Assembly: GCA_014904985.1 (NCBI GenBank)
Contig: MU129158.1
Location: 1-64,000 of the forward strand
DNA length: 64,000 bases
Source: Hydnum rufescens UP504
Taxonomy: Eukaryota; Basidiomycota; Agaricomycetes; Cantharellales; Hydnaceae
Direction: 5' to 3'
A model generated the notes under the pieces. That model worked only from the letters and a program-made list of their open reading frames with translations. It made no database searches and was not told where the DNA came from. The position numbers were made by a program, and so were the translations under genes. The number at the start of each line of letters is the position of its first letter. Position 1 is the stretch's first letter. Positions 1 to 64,000 of this stretch are shown piece after piece.

Positions 1-260
1 TAGGTCCTGCAACTATCCTTGGCTTTAGTGATTCGCGTAGAGGGCTACCAGTGGCTTTGTCTCAACAACCTTGAAGATGACTTAGCTCCAGATGGCTTAT
101 AGATAGACTGTTCTTTAGAGGCAAGCAGAAAAGTTGACAGTGGTTGACAGTGATGATTTCTAGAGAGGAGATGATTGTGTGGGGTTACAGGAAATCTACC
201 AGCTTTTACACCTTTCTGAAGGTGGCTGTGTTTAAGAAATATGACTCCTCCATGGGTGAG

Positions 261-425
261 TCATATGTGAGTCATAGATGAGAACAAAAGAAAAATAACA
301 AGATGATGTAATAATGCAGTCATACCTGAGTCATGCATAAGGAGAACAAAAGGAATCATGAGGGGTGATGTCATAGTGATGTCATTCATAAAGAGAACAA
401 AAGGAATCATGAGGGGGGGTGATGT
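261..425. repeat. Short minisatellite
   Basis: Degenerate direct repeats built on GAACAAAAGGAATCATGA followed by GGGGTGATGTCA, with at least two clear copies and two weaker ones. No coding capacity is evident. Nothing else recognisable is seen in positions 1-660, apart from a weak tRNA-like string that I rejected. Confidence 0.6.
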
Positions 426-665
426 CACCAATTTGCTGAGCATGTGGAATGCTTGGAGCATGTGGTCACTGACCATGTGGAGCATTCTGGAGGCAAAATG
501 AAAGGATATCTCTGGGTTTTGGAGATTAATTTGAGCATAGTCCAGTGGTTAAGGTGTTTTGTTGTTGGTTGATAATGGGGACAAGTGCATGGGATGGGAT
601 TCAATGCAAAAACAGCAGTTTGCATCCATAATAGATGCTCTTAATATCATTAGATGCGCATTTTT

Positions 666-1070
666 AACAGCTTTCTGGGCACAGTAGTTCCGAGCAGATC
701 CAGTGTAAACTGACAGAGAAATTCAGTTTTTACTGATGGGTGTTGATTCTGATAGTAATATCATTCTGTAGAGTTCAGTTTTGATCTGTTCTTTGCGCGC
801 TCAGTACCGTTGGATGCAGGTTTTTTATATCTTTATAGGCGCGGTTGTTCCGAAAGGATTGAATGCGAACTGACAGAGAAATTCGTTTTTTTACTGGAAA
901 TCCCGGATTTTGGTAGTAAAATTGGCCTGGAGAGTGCAGTTTTGGTCTGTTCGACTTGTGTTTGGTACCGTTCGAAAGGTGTAAATCGTAGCTTTCTAAG
1001 CGTTATATAGGCGCACTTCTCCGATCAAAACTGACGGAGTTATAGAACGAATTTGATTTCTGCGCATAGC
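666..1070 (+). repeat. Imperfect ~170 bp direct repeats
   Basis: About 2.5 copies of a unit that contains AACTGACAGAGAAATTC, then a run of T, then TTTTGGTCTGTTC and a CAGTACCGTT-like stretch, spaced about 170 bp apart. The unit is not protein coding in any consistent frame. It lies just upstream of the decayed hAT transposase and could be its subterminal repeat region or an older satellite; I cannot decide which. Confidence 0.5.
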
Positions 1071-1413
1071 CGTAATTAATTTCATAATTGGTCATGTGAT
1101 CGTCCAAAGGCTGGGAGTGGTGTGATTTCGCATTTTCTGATACTGGATGTTTTTATCTTCCACAGCGGTAACTTGCATCATAGCACCATCAAAGTGAGTT
1201 GATCGTTTCCATTGAGAACTGGGCAACTATAATTTATAATTCATCTAGTGGAACTTGATGCCTAAGATATCAGATCACATTGAATGGGGAATCTCAGTAT
1301 TCCATGCATTTGGTGTAGAAGATGCTTTATAGCTCTGCAGAAATTACTAACACCACCAGATGTTGGCTAAGGTTATAGGGATTGGGGAATGTCCTGAGTT
1401 TTGAGAGCTCCTC

Positions 1414-3538
1414 TTGTATGTGAATGAGAGTCTTGCTGACAAAGACATACCTCACCATACAACTATCCAAAACACCATTATCAAGATGTGGAGTGAAGAA
1501 TTTGCAAGACTGAAATACAAGATGGTGGTAGGAATTGGGCCAACTATTTGTATCACCACATGTCCTTGCTTATTATTGCTTAAGACCAGTTTAGGGAAAA
1601 TATCATTTACCACTGACATATAGATGGACAACTGACTTCACCCTTTCTTAGCTATCACTCCTCATTGGATTCAATGTTGAGAAGACTGTTCACTAGCCCT
1701 TCAAGCTGATCTAATAGCCTTCCACTATCTCCCAGGAAGCCATGATGGAAAATCTCTATGTGCAGCTGTGATGCAAATGCTGGAATGTGCTCATGTAATA
1801 AGCAAGGTGAACTTAGAGTGTGATTCACCCACTCCATTAGCTAATATCTAGTATTTCAAGATTGGTTGGTGAACACTTGATAATGCATCAAACAACAATA
1901 CTTTCATGGTCAAGCTTGAAAAGGTATTGAGTAGCATGGGTGTTGCATTCTCTTTGGAAAATAATAGAGTCCAGTGCATGGAACTCATTCAGTTTGTGCC
2001 AAACCATTCCTTACTACTGCATGTGACCAGATGCTTTGCTCATGTCATTAATATTGCCATTCAACATGTACTTGCACTCCTGAAGACAGCACCTGAGGGT
2101 GACATCATGCCCAGCTGCACATACTTGTCAATGCAATCCAAACATCCAGTGACCATCATGTGGCATTCCTGGATACTGTACAACAAGGAAATTCCTTGAA
2201 ATTATTCCAGCCACCAGTCCTGGAAGTAGAATTGCTTTGCAAGGTTGAGACAAGGTGGGACTCAGCACACAGTATGCTAAGAACAATACCTGCATGGCCA
2301 GTAAGTGCTCTTTTTCAAAATGACAGTCTAATACTGATTTGTTTCCAGGCCATGGAGGCCATGATGATACAGAGAAAATATTGTGAAATATGGAGCAAGA
2401 ACTTGACTGATGAGCAGTGGACCATGGTGCAGAAGATCCTTGATATCTTAGATGTACATCTGTGTCCCACAGCCATTCTGCAACCCATCTGTATCATGTA
2501 CCAATCATCTCACTGCCTTTGAATAGTATCTACACTCTTTCCAGCATCTAATGACTGGTGAGGCCACCCCTACCCTCAGTAGTGCCTTACCTGCCTTCCA
2601 ATGCCTTCAAGATTGCTGGGAGGAACATGCAAGAAAACACCCTGACATGGCAAAACACATATTAGGAGGAATGGAATGATTGGATAAGTACCATGAGAAG
2701 GTGGGAAGGATGCATGCTTATGTGATAGCCTTAGGTAAGGAAATCTTCTCAAACACTGAGCTTAAGTCCATCTACACCCTCTTAGTTCTCAATCCAACCA
2801 TCAAGCTATCATTCATATGAAAGCACTGGTCCCCAATAGAACAGGAAATGGCTGAGATATGGATCAAGGATGAGGTAAGCATTGTACCATTGCAATGTCA
2901 GTAGTGGCTCTTACCTGCAGTACAATCTAGCTTCAAAAGTATTGAGTGGATAGCCCTATGAATTTAGGCACAACACCACTTGCCAAGCTTTCTGACTCCA
3001 CCCATGTAAAGTTGGTCTTATTGATGTGGATGATGACCTTGACTGTGAAGAAATCAGTGTGGAGGATGAGTACTCTGTGTATATTGGTAGTTCGACATGT
3101 TGGATTCAAGCCACACAACCCATCCTTACATTCTGGCAGGTCTGCCCTTTTCATTCAACTTTTGGTTCTATCATCCAAATATATTTTGACCACTCATCCA
3201 TATAAGAACATGAGTATACCTACCCAATGTGGTTCTGAATGGCATTAGAGTACCTACCTATTCAAGCATCATCCATTCCATGTGAGTGGGTCTTTTCTTC
3301 AAGCTTGGAAACCATGACAAAAAGATGGAACCACCTGAAGCCCAATGTTTTGGAGGCTCTTCAAATGCTTAAATTTCAGCTTAAGAAGGACTGATTAAAT
3401 TTCATGAAAGATTGGGAGACTCCAATCACCAATATGACAGTCAAACTGGACAACAGTGATGCACTTTGTGAAGTCTTAGGTGCCCAGCCAACAGAGTTAG
3501 ACAGTATGCTGGACCATATTTTGGGGGAAGAAGATTAG
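1414..3538 (+). pseudogene. hAT-superfamily transposase, decayed
   Basis: Would encode a cut-and-paste DNA transposase. Pieces in different frames read through hAT landmarks in the right order: DIPHHTTIQNTII near 1,460; GKISFTTDI then, after a stop, RWTTDFTLS near 1,600-1,640; WTLDNASNN near 1,870, which holds a conserved catalytic Asp; RCFAHVINIA near 2,030; and the C-terminal dimerisation block LPIQASSIPCEWVFSS followed by LEALQMLKF near 3,260-3,380. Several in-frame stops and frameshifts lie between the pieces. One is TGA at 3,392-3,394, consistent with a C-to-T change of CGA, after which coding similarity continues to TAG at 3,536. The N-terminal zinc finger is not recognisable. The domain call is firm; the gene cannot be functional as read. 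Confidence 0.85.
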
Positions 3539-3574
3539 AGCTCTTAACTGACTTGATATGTACATAAAGAGTAT

Positions 3575-3687
3575 GCTGAGTCTTCTTCTTCAAGTCAACT
3601 CTGAGTCCAAGTCAAGTCTCATGGAAATCTTGCCAAGTTGCCCAAAGTCAAGTCCAAGTCCATTCAAGTCAAGTCATGGCAACACTA
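3575..3687 (+). mobile_element. Right end of the hAT element
   Basis: Downstream of the transposase stop lie many copies of TCAAGTC/CCAAGTC, typical of hAT subterminal binding repeats, ending at ...CAAGTCATGGCAACACTA. Read from the outside this gives TAGTGTTGCCATGACTTGAC, a TAG-starting hAT-like terminus. No matching left end is visible upstream of 1,414, so the 5' side is probably truncated or highly diverged. Confidence 0.6.
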
Positions 3688-3789
3688 GGTTAGCTGATAA
3701 TACTGTCCCAATCTTTGGTCACTTTCAGAATCAAGGAATCAATTTTTAATTATACTACAGTTAAATACAAAAAAGGTTCATATATATTA

Positions 3790-4025
3790 CCACACCTGCC
3801 TCAGTGGGTGTGCTGTATTATATCCATTGTCATGTCCTTGTTCACATTCTTGTCAGGCAAGTTCTCATGTAGGAAGGAGAATCTAGAACAACAAAAGATC
3901 CATTAGTAAAAAAAAAATAGAGGGAGCACCAAAAGAGCAGCTTCCACTGCTCTTTCAGCACCATTGTACAGATTAACTGACCAGATATTACCACACACCC
4001 GCCGAAGTGGGTGTGTGGTATCATG
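3790..4025 (-). repeat. Isolated hairpin module (same family as the large arrays)
   Basis: Contains the two signature palindromes of the module family. ACCACACACCCGC...GTGGGTGTGTGGT lies near 3,990-4,020, and GCACCAAAAGAGCAGC...GCTGCTCTTTCAGCACC near 3,926-3,962, with ATTAGTAAAAA next to it. A degraded second CACACC palindrome is at 3,792-3,816. The order matches the minus-strand orientation seen at 42.6-45.2 kb. It abuts the left arm of the fold-back repeat at 4.1 kb. Confidence 0.75.
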
Positions 4026-4109
4026 TTTTACCTCTTGTCGCATAGGTCGGGGTGCGGGCAGTGTTTGGCGGCTGTGCCCCAGTACTTTGCGCAGGGCCTC
4101 ATTTGTCTT

Positions 4110-4800
4110 CTCGTTGGCCAAGCGTTTGCTTTGATTAGGGGGATTGCACGTGGCCTCGGTACATTCCGAGTACGCGCTTAGCTTTTGACTTTTCCAACCA
4201 CCTCCGGTGAAGCGCCTATAGCAGGTCGCTTTATACTCACCAAATTCATCATTCATGCTGCATTCGATCTCACAGGAACTCATTTCTCCAGAGTAAGGGC
4301 GTGCCATTCCTAAGGGTCATGAGCACGCGAACCACCATCTTCGGCTGTTTGTTCAAAGATGGTACTGTTGCTGGGCGCCGATACGCGAGTCACGAAGGGC
4401 CCGGATAAGAACTGCGAAAAGGCAAGTGCTCAAGTCTGACGTACTACTTGGACAATAATTACTATTTCTCCCCTCTTTCCGTGGATTCGTTTATTCACAT
4501 TTACTATATCGCTGAAAGTATCCGATGTTGCAGGGCTAGCACGGCCGCTGATACGGAATTTACAACAGCACTTATCTCTAATATGGAACTGCGTGCAGGC
4601 GCAAGTCACGCATCGTAACGACCATGACAATGCTGAGGCAATATCTCTCCGGGTTCGTCACCTTCCCTAATATAGCTGCTCACCTGTTTCTTGTCCGGCG
4701 CTCAGGACATGCCGACCAGTTGTTCACCGCCATTGTTTTTTTTTCTGACATCAGGGCGCCATTGGGGCCGCTCCAGTCCTCGGCGGGGTTGAATCGACAG
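4110..4800 (-). repeat. Left arm of a ~0.69 kb fold-back repeat
   Basis: This segment matches the reverse complement of 5,790-6,475 along its length. Shared anchors in mirrored order are the string encoding ECTEATCNPP (4,150 versus 6,430), ATGAGTTCCTG preceded by CTCTGGAGA (4,290 versus 6,275), and stretches encoding RSGHAD and DIRAPL (about 4,705-4,765 versus 5,800-5,860). A minus-strand ORF at 3,903-4,307 (134 aa, MARPYSGEMSSCEIEC...) overlaps this arm and the neighbouring hairpin module. I do not recognise the protein. The arms differ by many substitutions and small indels, so the duplication is not recent. Confidence 0.65.
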
Positions 4801-5789
4801 GCGCACATCTGTTCAGTATAGCACCTCGCACGAGCAGAGATAAAATGTCACATGTCACAATGGGATCTCTTGCTACCATAGCCGTATTCGAAAGTTTATA
4901 GCAGAGATACCTCGAGGTGAGTGCCTTAATCTCCTATCTACGCACCCTGCGCATAGAGCACCTTGCGTATATCCGTAGTCTTGGCTTTCTAGGTGGAAAG
5001 CGCGATAAATGTCGTGATTGCGGTCATTTTCGCCGGTGTCTTCAACGATCTTGGCTTCTGGCCCGAACGTAGGCGTGTGTGCTATCACTGCGGAGGGTAC
5101 GACAATGCTGCGAAGTTATGTGACGCCCAACGAGCGGGGTGCCGAGGAGAAGCGGTACAGGTTTTGGCTGAGGACGACGGCCTAGACCATGGAAAGTGCG
5201 TGCAAGTTCATCTGGTAAGGTTGAGTGATGTAGCCTCCTGACGTTCTCGACTGCAACACAATTGCACAAAGTATCTCACCGGTCACGCGCTAGGATGTGT
5301 CTCGCGAGTTCACAACGCGCTGCCGTATCGTGTGCCAAACATCTCCCTCCAATTTCAACACCTAGGTCACTATGACGGTTCATCCCGTGGCTGAACAATG
5401 CGGGGATCATGCTCTCCCTTCACAGGTTCTACCATTTTTTTCGGGCCCAGTTACACTGTCATAATGTCTGAATGATCTGTAAAGCCGACATGATAATGAC
5501 TTTTTAATCTCCGAGAACTTCATAGGCTGATTCTTAGGGGGATTTATCGCGCTTTCCCGTTAGATCAGCACGATTAGGTATATACGTAAGATATTCTACG
5601 CGCAGGACGCGTAGATGTGAGACTGAGGAACTGACGTGGAGGTCTCCCTGCTATCGAGTATCGACTTTCAAAGACGGCCATGGCAGCAAGGCTTCCAGAT
5701 CCCATTGTGCCACATAACAATTTATCTCTGCTCCCGTGAGGTGAAGAGATGTGCGCGTGTCGATTCGACTCCGCAAAGACTAGAGCTGC
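4801..5789. other. Spacer between fold-back arms
   Basis: About 1 kb of roughly 50% GC sequence with no recognisable gene. It contains only short overlapping ORFs (for example 4,993-5,241 plus and 5,042-5,269 minus, which lie opposite each other), none with a recognisable domain. Together with the two arms it has the layout of a fold-back or large-TIR element of about 2.4 kb. Confidence 0.4.
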
Positions 5790-6475
5790 ACCAATGGCGC
5801 CCTGATGTCTGGAAAAAAGGCAACGGCACTAAACAACCGGTCAGCATGTCCTGAGCGCCACACAAGAAACAAGTGTATAGTCATATTAAGGAAGGTGACG
5901 AACCGGAAGGGATATTGCCTCAGTATCGTCGTGCCCATTACGACGCGCGACTTGGGCCAGCATGCAGTTCCACATATTGGAGGAAATGAGTGTGGTTGTG
6001 AATTCCGTGTCGGCAGCTGTGCCAGCCGCACAACATGGAATATTTTCCGTGACAGAAGAGATCTCAATAACCGAATTTACGGAAGGAGAGGCGAGATAGT
6101 CAAAGTTCAACCTGGTAGTACGCCAAACTTGGGCACTTGCCTTTTCGTAGTTCTCATCTGCAACGATGGCCCTTCTGTAGCTAGCATACCAGCGACAAGC
6201 ACAATGCCATCTTTGAACAAGCAGCCGACGAAGGTGGTTAGTCTTTACGAATGGCACGCTCTTGCTCTGGAGAGATGAGTTCCTGCAAAATCGAAGACAA
6301 CGCGAATAATAGATTTAGTGCCAGTATTATGAACTAACTTGCTCCATAGTTCACTGGACGTGGTTGGAAAAGTGAAAGCCCGCTTTGTTGTCATCCTTAT
6401 AAAGCTTAACGACGCGTACTTGGAATGTACCGAGGCCACATGCAATCCCCCCAAATCTCGACTGGCACAGGATTA
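5790..6475 (+). repeat. Right arm of the fold-back repeat
   Basis: Mirror copy of the arm at 4,110-4,800. On the minus strand it holds a 123-aa ORF (6,257-5,886) ending HDDTEAISLPVRHLP. The corresponding part of the left arm is broken by stops, so this copy is the better preserved of the two. The function is unknown; no family is recognised. Confidence 0.6.
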
Positions 6476-7881
6476 CCATTATTCACAGAGCAAGTATTGG
6501 GGGAGGTACAAAGTTGGGTATGTGTGGGTGTAGAATAATACAAGGGTAACTAGCAGAAACAAATCAAAATCATCCGTCTTCCGCACGATGGTTCAGAGTG
6601 TCAACAGCCTGCATGGATTATTCCCATTTGGTTAGTGAACGCAGACGTCCCAGACAAGGAACACACACCTAGGGTCTTTGGACGGATAGAAATGCAGCAG
6701 CTTCTCGGGCAATAGCCTCCACGATGGCAAACCCCATCGTTTTCGCCGTTGTGGCTGGCTCCCTTCCGAAGGTACCTCAGATCGAGAAGGATCGTCAGGG
6801 GCGTCTATCAGTGCCGGGGTGGGCATCGGAACAGACGCGAGGACGTCGGGTGATAAAGTCGGAGTACGCGTCGGCCAACGTGTTTGTGGCCGTGTTGTAT
6901 ATTCCGGCTGTGAGAATATAGGACGGCTGGCGGACAGAGACACGTCTGACGCTATATGGATGTGCATTAGCTTCTGCTGGAGGATGGCTGTCCGCAACAG
7001 TGAACTGGCACACCTCGTCGGTGTTTAGAAGCAGTGGAGCGCCGTTGTCCTTTGATTGTCATTGTTGTCTTTGCAGAGGTGATGCGGGCGAGAGGAACAG
7101 AGAGTGCGAGTACAGCCATGAAGAAAGAGAGAAATGATTGTTCAGTGCGTGTGGTACCATCTCAAGCTGAAAAGAAATCGTGCGAGAGGAGAAGGGAACG
7201 CGAATGGTTAGACTAAAAGATTTCATAGGTGGTGAATTCGGATTGAGTGATGAGCGTGGCAAGATCGTCTCTTTGGTGCCGACCGAACAGAGGATGCTGA
7301 GGACACCGTAGCTGCACGGCCACATTATTGGCAAAACATCCCGTGGTGCTGACATTACGGGGCAATGAAAGGGTCGTCGCAGCGCATATACAGATTCAGA
7401 TACGTTCAGTGTTGAAGCACGGGGACATGAGCATTGGAGGAATATGCCGGTGCGGTGCCGAGATTCGCGTATCGACGGATTCGAACCATCTGGGCCCGGA
7501 GATTTGCGCATCAGACGCATCCGCATCCACATCGCTGCGGCAGCGATGCGGCCTGATGCGCGCATCACCGGAAACACTGGAAGTCGTTTTGGTGGCCAGC
7601 CAGCACTCCCTCAGCTATGTATAATGTTCCACTAAGCTTCTTTGGCATGCCAAGACCCTTGGTGATACCAATTTAAAGCTTTGGAAATGCCATTTGGGCT
7701 CAGACGACTCCACACCTTACTCCATCTCTTACTCAAAATACCACTCTAAACATTGGACAACACAAATGAAATTTGATGTCCTTGTGTCACCCGAGAGCCC
7801 CTTAAGCTTGCCTTGCTCCCCAGGAGTTCGAGTGTTATATGCATGAACTTCCGTAGGCACTAGTGTGCCGGATTTCTGGAT
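6476..7881. other. Unrecognised sequence with a GATGCG-rich block
   Basis: No supportable gene. The longest ORF (7,059-7,577 minus, 172 aa) has no recognisable domain. At about 7,500-7,565 the sequence is packed with GCATC/GATGC words (GCATCAGACGCATCCGCATC and similar), a low-complexity pattern that returns on the other strand at 8,870-9,020. Confidence 0.4.
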
Positions 7882-8553
7882 TTGCTTAAGTCACGCCCGA
7901 ACATCAGTTCTATCATCACTGAGGTTTTGCTAGTTCCCTCAGCCCCCCAGGGTATGGCTTCACATCTGCCTGATGGTTCTCGACCGTCTGAGGAGTATCT
8001 GCCGCTGCGTGACGGTGTGCGTTCTCTAGCTGCACCTGAATACCCGAGTAATCACTCCTTCCATGAGCCCATGCATAGTCCGACCGTGATGCCAGGGATG
8101 GTTGATTCACGCATGAGGGACTTGTTTCGCCCAGCCCACTATGCTGCCTTGCATCCACGCTCATTTCCACAGCCTATTCCTATATATCCAACCCAATCCT
8201 ATTATACGCAACAACCTGATGGTAGTTCCCACCTCTCCCATCAGCCTGCTGTCCCCCATACCCGTTCATTGACTTATTTATTCTCGACTCCCCATATACC
8301 GTTCGTTGCCTTATTTATTCTCGACCCCCCATATACCGTTCGTTGCCTTATTTATTCTCAATCCCTTTGTCGGCTTATCTATTCTCAATTGCCCATCCCA
8401 TTCACTGACTCACCTATTCTCGAGTCCCCATTCCATTTCTTGAATTATCTATTGATACTTCTATCCTATATATGCAAAGTAGCTGTCGCCACTTCCCACC
8501 TGTATACTGGTGAGAGAGCTTTGAGATGCAAGTACCTCGCTAGGCAGTCCTAG
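7882..8553 (+). CDS. Hypothetical Ser/Pro-rich ORF
   Basis: A 223-aa open frame rich in Pro, Ser, His and Tyr in its first 130 residues (PLRDGVRSLAAPEYPS, PQPIPIYPTQSYYTQQ). The remainder is produced by a nucleotide tandem repeat and is probably not real protein. Only the first part, up to about 8,250, looks coding-like. No domain is recognised. It could be an exon of a longer gene whose other exons I cannot place. Confidence 0.3.
   Translation: MLKSRPNISSIITEVLLVPSAPQGMASHLPDGSRPSEEYLPLRDGVRSLAAPEYPSNHSFHEPMHSPTVMPGMVDSRMRDLFRPAHYAALHPRSFPQPIPIYPTQSYYTQQPDGSSHLSHQPAVPHTRSLTYLFSTPHIPFVALFILDPPYTVRCLIYSQSLCRLIYSQLPIPFTDSPILESPFHFLNYLLILLSYICKVAVATSHLYTGERALRCKYLARQS
8253..8455 (+). repeat. 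~42 bp tandem repeat
   Basis: Four to five degenerate copies of a unit that reads CCCATATACCGTTCGTTGCC followed by TTATTTATTCTCGAC. Copies 2 and 3 are nearly identical and later copies drift. The repeat creates the 3' part of the hypothetical ORF above. Confidence 0.75.
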
Positions 8554-8869
8554 TGTGATTCCAAGACTCTCGCGGAGAGAGCTCTTTTTGGGAGCATGGT
8601 GTTGAATGGTTCTGCGAGCCATCCGAGAGGGTGGAATAGAGACTATTGGGTAGAAGTTGCTGGGTCAATCAGCACTAGGAAATGACACGGGCATTCTATA
8701 TATTGAACTCACTGCCAGGTTGCTTCGTGTTTCCAAATTAAGTAACTGACAACAAGGCATAGAGACCACATTGTGGATGACCCCGCGCATCGGGGCAGAC
8801 TATAGAGACCATGAGAATAGGATAAGAAAGCAATGGATCGCGTGTCTGACCCACAGCGTCGTCAACACC

Positions 8870-9020
8870 AGTGATGCGTGTGCTTGATGCGTGTCGATGC
8901 GTGTGGTTGCCGATGCGTATTTCTCTGCTGCCGCTGCCTCGCTGCTGATGCTGATGCTGATGCGTGAACTCAATGGGTATTTTGATGCCGATGCGCGCGG
9001 ATCGGATGCGCATTTCTACT
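8870..9020 (+). repeat. GATGCG low-complexity block
   Basis: Dense GATGCGTG, GATGCTGATGCTGATGCG and GATGCGCGCGGATCGGATGCG words. It is the reverse-strand counterpart of the block at 7,500-7,565. It ends about 70 bp upstream of the conserved 5' region of NLR1. Confidence 0.6.
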
Positions 9021-9183
9021 GTCCCGAACCATCTCGCCCCGAATCCCCCCTGTCCGTGCAGAAGATTACAGTGCACGGGTGATATCTCCCAATTGAACGA
9101 TACCGCCCTTGTATATTCGCTCTGAGTGAATCCTTCCAACTGATACGGATCTTGCCAAGGCTGGGGCGCACTTGTTGATTACA

Positions 9184-11388
9184 ATGCAACACTCTGTCTC
9201 TATCAGTGAGCTGACTTCCAATCTTTCCGCCCTGTCCGTCTCTTCACTCGTACTTCTCATCAGTCACTGGTCCTGGGGGTCATGGCGTAGACGGCGGTAC
9301 TGGTGGTCGTGCAGGGGATGTCCATCTCCATGACGGTAACAGTCAACAGTCAACCCCTCCCCCGGATATTGGGAATCCTTACCTATAATTAATGTTCTTC
9401 CAGATGCGACTACTCTTTTGATGTCTCTTCCTCGCGCTCTGTATGCGGCCCACGATTCCGTCCGCGAGAATGCTCCATCCTCATGTCTCGACGGCACCCG
9501 TGTTGCTGTACTGGAAGAAATTCTGACATGGTTGGAGAGCGCAAACGGCGAAAGGCCCCCTGTGTACTGGCTCAACGGACTTGCTGGCATCGGGAAATCG
9601 ACCATCGCGAAAACCGTCGCAGAACAAGCGCAGGAGATAGGCATGCTAGGCGCCACGTTTTTCTTTTCTCGGAGTGACAAACCGTTACGAAATCCGGGCC
9701 TCGTACTACCGACCCTCGCTTTCCAACTCGCCCATTCGGACAGCACGCTCATGGAGGCCATCGTAGCTACCCTAAAGCGAGATCCGGGAGTCGGGCAAAG
9801 GGGACTGTTGTCTCAGCTTCAGGGATTAATCCTGATCCCCCTACTCACTATCAATACACATCGGAAGCCAATACTTCTCATCCTTGATGCCCTCGACGAG
9901 TGCGATGAAAACGGTGCAACTGAAATTTTGCATCTTATATTTGCACACCTCACCCGAATACCCTTCCTACGCGTCTTAATCACAAGCCGTCCACAACCTC
10001 ACCTATCCTCCATATTCAACAAAGTCCCGAACCTGGGAAAGACGGTTCTTCACGATATCGAGGCATCGGTCGTTGAGCAAGACATCCGCCTTTACATCTC
10101 CACCGAATTGGCCAAAATTCCAAGGAAACTTGATCTTTCGATGCCTACTGATTGGACGACGGGGGCGGAGAAGAACTTCCTGGTAAAGAAGTCCGGGAAG
10201 TTATTCATTTACGCCGCAACGGCGATCCGCTTCATCGGGGACGATCGTGTGCAAGATCCTCAGACACATCTAAGTCTTATACTTAATACTGACTCCCTCC
10301 GAGAAGCCGGAGCGACACCGTATTCGCACCTGGACAAGCTCTACATGGAGGTGCTTCGTAACTCGCTTTCTTCATCGAATCATCGCGAAATTGTGAGACG
10401 CTTTCAAATTGTCGTGGGGAGCATCGTGCTGTTGCGCGAACCTCTCCCGCTGCATTCGCTGGCTAACTTCGTTCAGTACGAAACGCGCATCGTTGAGACT
10501 AGTTTACGTCATCTTCACTCAGTCATAGTCCCCCCCTCTGATATTCACGAGGCCCCTCGTATCTACCACCCTTCATTTCTCGAGTTTATTACCGATCCTT
10601 CGCGATGTCCCATGTCAGAGTTCGTGATTGTTGCAGTGCCAGAGCAGGAACTGCGACACGGTATCCGATGCTTTCAACTCATGGCGACATATCTGAAGCG
10701 GAACGTCGCTGAGATCTCGGATCCATCACTGCTGAACCGGGAAGTGGATGGATTTGAGGAGAAAGTGAAAGCGGCGTTATCACCGGAGGTTCAGTATGCA
10801 TGCCGGTACTGGGCATCCCATCTATCGCGCGTGGAGTTCGGGGAGAGGGGGATGATGGAGGCACTGGAAGCGTTCTCGATGCGGTCAATTTTATGGTGGT
10901 TCGAAGCAATGAGTCTCCTTGGGAGTATCTCGAGTGCTGTAAGCTTGATTGAGGAGGCGCACCACTGGGCGGTATGTGTATTCCTTATTGATCCTTGGTG
11001 CAGTGGCTGATTGTGGAATGATTGTAATGATAGGAAATATCAAATAGCAAGGGAATTGTTGTAAGAATCCTGTCTGATTCTCGTCGATTCATTCTTGCGC
11101 ATGAGGAGGTGATAAGAGCAAGTGCACTGCAGGTGTATCATTCTGCATTACCTTTCACACCCCACAACACTGTGCTGTACAAGACATATTGTGGAGATGA
11201 AAAGGATTCTATTCAGGTTCTCCAAGGCCTGGAGCTGGAGTCTGAGTGGCCACAGGCAGCACTTGATTACTTTACATGGCCATTCTAGTTGGGTTGTGTC
11301 CATTGCATTTTCACCAGATGGATTGTGCCTGGCATCAGGCTCTGTTGATCATAGTGTCCAACTATGGGATCCCATATCCAGCACATCC
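9184..11388 (+). pseudogene. NLR1: NACHT-WD40 STAND receptor, truncated
   Basis: Intracellular STAND-type receptor. The model is supported by comparison with its paralogue at 32.5 kb: exon 1 at 9,184-9,205 (MQHSVSI), exon 2 at 9,264-9,335 (Gly-rich, GGTGGRAGD), exon 3 at 9,404-10,971, intron 10,972-11,033 (GTATGT...TAG), exon 4 from 11,034. Exon 3 carries the NACHT domain, with Walker A GLAGIGKST, Walker B LLILDALDE and LITSRPQPH, followed by a helical region ending EEAHHWA. Exon 4 begins EISNSKGIVVRILSDS and enters WD40 repeats, but a frameshift near 11,250 throws the reading into a stop. The first WD40 unit ([15 protein letters not shown]) is then cut at 11,389 by element D. A plain 530-aa ORF from 9,418 reads the NACHT part without the introns. 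The C-terminal sensor is missing, so it is probably non-functional. Confidence 0.85.
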
Positions 11389-11642
11389 CAGCCTGGTCAG
11401 CTGATTATTGGTATTTAACTAGATACTTCATAGGTTGCATTTATATGATCTAACTAGATATCAGACACTGGGGCCCCAGCAGGATTATTAATTTATTTAT
11501 GATTATTATTATTTACACTCACAGGCTTGCCCAGTAGGGCTCACCCATGCACCCAAGAAGAGCAGCCACAGGCTGCTCTTCTTGTGCAATTAGCATCATG
11601 GGAGGGGGGGGGAACATACATCTTAGTACCACACTGGGGTGG

Positions 11643-12010
11643 TGTCAGGGCCACGCTGCGATGAGAGCACCAAACAAATATAAACACAGATAACTCCGAC
11701 TAAGTCCAGTGTAAGTCTGGCTAAGTCCGGGAGAATCCGGGCAAGAATGAGATAACAAGGATGGGATGGAGAGGCAGTCCAGCAGCCCGGAAGGGACTAG
11801 GTGGAAACGAGCACAGCAGTCCTTAAGCTCATGGAGTCAACTGGAAAGTACTCGGACTGTAGTCCGGAGTAGAAGCAGAAATCCTGGGATTAACATTAAG
11901 GGAATAGGTACAGTGAGGCTAACCTGTAGTCTGGAGTAGAAGCGGAAATCCTGAGAGACCAAAGCTGAGTCTCTGGATGTCACCCCGGACTACTTATACA
12001 TAGTTCCTAT
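11643..12010 (+). repeat. TGTCAGGGCCAC repeat, copy 1 (LTR-like)
   Basis: Starts TGTCAGGGCCAC and is about 75-80% similar by eye to 13,320-13,620, sharing GAGCACCAAACAA, CTAAGTCC, GAGCACAGCAGTCCTTAAG and GGAATAGGTACAGTG. It begins within a CACACC palindrome remnant (ACCACACTGGGG). The TG start suggests a solo LTR, but I cannot fix the 3' end or a target duplication. Confidence 0.5.
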
Positions 12011-12043
12011 ACTACAGGGGATTGATTGCTTAATGAGAGGTGG

Positions 12044-12430
12044 TTACAGGGGGGCAGGCACAAGAGGGGGAGCGGGCAGCGGACGGGAAAGTGGAGGGGA
12101 CAGGGACAGGGCCAGGGGTAAGTGTGTGGGAACTGGGAGTAAAGGAAACGAGGAAATGAAGGGGAAATGAAACAGAGATGGGAACAAATTGGAAACAGGC
12201 CAGAACCAAAACTGGAAACAAACCAGAAACAAATCTGGAATTAACCAGGAAACGGACAAACTCTGACAGGTGGGTGTACCTCATGGTGTGCCAGTTGTGT
12301 GGACCTCTCTCTGTATGGGCTTGTGTCCAGTTATCTTGCATGGGGTTCTGTTCAGGGGTCAATACTCACAGGTGCAGAGGTTTTTGTTGGTTGTTGGTTC
12401 AGGGGCTCTGGTGGAGTCTGGCACAATCTA
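12044..12430. other. Gene-free GA/CT-rich stretch
   Basis: Purine-rich on the plus strand (GGGACAGGGACAGGGCCAGG, GAAATGAAGGGGAAATGAAA). Overlapping minus ORFs here (12,030-12,362) are low-complexity and not credible. From about 12,250 the sequence resembles module spacer (TGTGTGGACCTC...GTTTTTGTTGG). Confidence 0.4.
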
Positions 12431-13319
12431 GAATCAAAGGTATATAAATAAAAAGTGATGCAAAAAGGGCAGCTTGTGCTGCCCTTTTTGTGCCAGGTTT
12501 AAAAAGAAAACATACCTTTTAGTACCACCTAGTATTGTGTTGCTTGTGTTGACAGGGGGGTCTGTACAGGCTCATGCCCAGTTTTCAATGGAAAGGGGTT
12601 GTGACCATGTCTCATGTGGTGGTTTAGAGTGGGAGCACCCAGAGTTTCAAAAATAATATGTCAGTTAAGTAGTAAAACCAGTGCAAAAAGAGCAGCTTTC
12701 ACTGCTCTTTTTGCACAGCCATATCTACTTGGGTGGGGGGACTCACCTTATATAGTACCACACACCTGCCATAGTCGGTGTGTGGCTTGTGCAGCCATTC
12801 ACTGGGTGTGTTGGTTGTGTTTTTGCAGGTTTCTTTGTTGTGTTGTATGGGAAGGGGGGGGTGGGTCATTTGTCATATCCCTGGGTTGTTTGGCAGGTTT
12901 TCACCTTGATGACCTAGAATAAAGATAACATTAGTTATTATAAGTTCAAACCAGTGCAAAAAGAGCAGCTTTTGCTGCTCTTTGTATGTGGGTGTATACA
13001 CTGGGGGACTACCTTCTATAGAGAGCCACACCCCACCATAGCAGGTGTGCAGCCACTTGTTGGGTGCATCATCATCTGTTGTGGTCACATTGGTTGTGTC
13101 TTCATTCACAGGATTTGGCTTGTGGGCCTTTGTTCAGTGGCTTTGGAGTTGTGGGGTTATGCTTGGATTTGGGGTTGTGGGGTTTTGCTTGGGTTTGAGG
13201 TTGTGGGGTTTTGGGCAGTGGGTTTGGGGTCAAGGGTTGGTGGGGGTTCAAGTCCAAGATCTAGAAAAATAAGATGTTGTTAGTTAAAGATTAAAGCAGT
13301 GCAAGAAGAGCAGCTTACT
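12431..13319 (-). repeat. Hairpin-module array of element D
   Basis: Contains four intron-type palindromes (near 12,462, 12,690, 12,955 and the left half at 13,298) and exon-type CACACC palindromes near 12,760 and 13,030, in the minus orientation. Read on the minus strand the intron boundaries are recognisable, for example CTAG/GT near 12,915. The last intron-type palindrome is cut exactly at its loop by the TGTCAGGGCCAC repeat at 13,320. Confidence 0.8.
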
Positions 13320-13620
13320 TGTCAGGGCCACACTGCAATGAGGGCACCAAACAAGTGTAAACACAAATAAATCTGGCTAAGTCCCGTGTAAGTCCAGCCA
13401 AGTCTGAATGAATCCAGGCAAGAGTAAGATAGTAAAAGACAGGGGAATGGAGGAGAAATCCTGCAGCCTGGGAGGGTCTAGGCAGAAGTGAGCACAGTGG
13501 TCCTTAAGGTCATGAAGTCAGCTGGAAAGCACTTGGAGCTGTAGTCTGGAGCAGAAGTGGAAATCCTGAGATTAACATTAAAAGAATAGGTACAGTGTTA
13601 AGGGTTGTACTTGAGACAAG
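13320..13620 (+). repeat. TGTCAGGGCCAC repeat, copy 2
   Basis: Second copy of the LTR-like repeat at 11,643. It begins directly after GCAAGAAGAGCAGCTTACT, the left stem and loop of a module hairpin whose right stem is missing. It contains a shorter version of the body and runs to about GGTACAGTG, where similarity to copy 1 ends. Confidence 0.5.
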
Positions 13621-13714
13621 AGGAACAATTATGTAATTGAGTGCAATACCCATGCCCCAAACAAAACCCATGAATGAGATGACCCACCCAACAGTGGATT
13701 GCCAAGCCATGCTC

Positions 13715-14060
13715 CCAGTACCACACACCCGCTAGGGTGGGTGTGTGGTGCTACTAAGTAGTATTTCTATGGACAGTGCCACACACCTGCCTATGGGTGT
13801 GTGGTATTTTTTTTGTTAATAGAATTTTTAAATAAATAAATAAACAAGTCAATAATGGAACATGGGAGTGCTGAATGAAACCAGAGACCCCACTGACCCA
13901 GGTATGTAGAATATAGTGATAATAAATAAATAAATAAAAATGGAACACATTATCCTGATAAGCCCATATGGCCTGCTGCAAGTCTGAGATTCTCTAAGTC
14001 CCAGTTTTGGCCAATTTTCAGCCAATTTTCAGCCATTTTGGCCAATTCTGGGCCAGGAGG
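13715..14060 (+). repeat. Module remnants and right flank of element D
   Basis: Two CACACC palindromes at 13,720-13,750 and 13,778-13,813, followed by AT-rich AAATAAATAAATAAA tracts. The AT tracts and the string CATATGGCCTGCTGCAAGTC match, in reverse complement, 46,030-46,190 of element C. This is therefore the mirrored flank of a module element. After it comes GGCCAATTTTCAGCCA-type short-period repetition. Confidence 0.6.
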
Positions 14061-14174
14061 TGAAATCATAAAAATGGCCATTTTGGCTGGAATAGTGATG
14101 GGACCTACTTAGGTACCATTATCTGCCCCAGAAGTGGTACCTAACTAGGTAGGCTTAGATGACTGACCAAGGTG

Positions 14175-14795
14175 ATGCCAATGCAGTTGGCTGATATCTA
14201 TTGGTTCATCCTTGTGCAGCACTTGCAATATCAGGAATTGCATGAATTTATGGAGGATGATGCTTTGAAAAAGCAGAATGAGGATCTCAGCAATGTGTAT
14301 AAGACCAGGACCACAGTGAAGGATCGCTTAATTTGCCTTTTCAGGCCCTTTGTCAAGATGTCCGTGTTCCCTTGGACTAACCTGGCCAAGATTCTCATCT
14401 GGCACAAACTCAGTATCACAAACTTTGTCCTGGATCGTGAGTTCCCCAACTTCGGATCTTCCTATGTTGATGGCCACTCAACTGATGAATTCAGAGCATT
14501 ATACTTTGCACTTGAGGAGATGAATCCTGATAATAGGATAGGGGTCTCTCAACTAGACAACTGGCCAGACAGTGATGCAGATGACATTGCACTCATCACA
14601 GATAGGGAGGGTGCAGTGATACTATCTCTGCAGACTGTGAGGGATTCTGTGGCCAAGAAGGGATCTGAGGGGTCATCAGGGCTTGGTGTGAAGCGTAGTG
14701 AAGGCGATGCTGGTCTTTATGACACAGGGAACCACAGGAAGTTGCAAGGTGCAAGTTTACTGGGGGCTGCAGGTGTCGGGCATAAAGGAAAGTGA
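14175..14795 (+). CDS. Hypothetical protein, 5' end cut by element D
   Basis: An open frame of about 200 aa beginning at the element D border. It is hydrophilic, with LADIYWFILVQHLQYQEL, a basic stretch, FPWTNLAKILIWHKLS and an acidic segment (DNWPDSDADDIALITD). The composition looks like real protein and the frame is open for over 600 nt. I do not recognise a family. The true N-terminus probably lay to the left of the element. A weaker continuation runs to about 15,220 through short Ser/Pro-rich ORFs with stops between. Confidence 0.4.
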   Translation: MPMQLADIYWFILVQHLQYQELHEFMEDDALKKQNEDLSNVYKTRTTVKDRLICLFRPFVKMSVFPWTNLAKILIWHKLSITNFVLDREFPNFGSSYVDGHSTDEFRALYFALEEMNPDNRIGVSQLDNWPDSDADDIALITDREGAVILSLQTVRDSVAKKGSEGSSGLGVKRSEGDAGLYDTGNHRKLQGASLLGAAGVGHKGK

Positions 14796-15389
14796 AAGAA
14801 GACCCTAAAGTCTGCAGCAACTATTTCAAGTGAAGATGATATGGCAGACAGCCCCAATGGCCTGTACAATCATGCTTCAACTACATTGTCCAATACCTCC
14901 AAGCCAGTGCACACCTCTCTTCCTGGACCTTCACAGCCATGTCCCAAACCCCACTTTACAATTCCACCCAGTACAGTGGCTCAACCAACTAATGTACTGC
15001 CATTCTCTGTGGAGACATTGAGGGGGACCCCCCTTTTCCAGGTTCATTCACTCAGCCAAACTTCAATCTTGGCACAGATGCTGAGCTTGATGCCTTAGTG
15101 AGCTTGATAAGTCAAATGCCATTTGATCCCTCTCTTGATGCCAATCTCTCTGCACACTCATCCTTTGCAACAACCAACTTATTGAGTGACTCTACAAGTT
15201 GGCCTCCATATCAATAAACTGCCATTGATTTCCAAATTATATTTTGGCTATGTTAGTTACTATGCTTTAGTTAATTTGGTTAAGGATCTCAGTACCTCCT
15301 TAGCAATAAACTGTTGATTTCTGCATCATACTTTGGCTAATTTGGTTAACCCCCAGTACCTATACTAAATAGAGAGAATATCTTAAGTG

Positions 15390-15544
15390 AGAGTTCTGGG
15401 GCCCCATTGGGCCCCACTGGGCCCCCATCATGGATGATCATTGGGTGCATTTGGGCCCCCATAGTCTTGAGTACCTAGTTAGGTACCAAAACATGTCTGG
15501 GATTTGCTACCTAAGAAGGACCAGACTTATGGCTGTCCAAGGTG
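15390..15544. mobile_element. Right terminus of a GGTACC/GGGGCCCC element
   Basis: Reads inward from 15,544 as CACCTTGGACAGC, then GGTACCTAACTAGGTAC, then GGGGCCCC-rich sequence. This is the same order as the left end of element A at 42,338-42,440. No module array is attached. A partner left end was not found, so this may be a short derivative or a truncated copy. Confidence 0.55.
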
Positions 15545-15594
15545 GTCCTCCAGGCAAGATTTACCTCAAAGGTCTCACATGATGGCTTACCCAA

Positions 15595-16371
15595 GTGAAC
15601 AACAGGAATTACCTGACAATACTGGCAGAGATACAAGCCTGTCTGGGAGAAGCCACCCTTCCACTCATGAAGTTAGAGCCTCAGGAACAATCCCCTCCTC
15701 TCCCAGCATTCCTCCATCAGAATTACCCCCAGTGTTGTGAATGGATGAGGAATCAAGGAATTGAATGGCATGAGCCTGAGTCCTTCCCACAGCTAGCTGT
15801 ACAGGAAGAACTGTCTGCATGCTTGGTGGACCCGTCACTATGCACCTATGGGGCCCTGCCTGCACTACTAGACTGGCTGAGCAACCCTGACCCCCTTTAT
15901 CCCTCAGTCCCATGTTCCGCTAGAAGGTTGAGATCTGAATCACCTGAAGAAAGACAGGTCCAAGCATGCCAGAATGCTCCTACATTCCCAGAGGAGGAGC
16001 TGGCCCCCTATGAGGATTACAACCCCATGTCAGCTGACTTCACACTGCCCAAAGACCCTGAAGTCCTGCTAGCAGACCCTGTGGCTGCAGGACCACCAAT
16101 CATCCCTACCTCACAAGACCTGAACAAGGTATGGGATTCCCCAGGAGCACAGTTGGCCAGATTCCCAGTGGAACTGGCCCCCTTCATTTACCTCAGCTCC
16201 TGGGAGAAACTTGAGGACAAACTGGTTGATCGCTATGCCTCAGGCATGGTGGAATGGTTATATGAGGAACCATGTCTCATTCTCATATTCATAGACCAGG
16301 ACCAAGCCTGTCGCACTTTGGAAAGTCAGCAGCAGGCCACAAGATCCTATCCTTCCAAGCCATCAGCCTGA
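15595..16371 (+). CDS. Hypothetical acidic, Pro-rich protein
   Basis: A 258-aa open frame rich in Pro, Glu and Leu (LPALLDWLSNPDPLYPS, FPEEELAPYEDYNP, RFPVELAPFIYLSSWEKLE). Related coding-like sequence may continue in other frames to about 16,860, ending YKTPEVDPTSMGA, which suggests frameshifts. No domain is recognised. Its position just upstream of a purine tract and TG-starting repeat (17,000) would fit the 3' ORF of an LTR retrotransposon, but this is inference. Confidence 0.35.
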   Translation: MNNRNYLTILAEIQACLGEATLPLMKLEPQEQSPPLPAFLHQNYPQCCEWMRNQGIEWHEPESFPQLAVQEELSACLVDPSLCTYGALPALLDWLSNPDPLYPSVPCSARRLRSESPEERQVQACQNAPTFPEEELAPYEDYNPMSADFTLPKDPEVLLADPVAAGPPIIPTSQDLNKVWDSPGAQLARFPVELAPFIYLSSWEKLEDKLVDRYASGMVEWLYEEPCLILIFIDQDQACRTLESQQQATRSYPSKPSA

Positions 16372-16995
16372 GCACTCCCTTATATCGAAAACCAGTGTTG
16401 CCCTGGAGCTCAGGTTCCATAGTGCAGCATGAGGAAGCAGTGGAGCTGAGATACCTAGGCCACCTTGGAATGTACCCCATCCCTGAGCCAATTCAAGTCC
16501 AAGGAAGCATGACTCATCCTCCTGAGATGGTCTTCAAGTCAGCACACCTTGTTGAACTCTTCTACCCTCAAGGCCTTCCTAGAACCCATGGGACAAGCCA
16601 ATCTCTCATGTCATGCTATCTTGTCCAGCCAGTGGTGTTTATGGGTCTCCTAGAACATAGAATTGATATTCTCTGAGAAATGAACATTCCCCTAGCCTCT
16701 CAGTTACTGGAAGCCATGAAGAGTCTACTAGCTATCCTAGAGAGACATTTGTCCTACGAGGAGCCAGTACAATTCAACCTCCCCATTCCATCCATTGGCC
16801 ATCATTGTGACACCCTAGTCTGGCTAGCCTACAAGACCCCTGAGGTCGATCCCACCTCCATGGGGGCCTGAGGTACTTATGTGGGTGAGCAATTCCATTG
16901 GAACAACACATACAAGGACTATGAGATCACTCTCAATGACCTCAATCTTGACTCAGATGATTCCAAAACTCACAACTACAAATCCTAGCATCTAC

Positions 16996-17450
16996 ACTGG
17001 GGGGCACTGTAATATAGTGGCCAAATATTATTGTGCATGCTCCTGAAAAGTGCCCTTAATCTCCTCCCTAATCTAGTCACTGATGTAATTAGCGTAGTTG
17101 CAAGGATTGTAGCCATGGGCCTAGCCGTGAATAGAGTTATCTTTTGCCCGGACTTCTACATGACATGTAAAACTGTGACCTCTGCCCTCTCCCAGTCTAG
17201 CCTCGCATCTCAACAATGCAGCCACAATACTAACATATGAACAGGTACCACCATGGCCACTCCATGAGTGAGCTGTATACAAAGGATCTGGGGTATGAGT
17301 CGCATACGAGTGTGACTCATGCAGTAAGTCAATTCCCCCTAGCCTCCAATTGCTAACACTCCCTTCCCACCTTTTAGACAGCTGTTGTGCCCCTTGGCCA
17401 ACAGCTGCCACTCCATCCTCCCATTCCCTTCTTCCCTTCCCTCACTTCTC
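16996..17450 (+). repeat. Possible 3' LTR start after a polypurine tract
   Basis: The sequence CTGGGGGGCAC immediately precedes TGTAATATAGTGG at about 17,008. This has the layout of a polypurine tract followed by an LTR beginning TG. No second copy of this LTR is in the window and the 3' border is unclear, so this rests on the junction alone. Confidence 0.25.
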
Positions 17451-17617
17451 CCATGCTTGAGGCAAAGCCAGTGCCTAGCCTTGTATGTGGTCTCCCTGTT
17501 CAAAGTGAGTGCTTAGAATAGCAGGATTTCCTTTCCCTTTCTGTTCACAGACAAGTCAACTCTGTCTCATCCAATGACAACTCTCATGCATATTTGAAGT
17601 TGGATAGCATGATATTA

Positions 17618-18190
17618 CAGGCTGGGCTTTCAGGTGGCTGTGTATGTCAGTATCTCACCTCAGACCTCGTCTGTGTTGGCTTTGAGTGGGGTTTCACACA
17701 GGGAGAAAGTACCTACATTAGTAAAAACAAAAAACACAAGTGGCACCAAAAGAGCAGTTAGTGCTGCTCTTTGTGTGCCATACTACTTGAAAACTCACCT
17801 AATACCACCACACACCCACTGCCACTGCAGCAGGTGTGTGGTTCCTGTTCTTGGTTGTCAGTGTTGAGATCTGAAGACATCACTCAACACCAGCAATAGC
17901 TGATCTCAAAAAAGTGCCCAAGTATGGTCAATACACACTTCATATAAATAGATAATCAATACCTACACATAGAATAATACTAAATAATAAATATTTTTCT
18001 AATAAAATTGAGGAAAGGATATAGCAACAATGCAAAGTGGATTGGGGGACTTCCCTGCATCAGAATTGGCCCATATTTAAATATGTTGGTGGCATGTATG
18101 TGTAGTGCATGGTCAATAAAAAAAAATGGATGTCCAGGCGATTTTTCAATTTCTCACTTTCATTGGCATTGAATTTGCCACTACATTCCA
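17618..18190 (-). repeat. Module plus half of the central palindrome
   Basis: 17,618-17,710 matches the spacer of an array A module (GCTGGGCTTTC..GGTGGC). It is followed by the two signature palindromes (17,745-17,775 and 17,808-17,840). From about 17,905 the sequence matches one arm of the long palindromes (AAGTGCCCAAGT..., GCAAAGTGGATTGGG, TTGGTGGCATGTATGT). The mirror arm is absent: the copy stops near CATTGGCATTGAATTTGCC. It is a fragment of a module element broken at or near the palindrome centre. Confidence 0.75.
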
Positions 18191-18437
18191 GGGATGAGTG
18201 GATGGTCTGATATAAATGAGGAAACTGTGTAGGCATAGGACCAGTCATGGAACCAGCAGGTCCCTTTGCTCATCCTGACAGACCATAATACAACAGGCTG
18301 GGTGGTATGCTGGCCAATCTCGTGCTCAGGTTGTGAGTAAGGTTGCAGAGAAGTGCACTGTGAGGTTCCATTGGACCTTCCAAGGATTCTACCCCACTAG
18401 ACAAGGGGCTAGACAGTATACTGGAGCTGATGATGCA

Positions 18438-18935
18438 TCATGTGACCCCAGAAACATTGGGTGGTTGTGCACACATTAAGCTCATATCATGCAAGTCCTT
18501 TGTAGAGTTTGGGTTGCAATGCTTTTTAGGGGGAGTATCCACCCTTCTTGAGGTATCCACCCAGCTTGAGAGGGGGCTAAGAGTTCCATTTGTGAATGGC
18601 TTGTGGACTTGTTCAAAAACAAGTGTTCCAGGTGACAGATCCTTGAAGGATGGGGGTGCTGCATTTGTATCCATAAGAACATCATAAGGTTTTTTAAGGG
18701 GAGTGGGCACCCTTCTTGAGGTATCCACCCTGCAAGGCAGGGGGTTAGGTGGCTGATCCCCAGAAGTAGGCAAGGTTGATAGGAATTGAATTGCTGAAGA
18801 TTGAAAGGTTCTCTTGTGGATGTTTGGATCCTGGAGATTTGCACCTGGAGGGATGCTGAATATGGAAGAGGTTACTGAGTTCAAACCTTGGGAAGTCCTG
18901 TAGGGACCTGCCAATGGAGTTCTTACACACTCCAC
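18438..18935 (-). CDS. Hypothetical Ser/Pro-rich ORF with an internal repeat
   Basis: A 165-aa frame in which a segment is repeated: PLPCRVDTSRRVPTPLKK and PLSSWVDTSRRVDTPPKK. The second frame of the same strand is also open (18,482-18,844), as expected for a nucleotide-level repeat, which weakens the coding case. No family is recognised. Confidence 0.3.
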   Translation of the reverse strand: MECVRTPLAGPYRTSQGLNSVTSSIFSIPPGANLQDPNIHKRTFQSSAIQFLSTLPTSGDQPPNPLPCRVDTSRRVPTPLKKPYDVLMDTNAAPPSFKDLSPGTLVFEQVHKPFTNGTLSPLSSWVDTSRRVDTPPKKHCNPNSTKDLHDMSLMCAQPPNVSGVT

Positions 18936-19431
18936 CAGTGTTAATTCAGTAGTATCTGAATTAAGGAATGGGGGGGAACCAGAAGGTGGAGGAGGTTCTG
19001 GTTCTAATGGGTTAGTCCAGTCTGTAGGACTAAGGCCATTTCATATGGCCTGACAAGTCAGTAGTTCTTGGAGGGAAAGAGTCTCTATGCCCACAAGGGC
19101 AAAGTAGGTGGACTTAGTCATTAGGACTGGGGTCACACAGTGTGTAGTGTGTAATCTGTAAGTCCACAACTCCATGAGACAGACAGATGGTAGTGGTAGA
19201 AAAGATACATTTTCAGGCTCTGCCATGGCTGGCTATCACTAGACTGATTATGTAATAAGAGACAAATCTAGCTATAAGCCAGGGCAGCACCAAACTCCAG
19301 TGGAGAAGCTTTCCACTGGGTTTGAATAAGAAGTAGAAAAGAGAAAAAGAAAGAGAGAAAGGAGGCAAGAGCTATGGCTCTGCCCATGAGTCTGCCAAGT
19401 GGCCTAAGGGACTCCAGACACCACTAACACT

Positions 19432-20205
19432 TGTTGTGTGGTGTATACTCAGGATCCCCACTGCAATAGCATGTGGTTAATTAATCTCTTCCCTCTTTCT
19501 GTTTGGGGCTTTGATGGCAGTGTTGCCCTGACAGAAGATCAAAACTCATCTCCTTGACCCCACAAACATCTCCCTTACCCCTTCTACCTCCCCTCCTCAT
19601 GGACAAAATTCCCACTGATGCCTTCTCCATCTTTGGTGCTGCTGGAGTAGGCCTTTGTCAAATGATGGAGGCACAACAATGATGGTATGAGCAGTTGGAG
19701 CAACAGAACATTATACTTCAGAACCTAGTGACTTGCCTTCAGACTGATGCCTCTTCTCATGAAACCCTGATGCCTGAAGTTGAGGTGATCACCAAGGCTG
19801 TTGTTGAGAACCTCCCTGCTCCTGTCATTGAAGTTCCTCCTGCTCCTGCCACTACTCCTTCTATCTCTGCACATCCCCCAAAGGCAGCTGATCCAGAGGT
19901 CTTTGGTGGTGATTGAAAGAAGGCCTCATCCCTTCATCCACACTCTGAAACTTAACATTGCTATTTGACCCAACTCCTTTCCCAATGATCAGACAAAGAT
20001 CCTCTATGCCCTCTCCAACATGCAAGGAGGCAGTGCTGGTGACTGGGCTTCCAACTACACACATGCTATCCTTGATGGTGATTCTCCCTTCCCTGATTGG
20101 GAAACTTTTTGCACCTGCATTGAGGCAGCCTTCAGTGATGCAGACCAAGAGGCTCATGCCTGTCAGCAACTTTATACCTTGAAGATGACTTGAGGGATGA
20201 CAGCT
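19432..20205 (+). pseudogene. Ty3/Gypsy fragment: LTR 3' end plus gag
   Basis: 19,432-19,533 matches the last ~100 bp of the LTR at 35,630-36,430 (TGTTGTGTGGTGTATACTCAG ... CCTGACA). It is followed by the untranslated leader and a gag start near 19,600 (MDKIPTDAF). The gag reading changes frame around 19,680 and 19,915. The fragment ends abruptly near 20,205 and is joined head-on to integrase sequence of an oppositely oriented copy. It is homologous to the reverse complement of 22,900-23,550. Confidence 0.8.
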
Positions 20206-23200
20206 CAACTGTCTTCCATCAACCAGGGTGCCTGCAACAGGGATGTTGTGATGAGCCTTAATGATATCATGATGTAACTTGGGATTGCATGGAATGTAGA
20301 CTTTTTCCTGGAGGAGGATAAGCCCATCAGATACAGTCTAACCATCCTCATCTGATTCATCAAGATCTTTTATTGCCTTGGCCACCAATTCATCTGGATC
20401 TTTGGAGCCATGGATCCTCCCCTGGAAATCTTCCCCAAGGCCCTGTATGGGCAAGCTTTCTGTTGCCTTAATCTGGAAGAGTTTGGGTGGGAGAAGGGTC
20501 TGATTCTTGTTATCTCCCTCTCTGTGATGATGATCAGCTTGGTGGGATAAGGCATCAGGTTTAGTAGAACTCTTCCCAGGGCAGTGGGTGATGTGGAAGT
20601 CAAAACAGGATAGGAACAAGGACCAGCATGCTTGTCAGCAATTGAGAGATTGAGCTGTCATGAAATAGACAAGATTGCAGTGATCACTCAAGATTTCTAC
20701 CAGATGTGCAGCACCCTCAAGGAGATGTCAAAATTCTTGTAGGCCACAGATGATTGCCCATAGCTCTTTGTTATGAATTTTGTTCAAAGAGTCCTTGGTT
20801 GGTTCAGAATGCTGCCTTCCATTCATCTCCCTCACACATCTGAATATTGTTGCAGCCCATTGCACATCCAAGTTAGTGAAGAACTTGGCCTCAGTGACTC
20901 GATTTAGGATGTTGGTCACCAGTGGAAGAGGATAAGCATTTTTCACTGTAGCAGCATTGAGCTTCCAATAATCCTGGACAAAGTGCAGACCTCCATTCTT
21001 TTTCCTAACAAAGAAGACAGGGGCAGCTATGGGCAACTTGGATGGACAGATTCATCCAGTCTCAAGGTGCTCTTTCAAGAAAGCATCCATTTCTAGCTGC
21101 TCATTGTGGGATATGGGGTATAGTTTTACCCCAGTAGGTTTGACATCCTCCTTTAGCTCAATGGCATGGCCCCATGGATGATGGGGGGGAAAGTGATCAA
21201 AGGATTCCTTGGCAAAGACATCTCAGAAGTTGTGGTACTGTTTGGGTACCATTCCTTCAAAGGGGCACCTCTTAAAGGTCTTCTTATGCTGCTCATTGGC
21301 AAGGCAAGTGGATATAGATTCTGTTGCAGAGATACTCTCTTCAGGATGGAAGAAGACTACAAAGACATGATCTTCCCCACATACATATTCCCAATTGTCA
21401 CTGGGCAGACTCTTGCCCAGTTTCCTTGATAGAACACCTGGACTTGGCATTACTATTAAAGAGGGAGGTGAAGGTGCAACCTGGTAAGGGGAAGATGATA
21501 AGGAAGAGTGATGGCATGGAAAAATTCCATTGTTCCTATGATCCCCTCTAGACAACCATGGCTGGCTAATGCCAAGGAGATGTCCATCTCCCACTATTTC
21601 CCAGGGGACTGACTGGGCAAAGATGGGGTGGGGTCTCCATGGTGACTGTGTGATGGAAGAGGATCAGGTGGAGACATAGATGTAGAGAGGTGGAGGCTTT
21701 GTTCAGAGTGTTCCTTTGCTAAGACAGTGTGGACATGTTGCAACCCACAACCATCAGGACACCTTGTCATGGCCACCTTACCTGTTGACCAATCAATCTC
21801 AGGGTTATGATGAACAAGCCAGGTGTGCCCAATGAAAAGGGGAACTCATCCTAGGCTGGTCACAGGAAACATACTTTTCTCTGAATGATTGCCAAAGCAC
21901 ATGAGGAGGTCAACTTCTTCTTGAACTGAGCCAGCATCATTAAGGGTGCCATCAATGTTGTAAAGCAGAATCAGCTGTAGAAGTTGCTGAGTGGTAAGAT
22001 TTTTGGCTTTAACAAACTCTTGATTGCTGAACATCCCTGTTGCCCCTGAATCAAGCAGGGCATCAACTGCCATAGGCTAGCTACTGTCCAGGGTTTGTAG
22101 ATGGACCTTTAGCTCAGTAGCTCAGTGAAGATGTGTAGAAGAGATATAGAGTGGTGGGCTTGTGGGAAATGACACATCTTCTCTTTCATGCAGGCCATCA
22201 ATGTCAACATGATCCAACATATACATTGTGGGTCCTACTGTACAAGTTGAAAGAAGAGAGAATCAGTTTGTTGAACAGGGCATGTCCTTCACTGTTGACA
22301 TCTCTAAAAATCCTTAGCCACACCTTCATTTCCATCCTCAGCAGGTTTGGGTGCCAGAGTAGCATGGACTTTCTCCACTAATTCCTGCATCTGCTCAGAT
22401 GACAGAGCACCTCAGACTGAGTGAGAGCATGGTGGCTCTGGACAGTCTCTGGCAATGTGACCTGGTTTGTTACAATTCCAGCACAGACCAGCAACTCAGA
22501 AAGGGTTATTCTGACAACAATTGGAGTCTATGTCCATGGGTTCATAAGTGGAGGAGGAAGGCACAGCAGCAACAGGATGGGAAGAGGTTGGAGGAGTTTG
22601 AGAAGTAGTGGTGGGAGGGCAGAATGGTTGAATTGTTCCTGGATGATTGTCCTGGCAGGGGTGGCTGGAGAGAAGGAGTGCTGTTCATTAAAGTGATGCC
22701 ACAACTTATCAATATGAGTGGCCTTGTCCTTCCATTCTTGAAGGGACATAGGGAGGGTGTCAAGGTGTATCTTCTTGACCAGGCTATGGAGCAGTCCATG
22801 CTCATAAGCATCCATCAAGGCTCCATCATTAAAGCCTGTCTTCCCAGATATGGCCTCAAAGGCTGTCATATACTCCTCAGCTGTCATCCCTTGAGTCATC
22901 TTCAAGGAATGAAGTCACTGATGGGCATGAGCCTCTTGGTCTACATCACTGAAGGCTGCCTCAAAGCAGGTGCAAAATTTTTTCAAATCAGGGAAGGGAG
23001 AATTGCCATCAAGGATAGCACATGTGTAGTTGGCAGCCCAATCACAAGCACTGCCTCCTTGCATGTAAGAGAGGGCATAGAGGATCTTTGTCTGATCATT
23101 GGGAAAGGAGTCAGGTCAAATAGCAATGTTAAGTTTCAGAGCATGGAGGAAGGGATCAGCCTTCTTTTGATCACTGCCAAAAACCTCAGGATTGGCTGCC

Positions 23201-23485
23201 TTAGGGGGATGTGCAGAGATAGAAGGAGTAGTGGCAGGAGCAGGAGGAACTTCAACAATGGGAGCAGGGAGGGTTCTCAACAACAGCCTTGGTGATCACC
23301 CCAACTTCAGCCATCAGGGTTTCACAAGAAGAGGCACTAGTCTGAAGGCAAGTCACTAGGTTTTGGAGTACAATATTCTGTTACTCCAACTGCTCATACC
23401 ATTGTTGTTGTGCCTCCATCATTTGATGAAGGCCTACTCTAGCATCACCAAAGGCAGAGAAGGCATCAGTGGGGATTTTGTCCAT
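20206..23485 (-). pseudogene. Ty3/Gypsy gag-pol, decayed
   Basis: Reading on the minus strand from 23,485: gag (MDKIPTDAFSAFGDA..., with the capsid-like segment at 22,905-22,528 containing AEEYMTAFEAISGKTGF), then an aspartic protease with DALLDSGATG at 22,065-22,036. Reverse transcriptase follows at 21,036-20,870 (APVFFVRKKNGG, LNAATVKNAYPLPL, FTNLDV). RNase H follows at about 20,800-20,560 (IHNKELWAI, ITHCPGKSSTKPDALS). The integrase zinc-binding start, with a VAGT motif, lies at 20,300-20,206. The RT core between FTNLDV and the RNase H, including the expected YxDD site, is deleted. Stops and frameshifts are numerous and integrase is truncated at 20,205. It encodes a retrotransposon polyprotein that could not be produced from this copy. 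Confidence 0.9.
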
Positions 23486-23550
23486 GAGGAGAGGAGGTAG
23501 AAAGGATACAGAAGATGTTTGTGGGGTCAAGGAGATGTGTTTCAATCTTC

Positions 23551-24359
23551 TGTCAGGGTGACACTGCCATTGAAGCCACAAACAGAAAGAGGAAAGAGAT
23601 TAATTAACCACATGCCTATTGCAGTGGGAATCCTGAGCATACAGCAACAACCAAACAGCTATGCATAAGACTCACACCTATCATAGTGGGAATCCTGAGA
23701 GATCAAAACTGGTGATCCCCCAACTGCAAAGGGCTTCAAGTAGTACTTCCTGTACACAGCCACCACAGCCCATCAACATGACACATATCCATCACTGACA
23801 CAGCCCATCACTCAGCCTCTACAGCTGCCATCACTAAGCTGATGCAGCTGCATTTATGAATCCTGTGCACACCTCCACATGTCTAAGCCCCAACTTCCAT
23901 ATGCATCCCCTTAGTGCTTATACCTCCAAGGCAGTGCGTTCCTGGGTACCCTGAAGGTGTCAAAGGAGTCAAAGTATTGTAGTGATGCTGAGGGATCAGG
24001 GATTGGGACAGGTGGTGAGGATTCAGGGACTGGGGGAGGAGTAGGAGGAGGAGTCTGGACTGGCAACTGCATTGACTCATGTGGGAGGTGAGGGACAAGG
24101 GGTGCTGACAAGGCTGCTGACACTGCCACTGGTTGATTACCCAGCCCACAGCCTGCTGGTCTAGGCCCAATAGTACAAGGGCAATAATAACAAGAGAAAT
24201 GCCAATAATGGCAAGGGTGACAATAACCCCCTGACTAAATGGAGGGAGAGAGGAGGTGAGAGCATTTGAAGAAGTAGGCACCATATGATAGAATCAATGA
24301 AGAATGATACTCTGATGGGTAAGTCTGTGGGCAGAAGCAATGTCAATTTGATCCTTACA
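23551..24359 (-). repeat. 5' LTR of the Gypsy element
   Basis: On the minus strand it starts TGTAAGGATC and ends CACCCTGACA, about 809 bp. It aligns throughout with the solo LTR at 35,630-36,430. It lies directly upstream of the gag leader on the minus strand, so it is the 5' LTR of this copy. No 3' LTR in this orientation is present. Confidence 0.9.
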
Positions 24360-24361
24360 AT

Positions 24362-24810
24362 ATCCTCATGTGGTCTTCCAGGGGGAAGGGGGTTGTTCAA
24401 GCTGTGTGTGGGTGCATTCTGTGCACCCAAATCACAGCTCTTTCAGCTCCCCAACTTACAAGTTGTTCCAACAATTTTTAGCCTCACTGTTCCTCATCTC
24501 CTCCTTCCCTCCCACTCAACATCATCTGGGATCCTCAAATCTTGCCCAAATTGGGTGTTTGGGGGTCATTGGATTTGCCTCATTCATCTGAATCTGTTAA
24601 GCCTATTCACAAAACAATTCAACCATCCCTCATCTCACTATCCTCCATCCTCTCCTACTACCCTCATGTGGTCCTCCAGGGGGAAGGGGGTTGTTGTTCA
24701 AGCTGTGTGTGTGTGAATTCTGTGTGCCCAAATCACAGCTTTTCAATGCCCCCACTTTCAAGGTGCTACAACAATTTTTAGCCTCACTGTTCCTCATCCA
24801 GCCCAGGGAA
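24362..24810 (+). repeat. ~320 bp tandem repeat, copies 1 and 2
   Basis: The unit contains CTCATGTGGTC, CCAGGGGGAAGGGGGTTGTT, CAAGCTGTGTGTG, CCCAAATCACAGC and AACAATTTTTAGCCTCACTG. Copy 1 starts near 24,362 and copy 2 near 24,660. A third copy lies at 26,490-26,760 beyond the inserted CAGCTG element. The ORFs across it are repeat products and are not credible genes. Confidence 0.8.
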
Positions 24811-25663
24811 ACAAGTTTTGACCTCTTAGGCTGGCTTTCACTATGCAGGAAGGGACCTAAGAGGTCCAGCACTGATATCCAGCAGCTCCTGCAATCACCA
24901 GCACTCAGCTGCTATCAGGGCTTTCTTCTAGCACCTGGTGTCATACTGAGAGCCAGCTGCTCCAATCCATTCAATAGTAGCTGCTATATCATCAGAAGAG
25001 CTCTTCATAGGTCCTAATCTGTGGCTGGGTGGCTGTGCTTACAGCAGCAGCTGCTACCCTCAGAGCTAGCAGCTCCTATAATGAAAAACAATCACCTGCT
25101 ATGTGCCCATGCAGCTACTAAGACTCAGAGTCAGCACCTCCTATCCATCCCAAAGTAGCTGATATACCATCAGAAAAGCTGGTATGTGGCTGTGCTCCTA
25201 GCAGCTGCTGGTATATTGAGAATGAGCAGCTCCTATAATGAACAGTAATCAGCTGCCATATGGCATGCAGCTGCTGAGATTCAGAGCCAGCTGCTCTATA
25301 GCAGCTGATATATCATCAGAAGGACTGGTATGTGGCTGTGCTCCTAGCAGCTGCTGAGATTCAGAGCAGCAGCTCCTATCACTTCTATAGCAGCTGATAT
25401 AACATCCAAGGAGCTGCTCATAAGCTCTGCTGTGCTGATATGTGGCTGTGCTTCAAGCAGGTACTGGTATACTGAGAGCTAGCAGCTCCTATAATGATCA
25501 ATAATAAGCTGCTATATCAGTATGCACTACTGAGATTTAAAGCCAGCAGCTCCTCTCCATTCCATAGCAGCTCCAATCTACTTCACAACTAGCTGATACA
25601 CCTTAGGCTTGAGTGCACCTACTTGTAGTACAAAAAAACATGGGTTGGTGGGAGGGGGTTGAA

Positions 25664-25738
25664 AGTCCAGTGGTCTAAGCTGCCAAAGTCCCAGGTGCCC
25701 TACAGTGAGGTCACAGGTTCAAATCCTGCTGTTGGAAC
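25664..25738 (+). repeat. tRNA-like block (SINE-type)
   Basis: TCCAGTGGTCTAAGCTGCC resembles a Leu-type tRNA A box and CAGGTTCAAATCCTGCTG is a good B box with T-arm pairing. The acceptor ends (GTCCAG / TTGGAAC) pair only partly and the anticodon arm is irregular, so this is not a working tRNA. It has the look of a tRNA-derived SINE head or RNA polymerase III promoter inside the CAGCTG-rich element. Confidence 0.5.
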
Positions 25739-25830
25739 ATTTCTGGTGACTAATCATACTTGCAGCAGTACATGTAAGGCTGATTAGTCAGCATCCCCCA
25801 ACCAGGGGTAGACATTCACCCAGCCAATTT

Positions 25831-26010
25831 CAACCCTAACCCTAAACCCCAACCCCTAACAGTCCCCAACCATGAACTATACTACTAGACATAGGGGTAG
25901 ATGTTCCCAACCATACCCACTCCAAACTCCAACCACCCAACCCCAACCACCAACCCCAACCCCCCAACAGTCCCCAACCCCCCAACAGTCCCCAACCCTC
26001 AACAAGCAGC
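25831..26010 (+). repeat. Degenerate interstitial telomere-like tract
   Basis: Begins CAACCCTAACCCTAAACCCC and continues as CCCCTAAC, CCAACCCC and CCCAACAGTCCCCAACC units. Perfect CCCTAA units (complement TTAGGG, the usual fungal telomere repeat) occur only at the start. The rest is a C-rich minisatellite. It is followed by three copies of CAAGCAGCTGCTGTGGGA (26,005-26,056). Confidence 0.65.
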
Positions 26011-26489
26011 TGCTGTGGGACAAGCAGCTGCTGTGGGACAAGCAGCTGCTGTGAGATGAGCAGCTGCTAAGTGGAGAAATGAGCAAGTCAAGATATCAAT
26101 CATAGAAGCTTCTGTAAGAAGAGCAGCTCCTGGATGGGGGAATGAGCAGCTCCTTGGGCCATTACCAGCAGCTACAGGAAGATGTGCAGCTTTTATTCTC
26201 TATGGGATGATGGAGTTCCAGGGCAGTTACAATAGTATTAACAGCCTGTGAGCAGCTCCAATAGTGCCTTAAAGCAGCAGCAGTACACATATTACTGTGC
26301 TGCAGTAGCTGCTATACATGAGGCCAGGAGGTCCAATGGACAATAAAATGAGGCTCCATGAGCTACCATAGGGTCAGACCCTGTGAGCAGCCTCTATTGG
26401 CATTTCACTTACTTAGCAGTCTGAGACCTCTTAGGTCCCTTCCTGTGTAGTGGAAGCCAGCCTAAGAGGTCCAAAGTAGTGTCCCTATT

Positions 26490-26760
26490 GTGCCTCATCT
26501 CCTCCTCCCCTCCCACTCAACATCACCTGGGATCCTCAAATCTTGGCCAAATTGGGCATTCTTGGGCATTTTGGATTTGTCTCATTCATCCAGATCTGTC
26601 AAGCCTATTTACAAAATGATCTGACCATTTCTCATCTTGCTATCCTCCATCCTCTCTTGCTACCCTCATGTGGTCCTCTAGGGGGAAGGAGGTTGTTGCT
26701 CCAGCTGTGTGTGGGGCATTCTGTGTGCCCAAATCACAGCTTTTTACACCCCTTCCCTGG
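26490..26760 (+). repeat. ~320 bp tandem repeat, copy 3
   Basis: Resumes the unit seen at 24,362-24,810 (CCTCCCCTCCCACTCAACATC through CCCAAATCACAGC) after the CAGCTG element. It shows that the element inserted into a pre-existing tandem array. Confidence 0.75.
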
Positions 26761-27039
26761 TTGAGGGAATGGATCATCCCTGTGTTCTGCATGTATCATC
26801 ATAATTAGTCTCCATTTGTGTCCATGTCTATCAGAATACAAAATCAATAATTATAACCAATTGTGACTACCACCAATAATGCCATGTTGCCCACTGACCC
26901 CAAGGACAGCATTCCCCAGGTTTCTGGACCCCTTCCTGATCCCTATGTGGTTCCCCCTCCATGTAGTATTGATATTGGCTGAAGTTGAATTTCTCATAAG
27001 GTCAATTTGATGATTGTCAATTGACATCAAAGAAAATCA

Positions 27040-27112
27040 GGCCTCATTAGGCCAGCAAAATGACCTCAAATGGTACTCCTTTTAAGGTTGGCCTAAGTGG
27101 TTGACCAAGGTG
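27040..27112. mobile_element. Terminus of an A/C/D-type element
   Basis: Read inward from 27,112 the sequence is CACCTTGGTCAACC, matching the right end of element D and the left end of element A. No modules or GGGGCCCC block are attached, so this is a diverged or truncated end. Positions 27,113-27,770 hold only short unrecognised ORFs. Confidence 0.4.
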
Positions 27113-27773
27113 ATGTATATCCCCTAAGTACTATTTCTGTTATAGATAGACAAATGTATTCTCATTACAAGTTGTCACCAACAATTCTGCACTGGCTGGT
27201 TGGCAGGGCCTTGGAGCCCCACAAGTGATTGTGATAGCCACTTGGGGAACCCTAGTGGCATTGCCAAGCCAAATGCAAGGATCATCAGGTATGATGGCCA
27301 GTGCATCATGGTCAATCTGTGCCTAAGTCAGGTGTGTACCTACTGAAGCCAAAGCAAGGGACTTCAGGTCCAAAGCATAAGAAAATGGCTTTTCTGGGGC
27401 TTGACTCTCTGCCCTTCTATACCCATCTCCTACTGCTAATGGACTATGAACTAAAGCCCAGCCTGGAGCACCCTCCTTGGGCTGGTAGCTTCTCAGCTAT
27501 TAATCTGGATAGTACCAAATTAACAGGGCCCCCCTGAGGCTGATATCTAGTCAGAGTAAATAAATATAACCCTTAAGGATCTACTGTAGTTAGAGACTAA
27601 TAATTGGCTGACCAGGCTAGTAATGTCATCCTTAGATCTCACCCATGGTTGTAGACAGTGGAGAAAATCTCATCTTTCCAGGAATTCCCTGGGCTCCAGA
27701 TAATATACTGTAGTGGGTATGTCAAGTGGAACACTGGTTACATAGAGTAGCTCCTTCAAACCACTGTCATCTT

Positions 27774-30700
27774 CTACTTCATAACCAATTCTTGACATTG
27801 TGCCCACTCCTCACCACACTTAAGGGGCTGAAAATCAATCTTGGTATCATTGGGATTTCCCATGATGAGAGAGTTGGGGTGCTCCAGGGATGTGCGATAG
27901 GCTGGAGGTACCCAGAGAATAAGCCCATCATGGGGTCCCAAAATCCATCCACCATCAAGTCGAAAGGGGGATGGGGGGAGTGGGAATAGATAGACAGGAT
28001 ATTGGAGGATGTGTTTAGACACTGCAGTTGCCAATTGTGAAATTTCAATAGTTTTGACCTCAGAACTCTGTGTATTCTGCCTCCCATCAATGGAGAAAGC
28101 TGCAGACAAGATTCCACCATCATACCCATCCATTGGGTGGCCAATGCTCATGCCTGTCTTCACATTCTGGAGGTGTATAGTTGCATCAGAGGAGCCAGAT
28201 GCAATTGTCCTGCCATCAGGTGAGAAAGCAATGGACAAAATAGCACCATGCCCCCCATTAGCTGGTGAATGTGTGCTCCTGTCTCCACACTCCAGAGTCG
28301 TATGGTCTTGTCTGAGGAGCCAGAAGCAATCATCCTGCCATCAGGTGAGAAAGCAATAGACAAGACAGCATCATCATGCCCCTCCATTGGCTGGCCAATA
28401 CCTGCACCCATCTCCACACTCCAGAGATGTATAGTCTTGTCCAAGGAGCCCGAAGCAATCTGCCTGCCATCAGGTGAGAAAGCAATGGAGAATATTGCAT
28501 GATCATGCCCCTTCATTGGCAGACCAATTCTTGCACCTGTCTCTGCATTCCAGAGTTGAATAGTCTTGTCCTCAGAGCCAGAAGCAATCTGCTTCCCATC
28601 AGGAGAGAATGCAACTGAAAAAACAGCATAATCATGTCCCTGCATTGGCTGGCCAATTCTTGCACCTGTCTCCACATTCCAGAGTTGGATGGTCTTGTCC
28701 TCAGAGCCAGAAGCAATCTGCTTCCCATCAGGTGAGAAAGCAATGGACCAGATGGTATTATCATGTCCCTCCATTGGCAGGCCAATTCTTGCACCTGTCT
28801 CTGCATTCCAGAGTTGGATGGTCTTGTCCAAGGAGCCAGAAGCAATTTGCCTCCCATCAGGTGAGAAAGCAATGGACAAGATGGCACCATCATGCCCCTC
28901 CATTGGCTGGCCAATGCTTATGCCTGTCTCCACATCCCAGAATCGGATGGTCTTGTCCAATGAGCCAGAAGCAATCAACTTGCCATCAGGGGAGAAAGTC
29001 ACAGTGAGTACATCTTTCTGATGTCCTTCTAACATGACCATGGTATCTGGCCAGTGCTGAAGTTGTCCCTGAGTAAGTTTTGCAACTCGCGGAAATTGAC
29101 TTTGCCACCTCTGATATAGGAGGGATGACAGAGGAGCAAATGTCAGACCAGAGAGGTAGATGTGAGGCATGCTTGTCATGATGGGAGTTGCAAACATGGA
29201 GACAAATTGCATGGCATCCAGGTGCAGTTCAGCAAGGTCTGCAGCAATCTGGGGTGACACATTATGAATCAGTCCACAGCTTCACCATGTAGTCAAATTG
29301 GAGCCCTGCTTACATGAGAGGCACTGAGTGAGGCTAATGCAATTCGAGGGGAGCTCTGCGTAAGACTCATCACTTCCAACCAGTGTAAGAAATCCTTCTG
29401 AAAGAATGACAGCAAGTGTTTCTGAGCAAACTTGCCACTAGGTGTGGAGGATACATGGAAACCCCAGAATCGACAGGCATAATGCAGATAAGAAGGTATG
29501 TGTTTTTCCAGGAGACCTCTAATATTTGGGATTGCAACATTGGGAAGGAATGAAGTAGGAATTTGACAGATATTGAAGGCCAAGCCCCAGTCCATGACAC
29601 GGAAGCACCCCAGGGCAATGAGTTCATTTGCTTCACCTTCATCAATGTAGAAATCTTGGTTATGCGTCGGGCTAAACAAGAAATCGCGGTAAGACGAGTG
29701 GAGAGGCACAATGGGCTCATAGTCACTGTGTGTACCACTAAGGAGCGAGGCAAGATGCTTCACAATTCTTCGTTGTATCGGCATGTCATCTGGAGTGAGG
29801 ATAGTGTCGGGTGGAACTAGCTGCACAAGAGCATGCAATGGTAAAGGCTCCCGAGCACAGATGATTCGTCCCAGGATTGACTTGACTCGTTTTACTTCTA
29901 TCTCACTCCATGGATTGAGGTGTTCCTTCATCACGGCGGTATAGAGCCCATAGAGCCCTTCATCACTACGCAGCACCCTCGCAATCCGGTCCCGCGGGCC
30001 GACGAGGGCTTTACCATTCCCGCGAACATAGCGGCAGGCGGTAGCAGCCCACAGAAAAGATGTTCCGGCCATCCGAATGAGATCCCTAAGCTGGGTATGA
30101 TACTTTTCCTGGAGTTCATGCACGTCACAGAGTTCATTGTGTATATAGGTCGCAATATCGCGCGAGGTCTGATAAGCCGGGATGTTGTCCACAAGCATGA
30201 TGTCAACCCCGGGCGGCAGTGGAGACTGCAATGCAGCTTGAATGTCGCGTTCATATCTCGAAGTGACTACGACTCGAAGACCTGGAGGGAGTTCCGATGC
30301 TTGCTTTGTTAGAATAGCGAGCGCATCGGCACGAGCCACAACGTCCCCAGATTCGTCGAATGCATCGATGAAAACAATAGTCTCCCCCAGGGCCTCATCA
30401 TCCTCAAATGATTGAATGATAAAGTGCTGGAACTGCAATTTGCAGTCAAGGGTTGCTCGTAACGCAGTGTTGTTCCTAACGGCATTGATAAGGCGCTGCT
30501 TCCGGGAGTCATCGAGGTCGGCGAGATCTCGAGCAATCGTACTGAACAAATTGGTCAGGTTTGCGAGAGGTTTATTTTTATCGAAGCCATAGTACGACCC
30601 CTTGCGTTCAAGGGCAGAAACGCGTTTCGCGCATGAGCGAAGGATCGACGATTTTCCCGAACCCGCCATGCCACACAACCAAAGCACACGAGACGATTCA

Positions 30701-32288
30701 TTAGAGTGCAATGTTATTGAGTCACTCGAATCAAACGACGGCGCGTCCGCTCCAACAGCCCAGCGCACGATAGCGTCGATGATTTCGGTACGCGTACCTC
30801 GCAAGCATGCTTTATCCAGATCGTGATGAGCATCCGGTGCGTATCCCAGTTCACTGAGCACTTGGAGGTCCCCTGTGGACCATCTTAGATCGCAGGGCTT
30901 CGGGAAGACATACAAGTACTTACAGACTTTACTCACGACATCTAAGACGCGATGTGTGATGACAGAGCACTCTATGTTGGCATCATCAATCAGATTCCGT
31001 CGGAAAGTCTCAAGGGCCCCCTTGTAGTTATCGATCCGTGCGTCCACAACAGAAGCCCTGTACTTCACAGTGCGTTTGACTGTGGTCCATACTGATCAGT
31101 CTTGGGAGAAAAACATGCAAAATCCCACATACCGAAAGACTGGCCCCTGCAATAGTCCCGAATGAAATACGCGCACTCCATTACTTGTCGCAGTATCTGG
31201 TTGATGATATCTTGATCTCTTTCCGAACGTTTCTTCATATCCTCGGCTTCGTCGGCGAAGGAGCAGCTATCCGCCATACTCTGGACTAAACCCATCACTT
31301 TGGCATCTCGGACACTCTGGATCCGGACGGAAGCGATCTAATGGAACATCAGTCAGAAAGCATACAAACACAAAATTGACTCTAATCGTACCTTATAAGC
31401 TGCAGAGACGACACCCCATGCTAACTTGATCCAAGGGTAAGCCTGTTCGTAAATGCTTCTTAGTGGTCGCAGAGTTCAGGTAATTTAGGATGAAACGTGC
31501 CTCGGCGACCGTATCAGCGACTTTCACAAGTGCATCGAGGCGATTCAACAAGGGCTGCCAAGCATCGAACTGGGCCGTTATTTCTGTTGCAAGTGGGGCG
31601 GTAGCTTGAATGGCGTTGTGAATCACGGCCAGTCCGGAACCTAGCTGCTGGGGAGCCCGATTGGTACTCTCGACAGCATCACTAGCGGATGCTAGAGAGG
31701 ATGCCACGCATATTGTCAATTCTCCGAATTTGACATCCGCATGGCCCTTCAAATGGAGGCGGATCTCTGCAGTAATGAAGACCATGCGTGAGCGTGACAC
31801 AATCTTCATATAAACATGGACAGGTTCACCTCTGTCTGTCGCGGAGGAGAGATCGAAAGTACACGATGCGAGAATCCGACCCGAACGCCCAAAGTGGCGT
31901 TCGCACAAATATATGGCCACTTTGCAATCGATAGCTGCTCGAGTGACCGTGCTGCCGAGAGGATGTGAATGAAGGGCGAGGAAGTATGGTGTGTAAAGGA
32001 GACCCACAACTCATCCCCGAAGGGATCCTTCCACATCACGGCATCATGTGTTGCCTTGATGTACTCCGACTTTGGCGAACGAAGTCCAATGATGGACGCA
32101 GGGGGCTGAATGATGAAGTGAAGGCGATATTGTTTCGATGTACGTAGAAGATGGCTGCTACATCTAACCTCTGTCGCGAGGGCCAAGCAGGTTTGTCAGA
32201 TGCGAATTAGTGGTCTGTAAGTAGATGGCATACCTGAGATATATAATTTGCGTGTGTCCGCCGGGTCCAGCAGGTCTTTGGATGCCAT
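27774..32288 (-). CDS. NLR3: C2-like / NACHT / WD40 STAND receptor
   Basis: The most complete NLR here, encoding an intracellular receptor. Minus-strand exons supported by frame and GT..AG signals: 32,288-32,234; 32,170-32,008; 31,951 to about 31,500; a small exon ending 31,392; 31,337-31,133; 31,079-29,314; then 29,248 onward. One boundary near 31,450-31,510 is unresolved. The N-terminus is C2-like (LHFIIQPPASIIGL ... VAIYLCERHFG). A helical linker typical of agaricomycete NLRs follows (SFADEAEDMKKR, ECAYFIRDYC). The NACHT domain has Walker A GMAGSGKSS, a Walker B-like IVFIDAFDE and VVVTSRYERD. WD40 repeats run from 29,020 to about 28,150 (LEGHQKDVLTVTFSPDGK, then near-identical units). A 1-nt loss in a C-run near 28,255 shifts frame before the last repeat, so the C-terminus may be damaged or the base may be an assembly error. 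Confidence 0.85.
28270..29020 (-). repeat. Highly similar 126-bp WD40 repeats of NLR3
   Basis: About six consecutive 42-residue WD40 units (GHD...[15 protein letters not shown]...DKTIQLWNAETGA) are nearly identical at the nucleotide level. Differences concentrate in a few codons per unit, for example the residues after GHD and before GQPM. This is the pattern described for fungal NLRs whose WD40 repeats undergo concerted evolution while specificity positions vary. Confidence 0.85.
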
Positions 32289-32527
32289 GATGTCTGGGAC
32301 TCTAAGACTGACAGCCTAGACTTGGGCGTGGGAACAGTCTGATCTGGATCCGTCGGCTTACCTCGGCTTAGCAGGTAACTCGAATCTTAGAGCACATCTG
32401 CCAGTTCAGATCACACTGTGATATACCCCGACTGAACGATACCTCCTTTGTAACTCGAACCTCGTACTAGCCGAGCGAACCCCCCCGGCCGATCTTCTCA
32501 AGGGTGGGACCGACACCTGTTGATTCC
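32289..32527. promoter_or_regulatory. Shared divergent promoter region of NLR3 and NLR2
   Basis: The start codons of NLR3 (32,288, minus) and NLR2 (32,528, plus) are 239 bp apart. The NLR2-proximal part (about 32,410-32,527) is similar to the region upstream of NLR1 (about 9,080-9,183), sharing GATAT...CCC, TGAACGATAC and TTGATT.CAATGCAAC. The core promoter is therefore conserved between paralogues. No TATA box stands out. Co-regulation of the pair is inference. Confidence 0.55.
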
Positions 32528-35500
32528 AATGCAACCGCATGTCTCTATCTGTGAGTTGCCTTTCAATCTCTCATCTCGGTCCTCCTCACCCGTACTTGTC
32601 CTCAGCTACTGGTTCTGGGGGCCATGGGCTAGGTGGCGCTACTGGTGTTGGTGGTCGTGCAGGGGATGCCAGTGTCCATTTCCATTACGGTAATAGTCAA
32701 TCCCTCCTTTCAGCATTTGGGATCCTTATCCATCAAAGTCCTTTCAGATGGGACTTCCCTTTTAAGCCATCTTCCCCAAGCCCCATATGCGGCCCATGAC
32801 TCTGTCCGCAAGGACGCACCATCGTCATGTCTCAAGAACACTCGAGTCGCTATATTGGACGAGATTCTGACATGGTTAGGGAGTGCGAATGGTGAAGGGC
32901 CACCCGTATGCTGGCTCAGCGGATTGGCTGGCATCGGAAAATCCACTATCGCAAAAACCATCGCAGAACGAGCGCCCGAGAAAGCCACCCTAGGCGCCAC
33001 TTTCTTCTTTTCTCGGAACGACAAAGCTTTGGAGGATCACAGGCTTGTGCTGCCGACCCTCGCTTTCCAACTCGCGCAATCGGACAGTGCGTTCAAGGAG
33101 GCCATCATAGATGCCCTAAGACAAGATGCGACAGCCGGGCAGAAGGAATTGCGGTCTCAGTTTGAGAAATTAATCTTAACACCCCTTCTCACTATCAATT
33201 CCCGTCGGAGTCCAATACTTATCATCCTTGATGCTCTCGACGAGTGCGAGGAAGAGGGTGCATCTCATATTTTGCGACTTGTCTTTGAACACCTCATCCG
33301 AATACCTTTCCTACGGATCTTGATCACAAGCCGTCCACAACCTCACCTATCCTTGGTTCTTAACGAAGTCCCAAACCTGGCGAAGACAGTTGTTCACGTT
33401 CTTCACAATATCGAGGCGTCGGTCGTTCAGCAAGATATCCGCCGGTATATCTCCACCGAATTGGCCAAAATTCCGGGGAAACTTGGTCTTAAGATGTCTA
33501 CTGATTGGCCAACAGAGGCCGAGAAGAACGCCCTGGTCCAGAAGTCCGCGAGGTTGTTCATTTACGCAGCAGTGGCGATCCGCTTCATCGGGGACGATCG
33601 GGTGCGAGATCCTCAATCTCAACTAAAGCTGATACTTGATACTCGGCCCCTCCAACAAGCCAAAGCGAAACCTTATTCGTACCTGGACGAGCTCTACCTG
33701 GAAGTGCTTCGCAAGTCGCTTCCTTCTTTTGATCATCAAGAGATTCGGACACGATTTCAAATCGTCGTCGGGAGCATCGTGCTGTTACACGAACTCCTCC
33801 CGCTCCATTCGTTGGCTAAGTTTGTTTGCTACAAAATACACGTCGTCGAGGAGAGTTTGCGCCATCTACACTCAGTCATCATCCCCCCTTCTGACATTGA
33901 CGAAGCACCCCGTATCTACCACCCTTCATTTGTTGAATTTATTACGGATTCTTCGCGATGCTCCATGGCAGAGTTCGTGATTGTTCCCGTGCCAGAGCAG
34001 GAACTACGACATGCTCTCCGATGCTTCCAACTTATGGCGACACACCTAAAGCGGAATGTCGCTGGGATCTCGGATCCGTCGCAGCTGAATGAGGAAGTGG
34101 ATGGATTCCAATCCAAAGTGAGAGAGGCACTACCACCGGAGGTTCAGTATGCATGCCGGTACTGGGCAGTACATCTTTTGCGTGTGGAGCTCGGGGAGAC
34201 GAGAATGATGGAAGCACTGGAGGTGTTCTCAAAGGGGTCAATTTTATGTTGGTTCGAAGCAATGAGTCTGCTTGGGAGCATCTCCAAGGCTGCAAATTCA
34301 ATTGAAGATGCACACCACTGGGCGGTATGTGCATTCCTTATTGATCCTTGCTACAGTGACTGAGTATGGGAATGATCACAACGATAGAGACTTCACAAAG
34401 CAAGCCAAGTGTTGTGAGAATGCTGTCTGATTCCCATCAATTCATTCTCACCCATGGGGAAGTGATAAGAGCTAGTGCACTGCATGTGTATCACTCTGCA
34501 TTGCCTTTCACACCACATGACACTATCCTATATGAGACATATGGTGGAGATGGCAAGAATTCCATTCAGGTTCTCCGGGGTATGGAGTCTGAATGGCCAC
34601 AGCACTTCCGTACTTTACGTGGCCATTCTGGTTCAGTTAGACTATTGCATTTTCCCCTGATGGATCATGCCTGGCATCAGGCTCTGATGATCATACTCTG
34701 CAATTGTGGGATCCTAAGAAGGGCATATCAAGAAAAATCCTGAAAGGCCATTCTGGCTCACTTAGGACCATTGTGTTTTCCCCTGATGGATCATGCCTGG
34801 CATCAGGCTCCGATGATCATACTGTGCGATTGTGGGATCCCGAGAGGGGTGTATTCATCAGATCACTGAAAGGTCATTCTGGTCCAGTTAGGATTGTTGC
34901 ATTTTCCCCTGATGGAAGGTGCTTGGCATCAGGCTCTGATGATCATACTGTGCAATTGTGGGATCCAAGAAGAGTGTATCCACAACACTGAAAGGCCATT
35001 CTGGTTCAGTTAGGACCATTGCCTTTTCCCCTGATGGAAGGTGCCTGGCATCAGGCTCTGATGATCACACTCTGCAATTGTGGAATGCCAAATCTGGTGC
35101 ATTCATCCAAATGTTAGATTCTCATCAGCTTTGGGGGCTTGGCTTTTCCTTTGATGGTTATACTCTAATTTCACATCCAAAGGTGACTGAGACTTCCCAA
35201 GTGCCCCATCACCTATCACCTATGACACCACTCATTTGGCATCGTCAAGGCCATTGGATACAAGTGGTGCAACAACAAGACAGCCATGCCCAACGAATAT
35301 GTTACATCCCACCACATCACCTCCCCAGCACAGAAATTGCTGTGTCAAGCCAGGAAACATACTCTCAGCTTGCAGTTGGATGCCATGATGGTCACATGGT
35401 CATTCTTGTTGTTCCACATCATCTATTTGGCACCTTTCCCAGGAGGTATGGTCCCCCTCTCCTAGATCATGGCACTGGTCAAAGGCATGCCTGGGGCTTC

Positions 35501-35542
35501 CATAGATTCCTGCAAAGATGGAAGATCTTCCTCTGGAGCTAG
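32528..35542 (+). pseudogene. NLR2: NACHT-WD40 STAND receptor with two WD40 frameshifts
   Basis: Paralogue of NLR1 with the same exon plan: 32,528-32,549; 32,606-32,689; 32,748-34,324; 34,388 onward, with introns of 56, 58 and 63 nt. The N-terminus is Gly-rich (TGSGGHGLGGATGVGG). The NACHT domain has Walker A GLAGIGKST, Walker B LIILDALDECEEE and LITSRPQPH. The WD40 region starts at about 34,610 (LRGHSGSVR). A 1-nt loss near 34,640 and a second shift near 34,965 move the reading through all three frames. Within each piece the WD40 units are intact (FSPDGSCLASGSDDHTVRLWDP), and the last frame continues to a stop at 35,542 (VILVVPHHLFGTFPRR). The breaks are minimal and could be recent inactivation or assembly errors. 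Confidence 0.85.
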
Positions 35543-35629
35543 CAAGCTTGAGCTATTAATTATCACTGTACATCATTGTAAATTTGCAGTGTTCATAGGG
35601 TTTTATGCTCAGGCTGGTGTCAGGGCCAC

Positions 35630-36430
35630 TGTCAGGATCAAATTGACATTTGCTTCCACTTGTGGACTTACCTGTCAGAGTATCATTCCTCATTGACTCT
35701 ATCATATGGTGCCTACTTCTTCAAATGCTCTTGTCTCCTCTCTCCCTCCATTCAGTCAGGGGGTTATTGTCATCCTTGCCATTATTGGCATTTCTCTTAA
35801 TGTTATTGCCCTCATACTCTCAGGCCTCAACTGACAGGCTATGGGCTGGGTAATCAACCAGTGGCAGCATTGGCAGCCTGCTCAGCACCTCTTGTCCCCT
35901 TGCTCCCCATGTGAGTCAATGCAGTTGCCAATCCAGACTCCTCCTCCTCTTCCTCCTACTCTGCCCCCATTCCCTGAACCCTTGCCACCCCTCCCAATCC
36001 CAGCTCCCTCAGCATCACTACAGTCCTTTGACTCCATCAACACCTTTGGGGTACCCAGGTGTACACTGCCTTGGAAGTATATGCACTAAGGGGGATGCAT
36101 ATGGAAGTTGGGGCATAGCCATGTGGAGGTGCACACAGGATTCATAACATGGCTGTGTCAGCTTAGTGAGGCTTAGTGATGGTGGCTGTGGAGGCTGATT
36201 GATGGGCTGTGGAGGCTGTGGAGGCTGTGTGCAGGAAGTAGTACTTATAGCCCTTTGTAGTGGGGGGGATTGCCAGTTTTGATCTCTCAGGATTCCCACT
36301 GTGATAGGTGCAAGACTTGTGTGTCCCTTGTTGTGTGGTGTATACTCAGGATTCCCACTGTGATAGCATGTGGTTAATTAATCTCTTTCCTCTTTCTGTT
36401 TGTGGCTTTGACAGCAGTGTCACCCTGACA
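35630..36430 (+). mobile_element. Solo Gypsy LTR
   Basis: 801 bp from TGTCAGGATC to CACCCTGACA, flanked on both sides by GCCAC (35,625-35,629 and 36,431-36,435), a perfect 5-bp target duplication. It is the same family as the LTR at 23,551-24,359. No internal region is present, so this is a solo LTR left after recombination. Confidence 0.9.
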
Positions 36431-36435
36431 GCCAC

Positions 36436-36693
36436 TGTCAGGATCAAATTGACATTTGCTTCTGCCTAAGGACTTACCCATCAGAGTATCATTCTTCATT
36501 GACTCTATCATATGGCACCTACTTCTTCAAATGCTCTCATTTCCTCTCTCCCTCCATTCACTAAGGGGGTTATTGTCATCCTTGCCATTATTGGCATTTC
36601 TCTTATTATTATTGCCCTCATTCTATCAGGCCTTGACCAGCAGGCTATGGGTTGGGTAGTCAACCAGTGGCAGCATTGGCGCCCTTGTCAGCA
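36436..36693 (+). repeat. Second, truncated LTR copy
   Basis: Begins TGTCAGGATC immediately after the target duplication of the solo LTR and follows the LTR for about 258 bp to GTCAGCA. It is cut there by the left end of element B. The solo LTR therefore lies immediately 5' of another LTR of its own family. Confidence 0.85.
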
Positions 36694-37440
36694 CAGGCTG
36701 GTCAGCCACTTTTCTGCATCATATTAGATATAATGAGCCTTGCATTTATTATATCTAACTAGATGTTTTTACCAGGGGGCCCCCAGGGGCCCCTGCAATA
36801 CAATCAAGGGGCCCCCAAGCAGCCCAGGGGTCCCTGCCAGATTATTAATTTATATATTTATTATTATTATTAGTATTATATTAGTATATACATCCATAGG
36901 CTTGCCCAGTGGGGCTCACCCTGTGCCCAAGAAGAGCAGCCAGAGGCTGCTCTTCTTGTGCAAGTGTAGCTAAAGAAAAAATGGTTACCTGGAATTCACA
37001 CCAGTCAGGTCCTGGGTTCCATTTGGGTGATCCCTCAAGGGGGTGTTGCTCATGGTTTTCATTCGTGCAGGCCTTTGTGGTTTCATTCCCGGTTTTTGTT
37101 TGTGGCATGTCATTCGGCAGGTCTGTGGTCGGGGGTTCGTGCGGGCTCTGGTCCAATATCTAGAGAACTAATTAATGAATTAGTTAAACATGAATGCAGC
37201 GCAAAAAGAGCAGCTTATGCTGCTCTTTTTGCACCACAAGAACAAGGAATAAAAATAAGAAATAAAAAATACCTTGGAGTACCCCACACCCGCTGCAGCA
37301 GTGTGGGGTACTGGGCTGTGTACTCTCACTCATACTTATGGGGGTTCATATGGGTGGCTGTCGTTCAGGTGTCAAAAAGGGGGGGGCAGGGGTTGTGCCT
37401 CAGTATTCATTTGCCAGGGATGTTGCACCTGATGCTGTAG
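36694..37440 (-). mobile_element. Element B: left end with two modules
   Basis: Starts CAGGCTGGTCAGCCACTTTT, the same terminus as the right end of element C in reverse complement. It continues through the matching GGGGCCCC block and AT tract (mirrors 50,000-50,210). Module hairpins follow at 36,930-36,955, 37,200-37,233 and 37,286-37,314 in the minus orientation. No central palindrome or right end is recognisable after about 37,440, and the preceding octamer TGTCAGCA is not found repeated nearby, so this copy is truncated. Confidence 0.7.
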
Positions 37441-37850
37441 ACTTTTTGCATCAGAAATGGTAACTTACCATGGGTTTTTTGCATCAATTACGGTAAGTTA
37501 CCATTACTGTAGTTGATGCATCAATCCCAGCCATTGCATCAGGCTACGTTAACCTCTATTATTCTAATATTGACTGAGGGTTCAGTTGGGTTCTTCATGG
37601 ATTTGAATCCGTTTATATCCTATTTAGGATGGTTTCCATATTAGGTTGATTTCTATATTTGTACTATGGTGCCACGGTTGATAGTGGCAACAAGTAATCC
37701 CCGACTCTAAAGCTGAGTATCACCAGTACATGCTACAGCCCATGCCTGGCCCCACACCAGTGTATCCCTCTCAGACATAGATTGATTACAACCAGTATGT
37801 ACATAAGTAGAGCAAGGCTGCTAGGGTTGTCCTAGATCTAAAGTATATGA
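37441..37850. other. No gene seen
   Basis: AT-leaning sequence with a short repeated palindromic string (TGGTAACTTACCAT, GGTAAGTTACCATTACTG) near 37,458-37,508. A similar string occurs at 61,930. No supportable coding region. Confidence 0.4.
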
Positions 37851-38738
37851 TCAGACTATGGATACCATACCATAAATATGGATTGTTGGGGACCACACGA
37901 GCTTGAGAGGCCTCGAGCCAGAACCTGGTGCACTGGGTATCATTTGGTTCTCATCTTGGAACCCACCCACCTTGCTTTGTCTCTTCTTCTCTGCTGTCGT
38001 ACCAGTTGACAATGGTGCATTCGATCGCTCAGATGTCGTGCTTGACCACTTGGGCATTGCAAGCGGTTGTTTCATTGCAGAGTCCTTGGGCACATTGGAG
38101 TTTCTGCATTGCGACAGACTCAGCAGTCAAAGAGGTGTAGAATGCCTTACAACTGGGGCGTTGGGTTCTGCAAATTCCGAATCTGGATTCAATTTGGGAG
38201 GTGATGCTGAGGCACCTTGGCCAAAGGTGGTAAAGGAAGAAATGGCCTGCTCTGTGACTTGCGCGAAAGCAACCACATTGGGGGGCCAAGCCCTCAGAGA
38301 AGGACAAAGGTGCAAAGGAAGAGCTGATGCTACTGCAGGACCACTGTCTTGGGTATCAGCGCTAGTGCTAGGGACAAGGGAGTCCCGATAAACGGAGATA
38401 GGATTCGAGGTCCTGGAGGTCATATACATGATATTTGAGCAATGCGGTCGGGATTGTCATTGTTTCTGTTGATTTTGAACATGACTTTGGGCGGTGGAAT
38501 ATGTTAGGGTCACTGTAAGTTGTAGGTTGTGGGACAGCCATGGCGAGAGGCATGCCATCTGGATGAGGGACTATGAAGCCGCTTGTTAACGAGGTAACAG
38601 CTTGGGTGTCAGTATTTTCTGTGACGAGTTTCTGAATGCTTCCTGAGGCTTCCAAGTGTGTGACAATCGGTGGGAGGTCGAGAGAGATAGGCACTCTTCT
38701 CCCGCTGCTCAAAGCTCCTGGAGTAGAACTGTCTTGAG
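37851..38738 (-). CDS. Hypothetical Ser/Thr/Pro-rich ORFs, 3' part
   Basis: Minus-strand open frames (38,829-38,368 and 38,429-38,127) with TPGALSSGRRVPISLDLPP and GFIVPHPDGMPLAMAVPQP. They are low in hydrophobic residues and no domain is recognised. The sequence is separated from similar-looking minus-strand coding sequence at 39,524-40,415 by the inserted MITE, and removing the MITE brings the two into contact. Confidence 0.3.
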
Positions 38739-39515
38739 TATGGATGCCTTTGGTCTGGTTTAAACCTTGGGAACCTGGGTTTAAACCTAAACCAGACCCA
38801 GGTCTGGTTCCATTGGGGTCAGGTTTCATTCAATTTTCCTCTGGTCTGGTTTAGGTTTTGCCCTTGCCCTGAATCCAAAACCTGGTTCAAACCCAGGTTT
38901 AAACCTGAACCTGAAAGGTAGGGTGTACCTTCCAGTCTATGTACTTTCACCCTTATTTCTCCACATATTATCATTATCATCCTTCTATACATTCAATTCC
39001 AGAAGTAAACCTAGCAATTTGCACACAGTACTGTAATTTCAGAGTCAAAAGTTGCATGACTCTGGAATCTAATGGGGTAATCTGTGCAGGTTACAAAGCA
39101 CATGGCTCTGGGATCAAATATGGAGATTTGCACAGGTTACTGTAACTCAGTCTAGGGTCACATGACACAATTTAGTTAGCTAAGTTCCATCCCCTGGAGA
39201 TATGTAAGCAGAAAATTGATGTGAAGGAGGGGTGTGAATGAGATATGAATGGACAATGGGATGCAAAGGAAGTGGTCAATGTAAAGAATCACACAGAGAG
39301 TCCAGATAGGCTGTAGTACTTACTAAAATGTTTTGCTTCTCCTATATCTCAGGTTTCAGGTTTAAACCTGGTTTAAACCCAAACCAAACCACTCTGGAAC
39401 CAAACCTCAGGTCAGGTTCAGGTTTTGCCCTCATGGGTGATTTCAGGTTCAGGTCTGGTTTAGGTTTTGCCCAAATTGGCAAAAACTGAACCAAAACTGA
39501 ACCTAGGCATCCCTA
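38739..39515. mobile_element. hAT-type MITE with 8-bp target duplication
   Basis: 777 bp flanked by perfect direct repeats GTCTTGAG (38,731-38,738 and 39,516-39,523). The ends are TATGGATGCC and, in reverse complement, TAGGGATGCC. Subterminal regions are built from GGTTTAAACC, GGTCTGGTTTAGGTTTTGCCC and GGTTCAGGTT words on both sides in mirrored order. There is no transposase; the interior 38,930-39,340 is AT-rich filler. The 8-bp duplication and TAGGG-like terminus point to hAT. Confidence 0.85.
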
Positions 39516-39523
39516 GTCTTGAG

Positions 39524-40415
39524 CAGGGGAATTGGCCATTGGGCCCAGTGGGGTCTCGCTGCCATAGACCGTCTTCAGCTGTCCGTCATCTCCCTCTGTG
39601 GTTAAGATGCCAAGCTCTTCTAGAGCAAGTGTGATCTCATCCTTCCACATTTGACCCTTTCGAAGGTTCAATCTGTCATGGAATCAGTTAGCGACGAAGT
39701 AGCTGAACAACCAGAAATTTACTCATGAAGGGAGGCTGAAGTGCTTCTTAGAGTGTTGGTGTTGCTTTGGAGTGGAATGAACCTCAGGAGATGAGAATGA
39801 TGTGTTCTCGGGAATGGACATCTTTTTTGATCAGTTGGACTTGGGGGTTGATGAGGGAGCAGAACCGCCAATAATAAGGCCTTCTACCTCGTCTTCATCT
39901 ATGGCATGGAACATTCCCAAACTCCCTGAGAAGGTAGCCTTGTACTCGCAAGTAGAGAAACTCTCCTGCCATTCGTCCCGCACGATGATATCAGATCCGA
40001 CACAGATGTCAAGGGGAAAGGTGGACAGCATCTGTGCAGAGAGTGCATCAATCTCGAATGTCTTGATTGAAGAGTTCTTTGATTTGGGTTTAATGAAAGA
40101 TGTTGAATCTGAGTAAGAGCAGGCGTGCAGTGCAATGGTCCACGCGGAGCGGTGCATTGGAGGGAGAGGGAGTGCAGGAGGAAGGATAAGCAGGCTACTA
40201 CGAGCATTGACATCTTTCATGCTTTGGGTGCATACTGTAATGACAGAAGAAGATGAGCATGGCCGCAGGTGGGAAGAAGATGAGGTACTGGGCTTCGAGA
40301 TTGCCATACTAGAACCTAGAGGACGGTCCTGGGAAGGCTCAACACCCAGAACAAGTGAACCAATAAGTGAAAAAAGGCTTGGGCTTTTGCTATGCCACAC
40401 CGAGAATCTTGACAT
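39524..40415 (-). CDS. Hypothetical Ser-rich protein region
   Basis: A 194-aa open frame at 40,415-39,831 (SKPSTSSSSHLRPCSSSS, SIKTFEIDALSAQML, GSLGMFHAIDEDEVEGLI) plus further coding-like sequence at 39,680-39,524 (LRKGQMWKDEITLALEELG). I recognise no family. It lies directly downstream of, and on the same strand as, the RPB1-like ORF. The two could be one chimeric gene, but a stop codon at about 40,423 separates them as read. Confidence 0.35.
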
Positions 40416-40422
40416 TTATGAG

Positions 40423-41445
40423 TCAGTCACATGGTTCCAAGAGAATTTCCGACGATACATACGTGAGAAACCTTGCTCTCTCCAGCATTTTCCAGTGCAT
40501 ATGTATTCTTTCTGGACCACTGCTTTGGCATTGAACATGAGCAAGCATGTCACGAGGGAGAGCAGATCTGCTCGACATAGTGGTGGGGAAGGATCCATTG
40601 AGTGATTCGCAATGGGTGTGACTTGTACTTGGGTGGCATTGGAGATCCTTGGGCAGGAGATGTTGGTGAGTATCGTGGAGACACAGGGCTGAAAGATGGA
40701 CTAGTAGGGGAATATTGAGGTGAGGTGGGACTGAAAGATGGGCTAGTAGGTGAGTATCATTGTGATGTGGGGCTGAACGACAGGACCGAGGGCTGTACTG
40801 TGGGCTGAAGGTTGGAGAAGTGAGGGTGTAGTGAGAATTCGCCGGAGACACCAGATCGAGCATTGGTGATGTTGGCAATATTGCGGCACCACAAAATTGA
40901 CTGAAGAAAGGCGAGGTTGCGAAGGGCGGAGTGCGAAAAGGTGAAGTTGCAGGTTTGCCAAATGAAGCAGGTGTGCAAGGTGGGGTAGACGAGTGATTCC
41001 CTGGGGGACTGGGGCTGTATGGGGATGCACGAGGTAATGCAGAGTCTGGCCCAGCTCTAAATGGACTCTGACTGAAGCCCAGCAGGTACGAAGTGAAGCC
41101 AGCAGGATCATCTTCACCACTCTGAGCTAGTAGGGAGAATGCCACAGCATCACCTTTGAACGCCTCGTCATACATAGGTGAGCTGGAGTTGTATGGTATC
41201 AGGCCCCCCGGAGTGGCAACCCCATAACCAGCATGAGCAGCTAGCATGTTTTGAACCAGAAGGCGATGATCGACGATGACATCTTTGAGCATGTCCAGAA
41301 CAATGTCAAAACCGCCAGTCCCCATCGGTGCCATTTGCCCAATTATGGGTTTGGCCAAGATTTCAGCCATCGGGGCAAATGATTCAGCTGGGGTGAATGG
41401 GGGTACAAACGGAATAGTGGCCAACTCAACATCAGCATTTGCCAC
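40423..41445 (-). pseudogene. RPB1 (RNA polymerase II largest subunit) C-terminal fragment
   Basis: A 340-aa open frame. Residues about 37-75 match the RPB1 segment just before the C-terminal domain (GQMAPMGTGGFDIVLDMLKD, VDHRLLVQNMLAAHAG). A linker follows with SSPMYDEAFKGDAVAFS and LLGFSQSPFRAGP. Degenerate heptads come next (SPYSPSPPG, TSPFRTPPFATSPFF, LTSPTFSPQYSPRS). The remainder to 40,423 is heptad-derived sequence in a shifted frame ([11 protein letters not shown]...). All catalytic domains of RPB1 are missing. The first ~35 residues (DVELATIPFVPPFTP) are not RPB1-like. It is a captured or duplicated fragment that cannot act as a polymerase subunit. Confidence 0.8.
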
Positions 41446-41589
41446 AGCGCTGGAAAAAAAACATCACTATATACATGTGTTTCCAATGAATATCATCAGA
41501 GACTTGGAAGCAGGAAGTGGGAAACCAAAGATACAATGAAAGTCGACAAGAAAGGGAATACATAGAGAGAAAAACCAGTCCTCAATCAT

Positions 41590-42329
41590 CCTCAGAACTA
41601 TTGCCATGATCTTCGAGCTCCAACCACAAAGGATTGTCCACCAATATCCCTTGGGGAGTTTTGGAGAGGGCTGGAGGATCCGAAGAAGTATTAAAAGAGG
41701 TATACCAGAGATGATGGAAAAAGTCAATTTGGCATCACAGAATTCGAGCTTGTTTGACAGCGTAGGCTTGAATGCCTTCAGCAAGTTCGGGAACATGTGT
41801 TGATCGTGCAGAGGCTCGAGAGTCCAGACGTTGGCTCAGTGTTCCAAAGATATGAGAACTCGCCGCATCTCCTCCTGAACAATCAGGACCTCTTCCAGCC
41901 ACCTCTCTTTCCGTGCTTGGCTTTTTGACCACTCCACCTGTAGAGCTAACGAGTTAAAGTTAATATGTAAGGAGCCCAGTAACAAGAAAATAATATGCCA
42001 AATACCTTCATGCATTTCCAAATCACCATTGTCGCTTGCGCCATGTGCCATCCAGATCCATGACACTTGTCAGTGACCTTCGCGAGGCCCACTTCACACG
42101 TTGTGTCCACCATCCTCATGCTCAGACATTACACAGATGTTGCCTTGATCCAAAACCTTGAGTGTGTTCTCCCACTCACTGGAGCCCATGAGCTGAAGAT
42201 ACACTTGTCGCGCACAGTGATATCTCTCGGCAGCTAACTTTGTCTTTCCATCTGCCTTATCTAGAAGCGTGTGGGCTTGGGTGTTCGGATGCTGGCCTCA
42301 AACTTCACGATGTTTATAGCTGAGGAGGT
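41590..42329 (-). pseudogene. KDZ transposase, C-terminal part
   Basis: Continues the KDZ gene whose N-terminal part is at 52,054-54,982; the two were separated by element A. Minus-strand reading from 42,329: SYKHREV, stop, GQHPNTQAHTLLDKADG, YHCARQVYLQLMGSSEW, KVSWIWMAHG-like sequence (read here as QVSWIWMAHG). An intron near 41,944-42,003 (GTATTT...TAG) follows, then LQVEWSKSQARKERWLEEV, EEMRRVLISLEHW, and in another frame PELAEGIQAYAVKQA. Similarity ends near 41,590. Several stops and one or more frameshifts show decay. Confidence 0.8.
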
Positions 42330-42337
42330 GAGAGAGC
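42330..42337. other. Target-site duplication of element A, left
   Basis: GAGAGAGC, identical to 52,046-52,053. It lies inside the coding sequence of the KDZ transposase gene. Confidence 0.9.
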
Positions 42338-42639
42338 CACCTTGGACAGCTGTATGTGACCCCCTTGTTAGGTGTCTATTCTGGGGCATGATTTGGTACC
42401 TAAGTAGGTACCAGACACTATTGGGGCCCCAGTCCACCACTTTGGTTGTGGCTTGGGTGCCAATTGGGGTCCCATTGGGGCCTTATTGGGCCAACTTCTG
42501 GTCAACCACTGTGCTAGATCACATAAGTATTTATGATTATTTATACAGATACCCCCGGGGTCATATGTTTTCATTTGGTGGAGTCGCCAGTTTACAGATA
42601 GCTTGTGCAGGTTTCGAGTAGGGGACTTGATTGGGGGGT

Positions 42640-45250
42640 TGGTGTTGTAATTAAAAAAAAGACAGACAGATGGCACCAAAAGAGCAGCTGGTGCTGCTCT
42701 TTTGGCACCATAGTACACTCCGTGAAGAAAAACTCACCTAATAGTACCACACACCTGCCGAAGCAGGTGTGTGGTATCGTATTTAATTTCTCATTGTGGT
42801 TGCTGGGCTTTCGGGTGGCCGTGTAGGTCGGTATTTCGCCTTGGGCCTCATCTGTGCTGGCTTTGGGTGGGGTTTCGCAGTGAGAGAAGGTACCTAGAAT
42901 AGCAAATGCATTAGTAAAAGCAAAAAAAAACCAAGGCAACACCAAAAGAGCAGCTGGTGCTGCTCCTTTGGCATTGTGGTATACCCATAATGGGAAAACT
43001 CACCTAATATAGCCACACACCCGCTTTGGCGGGTGTGTGGCACTGTATTTGATTCATCGTTGTATTGGTTGTGGATAGTCGAGCGTTGGAATCTTGCATG
43101 GCTGTGCGGGCGCCCATAGTTCGCCCAGGCCTTGTCAGTGCATTCATTGCATGGAGGTTTCATGGAGGGAGAAAGCCTAGAATAATCAGTACGTTAGTTT
43201 TTAAAAAAAATAACAGAAGCAATGCCAAAAGAGCAGCTAGTGCTGCTCTTTTGGTGTTGTGGTACACCATGTGATGAAACAAACTCACCTAATAGTGCCA
43301 CACACCCGCTTCGGCGGGTGTGTGGCACCATATGTGATTCGTTGTCATGTAGAGATACTTGAGGTCGTCTTGGGTGGCTGTGCATGCACCCATATTTTGC
43401 CCTGGGCCTTGTCTATGTATTCTTGGGTGGGTGAAGTTTCGTGGTGGGAGAAAAGACCTAGAATAATGAGCATGCATGTTAATAATAAAAAAAAGAATCC
43501 AAGCAACGCCAAAAGAGCAGCTGATGCTGCTCTTTTGGCATTGTAGTATGTGGAAAACTCGCCTACTAATACCATACACCCGCCGCAGCGGTGTATGGTA
43601 TCGTATTTAACTCATCGTGGTGGTCACCATGGGTGTTTGGGGCTGGGCTTTCGGGTGCCTGTGTATGTCCATATTTTGCCTTGGCCTTCGTCTGTGCTGG
43701 CTTCGGGTGGGGTTTCGCGCAGGGAGAAAGAACCTGGAATAATCAATATGTTAGTAGAAAAATAATACAAGCAACGCCAAAAGAGCAGCAGGTGCTGCTC
43801 TTTTGGCATCGTCATAAACCGCGTGATAAAAAAAACTCACATAATATTGCCACACACCCGCTTTGGTGGGTGTGTGGCATCATATTTGATCCATCATTGT
43901 ATAACTTGCGGATGGTTGAGGGTTTGGGTCTTGGGCAGCAGCGCGCTCCCGTATTTCAGGGTGGGGGTTGTCTGTGTATTCTTCAGGGCGGTTTCACGCA
44001 GGGAGAAAGAATCTAGACTAAGTAATACGTTAGTAAAAAAAAAATAATGTATGCAACGCCAAAAGAGCAGCTGGTGCTGATCTTTTGGCATCATCGTACA
44101 CCCCATAATGAAAAGCTCACCCAATATTGCCACACACCCACTTCAGCAGGTGTGTGGCACCGTATTTGTTGCATAGTCGTATAGATTGCGGATAATCAAA
44201 AGTCGGGGGTCTACGCAACTGCGCACTCCCGCATTTTGCCCTGCGTCTGGTCTGTGCATTCGTCGGGTCAGATATTGCAGCGTGAAGGTCTCCCTAGAAT
44301 AGTAAAATGTTAGTAAAGAAAAAAAACTTGAAGGCAATGCGAAAAGAGGGGCCAGGGCTGCTCTTTTGGCATTGCCATACACCCCGTAATGAAGAAGCTC
44401 ACCTAATATTGCCACACACCCGCTTCGGTGGGTGTGTGGTGCCGTCCTTGTTTTGTTGTCATATAGGTTGTGAGTTGGGGTCTTGGGTGGCTGTACGCTC
44501 CCATATTTTGTGGTGGATGTTGTCTGTGCATTCTTCGAATGGAGGGAGAAAGAACCTAGACTAAGTAATACATCAGTAAAAAAAAAATAACATAAGCAAC
44601 GCCAAAAGAGCAGCTAGTGCTGCTCTTTTGGCGTTGTAATACACCCCGTAATTTAAAAAAAACTGACCCAAGATTGCCACACACCCACCGAAGCGGGTGT
44701 GCAGCACCGTACTTGATTTGTCATTGTAGGGGTTGGGGATATGCAAGGGTTGGGGTCCTGGGTGGCTGTGCGCACCCCTGTATTTCACCCGGGCCTTGTC
44801 TGTGTGTTCTTCGGATGGGGAGTTTGGCGGAGGGAGAAAACCTAGAATAACGAATATGTTAGTTTAACAAAAATAACAGAAGCAACGCCAAAAGAGCAGC
44901 CAGGGCTGCTCTTTTGGCGTCGTCATCCACCCTGTAATTAAGAAAAAATACCTAATATTACCACACCTGCCGAAGCAGGTGTGGCAGGCGTCATTCTATA
45001 GGTCATGGATAGTTTGAGTCTTGGGGTCCTGGGCGGCTGTGTGTGCCCTCGTATTTCGTCCTGAGTCTCGTTGGTGCATTCTTCGGGTAGCAGAGGGAAG
45101 GAACCTAGAATAATGAACGTTAGTAAATAAAGAATTCAAGCAATGCCAAAAAAGCAGCCAGTGCTGCTCTTTTGGCATTGTGGTACAGCCTGTAAAAAGA
45201 AAACTCACCTAACAGTGCCACACACCTGCCCTGGTGGGTGTGTGGCACTT
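42640..45250 (-). repeat. Array A-left: ten hairpin modules
   Basis: Ten modules of 260-290 bp. Exon-type palindromes lie near 42,750, 43,012, 43,300, 43,578, 43,852, 44,132, 44,414, 44,679, 44,961 and 45,220. Intron-type palindromes precede each, for example 43,227-43,258 GCCAAAAGAGCAGC/GCTGCTCTTTTGGC. On the minus strand each module reads: exon, hairpin ending ...TATTAG, GTGAGT, hairpin, ACTAAC/ACTAAT, then CTAG. Many short ORFs (for example those containing PHTRFGGCV) arise only because the palindrome is repeated; they are not genes. Confidence 0.9.
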
Positions 45251-45302
45251 GCTTTGGGCACCTTAGATGTTAGACTTGAGTCTAAATAGATGTGAGGAGA
45301 TT

Positions 45303-45859
45303 ACTCAATGCCAGGACTTTCCGGGCTTGAAAGAACACCCAATTGGGGGCAGTGCAAGCCTCATATAGATAGATAATAAATACCTAGATGCAAAATAAAT
45401 AATAAATACTAAATATTTGTCTAATACAAGTGAGGAAAAGAGGGATAGTCAGTTGGATTGCACTAAGGCAGCATGTGCAAAGCAGAATTGGGCGACTTCC
45501 ATGCATTATAATTGGCCCAAAATTGAGTATCTTGGTGGCATGTATGTATATTTCATGGATGCCGAAACGAATTGGACAACCTGGCTAATTTTCAATTTCT
45601 CGCACCTTCAATTTCCTATTTAGGAAATTGAAGGTGCGAGAAATTGAAAATTAGCCAGGTTGTCCAATTCGTTTCGGCATCCATGAAATATACATACATG
45701 CCACCAAGATACTCAATTTTGGGCCAATTATAATGCATGGAAGTCGCCCAATTCTGCTTTGCACATGCTGCCTTAGTGCAATCCAACTGACTATCCCTCT
45801 TTTCCTCACTTGTATTAGACAAATATTTAGTATTTATTATCTATCTATATGAGGCTTGC
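45303..45859. repeat. Central palindrome of element A (left arm and most of right arm)
   Basis: The arms meet near 45,620 and are almost perfectly complementary for about 200 bp, so that an identical 66-67 aa run can be read on both strands (45,417-45,623 and 45,822-45,616). The left arm carries about 26 extra bp near 45,385-45,410. The left arm begins ACTCAATGCCAGGACTTTCC at 45,303. The matching end of the right arm is now at 50,219-50,269, displaced by element C. Confidence 0.9.
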
Positions 45860-46194
45860 CAAACCAGTCAGCCATAATTGTATATCTAGTTAGGCCCTTT
45901 TGCCTTGCTTTTATTCAATCTAAGAGTGGGTTTTTAGGTGGGGGCCCCTGGGGCCCCACTGGGTGATTTCATGGCATGAGACAAGGGGCCCCATGGGGCC
46001 CCTCTCACCTTAGACTGGGACTTAGAGATTCTCAGACTTGCAGGACAGCAGGCCATATGGCTTATTGGGGATAATATGCTCCGTCTATAATTATTTATTT
46101 ATTGTCACTATATTATACATATGTACCCCCAGTTTCATTCAGTAGTCCCATGTTTTGTTCTTATTTACTTGTTTATTTATTTAAAAAACTATCT

Positions 46195-48105
46195 AATAGC
46201 ACCACACACCCACTTCGGTGGGTGTGTGGTACTAGGGGTGTGCCTTGGCACTTCACCATTGGGCATGGGTCACAGGTTGTGTTTGCCGTGCTTCAATTTG
46301 GATCCTAGTTAGTAAAAAAAACTAAGTGATGCAAAAGGAGCAGCTTGCGCAGCTCCTTTTGCATCATTGTAGATATAGAAATTAAAAAAAAAAAAGCCTT
46401 GTAGTACCACACACCCACCAAAGTGGGTATGTGGTACTGTTTTGTACTGTGGTTGCACGGTTCATACTTGGTACCAGGGCCGGTCATCTAGGGGGTTCGT
46501 GGGTTTTGTTTGGGGGGTGCGTGTTTGTATGGTGGCGTTGTGGGTCTTGATTGAGGGCTCAAAAGATACCTATGATAATAAGTAATAAGTTAGTAAAAAA
46601 AGAAAAACCATGCAAAAGGAGCAGCACATGCTGCTCCTTTTGCATGGTCGCACTAATAGAGGGCAAATACTTACTTTAAAAATTACCACACCTGCCGAAG
46701 TGGGTGTGGGGTTCATCCCGGGCCTCTGTGGCCTCACGTCATGTTCTGTTGTTCTCAGGTTTCGTTTCGGGCATGGGGGTAGATGAAACCTACGGTACAG
46801 AATAATATGTTAGTAAAAAAAAAGAAAAGCTACACCACAGGAGCAGCATACGCTGCTCCTTTGGTGCGATCATATTTATTTACCTTAATTACCACACACC
46901 CGCTTCGGCAGGTGTGGTTCATCTTGGGGTTCCGCGGTCTTGCATCATGGGTCCCATTCCTGGGTTTTGTCTGGTGGGTGTCTCTTGCCCAGTCGTTGTT
47001 GGCAGGCTTCGTTCGGCATTTGCTTGGCCGGTTGCAGTGTCATTTCCCAGGGGGTGGGGGGGGGGTTCATGTGGTGGGTGGTTGAGGCAATAGCCTAGAA
47101 TAAATGTAAGGTGTTAGTTAAAAATTAAAATTACAATGAACACAAAAAGAGCAGCAAGAGCTGCTCTTTTTGCGTCGTTGGGGGGTGCACTATTACTTAC
47201 CTCGTATAGAACCACACACCCGCTACTGCAGGTGTGTGGCTCTTCTCTTTGTGTGGTGTGTCATTGTTCACAGGGGTGTTGTCGTTCTGGGGGGGGCTTG
47301 CTTCATGGGTCTTCATTTGTGACGATATCTAGAATAAAAAATCATTAGTTAAAAAATTAAAAGTGACGCAAAAAGAGCAGCTTTTGCTGCTCTTTTTGCG
47401 TCATCGGGGTACATTACATACCAAGTATAGAACCACACACCCGCTACTGTGGGTGTGTGGTTCATCTCTTTGTGTGGCGTGTCATCATTCGCAGACCCCG
47501 TTTGCGGGCATGTTATCATTCTGGGGGGTTGCTTCATGGTCTTCATGTGTGCCGATACCTAAAATAAAATATTATTAGTTAAAAAATTAAAAGCGACGCA
47601 AAAAGAGCAGCTTTTGCTGCTCTTTTTGCATCGTTGGGGTACATACCAAGTATAGAACCACACACCCGCTACTGCGGGTGTGTGGTTCATCTCTTCATGT
47701 GGCATGTTGTCATTCGTGGATCCGTTTGCGGGCATGTTATCGTTCTGGGGGGGTTGCTTCACGGGTCTTCATTTGTGGCAATACCTATAATAAAATATTA
47801 TTAGTTAAAAAATGTAAAGCAATGCAAAAAGAGCAGCCAAAGCTGCTCTTTTTGTGTGGCTGCATCTATTGGGGGGAGGAGACTCACCTTAAATAGTACC
47901 ACACCCGCCACAGTGGGTGTGGTTCCTGGGCCCACTCATTGGGCAGCCTGTCATTTTTTTTGGTTTTGATCTGGAGTAATAAAGGCTACATTAGTACAAA
48001 AATTCACAGCAGCACAAAAAGAGTAGCTTGTGCTACTCTTTTGTGCTATTGTATCTACTGAAGACAAAACTTACCTTATGACCACACACCCGCATCAGCG
48101 GGTGT
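46195..48105 (-). repeat. Array C-left: nine hairpin modules
   Basis: Exon-type palindromes near 46,203, 46,404, 46,684, 46,890, 47,213, 47,433, 47,660, 47,901 and 48,083, with spacing from 180 to 320 bp. The three modules at 47.1-47.8 kb are the most alike (AAAAAGAGCAGCTTTTGCTGCTCTTTTT). Stem variants include GGAGCAGC...GCTGCTCC (46,618-46,643) and GAGTAGC...GCTACTC (48,020-48,039). Confidence 0.9.
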
Positions 48106-48109
48106 GTGG

Positions 48110-48174
48110 TTGTGTGGTCGTGGTTGTGTGGTCGTGGTTGTGTGGTCGTGGTTGTGCGGTCGTGGTTGTGCACT

Positions 48175-48223
<49 letters not shown>

Positions 48224-48250
48224 TCGCTGCTGCTGTTGCTGTTGTGTCGT
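48110..48250 (+). repeat. GTGGTCGT and CTG/TGC microsatellites
   Basis: GTGTGGTCGTGGTT repeats (48,110-48,168) are followed by a (GCTGCTGCT)n-type triplet run with interruptions (about 48,175-48,240). They lie between the last module of array C-left and the palindrome arm. The long Cys- or Leu-rich ORFs across the run are artefacts. Confidence 0.9.
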
Positions 48251-48302
48251 GGTCATGCGGTCGCATTTCTGTTGCTGGATGTGGCTGCGTAGTTGCAAAA
48301 TT

Positions 48303-48687
48303 CAACGCTGGCAATTGCCGATATTCAAGAAGTGCCCAAGTGCTGGTGCTGCAAGCACAGTACACAATAGTACCAAGCATGTATATTTAAAATAAATAAT
48401 ATATAATAAATATTTGTCCAGGAAAACCTGAAGAAGACAATGATAATGAGTCAGAGCTCAATAAAGCATGAGATGGCTAATTGCAGAGTGGCCCAATCCA
48501 CTCTGCAATTAGCCATCTCCATGCTTTATTGAGCTCTGACTCATTATCATTGTCTTCTTCAGGTTTTCCTGGACAAATATTTATTATATATTATTTATTT
48601 TAAATATACATGCTTGGTACTATTGTGTACTGTGCTTGCAGTGCCAGCGCTTGGGCGCTTCTTGAATATCGGCAATTGCCAGCATTG
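48303..48687. repeat. Central palindrome of element C
   Basis: Two ~190-bp arms (48,303-48,491 and 48,498-48,687) around the loop CCCAAT, with only scattered mismatches. Both arms carry AATATTTATTATATA and GGCAATTGCC. Related sequence forms the palindromes at 45.3 kb and 63.5 kb and the half-palindrome at 17.9 kb. Arrays on the two sides point away from it. Confidence 0.9.
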
Positions 48688-48749
48688 AATCTGCATCTTG
48701 CTTCCTATCTCCGCAACCACAACAAGCAGCCACCTGAAAAGGCAAGTGC

Positions 48750-49935
48750 ACGACCATGCACCCGCCACTGCGGGTGTGTGGTCACAAGGTGAGTCTTTTT
48801 TTCCAGTAGATACAATGGTGCAAAAGAGCAGCAAAGCTGCTCTTTTTGTGCTGCTTTGGAATTTGTTACTAACACGCCTTTATTTATTTTAGATTGAGGC
48901 CTCACCCAACGCACGATGAGAGCCCAAACGGGAATGTGACCCACAGGAATGCGACATGGCAGTGCAACGCACGGGAACACAACATGGCAGCGCAATGTAC
49001 GGCGATGCGACATGGGCACGCGACACAGCAATGCGCCAACGATGCGATATATGGCACCGCGCCAAATGAGGATGTGACCGCATCAAATGACACGCCAGGA
49101 ATCACACACCCACTGTGGTGGGTGTGTGGTTCCATATCAGGTGAGTTCCTTCCCCCCACTACCTACAGCGACACAAAAAGAGCAGCAAAAGCTGCTCTTT
49201 TTGCATGTTGTTTAACTCTTAACTAATATATAATATTATATTCTAGGTCATCACTTCCCACATGAATGAATACCCATGCGAGAACCCCCGTAACCCCGCC
49301 CATCGACACCCGAACGATGTGGTACAGGGACGAAACGAACGAGCCAACGAACAAACGAACAATGACATGCACAGGAAGCCACGGAGAAGACGAGCAGGGA
49401 AACAGAGAGCCACGCACCGCTGTGGTGGGTGTGTGGCTATATAAGGTATGTATATTTTGAATAGCTATGAATGCACAAAGAGAGCAGCAGTCGCTGCTCT
49501 CTTTGCACGACTTTTGATTTTAACTAACATATTGCTCTCCATTCTAGGTTGGGGTGTCCAACCCCAATGCACAAACACACACCCCCGCCCAAATCAACCC
49601 ATCAACCCACCAACCAGCCCAGTACCCCACACCCCCTGCAGCGGGTGTGGGGTACTACAAGGTAAGTGTTATTTTATTTTTATTTTTAATTCTTGTGGCG
49701 CAAAAAGAGCAGCATAAGCTGCTCTTTTTGCGCTGCATTAATCTATTATTTATTTATCTAGATCTTGTAGCAGAACCCGCGCAAACCCCCAACCCCGACC
49801 ACAAACCCACCGAATGACACGCCATGAACGAAACCTGTGATGAAACCCATGAATGAAACTGGCAAACGAAAACCACAAACAAAACTGGCGAATGGCACCC
49901 CAACTGGGGTGGAGGTAAGTATCCCCTTTAGGTAA
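48750..49935 (+). repeat. Array C-right: four module units plus a tail
   Basis: Plus-strand modules with clear splice-like signals. Examples are CACAAG|GTGAGT ... TTACTAACAC ... TTTTAG (48,788-48,893) and ATATAAG|GTATGT ... TTAACTAACAT ... TTCTAG (49,445-49,548). Two further units start at 49,108 and 49,628. Exon-like stretches are rich in A and C and poor in T (AACGAACGAGCCAACGAAC). The last intron-like unit ends at CTAG near 49,760, followed by an exon-like tail to GTAAG near 49,918. Confidence 0.85.
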
Positions 49936-50339
49936 GTCTTTTTTTCTTTTAGCTATAATTGTGAAAGAAGAGCAGCCTCTGGCTGCTCTTCTTGGGTACA
50001 GGGTGAACTGATGGATGTATATACTAATATAATAACAATAATAATAATAATAATAAATTAATAAATAATGATTTGGCAGGGGCCCCTGGGGGGGCTCTTG
50101 ATTGTATTGCAGGGGCCCCCAGGGGCCCCCTGGTATAAACATCTTGTTAGATCAATAAACGCAAGGCTCATCATATCTAATATGATGCGGAAAAGTGGCT
50201 GACCAGCCTGAGGCTTGTGCTGCCCCTAATTGGGCACTCTTTCAAGCCCGGAAAGTCCTGGCATTGAGTGGTTTGTTTTGATGCTTACCTCAGCCATTTC
50301 GTTCGTATATAGGACTTGACCACAGGATCCAGAGGAACT

Positions 50340-51700
50340 AGAAGAGGACCACACACCCGCAGCAGTGGGTGTGTGGTCATATAGGTGAGTTCCTTCCCAC
50401 TATGTACAGCCGTGCAAAAAGGGAAGCCAAAGCTGCCCTTGTTGTACTTCTAACTAACAGTAGTATTTCCATTCTAGGTTTAAGGTTCTCGCCTCCAACC
50501 GACCTGCATAATGATGATCCCAACCCCGATGGCTGCCTGGAAATCAACGCGGGTCGAAATCCGCCCAACACCCCGCATACATGCGCAGCCCCATGCGACA
50601 ACAGATAAAACACGGCACCACACACCCGCTGTGGTGGGTGTGTGGTCCTATTAGGTGAGTTTTCCTTCCAATACCATACTCCGGCACCAAAAGAGCAGCT
50701 GTAGCTGCTCTTTTGGTGCTGCTTCTCTTCAATTTTACTAATGTACAATTTGTTGTTCTAGGCTTCCCCCCTGCACGAAAATCCACCCGACAAGAAAACA
50801 TGGAGCCCCTGCATAATATGGATGTGTATGGCCACCCAAATCCAGAGGGTCCCGCCTACGCGATGTTACCATGGCCCCCAAGCCCATGCAACGACGGATA
50901 GATACGGCACCACACCCACTGCAGTGGGTGTGGTGCTATCTGGTGAGTTCTTTTTTTTATACTAACATTACTATGTGCTATTCTAGGTCCCCCTCCCTGC
51001 ATGAACACCCGCACAACACATAGCCACTGAAGAGGGCTAACTCCTGAACGAAACCCCGCACGATGCATAGCCACTGAAGATCATGCCCAAGGGGCCAACT
51101 CCTGAATGCCCGCAATGGACACAACGACGGGCAAAGCATGGCACCACACCCGCTGTGGTGGGTGTGGGTGCCTCATAAGTTTTTCATTACTAGTTGTACA
51201 ATGGCACCAAGAGAGCAGCACCAGCTACTCTTTTGGTGCTGCCTCTCTTTTATTTTACTAATGTAGCACATTGTTTGTTATTCTAGCCTGTGCCTCCATG
51301 AAAATCTGCCTGACAGGAACATGGATGAAGCCCCTGTGCATAATACGGACGTGCGCAGCTGCCAAAGATTATGTGTAAGGGTCTGGCCCCTGAACCAGCA
51401 GCAACCTACACAATGATGGACAATGGGTTACCACACCCCCGCTCCAGCAGGTGTGTGGTAATCTCAGGTAAGTTCTCACTCAATATAGTCTCTACTAATG
51501 ATTCTTTTGTTATTCTAGGTCACCCCTGCCCCCAATGAAACCCAACCCAACAAGAACATGGACAGAGCCCCAACAGGAAATACGGACATGTGCAGCCCCT
51601 GAAAATCTCACCCGATCGAGTGGAATTGCGACAAAATGAATACCCCCATGTAATGTATGCATGCAAAGCCCCCATATTTTAGGGGGACTTTCACCAGGTA
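50340..51700 (+). repeat. Array A-right: five hairpin modules
   Basis: Exon-type palindromes near 50,350, 50,622, 50,912, 51,146 and 51,433. Intron-like segments: 50,392-50,478 (GTGAGT...CTAACTAACA...TTCTAG), 50,655-50,761, and two short ones without any hairpin (50,942-50,986 and 51,469-51,519). The hairpin at 50,415-50,440 has lost pairing (GGGAAGCC/GCTGCCC). The exon-like parts share CCCGCACA and GACAA..ATGG words. Confidence 0.85.
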
Positions 51701-51839
51701 TGTGTTCTTGTCTTTCAAGTATACTCCCTGCACCTGCAGGGAGTGGATATAGTGGATATTCTACTAGCTGTTGATACCATAATTGTAATAATTAAAATTA
51801 AATGCAGATCAGTGCCTCAGTAGTGTGGAAACTATGAAG

Positions 51840-52045
51840 GGGTTCATTTTGGAGCCACATTGGGGCCCATGGCACCACATTGGGGTATATGGGCCCAATT
51901 GGGGCCCCATTTGGGCTGATTCTCTGATATTGAATTATCAATTGGCACCCATATGGCACCCCATCACAATTGGACCTACTTAGGTACCAAAAAGTGTCAC
52001 AAATTTGATACCTATCATAGGTATCAAATATGGCTGACCAGTCTG
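51840..52045. other. Right subterminal region of element A
   Basis: GGGGCCCC-like blocks (CACATTGGGGCCCATGGC, CCCAATTGGGGCCCC), then ACCTACTTAGGTACC and a second palindrome GATACCTATCATAGGTATC next to the terminus. The order mirrors 42,338-42,520. Confidence 0.8.
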
Positions 52046-52053
52046 GAGAGAGC
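52046..52053. other. Target-site duplication of element A, right
   Basis: GAGAGAGC, identical to 42,330-42,337. Confidence 0.9.
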
Positions 52054-54982
52054 ACACATAGGGAATGCCGGACTTCAGCAAGAGAATCAAGAGCTTGTGC
52101 AAAGTGAAGCTTTGCAATCATTTCAGCAAGACTTTTGGCAAGGGGAGAAATCTGCAACTCAGGATTAAGAGCATGTGGAAGAAAAAGCAGAGATGATTCC
52201 AGAGACAAGGGGGTGTCTGTGATTATATCGACAGTGATGAGCAAGGCCGTTTCAGGCATGTATACCTGTTGGATAGAACGAAATGCAGCTATGCGATTAG
52301 ACAGTGCAAGTCGATGGCTTTGAATATTGGTGGATTGGGTGCTTGTGGGTAGCGATCCAACCACTGTGACATCCCTCGCTAGCCACCGCCTCCACAAGAA
52401 CGAGTAAGAAAAAAAAAACTAGGTGAAACAGAGTTATGGATACATACTGTGCCTCCTCAATCTCCAGGCCAACACACAGAAACGATGTCGCACTCGTATT
52501 GTGGATAGCATGACCACCAGTCAACGACAAGTGGCTCTGCTCTGATTCCAGCAGTTCTAGCTGGATGTCTGCTTGTGTTTTAGCTGACCGCAATAGAATA
52601 GTGAGGTCCTGGGAATGGAGGCACCAATACGCAGAAAAGTATTACTCACATGAAGACCTAATGTAGTAGGGATTTGGCTTGGAACAATCTGCTTCCCATG
52701 CCAATATAGCATTCTCATACTCTCAAACCATCGCCAGGTCCAGTCCACCTGTAAATGACTTGAACTGTTCGACATGCTTTGCACTCTCAACTTGGGCAGT
52801 CTTCAGCTTCGTAAGAAGAGATTTCCCTGCATAAGAGGGTGCAACATCAGTCAAAAAAAAGTAAGATGACAAGGGAACCCACCTAACCCAATTTCCTTCT
52901 GGAAATTCTTGTCACCGAGAAGATCATCCAACATATCATGATGCGCACCCTCACTCATCTCCTTTGTACTGTTTGCAGCAATGTTAATCTCCACCCATTC
53001 CCGTTCAATGCCTTCACCATCCATGCAACCAACACCGGGGGTGAAATTAAGGGAATATAAGACACTGCATTCAGATTTATGGGCAAGCATGTGGAGCTTG
53101 GGAAGAAAGAGTTTGACAGAGAGCTTGTCCAAATCAACCCACAGTTCAGGAGGGAGCCGGGGCATGCGTTGCCTAATTTTTGTCCAGTATTGGCAGATGA
53201 GATCGTATGAAAGCACAAGCGATGGTGGAGAATAGCCTCTGAGTGCGGAAAATATGATATAATCCATATTGGAAAAGCTGAAATCATGTTGAGCCCATCA
53301 TGGACTGTATATGGACATCTGATCAACGTACCGTTCGCCCTTCTGGAGGTCACCTATTCCAAGAGGGTGAAGAAACCCATGACATGTGCAGATTGAAGCC
53401 CCCACCCCAGTAATGCAGAGACCCTTAGAATTCTTCGTATTTGTGTGATCAATTGCAGCAAGGCCACTGCAAGTCAACATCTATGTAAGCGGGTTAATAG
53501 TGAACAAGACATGGCTCAGACGAGGCTTACCTCGGTCTAGGCACCTTGCTGTGCAAGAAATTGTTTGTAGGGCTCATTCTCGACAAAATACAACCATCCG
53601 GTCCTGAGATCAACATCGATGACAGTATTTGAATGATTTTTCAAATGAAAATTGGCATTGTTGGCCTGAAAGTACATGTATAGATATCTGCCCAGGATTA
53701 TAATGTAAAACACTCTGGCATCCTAAACATTATGAACTCATTGAAGTTCCCGAGGTGATTTCTCCCAATTGGGGGGGAGGTTTATATCTGGATCGGGGCA
53801 TGCAGGACATGTAATTGCAAGTTCGCCAGGTTTCATGCCATCAGTACCACTTGGGTCATGTGCATGTCCGCCATGCTTCAATAATTTGAGATTTCACCAT
53901 TCACAGATAATGCGAAGGAAGGAAACATATCGTGTCTGAGGGATGTAATGAGTACCAGGCGATGAACAGGTGAGTGGGAAATCACCTGCAGATTCAATAA
54001 GCCAGTATTGTTGGTCCCCCTTTCGAGCACACAGTAGAACTGGTGTGCAGATAATTTGGACTGAAGACTGAGGAGATGGAAGTGGCAGAGTACATCGAAA
54101 GTAGCACATGTTTGCGGCAAAACAATGGTCGCTGGGAACCAACCAGAATGGAGTAGTTGGATATGAGCATGAGGAGCAGTAGAGCAATCACAAAAATAAA
54201 TCGAAACTTTGTGAAGGCCATTTATGTGAATTACAGTGAATGACGATGCGCCTTTCCTTGGATTTGGGCAGGGACGATTGCCATGGCTGAGCTGTACCAT
54301 GAGGCCTAACTCGAAAAGGGTTGTGTGTTCAAAGCAGCCGCTGTCCCATGTCTTTTGTGTTGGATGCATGAGACAAGTCAAAATATGAACATCAAAATAT
54401 GAAGAAATACATAGGCCTACCTCGATTTGATGTAGAGGGAGGCGGCGATGATGATTAACGCAACAATTCTGACACAGTAGACCTCTGTTGAAGCACTGGT
54501 GACACCAATAAATAGCCTGTACATTAGTATCACAGCATTCTTCACATGATCCAGATGAGAAGCCTTGTCTGCCATCGCAGACCAGCAAGGCATCAAGGTA
54601 CTCATCTGGCAGGGGTTTCCATTGTTTCAGGGGCTCATCCTAAACATTATTTCAGTGCATGAAAACCATGCAGTAGAGAAAAACACACCATATTGGAATA
54701 ACACTTGCGTGAGGTGGGACCTGGTAGATAGTGCACAGTGCCAAGGTCATCATTATCACCTGGGATGTCCTGACCAAAATCTGGACCAGAAATTGGGGAC
54801 AAGTGTGAGCAGTTGGGCCTTGCAGGTTTATCAGGAGTCGCTGGAACAATGAGACAATCAGAGGTGAGGACAGATTCAGATGAAGTAGTGGAGATATGGT
54901 GGACAGTGGCTTGACTTTGGAGCTCAAAGTCACAAGTGAAAGTGAGTTTGGCCTTCTTAGCTGGCCGATGTGTCCCACCCAT
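52054..54982 (-). pseudogene. KDZ transposase, N-terminal and central part
   Basis: DNA transposase of the Kyakuja-Dileera-Zisupton group. Minus strand: exon 1 54,982-54,689 (MGGTHRPAKKAK), intron GTGTGT...TTTAG, exon 2 54,639-54,421. Exon 2 holds the Cys/His cluster CEECC...WCHQCFNRGLLCQNCC and HHRRLPLHQIE. Later parts show LGLMVQLSHG and FCDCS (about 54,310-54,170). They continue with CSGLAAIDHTNTKNSKG and GIGDLQKGERY (53,470-53,340). LSYDLICQYW and DGEGIEREWVEIN follow (53,210-52,980). QVYMPETALL lies near 52,260 and LDSLAEVRHSLCVL at 52,100-52,060. Premature stops include TAG at 53,537-53,539 (Gln expected) and TGA at 52,733-52,735. The gene resumes at 42,329 beyond element A. Confidence 0.88.
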
Positions 54983-54999
54983 GGAGCATGAACTCAACA

Positions 55000-55520
55000 C
55001 CAGAACTAGCCGTTCTGAATGGCGTGTGGTGGTCCGGGGATCTCAAATTCTTCATGAAAAAAATCTCTAACCAGTGGTCAAACAAAGCCCACAATATTTC
55101 TTAGATTTTTTAAGAGTGTAGTCCAGGATGTTGCCTATAGACCTGAGATCTGTCTGTCTGAAATGTATCTATATATGCTGCTTGAGTTCCTACTCATGCA
55201 TCTGTGTATGGAAACAAGTTTGGGGCAAGAGAGGCACTGGGGATCACAATAGCCCACTTTCGGTGGTTTGGGGCCCTTTTCTCACTTGTGACACCTAGTA
55301 CTTATTACAATACAGACCATTGTGACGTGTGACAATGGGCCAGTAGCAAATGTTGTATGCAGAGATTCATGGCATGTCATGGTTGTGATTTGATTTCAAG
55401 CAGTGGCATAAGCATGAGATTACAGCCAAAAGAAAACCAGTCGATAACATAAGCGTCTTTCCATGATGTCGATCAATGCCTCTGGGAAACAACCAGAGGT
55501 AACAGGAATAATTATTCTGG
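55000..55520. other. No gene seen
   Basis: Between the KDZ start and the eL36 pseudogene I see only short ORFs and no repeat of the main families. It may hold the KDZ 5' end and terminal inverted repeat, which I could not recognise. Confidence 0.3.
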
Positions 55521-55524
55521 TTTA

Positions 55525-55983
55525 TTAATGCACATGACGGGATTCCACAATGATGGTGGACAGCTCTTCAAGCTTGTGCTTGGAGTGTAGAAGCATGCCA
55601 AGGTGTAAAATAATTGTGTGAAAAACGTATCTTAGACACTGGATAAATGGGATAATTTTGTGGGATCACATAGTCTCTTCTTGGTCAATTTCGCACCTTC
55701 TTGTCCTATTAGAAGTGCATAAATAAGTCAGAATCCCACCACACAGATATATATATATGGAAGTCTTTGAAGTAAAGAAACATACCTTGCTGTTTTGGAG
55801 TAATTCCATCACCTGGCACTCGCATGGAATGTGGCTGGCTACCTCGTGAATGATTGACTGCACCAGCTTTTGCTTTGGCAACCGAATGCCCTTCCGGTGA
55901 CTTAGCTTCGCAGCCTTTTCGATGGGAGTTGTGGGGTGTCCCTTGTTAGTGCCAACGCGGAGGTCTACATACAATATGGCCAT
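55525..55983 (-). pseudogene. 60S ribosomal protein eL36, intron-containing pseudogene
   Basis: Exon 1 at 55,983-55,796 encodes the eL36 N-terminal two-thirds (VGTNKGHPTTPIEKAAK, LSHRKG, VMELLQNSK). An intron follows (GTATGT ... TAATAG, about 55,795-55,706), then GACAAGAAGGTGCG, where one base is missing from the KKxRKLTKK stretch. A second intron-like gap lacks a proper AG acceptor, and the C-terminus is LHSKHKLEELSTIIVESRHVH-like to TAA at 55,525. Retained introns show it arose by DNA-level duplication, not retroposition. Several normally basic residues are changed (for example Cys in place of Arg), so it is a relic and not the working gene. Confidence 0.85.
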
Positions 55984-55989
55984 TAAGAC

Positions 55990-57060
55990 CACAGGACTTT
56001 GTGGTTTTTTCCTTGTTTGAGGTGTTTTGAGATTTTGAGGAATGTTTTCTCACAGAGACAAGTGCAACTAAATGGCCTACAGACTCGCTGATGCCCCTAT
56101 TCCAACTCGCTTAGTAATCAGGGGAAGTAATCATCACTTTCACTATACACCACTACCACTACCTTTGTTTACACATTATTAATAAGTCGCTGGCTGGCAT
56201 GTCTCTTAAAGAACAGGGAATACTGCTGATGTAAGCATCATCACGCTCATTTGAATGGTTTTGGTTTTGGTTGGTAACCGTATGGTTGAGGAACCAGTAC
56301 ATTCAAACCACGGTTATGGTCAGGAATTGCAGTTGGTTACTACAAAATATGCAAGCTTGTGCATATGTACTGCAATGTAATATCTCTGGGTTTCTCTACT
56401 GATACCCAAAAAATCTGTCTTGAGGGAAATCCCAGATGGGCGAGGTTTGTTTTATATACTGCATCAGGCTGCCTACAGGTAATGGTGAGGCACCTAGGGC
56501 AGTCCTTTTATAGGGTTGTACATTATGTGTGTCGGTTCTGTCCTGACTCTGACTGCTTGCTCTCCCTTGGACTCATATTGTTTCTGTTGCCTCCGCCGAT
56601 CTGACATTCCTAACTTCATCTACCATATGGCTGAGAGCCATGTTTCCTTGTTTTTGGGAGGGGCATAGGGCATATGCATATAGGGTGGAATGTTTCAATA
56701 TGGTTGATCTGAGTTTATTATGTTGAACTTAGCTTTGTGAAAGCTGTGGAAACTTCGATAAAGTTGGCTAGGCATCATATGCCTTTCATAACACAAGTGA
56801 GCAGGAGTAGGGATGAGAGAAACAAATGTAATGTATCCACGCAACTGAGTCCGGCTGGCTGCTCCAAGTGCACCCAATTCTCTATGCCACATTTGTCCAC
56901 TAGACCTACGAGGAGGAATTTGTAGAGCCCGGAGTGTCTGGGGCGATCATCTCTATAGAGTGATATGCTTTTGACAGTGCCGAGGTGGTGATCTATGCTT
57001 GTGTGAAACAACCGCATTCAAGAAGCGAGAAAATTCTTCCTTGATGCCAAGGCAAAGCAC
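55990..57060. other. No gene seen
   Basis: Short ORFs only (for example 56,359-56,604 plus and 56,775-57,017 minus), none with a recognisable domain. A degenerate inverted string GGTTTTGGTTTTGG/AACC occurs at 56,250-56,320 (ACGGTTATGGTCAGGAATTG), without clear borders. Confidence 0.3.
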
Positions 57061-57067
57061 CATCATC

Positions 57068-57990
57068 TCAATGGTGCTGGTGGTGTACATTGGTAGGGCG
57101 GCAGTCTATGAGCAAAGCAAGTAAGCAGTGAGGCATCATGCAGATTATTTTTAACAAAGCGATTGGCAAATGCACATGAAACTGATCCAATGCCATTTTA
57201 AGGTCCTGTGTGAACACATATACTTCTTTGTCACAATCCCAAAGGTGATGAACAATGGACAGGCGACACCACAATGTGCCTGAAAGATCTTCCAGCTGTG
57301 CCAGCATCTTTTCGTCCCCCACCTCCTTCTAAATTATACCAAGGGAGTAAGTAATGCAAGATGGATAATGGCAGTTCACTGACGCAGTATAAGTCTGCAC
57401 TGACACTGTCGATCCTCTTGATGACCTCCAATAGGGTGTTGACATCGGCTCCAATCTCGGTGTCTGTATGGGGAATATAACAGATAGCATTCGCGGCAGA
57501 CTGTGCTGCAGTTGTCAACATGCTCACTGGCGCGGTTTTCATGGGGTAAGGTGCTTGCAACTTGCAAGATGGCTTCTTGGAAGCAAGAGCGTCTGTTGGA
57601 TTCCGGCTCATGAGGTGCACATCATGCAGGGACAGGACATGACTGGTTCACCTAAAGCTCCCAGGGGTCCTTGGGTGGTTAGGAAACCGTGGATGGATAT
57701 CTGCTGGAACCTTGCAGCCACAACTGACAGTTTTCAGATTCAATCTGAGATGGACTTCTAGATAATGAATGGCTTACTTACAGTATTGGATGGTGTAGTA
57801 GGACGAGCCACTGCTGCATCGCTAGTTGCACCTCTGGCAATACCACTTTACCTGCGAACTGAATGCTGCCTCTGGGTCTTCGGAGGGCTCTTCTTTACAT
57901 CTTCAAGTGCTTATCCAGGGGCAACCCTTCTCCAGGGCGAATACAAACTCAAGATTGAGATTTCCAGGAATTTCATTTTGCAAGGTCAAA
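57068..57990 (-). CDS. Hypothetical helical N-terminal-domain-like region
   Basis: Minus-strand frames from about 57,760 read NCQLWLQGSS..., then MKTAPVSMLTTAAQSAANAI and DVNTLLEVIKRIDSVSADL (57,620-57,380), and in another frame TQDLKMALDQFHVHLPIALL (57,220-57,150). The spacing of hydrophobic residues resembles the helical N-terminal regions found in many agaricomycete NLR and kinase-like proteins. No NACHT domain or WD40 repeat follows nearby. The resemblance is loose and splicing is not resolved. Confidence 0.3.
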
Positions 57991-59592
57991 TTCTCCCAAT
58001 TCACCAATGAAAGAGTTTAAGTCCTCGACCTTCTTAAGTTTAGAGGTGATAATGTCACGAAGGGTGTCGAGAGCTTTGAGGGGGCTTGCCCACAATGGAA
58101 TGATGCTGAATGATCGTCAATGATATCCAGAATGACCTCAAAAGTGGTTAACACATTTATAGTTTTAATATGCATGTGAAGGACTCACAGATAGGGGGAC
58201 TCCATTGCTCCTGCCGTTGTGGGCACCATTGACATCTCGTTTCATCATGGGAGGGGTATTGTACCTGTTGTGCTGATAATCCGGTGTGCGCGCAAGCAAG
58301 TCGTCTTCTTCTCCTCATCCCAACTCCCACATTCATGATCTATTGAAATGCCTCTGCAGACCTGGGCCACTTTGACTAGTCATAAAGCCTTCATGGACAG
58401 CTACAGCAAGGAATACTTTCGGTCTCACCAACTTGGACAGAAAGCGAGGGATGATTTTTTTTCGCAAATTTTTCCATGACTACTTTCAGAAGTACCACTG
58501 GAGTTTAGGTGATAAAGACGAACCATCCCCCGATTCCATGTATATTGAGCCAGAGACTCAAGAGGGATTAAATGCCAAGGAAAAATTGATCCATAACAAG
58601 AAGGAGGTGCATGCTTACTAGTGCGGCCTTGAGGTAAATCAGCTAATTGGCCTTAGGTGATATGGCAATGGAATTCCAAGCAGAAATCCCATCTGTCAAC
58701 AAAATCGATGGAGATGACCACAGATCCTATGGCAATGGCAGCTCGACTCAGAACAAGGCTTGTGGTTCCAAAACCAAAGCATTTGCGCAGTGACCAAGTA
58801 TACTCACAGCTCCACTACAACGAAAAGATCAAGGGTGAGCTTGAAGAGTACCTGAGTCATGAGCCCAAGTCCAAGTCCTCCGAAGTTGTCGGAAGAGCCT
58901 TTATTATGAAAAGACTCTTCAATTTGGAGGAGGATGCCATCAAACAGAAGGTGGAGGACAAGCGCGAGTGCTTATATCAAGAGGCATATAAGGAGTGGAC
59001 GAGGATTCAAGAGGAAGCAGGTTCGATTGAGCGACAGCAAGTGTGAGTTTTGGTTTACATTGAGTGTTGCTGAAGCTAATGTCATCCGGCTGTTTGCAGC
59101 GTTATTGATAACCTGAACGGTGTTCATGAAGGAACTTGCCACTGCGTCTGGACTATCATGCACACTCCTTATTGGTGGTCCATCGCTAAACACACAGGGT
59201 GATATCAGTGTCACACAGTAAGTTTTCGTTTGGTATTCCTTGGCAGAATCTCAATCGCTTTACGCTCTATAGCATCCATCATGGTGTAACAGCCAGAGAA
59301 AACCCAATGGACTTCGGCACACACTCGCATACGCTCTTCCATGAGACACTCATTCCTGCCTATATCGATTTTCTTCAACTGGTTTATTGTGAGTCGACTG
59401 CAAGTGTATACATTTGGATGAGATCTAACTATGATCAATACAGCAAAAGAGGACTGAATCTCTCATTATCAGGGTGTGTCTACAAGTGTGATGGGGGGAG
59501 GGTCCAGTAGAGCTGGTGGCCCTGCAGGCACTAGCCGTGCGGAGAGTCCAGACTCCACATTTACAAGCCCCTGTCGAAGTTCTATGCCCCCC

Positions 59593-59755
59593 CTCATGGC
59601 TCAATCACCGAATCTCTTCATAGCTAGTCTCTCTCTCGTGCCTCAATCCCCGAATCTCTTCATAGCTCGTCTCTCCCTCATGCCTCAATCCCCAAATCTC
59701 TTCATAGCTCATCTCTCCCTCATGCCTCAAGCACCGAATCTCTTCATAACCTGTC
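59593..59755 (+). repeat. 42-bp coding tandem repeat
   Basis: Four copies of a unit encoding a 14-residue period (FIA.LSLMPQSPNL). The nucleotide copies (TCAATCCCCGAATCTCTTCA followed by TAGCTCGTCTCTCCCTCATG) differ at one or two positions each. Confidence 0.85.
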
Positions 59756-60284
59756 CCCTCAAGAGCCGCAAGGTTCAGATGAAGACTCTGATGAGGGGTC
59801 TGATGAACCCCTCTCCTTGGAAGAAATCCGCACTCATAATATTGTGCAAAATCAAAACCTTATGGCCTCATTGGGGCTCGACAAAGATATCCTTGGGATT
59901 GTGTCTCCCCAAACACCGACTTTGCAGCATCGGAAATCTTCGCTTTTGAAATGCAAGTCATCGCCCACGGCTGACTTGAATGAGGATGAACACCAATGAA
60001 GTCCTCAATTTTTGCAATCATCATCCTCTCTGTCTCCTCAGCTATCCCTGCCTATTTCTTCGAGACTCAACACTGTGCCATCAATTCCGAGTCCTCTTGG
60101 GACTGCCCCTCCTGTCTCAGTGAACACCTCCCTGGCTCCCACACCTCAAAATCCCCCGCACAATGATCTCGCTCAGCAAATGGTCTTGCAGACCACTGTT
60201 ACACCAGAAAATCGTCCCCATGACGCACTCTGCAATGAGCCACAGCATCAGCATCACTATGATAGTAGGATGCAAGATGGCAAT

Positions 60285-60790
60285 CTGAGTGATGAAGCTC
60301 TGAATGACAAGACTCTGAACAACAAAGCTGTGAATGACAAAACCACGAGTGACCAAGCTGCGACTGGCAAAGCCGCAACTGGCAAAGCTGTGACCAATGC
60401 AGCTGCGACCAACAAAGCCATGTTTGACAAAGCCATGAATGACAAAGCCATTAATGATGAAGCTGGGAATGGTGAAGCTGGGAACAACAAAGCCAGGGAC
60501 GACAAAGCCGGGAACAATGAAGCCATGAATGACAAAGCCATGAATGATGAAGCCGGGAACAACAAACCTGTGACCAACCAAGCTGCAACCGCCCAAGCTG
60601 TGACTGCCCAAGCTGGGAACGACCAAGCTGGGAGTGACCAGGCTGGGAACGACCAGGCTGGGAATGACCAAGCCAGGAATGACCAAGCCGGGAATGACCA
60701 GGCTGGGAACAACCAAGCCAGGAATGACCAAGTCGGGAATGACCAAGTCAGGAATGACCAAGCCAGGAATGACCAAGCTGGGAACAGTAC
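60285..60790 (+). repeat. 15-bp coding tandem repeat (NDQAG/NDKAM)
   Basis: About 34 consecutive 5-residue units in one open frame (60,012-61,016). They drift from TLNDK and KAVND types through ATGKA and NDKAM to a run of NDQAG/NDQAR. The motif alternates N-D with A, giving a long acidic, hydrophilic segment. The reverse strand is also open and gives long Val/Ile/Pro ORFs, which are shadows of the repeat. Confidence 0.9.
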
Positions 60791-61734
60791 CCTACAGCCC
60801 TATGCCATTCAGGAGGGGGTGCAGGGTCTTTTGCTGGAAAATTTGTTTTCTGTCACCCGTTCTGGGGATTTTCCCCCACCTATGCAATCACTCTCTTCAC
60901 TCTCCCAGAAACCTTCACCCCCGGCACCCTCTACATTGATGAGTGCCAACTTGATGCCAGAGGCAGTTGTGGAGCAGCAGAACTGGCCAGCATGGCTTGA
61001 GGCACAGTATGCTTGACTGGCATCCTTGGCAGGAGAGCCAGGATGGCAGGAACTCCTTCATGCATGGGTAGAACTCAAAAGACACTTTGGGTACAGTGAT
61101 ACTACAGTATGTCAAGTAGTTTTTCAAATAATATGTAAAAACTAATCAAGTTTGAACAGGTAGGAAAGTCCATCACCCCTGGCTCTTGTCCGCCAGAGAT
61201 TGCTCTCTGGATTAAAAATGCACACTTGGTGATGTTCTTGCCTCCAAATTTACGAGCCCAGCTATTTGAGGCGACATACTGGAAATGGTGGGTCCTGTGT
61301 CAACTGAGCTGGCATTCTAAGGATATTCGAGTCCGTGATGCCCACACTGCACCCAAGTCTGCTGATTGGTCAATTGTGAAGAAGGGGGGAAAGAATGGTC
61401 TTCTTAGTGTAATCATGGCACTATACTTCTGGAGGATGAGCAAGGATTTTTCTCCTCACTCCAGTTGGCACCATGCTGTGAAAGATGCTGAATGGGTAAT
61501 CCGATCATGCCTCTAATTCTATTGCACCTTTTTTTTAAACCCCTGGGGGGGGAAAAATTACTGCCTTGTGCCCTTCATCTATCCTACAGTAGATTCCATG
61601 TGTGTGTCCTCATGTCCCAAACCTGCTGAATAACACATGAATGAAAACTGCAACCAATGCCCCCTTGAGGGCCCACATCTATGTCGTGAAAGGAATTCTG
61701 CCCAATTATAACAGGGGTAGACTGGGTGCATAAT

Positions 61735-61865
61735 CCCAATAGAGATTTCTAAATTTGGGATAATAAATAATGGGGAATAAATAATGGGGAATAAATAATA
61801 AAGGATAAATAATAAAGGATAAATAATATAGGATAAATAATAAGGATAATAATAAATAATAAAGT
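61735..61865 (+). repeat. AATAAATAATGGGG / GGATAAATAATA microsatellite
   Basis: Short-period AT-rich repeats: two AATAAATAATGGGG units and five GGATAAATAATA-like units, ending AATAATAAATAATAAAG. Noncoding. Confidence 0.85.
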
Positions 61866-61984
61866 GGGTGTAAAAGGGTTACCATGCTTTGATGCAACCA
61901 AGTTATCAGCCATAGTTGCAACCATTCCATGGTAAGTTACTGTTCTTGTTGCAAAATATTTACAGCATGGGCTGGATGTTGAGA

Positions 61985-63480
61985 CCTACAAAACAAACTT
62001 TTAAGTTAGTTAGAGATTAAAAACCATGCAAAAAGAGCAGCTTTCACTGCTCTTTTTGCACAGGTGTAGCTACTGGGGGTGGGGGCTCACCTTATATAAT
62101 ACCACACACCCGCCGCAGCAGGTGTGGTACTTGCACATTCACCGTTTCATTCACAGGGTTTGGTTTCACTTGGTAGGTTTGGGGTTGTGGGGCTTTGGGG
62201 GGTTCAAGATCTAGAAAAATAAGGGTGTTAGTTAAACATTAAAGCATGGCAAGAAGAGCAGCTTACACTGCTCTTCTTGCGCCACACAAATAAATAAAAA
62301 TAAACAATAAAAACTCATCTGGGAGTACCACACACCCACCACAGCAGGTGTGTGGCTCCCTATTTTCCTGTGCGGCCCAGTTCGCAGGTTCACATTGGTC
62401 GTTGGTCGTTTCGTGGTTTCATTCATGGGGGTGGGCCTTTGTTCAGCAGGTTCAGCATCACGGACCTCCATTCAGTGGGTTTGGTGTCGCGGGCCTTCAT
62501 TCAGTGGGTTCGGCATCTCGGGTTTCGCTCTGTGGGTTTGGCGTCGCAGGGTTCAAGTTCAAGATCTAGAAAAATGAACAGGTTAGTTAAATATTAAAGC
62601 ATTGCAAGAAGAGCAGCTTACACTGCTCTTCTTGTGGCACAAAAATAAAAATAAAATAAAAAAACAATAAAAACTTATCTTGAAGTACCACACACCTGCC
62701 ACAGCGGGTGTGTGGTTCCTGCGGCCACTCATTGGCTCCACATCATTTTGTGTCTTTGCTGTGGGGTGATCCTTCTTCACTCACATGGTTTTCATTTGGT
62801 GTGTGGCTTTTGGCATGCATTCATGTCATGGGCTGTCGTTTCGGGGGGTTTGGGGTTCATTTGGTGGGTGATTGTTTGGCGGGGATCTGTTCCACTCGTT
62901 CTTGTTGGGTGGTTCTTCATTTCATTGGTTGTAGGGTAGGGGATAACCTAGAAAAAATATTTGTGTTAGTGAGAAATTAAAACCAGCACAAAAAGAGCAG
63001 CTTTCACTGCTCTTTTTGCATGGCTGGATATACTGGAGGGGGAGACTCATCTTATAGAGAACAACACACCTGCCATAGTGGGTGTGGGGTTTGTGCAGCC
63101 ATTCACTGGGTACATTGTCATCATCGTGTTCATTGCGTTTGTCGCGTTTGTCATCTGTCGTCGTCATGTTCATCGTGTTTGTCACATTTGTTGCATTTGT
63201 TGCATTTGTCATGTTCGTTGTGTTTGTCACATTGTCATGGTCTTCCTTCTCGTGTTGTTGCCTGGCATGGTCCTAATGGGGCCCTGGTAGGTCAGGCCCT
63301 TGTCGTTTGGCTGATCCTTAAGACCAGGTCATGATCTATATGAAAGGTGCTGTGTTAGTAAACAAGGTCAAAGCAGCGCAAAAAGAGCAGCTTTTGCTGC
63401 TCTTTTTGCGCTGTTGTATCTACTACAATAAAAAAAACTCACCTTGTGACCACACACCCGCATCAGCAGGTGTGTGGTCA
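61985..63480 (-). repeat. Hairpin-module array at the right edge
   Basis: Five minus-oriented modules. Intron-type palindromes lie near 62,027, 62,250, 62,605, 62,990 and 63,375, and exon-type palindromes near 62,101, 62,328, 62,689, 63,065 and 63,452. Stem variants include AAGAAGAGCAGC...GCTCTTCTT (62,249-62,280). Exon-like spacers are GT-rich on the plus strand (TTTGTCACATTTGTTGCATT). The left terminus of this element was not identified. Confidence 0.85.
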
Positions 63481-63539
63481 TCTTTCCTTCTTTGGGTGGT
63501 TTCCCTGTTAGGTGGTGGTTGCGAGAAAGAAACACAACT

Positions 63540-64000
63540 CAATGCCGGCAATTGCCGGCATCCAACAAGCGCCCAAGTGTCCAGCACCACAACTACAGTA
63601 TGAATTAGTAGCAAGTGACTAAATGTAAAATAAATACCATATAATTAGTATTTATCGAAAGGAAATAAAGAGACCATGACAATGAGTCAGAGTTCACTAA
63701 GGCATGAACATTGCAAAGTGGATTGGGTGATTTCTATGGTTCAGAATTGGCTCAAATTTAAATATATTGGCAGGATATATGTACCCTACATGGGCAATTA
63801 ATTATTTCAGGCGCTCCCTCCATTTTTCAATTTTTCATGCCTTCAATTCCCTATTTAGGGAATTGAAGGTGTGAAAAATTGAAAAATGCCAGAATCATCC
63901 GATATACCTGGTTGCCTATGTAGGGATTCACATATACCATCATTATATCTATATTTGGGTCAATTATGACCCATAGAAGTGGCTCAATCCACTCTGCAAT
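63540..64000. repeat. Central palindrome cut by the window edge
   Basis: The left arm starts near 63,540 (AATGCCGGCAATTGCC) and the centre is near 63,845 (CAATTCCCTATTTAGGGAATTG). The right arm mirrors it to the last base of the window (GTGGCTCAATCCACTCTGCA). Similarity to the palindromes at 45.3 and 48.5 kb is clear (TGACAATGAGTCAGAG, GGCAATTGCC). Confidence 0.85.

What the first reader, a model, noticed from the sequence alone, without database searches (positions are those of the whole stretch)
42338..52045. A 9.7 kb mirror-symmetric non-autonomous element, exactly delimited inside a KDZ transposase gene
The flanks carry a perfect GAGAGAGC duplication. Removing the element joins KDZ coding sequence that reads SLAEVRHSLCVL on one side and SYKHREV...GQHPNTQAHTLL on the other, as expected for one protein. 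The inside has no transposase but a strict plan: related ends, GGTACC and GGGGCCCC zones, an array on one strand, a long palindrome, an array on the other strand. I know of no described fungal element with this architecture. The octamer duplication suggests mobilisation by a hAT-type enzyme (inference).
Basis: partly seen in the sequence, partly recalled or inferred. Interest (0 to 1): 0.93.

Follow-up and report, generated by a model that had tools for sequence, protein, structure and literature searches.

The report
Nested mushroom transposons carrying intron arrays
A 9.7-kb insert in the hedgehog mushroom is really two jumping-DNA elements, one inside the other, each filled with rows of what look like ready-made introns reading outward from its middle; thousands of such units occur in this genome, and I found no description of this kind of element.

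Summary
The insert is real and its ends are exact (42338-52045, 8-bp duplication GAGAGAGC). The interrupted CxC2-KDZ transposase gene has six uninterrupted paralogues matching the joined flanks end to end. The genome is Hydnum rufescens, most likely strain UP504.

Two corrections. (1) It is two nested elements: a second one (45860-50210, duplication AGGCTTGC/AGGCTTGT) sits inside the first, and six sister copies of the outer element show its empty site. (2) The mobiliser is most likely a KDZ transposase, not hAT. Of 82 genomic matches to the right terminus, 20 have a KDZ domain 1.8-2.7 kb inside, 0 have KDZ outside, 0 have hAT within 4 kb inside. Ten of 16 left-right pairs have perfect 8-bp duplications.

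New point: the arrays are series of spliceosomal-type introns (GTRAGT, branch site, YAG; about 105 nt, every ~280 bp in array A). Most have a hairpin inside, and another lies just upstream of the 5' splice site. They read outward from the palindromes, which are head-to-head copies of a conserved leader. Genome-wide there are 5,092 intron-hairpin sites and 1,437 exact exon-hairpin/5'-splice-site motifs. The exons look mostly noncoding. Transcription, splicing and function are inferred.

The parts
42330..42337 (.). target-site duplication GAGAGAGC, left
52046..52053 (.). target-site duplication GAGAGAGC, right
42338..52045 (+). outer element E1 (9,708 bp with the nested E2)
42338..42544 (+). left terminal region (CACCTTGGACAGC...), shared by other subfamilies over 152-206 bp
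51788..52045 (+). right terminal region (...GGCTGACCAGTCTG); last ~205 bp 81-82% identical to right ends of KDZ-coding loci
42620..45242 (-). array A: 10 intron units, spacing 262-286 bp
45395..45844 (.). outer palindrome, arms 224 nt, 100% complementary, 2 nt apart: head-to-head leaders
45852..45859 (.). target-site duplication AGGCTTGC of the inner element, left
50211..50218 (.). target-site duplication AGGCTTGT of the inner element, right (7 of 8)
45860..50210 (+). inner element E2 (4,351 bp), termini CAAACCAGTCAGCC... and ...GGCTGACCAGCCTG
46285..48106 (-). array B: 8 intron units
48300..48690 (.). inner palindrome (arms 171 nt, 97%)
48757..49779 (+). array C1: 4 intron units (a weaker fifth at 49896-50053)
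50352..51524 (+). array C2: 5 intron units; two predicted introns (50943-50986, 51468-51518) lack the hairpin but keep the splice signals
52851..53297 (-). KDZ transposase domain of the interrupted host element
   Evidence: PF18758, E 1.2e-30
53878..54639 (-). CxC2 cysteine cluster, taken to be of the same gene
   Evidence: PF18803, E 4.4e-40
42040..42337 (-). 3' part of the interrupted KDZ gene

Best explanation
The interval is two nested non-autonomous DNA transposons of the KDZ kind in Hydnum rufescens. SHOWN: exact termini (5'-CA...TG-3'), 8-bp target duplications, copies elsewhere with and without the inner element, empty sites, and a right terminus shared with KDZ-coding loci. INFERRED: a KDZ transposase made elsewhere cuts and pastes them in trans. 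SHOWN as sequence: the payload of each is a module of two head-to-head copies of a conserved AT-rich leader (the palindrome), followed on each side by a series of units with 5' splice site, hairpin, branch site and 3' splice site, and a second hairpin just before each 5' splice site, pointing outward. INFERRED: the leaders are promoters, transcription runs outward from the centre, and the product is a spliced, intron-rich, mostly noncoding RNA. INFERRED, weakest (about 0.3): the arrays help the element by keeping its RNA efficiently spliced and its chromatin transcribed, so that it is less silenced (fungal RNAi can be triggered by stalled spliceosomes) and its ends stay open to the transposase.
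For: Termini and duplications: among the 30 left-end and 30 right-end loci read, 16 left-right pairs lie on one strand within 15 kb; 10 have an 8/8 duplication, two (both on C9) have exchanged flanks, four have none (the right end of C14 corrected). Longer relatives of 30.1 and 35.1 kb have 8/8, one of 20.8 kb has 7/8. KDZ: 20 of 82 right termini have KDZ 1.8-2.7 kb inside on the same strand, 0 of 82 have it within 4 kb outside, 0 of 82 inside on the opposite strand; similarity among three KDZ loci stops at that terminus. Nesting. Splice units: in 25 aligned units GT 22 of 25, AG 24 of 25, CTRAY 22 of 25; mean column identity 0.93 in both stems, 0.83 at the 5' site, 0.92 at the 3' site, against 0.50-0.54 in exon sequence and 0.66 in the rest of the intron. 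Of 115 hairpins in 12 elements, the strand named by the 5' site and by branch plus 3' site agrees in 58 and differs in 4 of the 62 assigned uniquely by both; seven of the 12 are sister copies, and with only C250, C9b, C111 and C193 it is 27 to 1, of 49 hairpins. Genome-wide: 5,092 intron-hairpin sites (control 4); 1,437 exact hairpin-5'ss motifs (control 0); 1,115 hairpin-branch-3'ss motifs (control 1+1; some sites counted twice). Among the first 100 listed of the 1,437, neighbours within 2.5 kb run minus-then-plus 15 times and plus-then-minus 3 times.
Against: No RNA data, so transcription and splicing are not shown. Only the right terminus is tied to KDZ; the left ends of KDZ-coding elements were not recovered. 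The KDZ hit inside the 35.1-kb element lies 22 kb from its right end and may belong to a nested element; no listed KDZ hit lies inside the 20.8- and 30.1-kb elements (only 150 KDZ matches were listed). A palindrome of at least 120 bp at 88% or more was found in 6 of 12 elements, so it is not universal. Wobble pairs do not favour the transcribed strand (20 G-U against 16 A-C in 62 distinct intron hairpins), so selection on the RNA hairpin is not shown. Among four sister copies, 0 of 120 non-CpG splice-signal positions vary, but only 35 of 2,371 non-CpG positions vary at all, so this proves nothing (three of its nine 5' sites were misplaced by some bases). Stop codons are rarer than in shuffles in the predicted exons, which a purely noncoding reading does not explain.
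Confidence: 0.72

Rival explanations
1. hAT transposase moves the element.
For: 8-bp duplications fit hAT; 90 hAT dimerisation matches exist in the genome.
Against: 0 of 82 right termini have one within 4 kb on the inner side and 1 of 82 within 10 kb; KDZ elements also make 8-bp duplications (PMC12730594, PMC12810828).
Confidence: 0.04
2. The arrays are, or recently were, protein-coding multi-exon genes for a repetitive protein.
For: 26 hypothetical proteins, all of H. rufescens UP504, match a string of open-frame translations of 7 of the 9 internal array A exons (only proteins of 0.55-1.75 times the query length are searched). Seven were mapped; they lie on the strand that reads outward and many of their exons start at the TTCTAG-type 3' motif. 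With corrected 5' sites, 13 of 24 predicted exons are open in at least one frame (shuffles 9.0 +/- 2.1; 25 of 500 reach it) and stops in all frames number 116 against 139.9 +/- 8.0 (1 of 500 shuffles as low). Five of nine array A exons are multiples of three.
Against: Overall 8 of 24 exons are multiples of three, the chance share, and all three spliced frames of all four arrays contain stops, 6 to 15 each. The antisense strand is depleted of stops as well (75 against 89.2 +/- 6.8) and more open (15 of 24). Deletions in exons between copies are 1, 2, 10, 17 and 18 nt, 3 of 20 a multiple of three. No Pfam match above cut-off in ten ORFs. Several gene models place the 5' site inside the exon hairpin instead of at the GTRAGT after it, as my own first script did in 7 of 28 introns, which suggests ab initio guessing.
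Confidence: 0.15
3. The hairpins work at DNA level, as repeated subterminal transposase-binding palindromes or as a satellite kept perfect by strand-switching; the splice-like motifs come along from an ancestral unit.
For: Stems are 96% Watson-Crick (970 of 1,012 positions) with no clear G-U excess on the transcribed strand.
Against: Splice signals stay where the exon sequence is diverged; two predicted introns without the hairpin still have 5' site, branch and 3' site; strand agreement 58 to 4, and 27 to 1 among four dissimilar elements. The stretches read of three KDZ-coding loci show no arrays among the 300 listed of 363 matches, apart from two hits at the ends of a palindrome in C322, so ends without arrays seem to move too.
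Confidence: 0.2
4. The arrays are a reservoir of introners: hairpin introns that can be copied into host genes.
For: Thousands of similar units, more than a thousand with exact splice motifs.
Against: Of 17 further model matches in the window outside the element, none is flanked by long open frames on both sides; the best is 45 and 39 codons (one match had no 3' site and several 5' sites fell in the hairpin, so this is a rough test). A genome-wide test in host genes could not be run. The passages that I saw of an introner survey name only Pezizomycotina among fungi (PMC9860276).
Confidence: 0.08

Closest known systems
KDZ transposons (Kyakuja-Dileera-Zisupton), e.g. KDZ1 of Cryptococcus (PMC12810828, passages) and Kyakuja/Zisupton/Dileera (PMC12730594, abstract, passages, sections 11 and 19)
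   Same: 8-bp target duplications (Zisupton, Dileera, KDZ1), CA...TG termini (Kyakuja); right terminus shared here with KDZ-coding loci
   Different: no transposase found inside; ends only weakly inverted (67 nt, 73%) whereas KDZ1-3 have TIRs of 139-241 bp; the payload is an intron array
Introners / introner-like elements (PMC9860276, passages; hairpin structure of fungal ILEs is recalled)
   Same: repeated sequences with complete splice signals; many introner families show DNA-transposon marks
   Different: here the introns lie in tandem inside larger mobile elements; copies in host genes were not found in the window and not testable genome-wide
Foldback-type and palindromic non-autonomous DNA transposons (recalled)
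   Same: inverted symmetry, long palindromes, no transposase
   Different: symmetry is of outward splice units around a central leader pair, not of long terminal arms

Membership tests
non-autonomous KDZ transposon | 8-bp target-site duplication | tested here: met
   10 of 16 pairs 8/8, 2 with exchanged flanks, 4 without
non-autonomous KDZ transposon | termini shared with a KDZ-coding element | tested here: inconclusive
non-autonomous KDZ transposon | CA...TG end dinucleotides | tested here: met
non-autonomous KDZ transposon | long terminal inverted repeats (139-241 bp in Cryptococcus KDZ1-3) | tested here: not met
   only a 67-nt, 73% inverted match; Kyakuja is reported to have none, so this is not decisive
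non-autonomous KDZ transposon | movement depends on KDZ transposase | not testable with these tools
   needs a transposition assay
hAT | 8-bp target-site duplication | tested here: met
hAT | hAT-coding element with the same termini | tested here: not met
   0 of 82 right termini within 4 kb, 1 of 82 within 10 kb
introner | complete spliceosomal splice signals in a repeated sequence | tested here: met
introner | copies forming introns of host genes | tested here: inconclusive
   only 17 other matches in the window could be examined, roughly
TET/JBP-carrying KDZ transposon | TET/JBP gene | tested here: not met
   one hit below cut-off in the genome

The most novel reading that the evidence does not exclude
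A distinct class of mobile element whose payload is not a gene but a series of ready-made introns: thousands of hairpin-tagged splice units in one mushroom genome, transcribed divergently from palindromic promoters, acting on the spliceosome or on spliceosome-coupled silencing (decoy or shield) to the element's benefit.
Probability: 0.35. Interest if true: 0.93.

Novelty: new variant of a known kind. Interest (0 to 1): 0.8.

Why it matters
If the units are spliced, a DNA transposon family has turned the spliceosomal intron into its main cargo: 5,092 hairpin sites at about 280 bp each would be about 1.4 Mb, roughly 2% of the genome (estimate). That gives a direct test of how fungal genome defence reads introns in foreign RNA, and a possible source of new introns in basidiomycetes. 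It also gives fungal KDZ transposons large non-autonomous relatives, and would explain at least seven species-restricted 'hypothetical proteins' in the public annotation as gene models over transposon arrays, with 19 more likely.

Tried and rejected
hAT as mobiliser: rejected. One element with one plan: rejected for two nested ones. Known RNA families: none at the gathering threshold in the window; the 39 permissive matches, the strongest to microRNA models on the palindromes, all lie below their cut-offs. RNA-level selection on the intron hairpin: a hand tally of the fold_alignment table gave about 40 G-U to 13 A-C, but it included loosely aligned outer pairs; a direct count gave 20 to 16, so I do not use it. 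TET/JBP cargo: none above cut-off. Relatives in IMG/VR: 8 pattern matches, none with the intron hairpin, context unrelated. Plasmid collection: no match to one unit. Protein-coding arrays: see rivals. Promoter scan: bacterial consensus, uninformative. The 401-aa ORF next to the left end of the related family on C480 has no Pfam or PDB-sequence match.

The inversion on C9 spans about 41 kb, not 45 as in my notes.

Literature: I looked for a described element of this kind (open-access PMC only) and found none in the listings; subscription papers and Repbase were not searchable. Papers opened: PMC12730594 (abstract, passages, sections 11 and 19), PMC12810828 (passages), PMC9860276 (passages). All others: search listings only.
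Full report
1. The element occupies 42338-52045 exactly, starts CACCTTGGACAGC and ends GGCTGACCAGTCTG, and is flanked by GAGAGAGC on both sides. The flanks joined with one copy of the octamer (484 nt) match six other loci from end to end at 87-94% identity (C151, C110, C349, C16, C380, C33); the remaining four of ten matches are the window's own two halves and two partial copies. So the site before insertion is visible in six paralogues. The interrupted gene carries KDZ and, nearby on the same strand, CxC2 domains.

2. Where it is. A NACHT protein of the window is identical over 93% of its length to BS47DRAFT_1354017 of Hydnum rufescens UP504, and six contig lengths of the searched genome equal those given for proteins of that strain (68,324; 79,549; 157,645; 172,385; 18,636; 52,854). 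One detail does not fit: that NACHT protein is listed on a contig of 78,226 bases, whereas the window's contig has 73,366. The genome is 63.2 Mb in 539 contigs.

3. Other copies. Pattern searches with up to two mismatches give 60 left and 82 right termini, against 1 and 0 for the reversed patterns. Among the 30 left-end and 30 right-end loci that I read, 16 left-right pairs lie on one strand within 15 kb. Ten have a perfect 8-bp duplication (window, C169, C274 twice, C9:454908, C100, C38, C111, C193, and C14 with the corrected right end). Two, both on C9 and in opposite orientation, carry each other's flank (TCACCCTC exactly; TGCCAAGC with a one-base shift), as expected if the ~41 kb between them was inverted by recombination between the copies. 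Four (C108, C248, C150, C239) show no duplication. Longer relatives with related termini measure 20.8, 30.1 and 35.1 kb, with duplications matching 7/8, 8/8 and 8/8.

4. Two elements, not one. Four sister copies (5.3-6.0 kb) lack the stretch between element positions 3507 and 7872. At that place the window holds an insert of 4,351 bp (45860-50210) with its own termini CAAACCAGTCAGCC and GGCTGACCAGCCTG and the octamers AGGCTTGC and AGGCTTGT. The uninterrupted sequence GAGGCTTGYRCTGCCCC is present in 6 of 6 other copies of the outer element that were examined. The 'mirror plan' of the finding is therefore two nested copies of one plan.

5. Who moves them. The last ~205 bp are 81-82% identical to the right ends of other loci. 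Of the 82 right termini, 20 have a KDZ domain 1.8-2.7 kb inside on the same strand, 0 have KDZ within 4 kb outside, and 0 have KDZ inside on the opposite strand within 4 kb (one search listed 150 KDZ matches, so 20 is a lower bound). Three such KDZ loci are about 96-97% alike over 3.7-4.4 kb and their similarity stops at the terminus. hAT dimerisation domains: 0 of 82 within 4 kb inside, 1 of 82 within 10 kb. KDZ relatives are reported to make 8-bp duplications (Zisupton, Dileera: PMC12730594, sections 11 and 19 and passages; KDZ1: PMC12810828, passages) and Kyakuja to have CA...TG ends and 7-bp duplications. The left end of a KDZ-coding element could not be read, so the link is firm for one end only. 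The left ends of a related family (C480, C15, C405) are followed by an open frame (401 aa on C480) without known domains.

6. What the arrays are. Read on the minus strand in A and B and on the plus strand in C1 and C2, a typical unit runs: exon hairpin CCACACACCCGC-N4-GCGGGTGTGTGG; 5-12 nt later a 5' splice site (A)GGTRAGT; intron hairpin CCAAAAGAGCAGC-N4-GCTGCTCTTTTGG; a CTAAY branch site; YAG. In 25 aligned units GT is present in 22, AG in 24 and CTRAY in 22. Mean column identity is 0.93 in both stems, 0.83 at the 5' site and 0.92 at the 3' site, against 0.50-0.54 in exon sequence and 0.66 in the rest of the intron. Two predicted introns of C2 lack the hairpin and keep all splice signals. 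A covariance model built from 21 of the units finds 27 in the element at 49 bits or more, 18 in A and B on minus and 9 in C1 and C2 on plus; the strand of the 21 training units is given by construction. I left out everything below 49 bits, which includes two further plausible units (42.6 and 37.6 bits) and opposite-strand echoes of the palindromic hairpins (up to 47.9 bits). An independent test without the model: in 12 elements, 115 hairpins were found by their core; the strand named by the 5' site and that named by branch plus 3' site agree in 58 and differ in 4 of the 62 that both assign uniquely. Seven of these elements are sister copies; with C250, C9b, C111 and C193 alone it is 27 to 1, of 49 hairpins.

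7. Genome-wide. The intron hairpin core (up to 1 mismatch) occurs 5,092 times, control 4. The exact string exon-hairpin arm, 5-12 nt, AGGTRAGT occurs 1,437 times, control 0. Hairpin, branch, 3' site occurs 1,115 times, control 1+1, with some sites counted twice. Among the first 100 of the 1,437 sites (the only ones listed), neighbours within 2.5 kb run minus-then-plus 15 times and plus-then-minus 3 times, so outward polarity prevails there.

8. The palindromes. An arm of the outer palindrome, both arms of the inner one, and a further copy at 17.8-18.2 kb align as one AT-rich leader (GACAAATATTTATTATTTATTATTTATTTT ... GCTTGCA.TGCCC ... CATTGA.T) just ahead of the first exon hairpin. The palindrome is thus two leaders head to head; I read it as a divergent promoter pair (inference). 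In three of the four sister copies named above it is 630-634 bp long at 96-98% identity; in the window it is cut by the inner element. Only 6 of 12 elements have a palindrome by my criterion, so outward arrays do not require one.

9. Coding or not. With 5' sites corrected, 8 of 24 predicted exons are multiples of three, the chance share (5 of 9 in array A), and every spliced frame of every array contains stops (6 to 15). Between sister copies, exon deletions are 1, 2, 10, 17 and 18 nt, and 227 of 262 variable sites are CpG positions. Against the noncoding reading: stops in all frames of the exons number 116 against 139.9 +/- 8.0 in shuffles (1 of 500 as low), and 13 of 24 exons are open in one frame against 9.0 +/- 2.1 (25 of 500 reach it; one search gave similar figures with the uncorrected sites). 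The antisense strand shows a weaker depletion (75 against 89.2 +/- 6.8). Also, 26 annotated hypothetical proteins, all of this species, match array exons. I take these as automatic gene models; the seven that I mapped lie on the outward strand. A coding past of array A is not excluded.

10. Mechanism. Shown: mobility marks, nesting, the right-end link to KDZ, and the splice-unit architecture as sequence. Inferred: trans-mobilisation, outward transcription, splicing. For the benefit to the element I favour escape from silencing through efficiently spliced transcripts, because stalled spliceosomes trigger RNAi in a basidiomycete yeast (recalled; one search gave only a search listing). This is the weakest step, about 0.3. 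The CpG decay of the copies suggests that methylation has acted on them in the past (inference).

11. Novelty. As a mobile element it is a non-autonomous variant of a known superfamily. A payload made of tandem, hairpin-tagged intron units appears in none of the listings or passages seen.

Noticed in passing
G000:C9:392241-397678 (-) and 438324-442380 (+) (L069, L070): Two inverted E1 copies carry each other's target duplication (one exact, one shifted by a base), the mark of a ~41-kb inversion by recombination between them.
   Followed up: partly
window 61980-63474 (-), 12422-13049 (-), 17707-18180 (-), 3734-4015 (-), 36923-37307 (-): Further array units and a leader outside the finding, so the window seems to hold several such elements; a left terminus lies at 15544 (-) and a right terminus at 36694 (-), neither paired with a duplication.
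   Followed up: partly
P0125-P0150: 26 'hypothetical proteins' of Hydnum rufescens UP504 match array exons; the seven mapped are gene models laid over transposon arrays.
   Followed up: partly
L069, L071, L072 and window 42538-45297: Four sister copies differ mostly at CpG positions (227 of 262 variable sites; 163 of 205 singleton changes are C>T or G>A; 35 of 2,371 non-CpG sites vary), suggesting recent spread and DNA methylation.
   Followed up: yes
L080 3628-4938 (C322): A 1.3-kb palindrome, 98.9% identical arms, beside a KDZ gene and bounded by the same intron hairpin.
   Followed up: no
L066, L067, L068: Elements with a related left terminus have a conserved open frame (401 aa on C480) right inside the end, without Pfam or PDB-sequence match.
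   Followed up: partly
window 48106-48241: A 14-bp tandem repeat (GTGGTTGTGTGGTC) and a CTG repeat lie between array B and its palindrome.
   Followed up: no
window 55666-56049 (-): Ribosomal protein L36e-like frame next to the KDZ gene.
   Followed up: no
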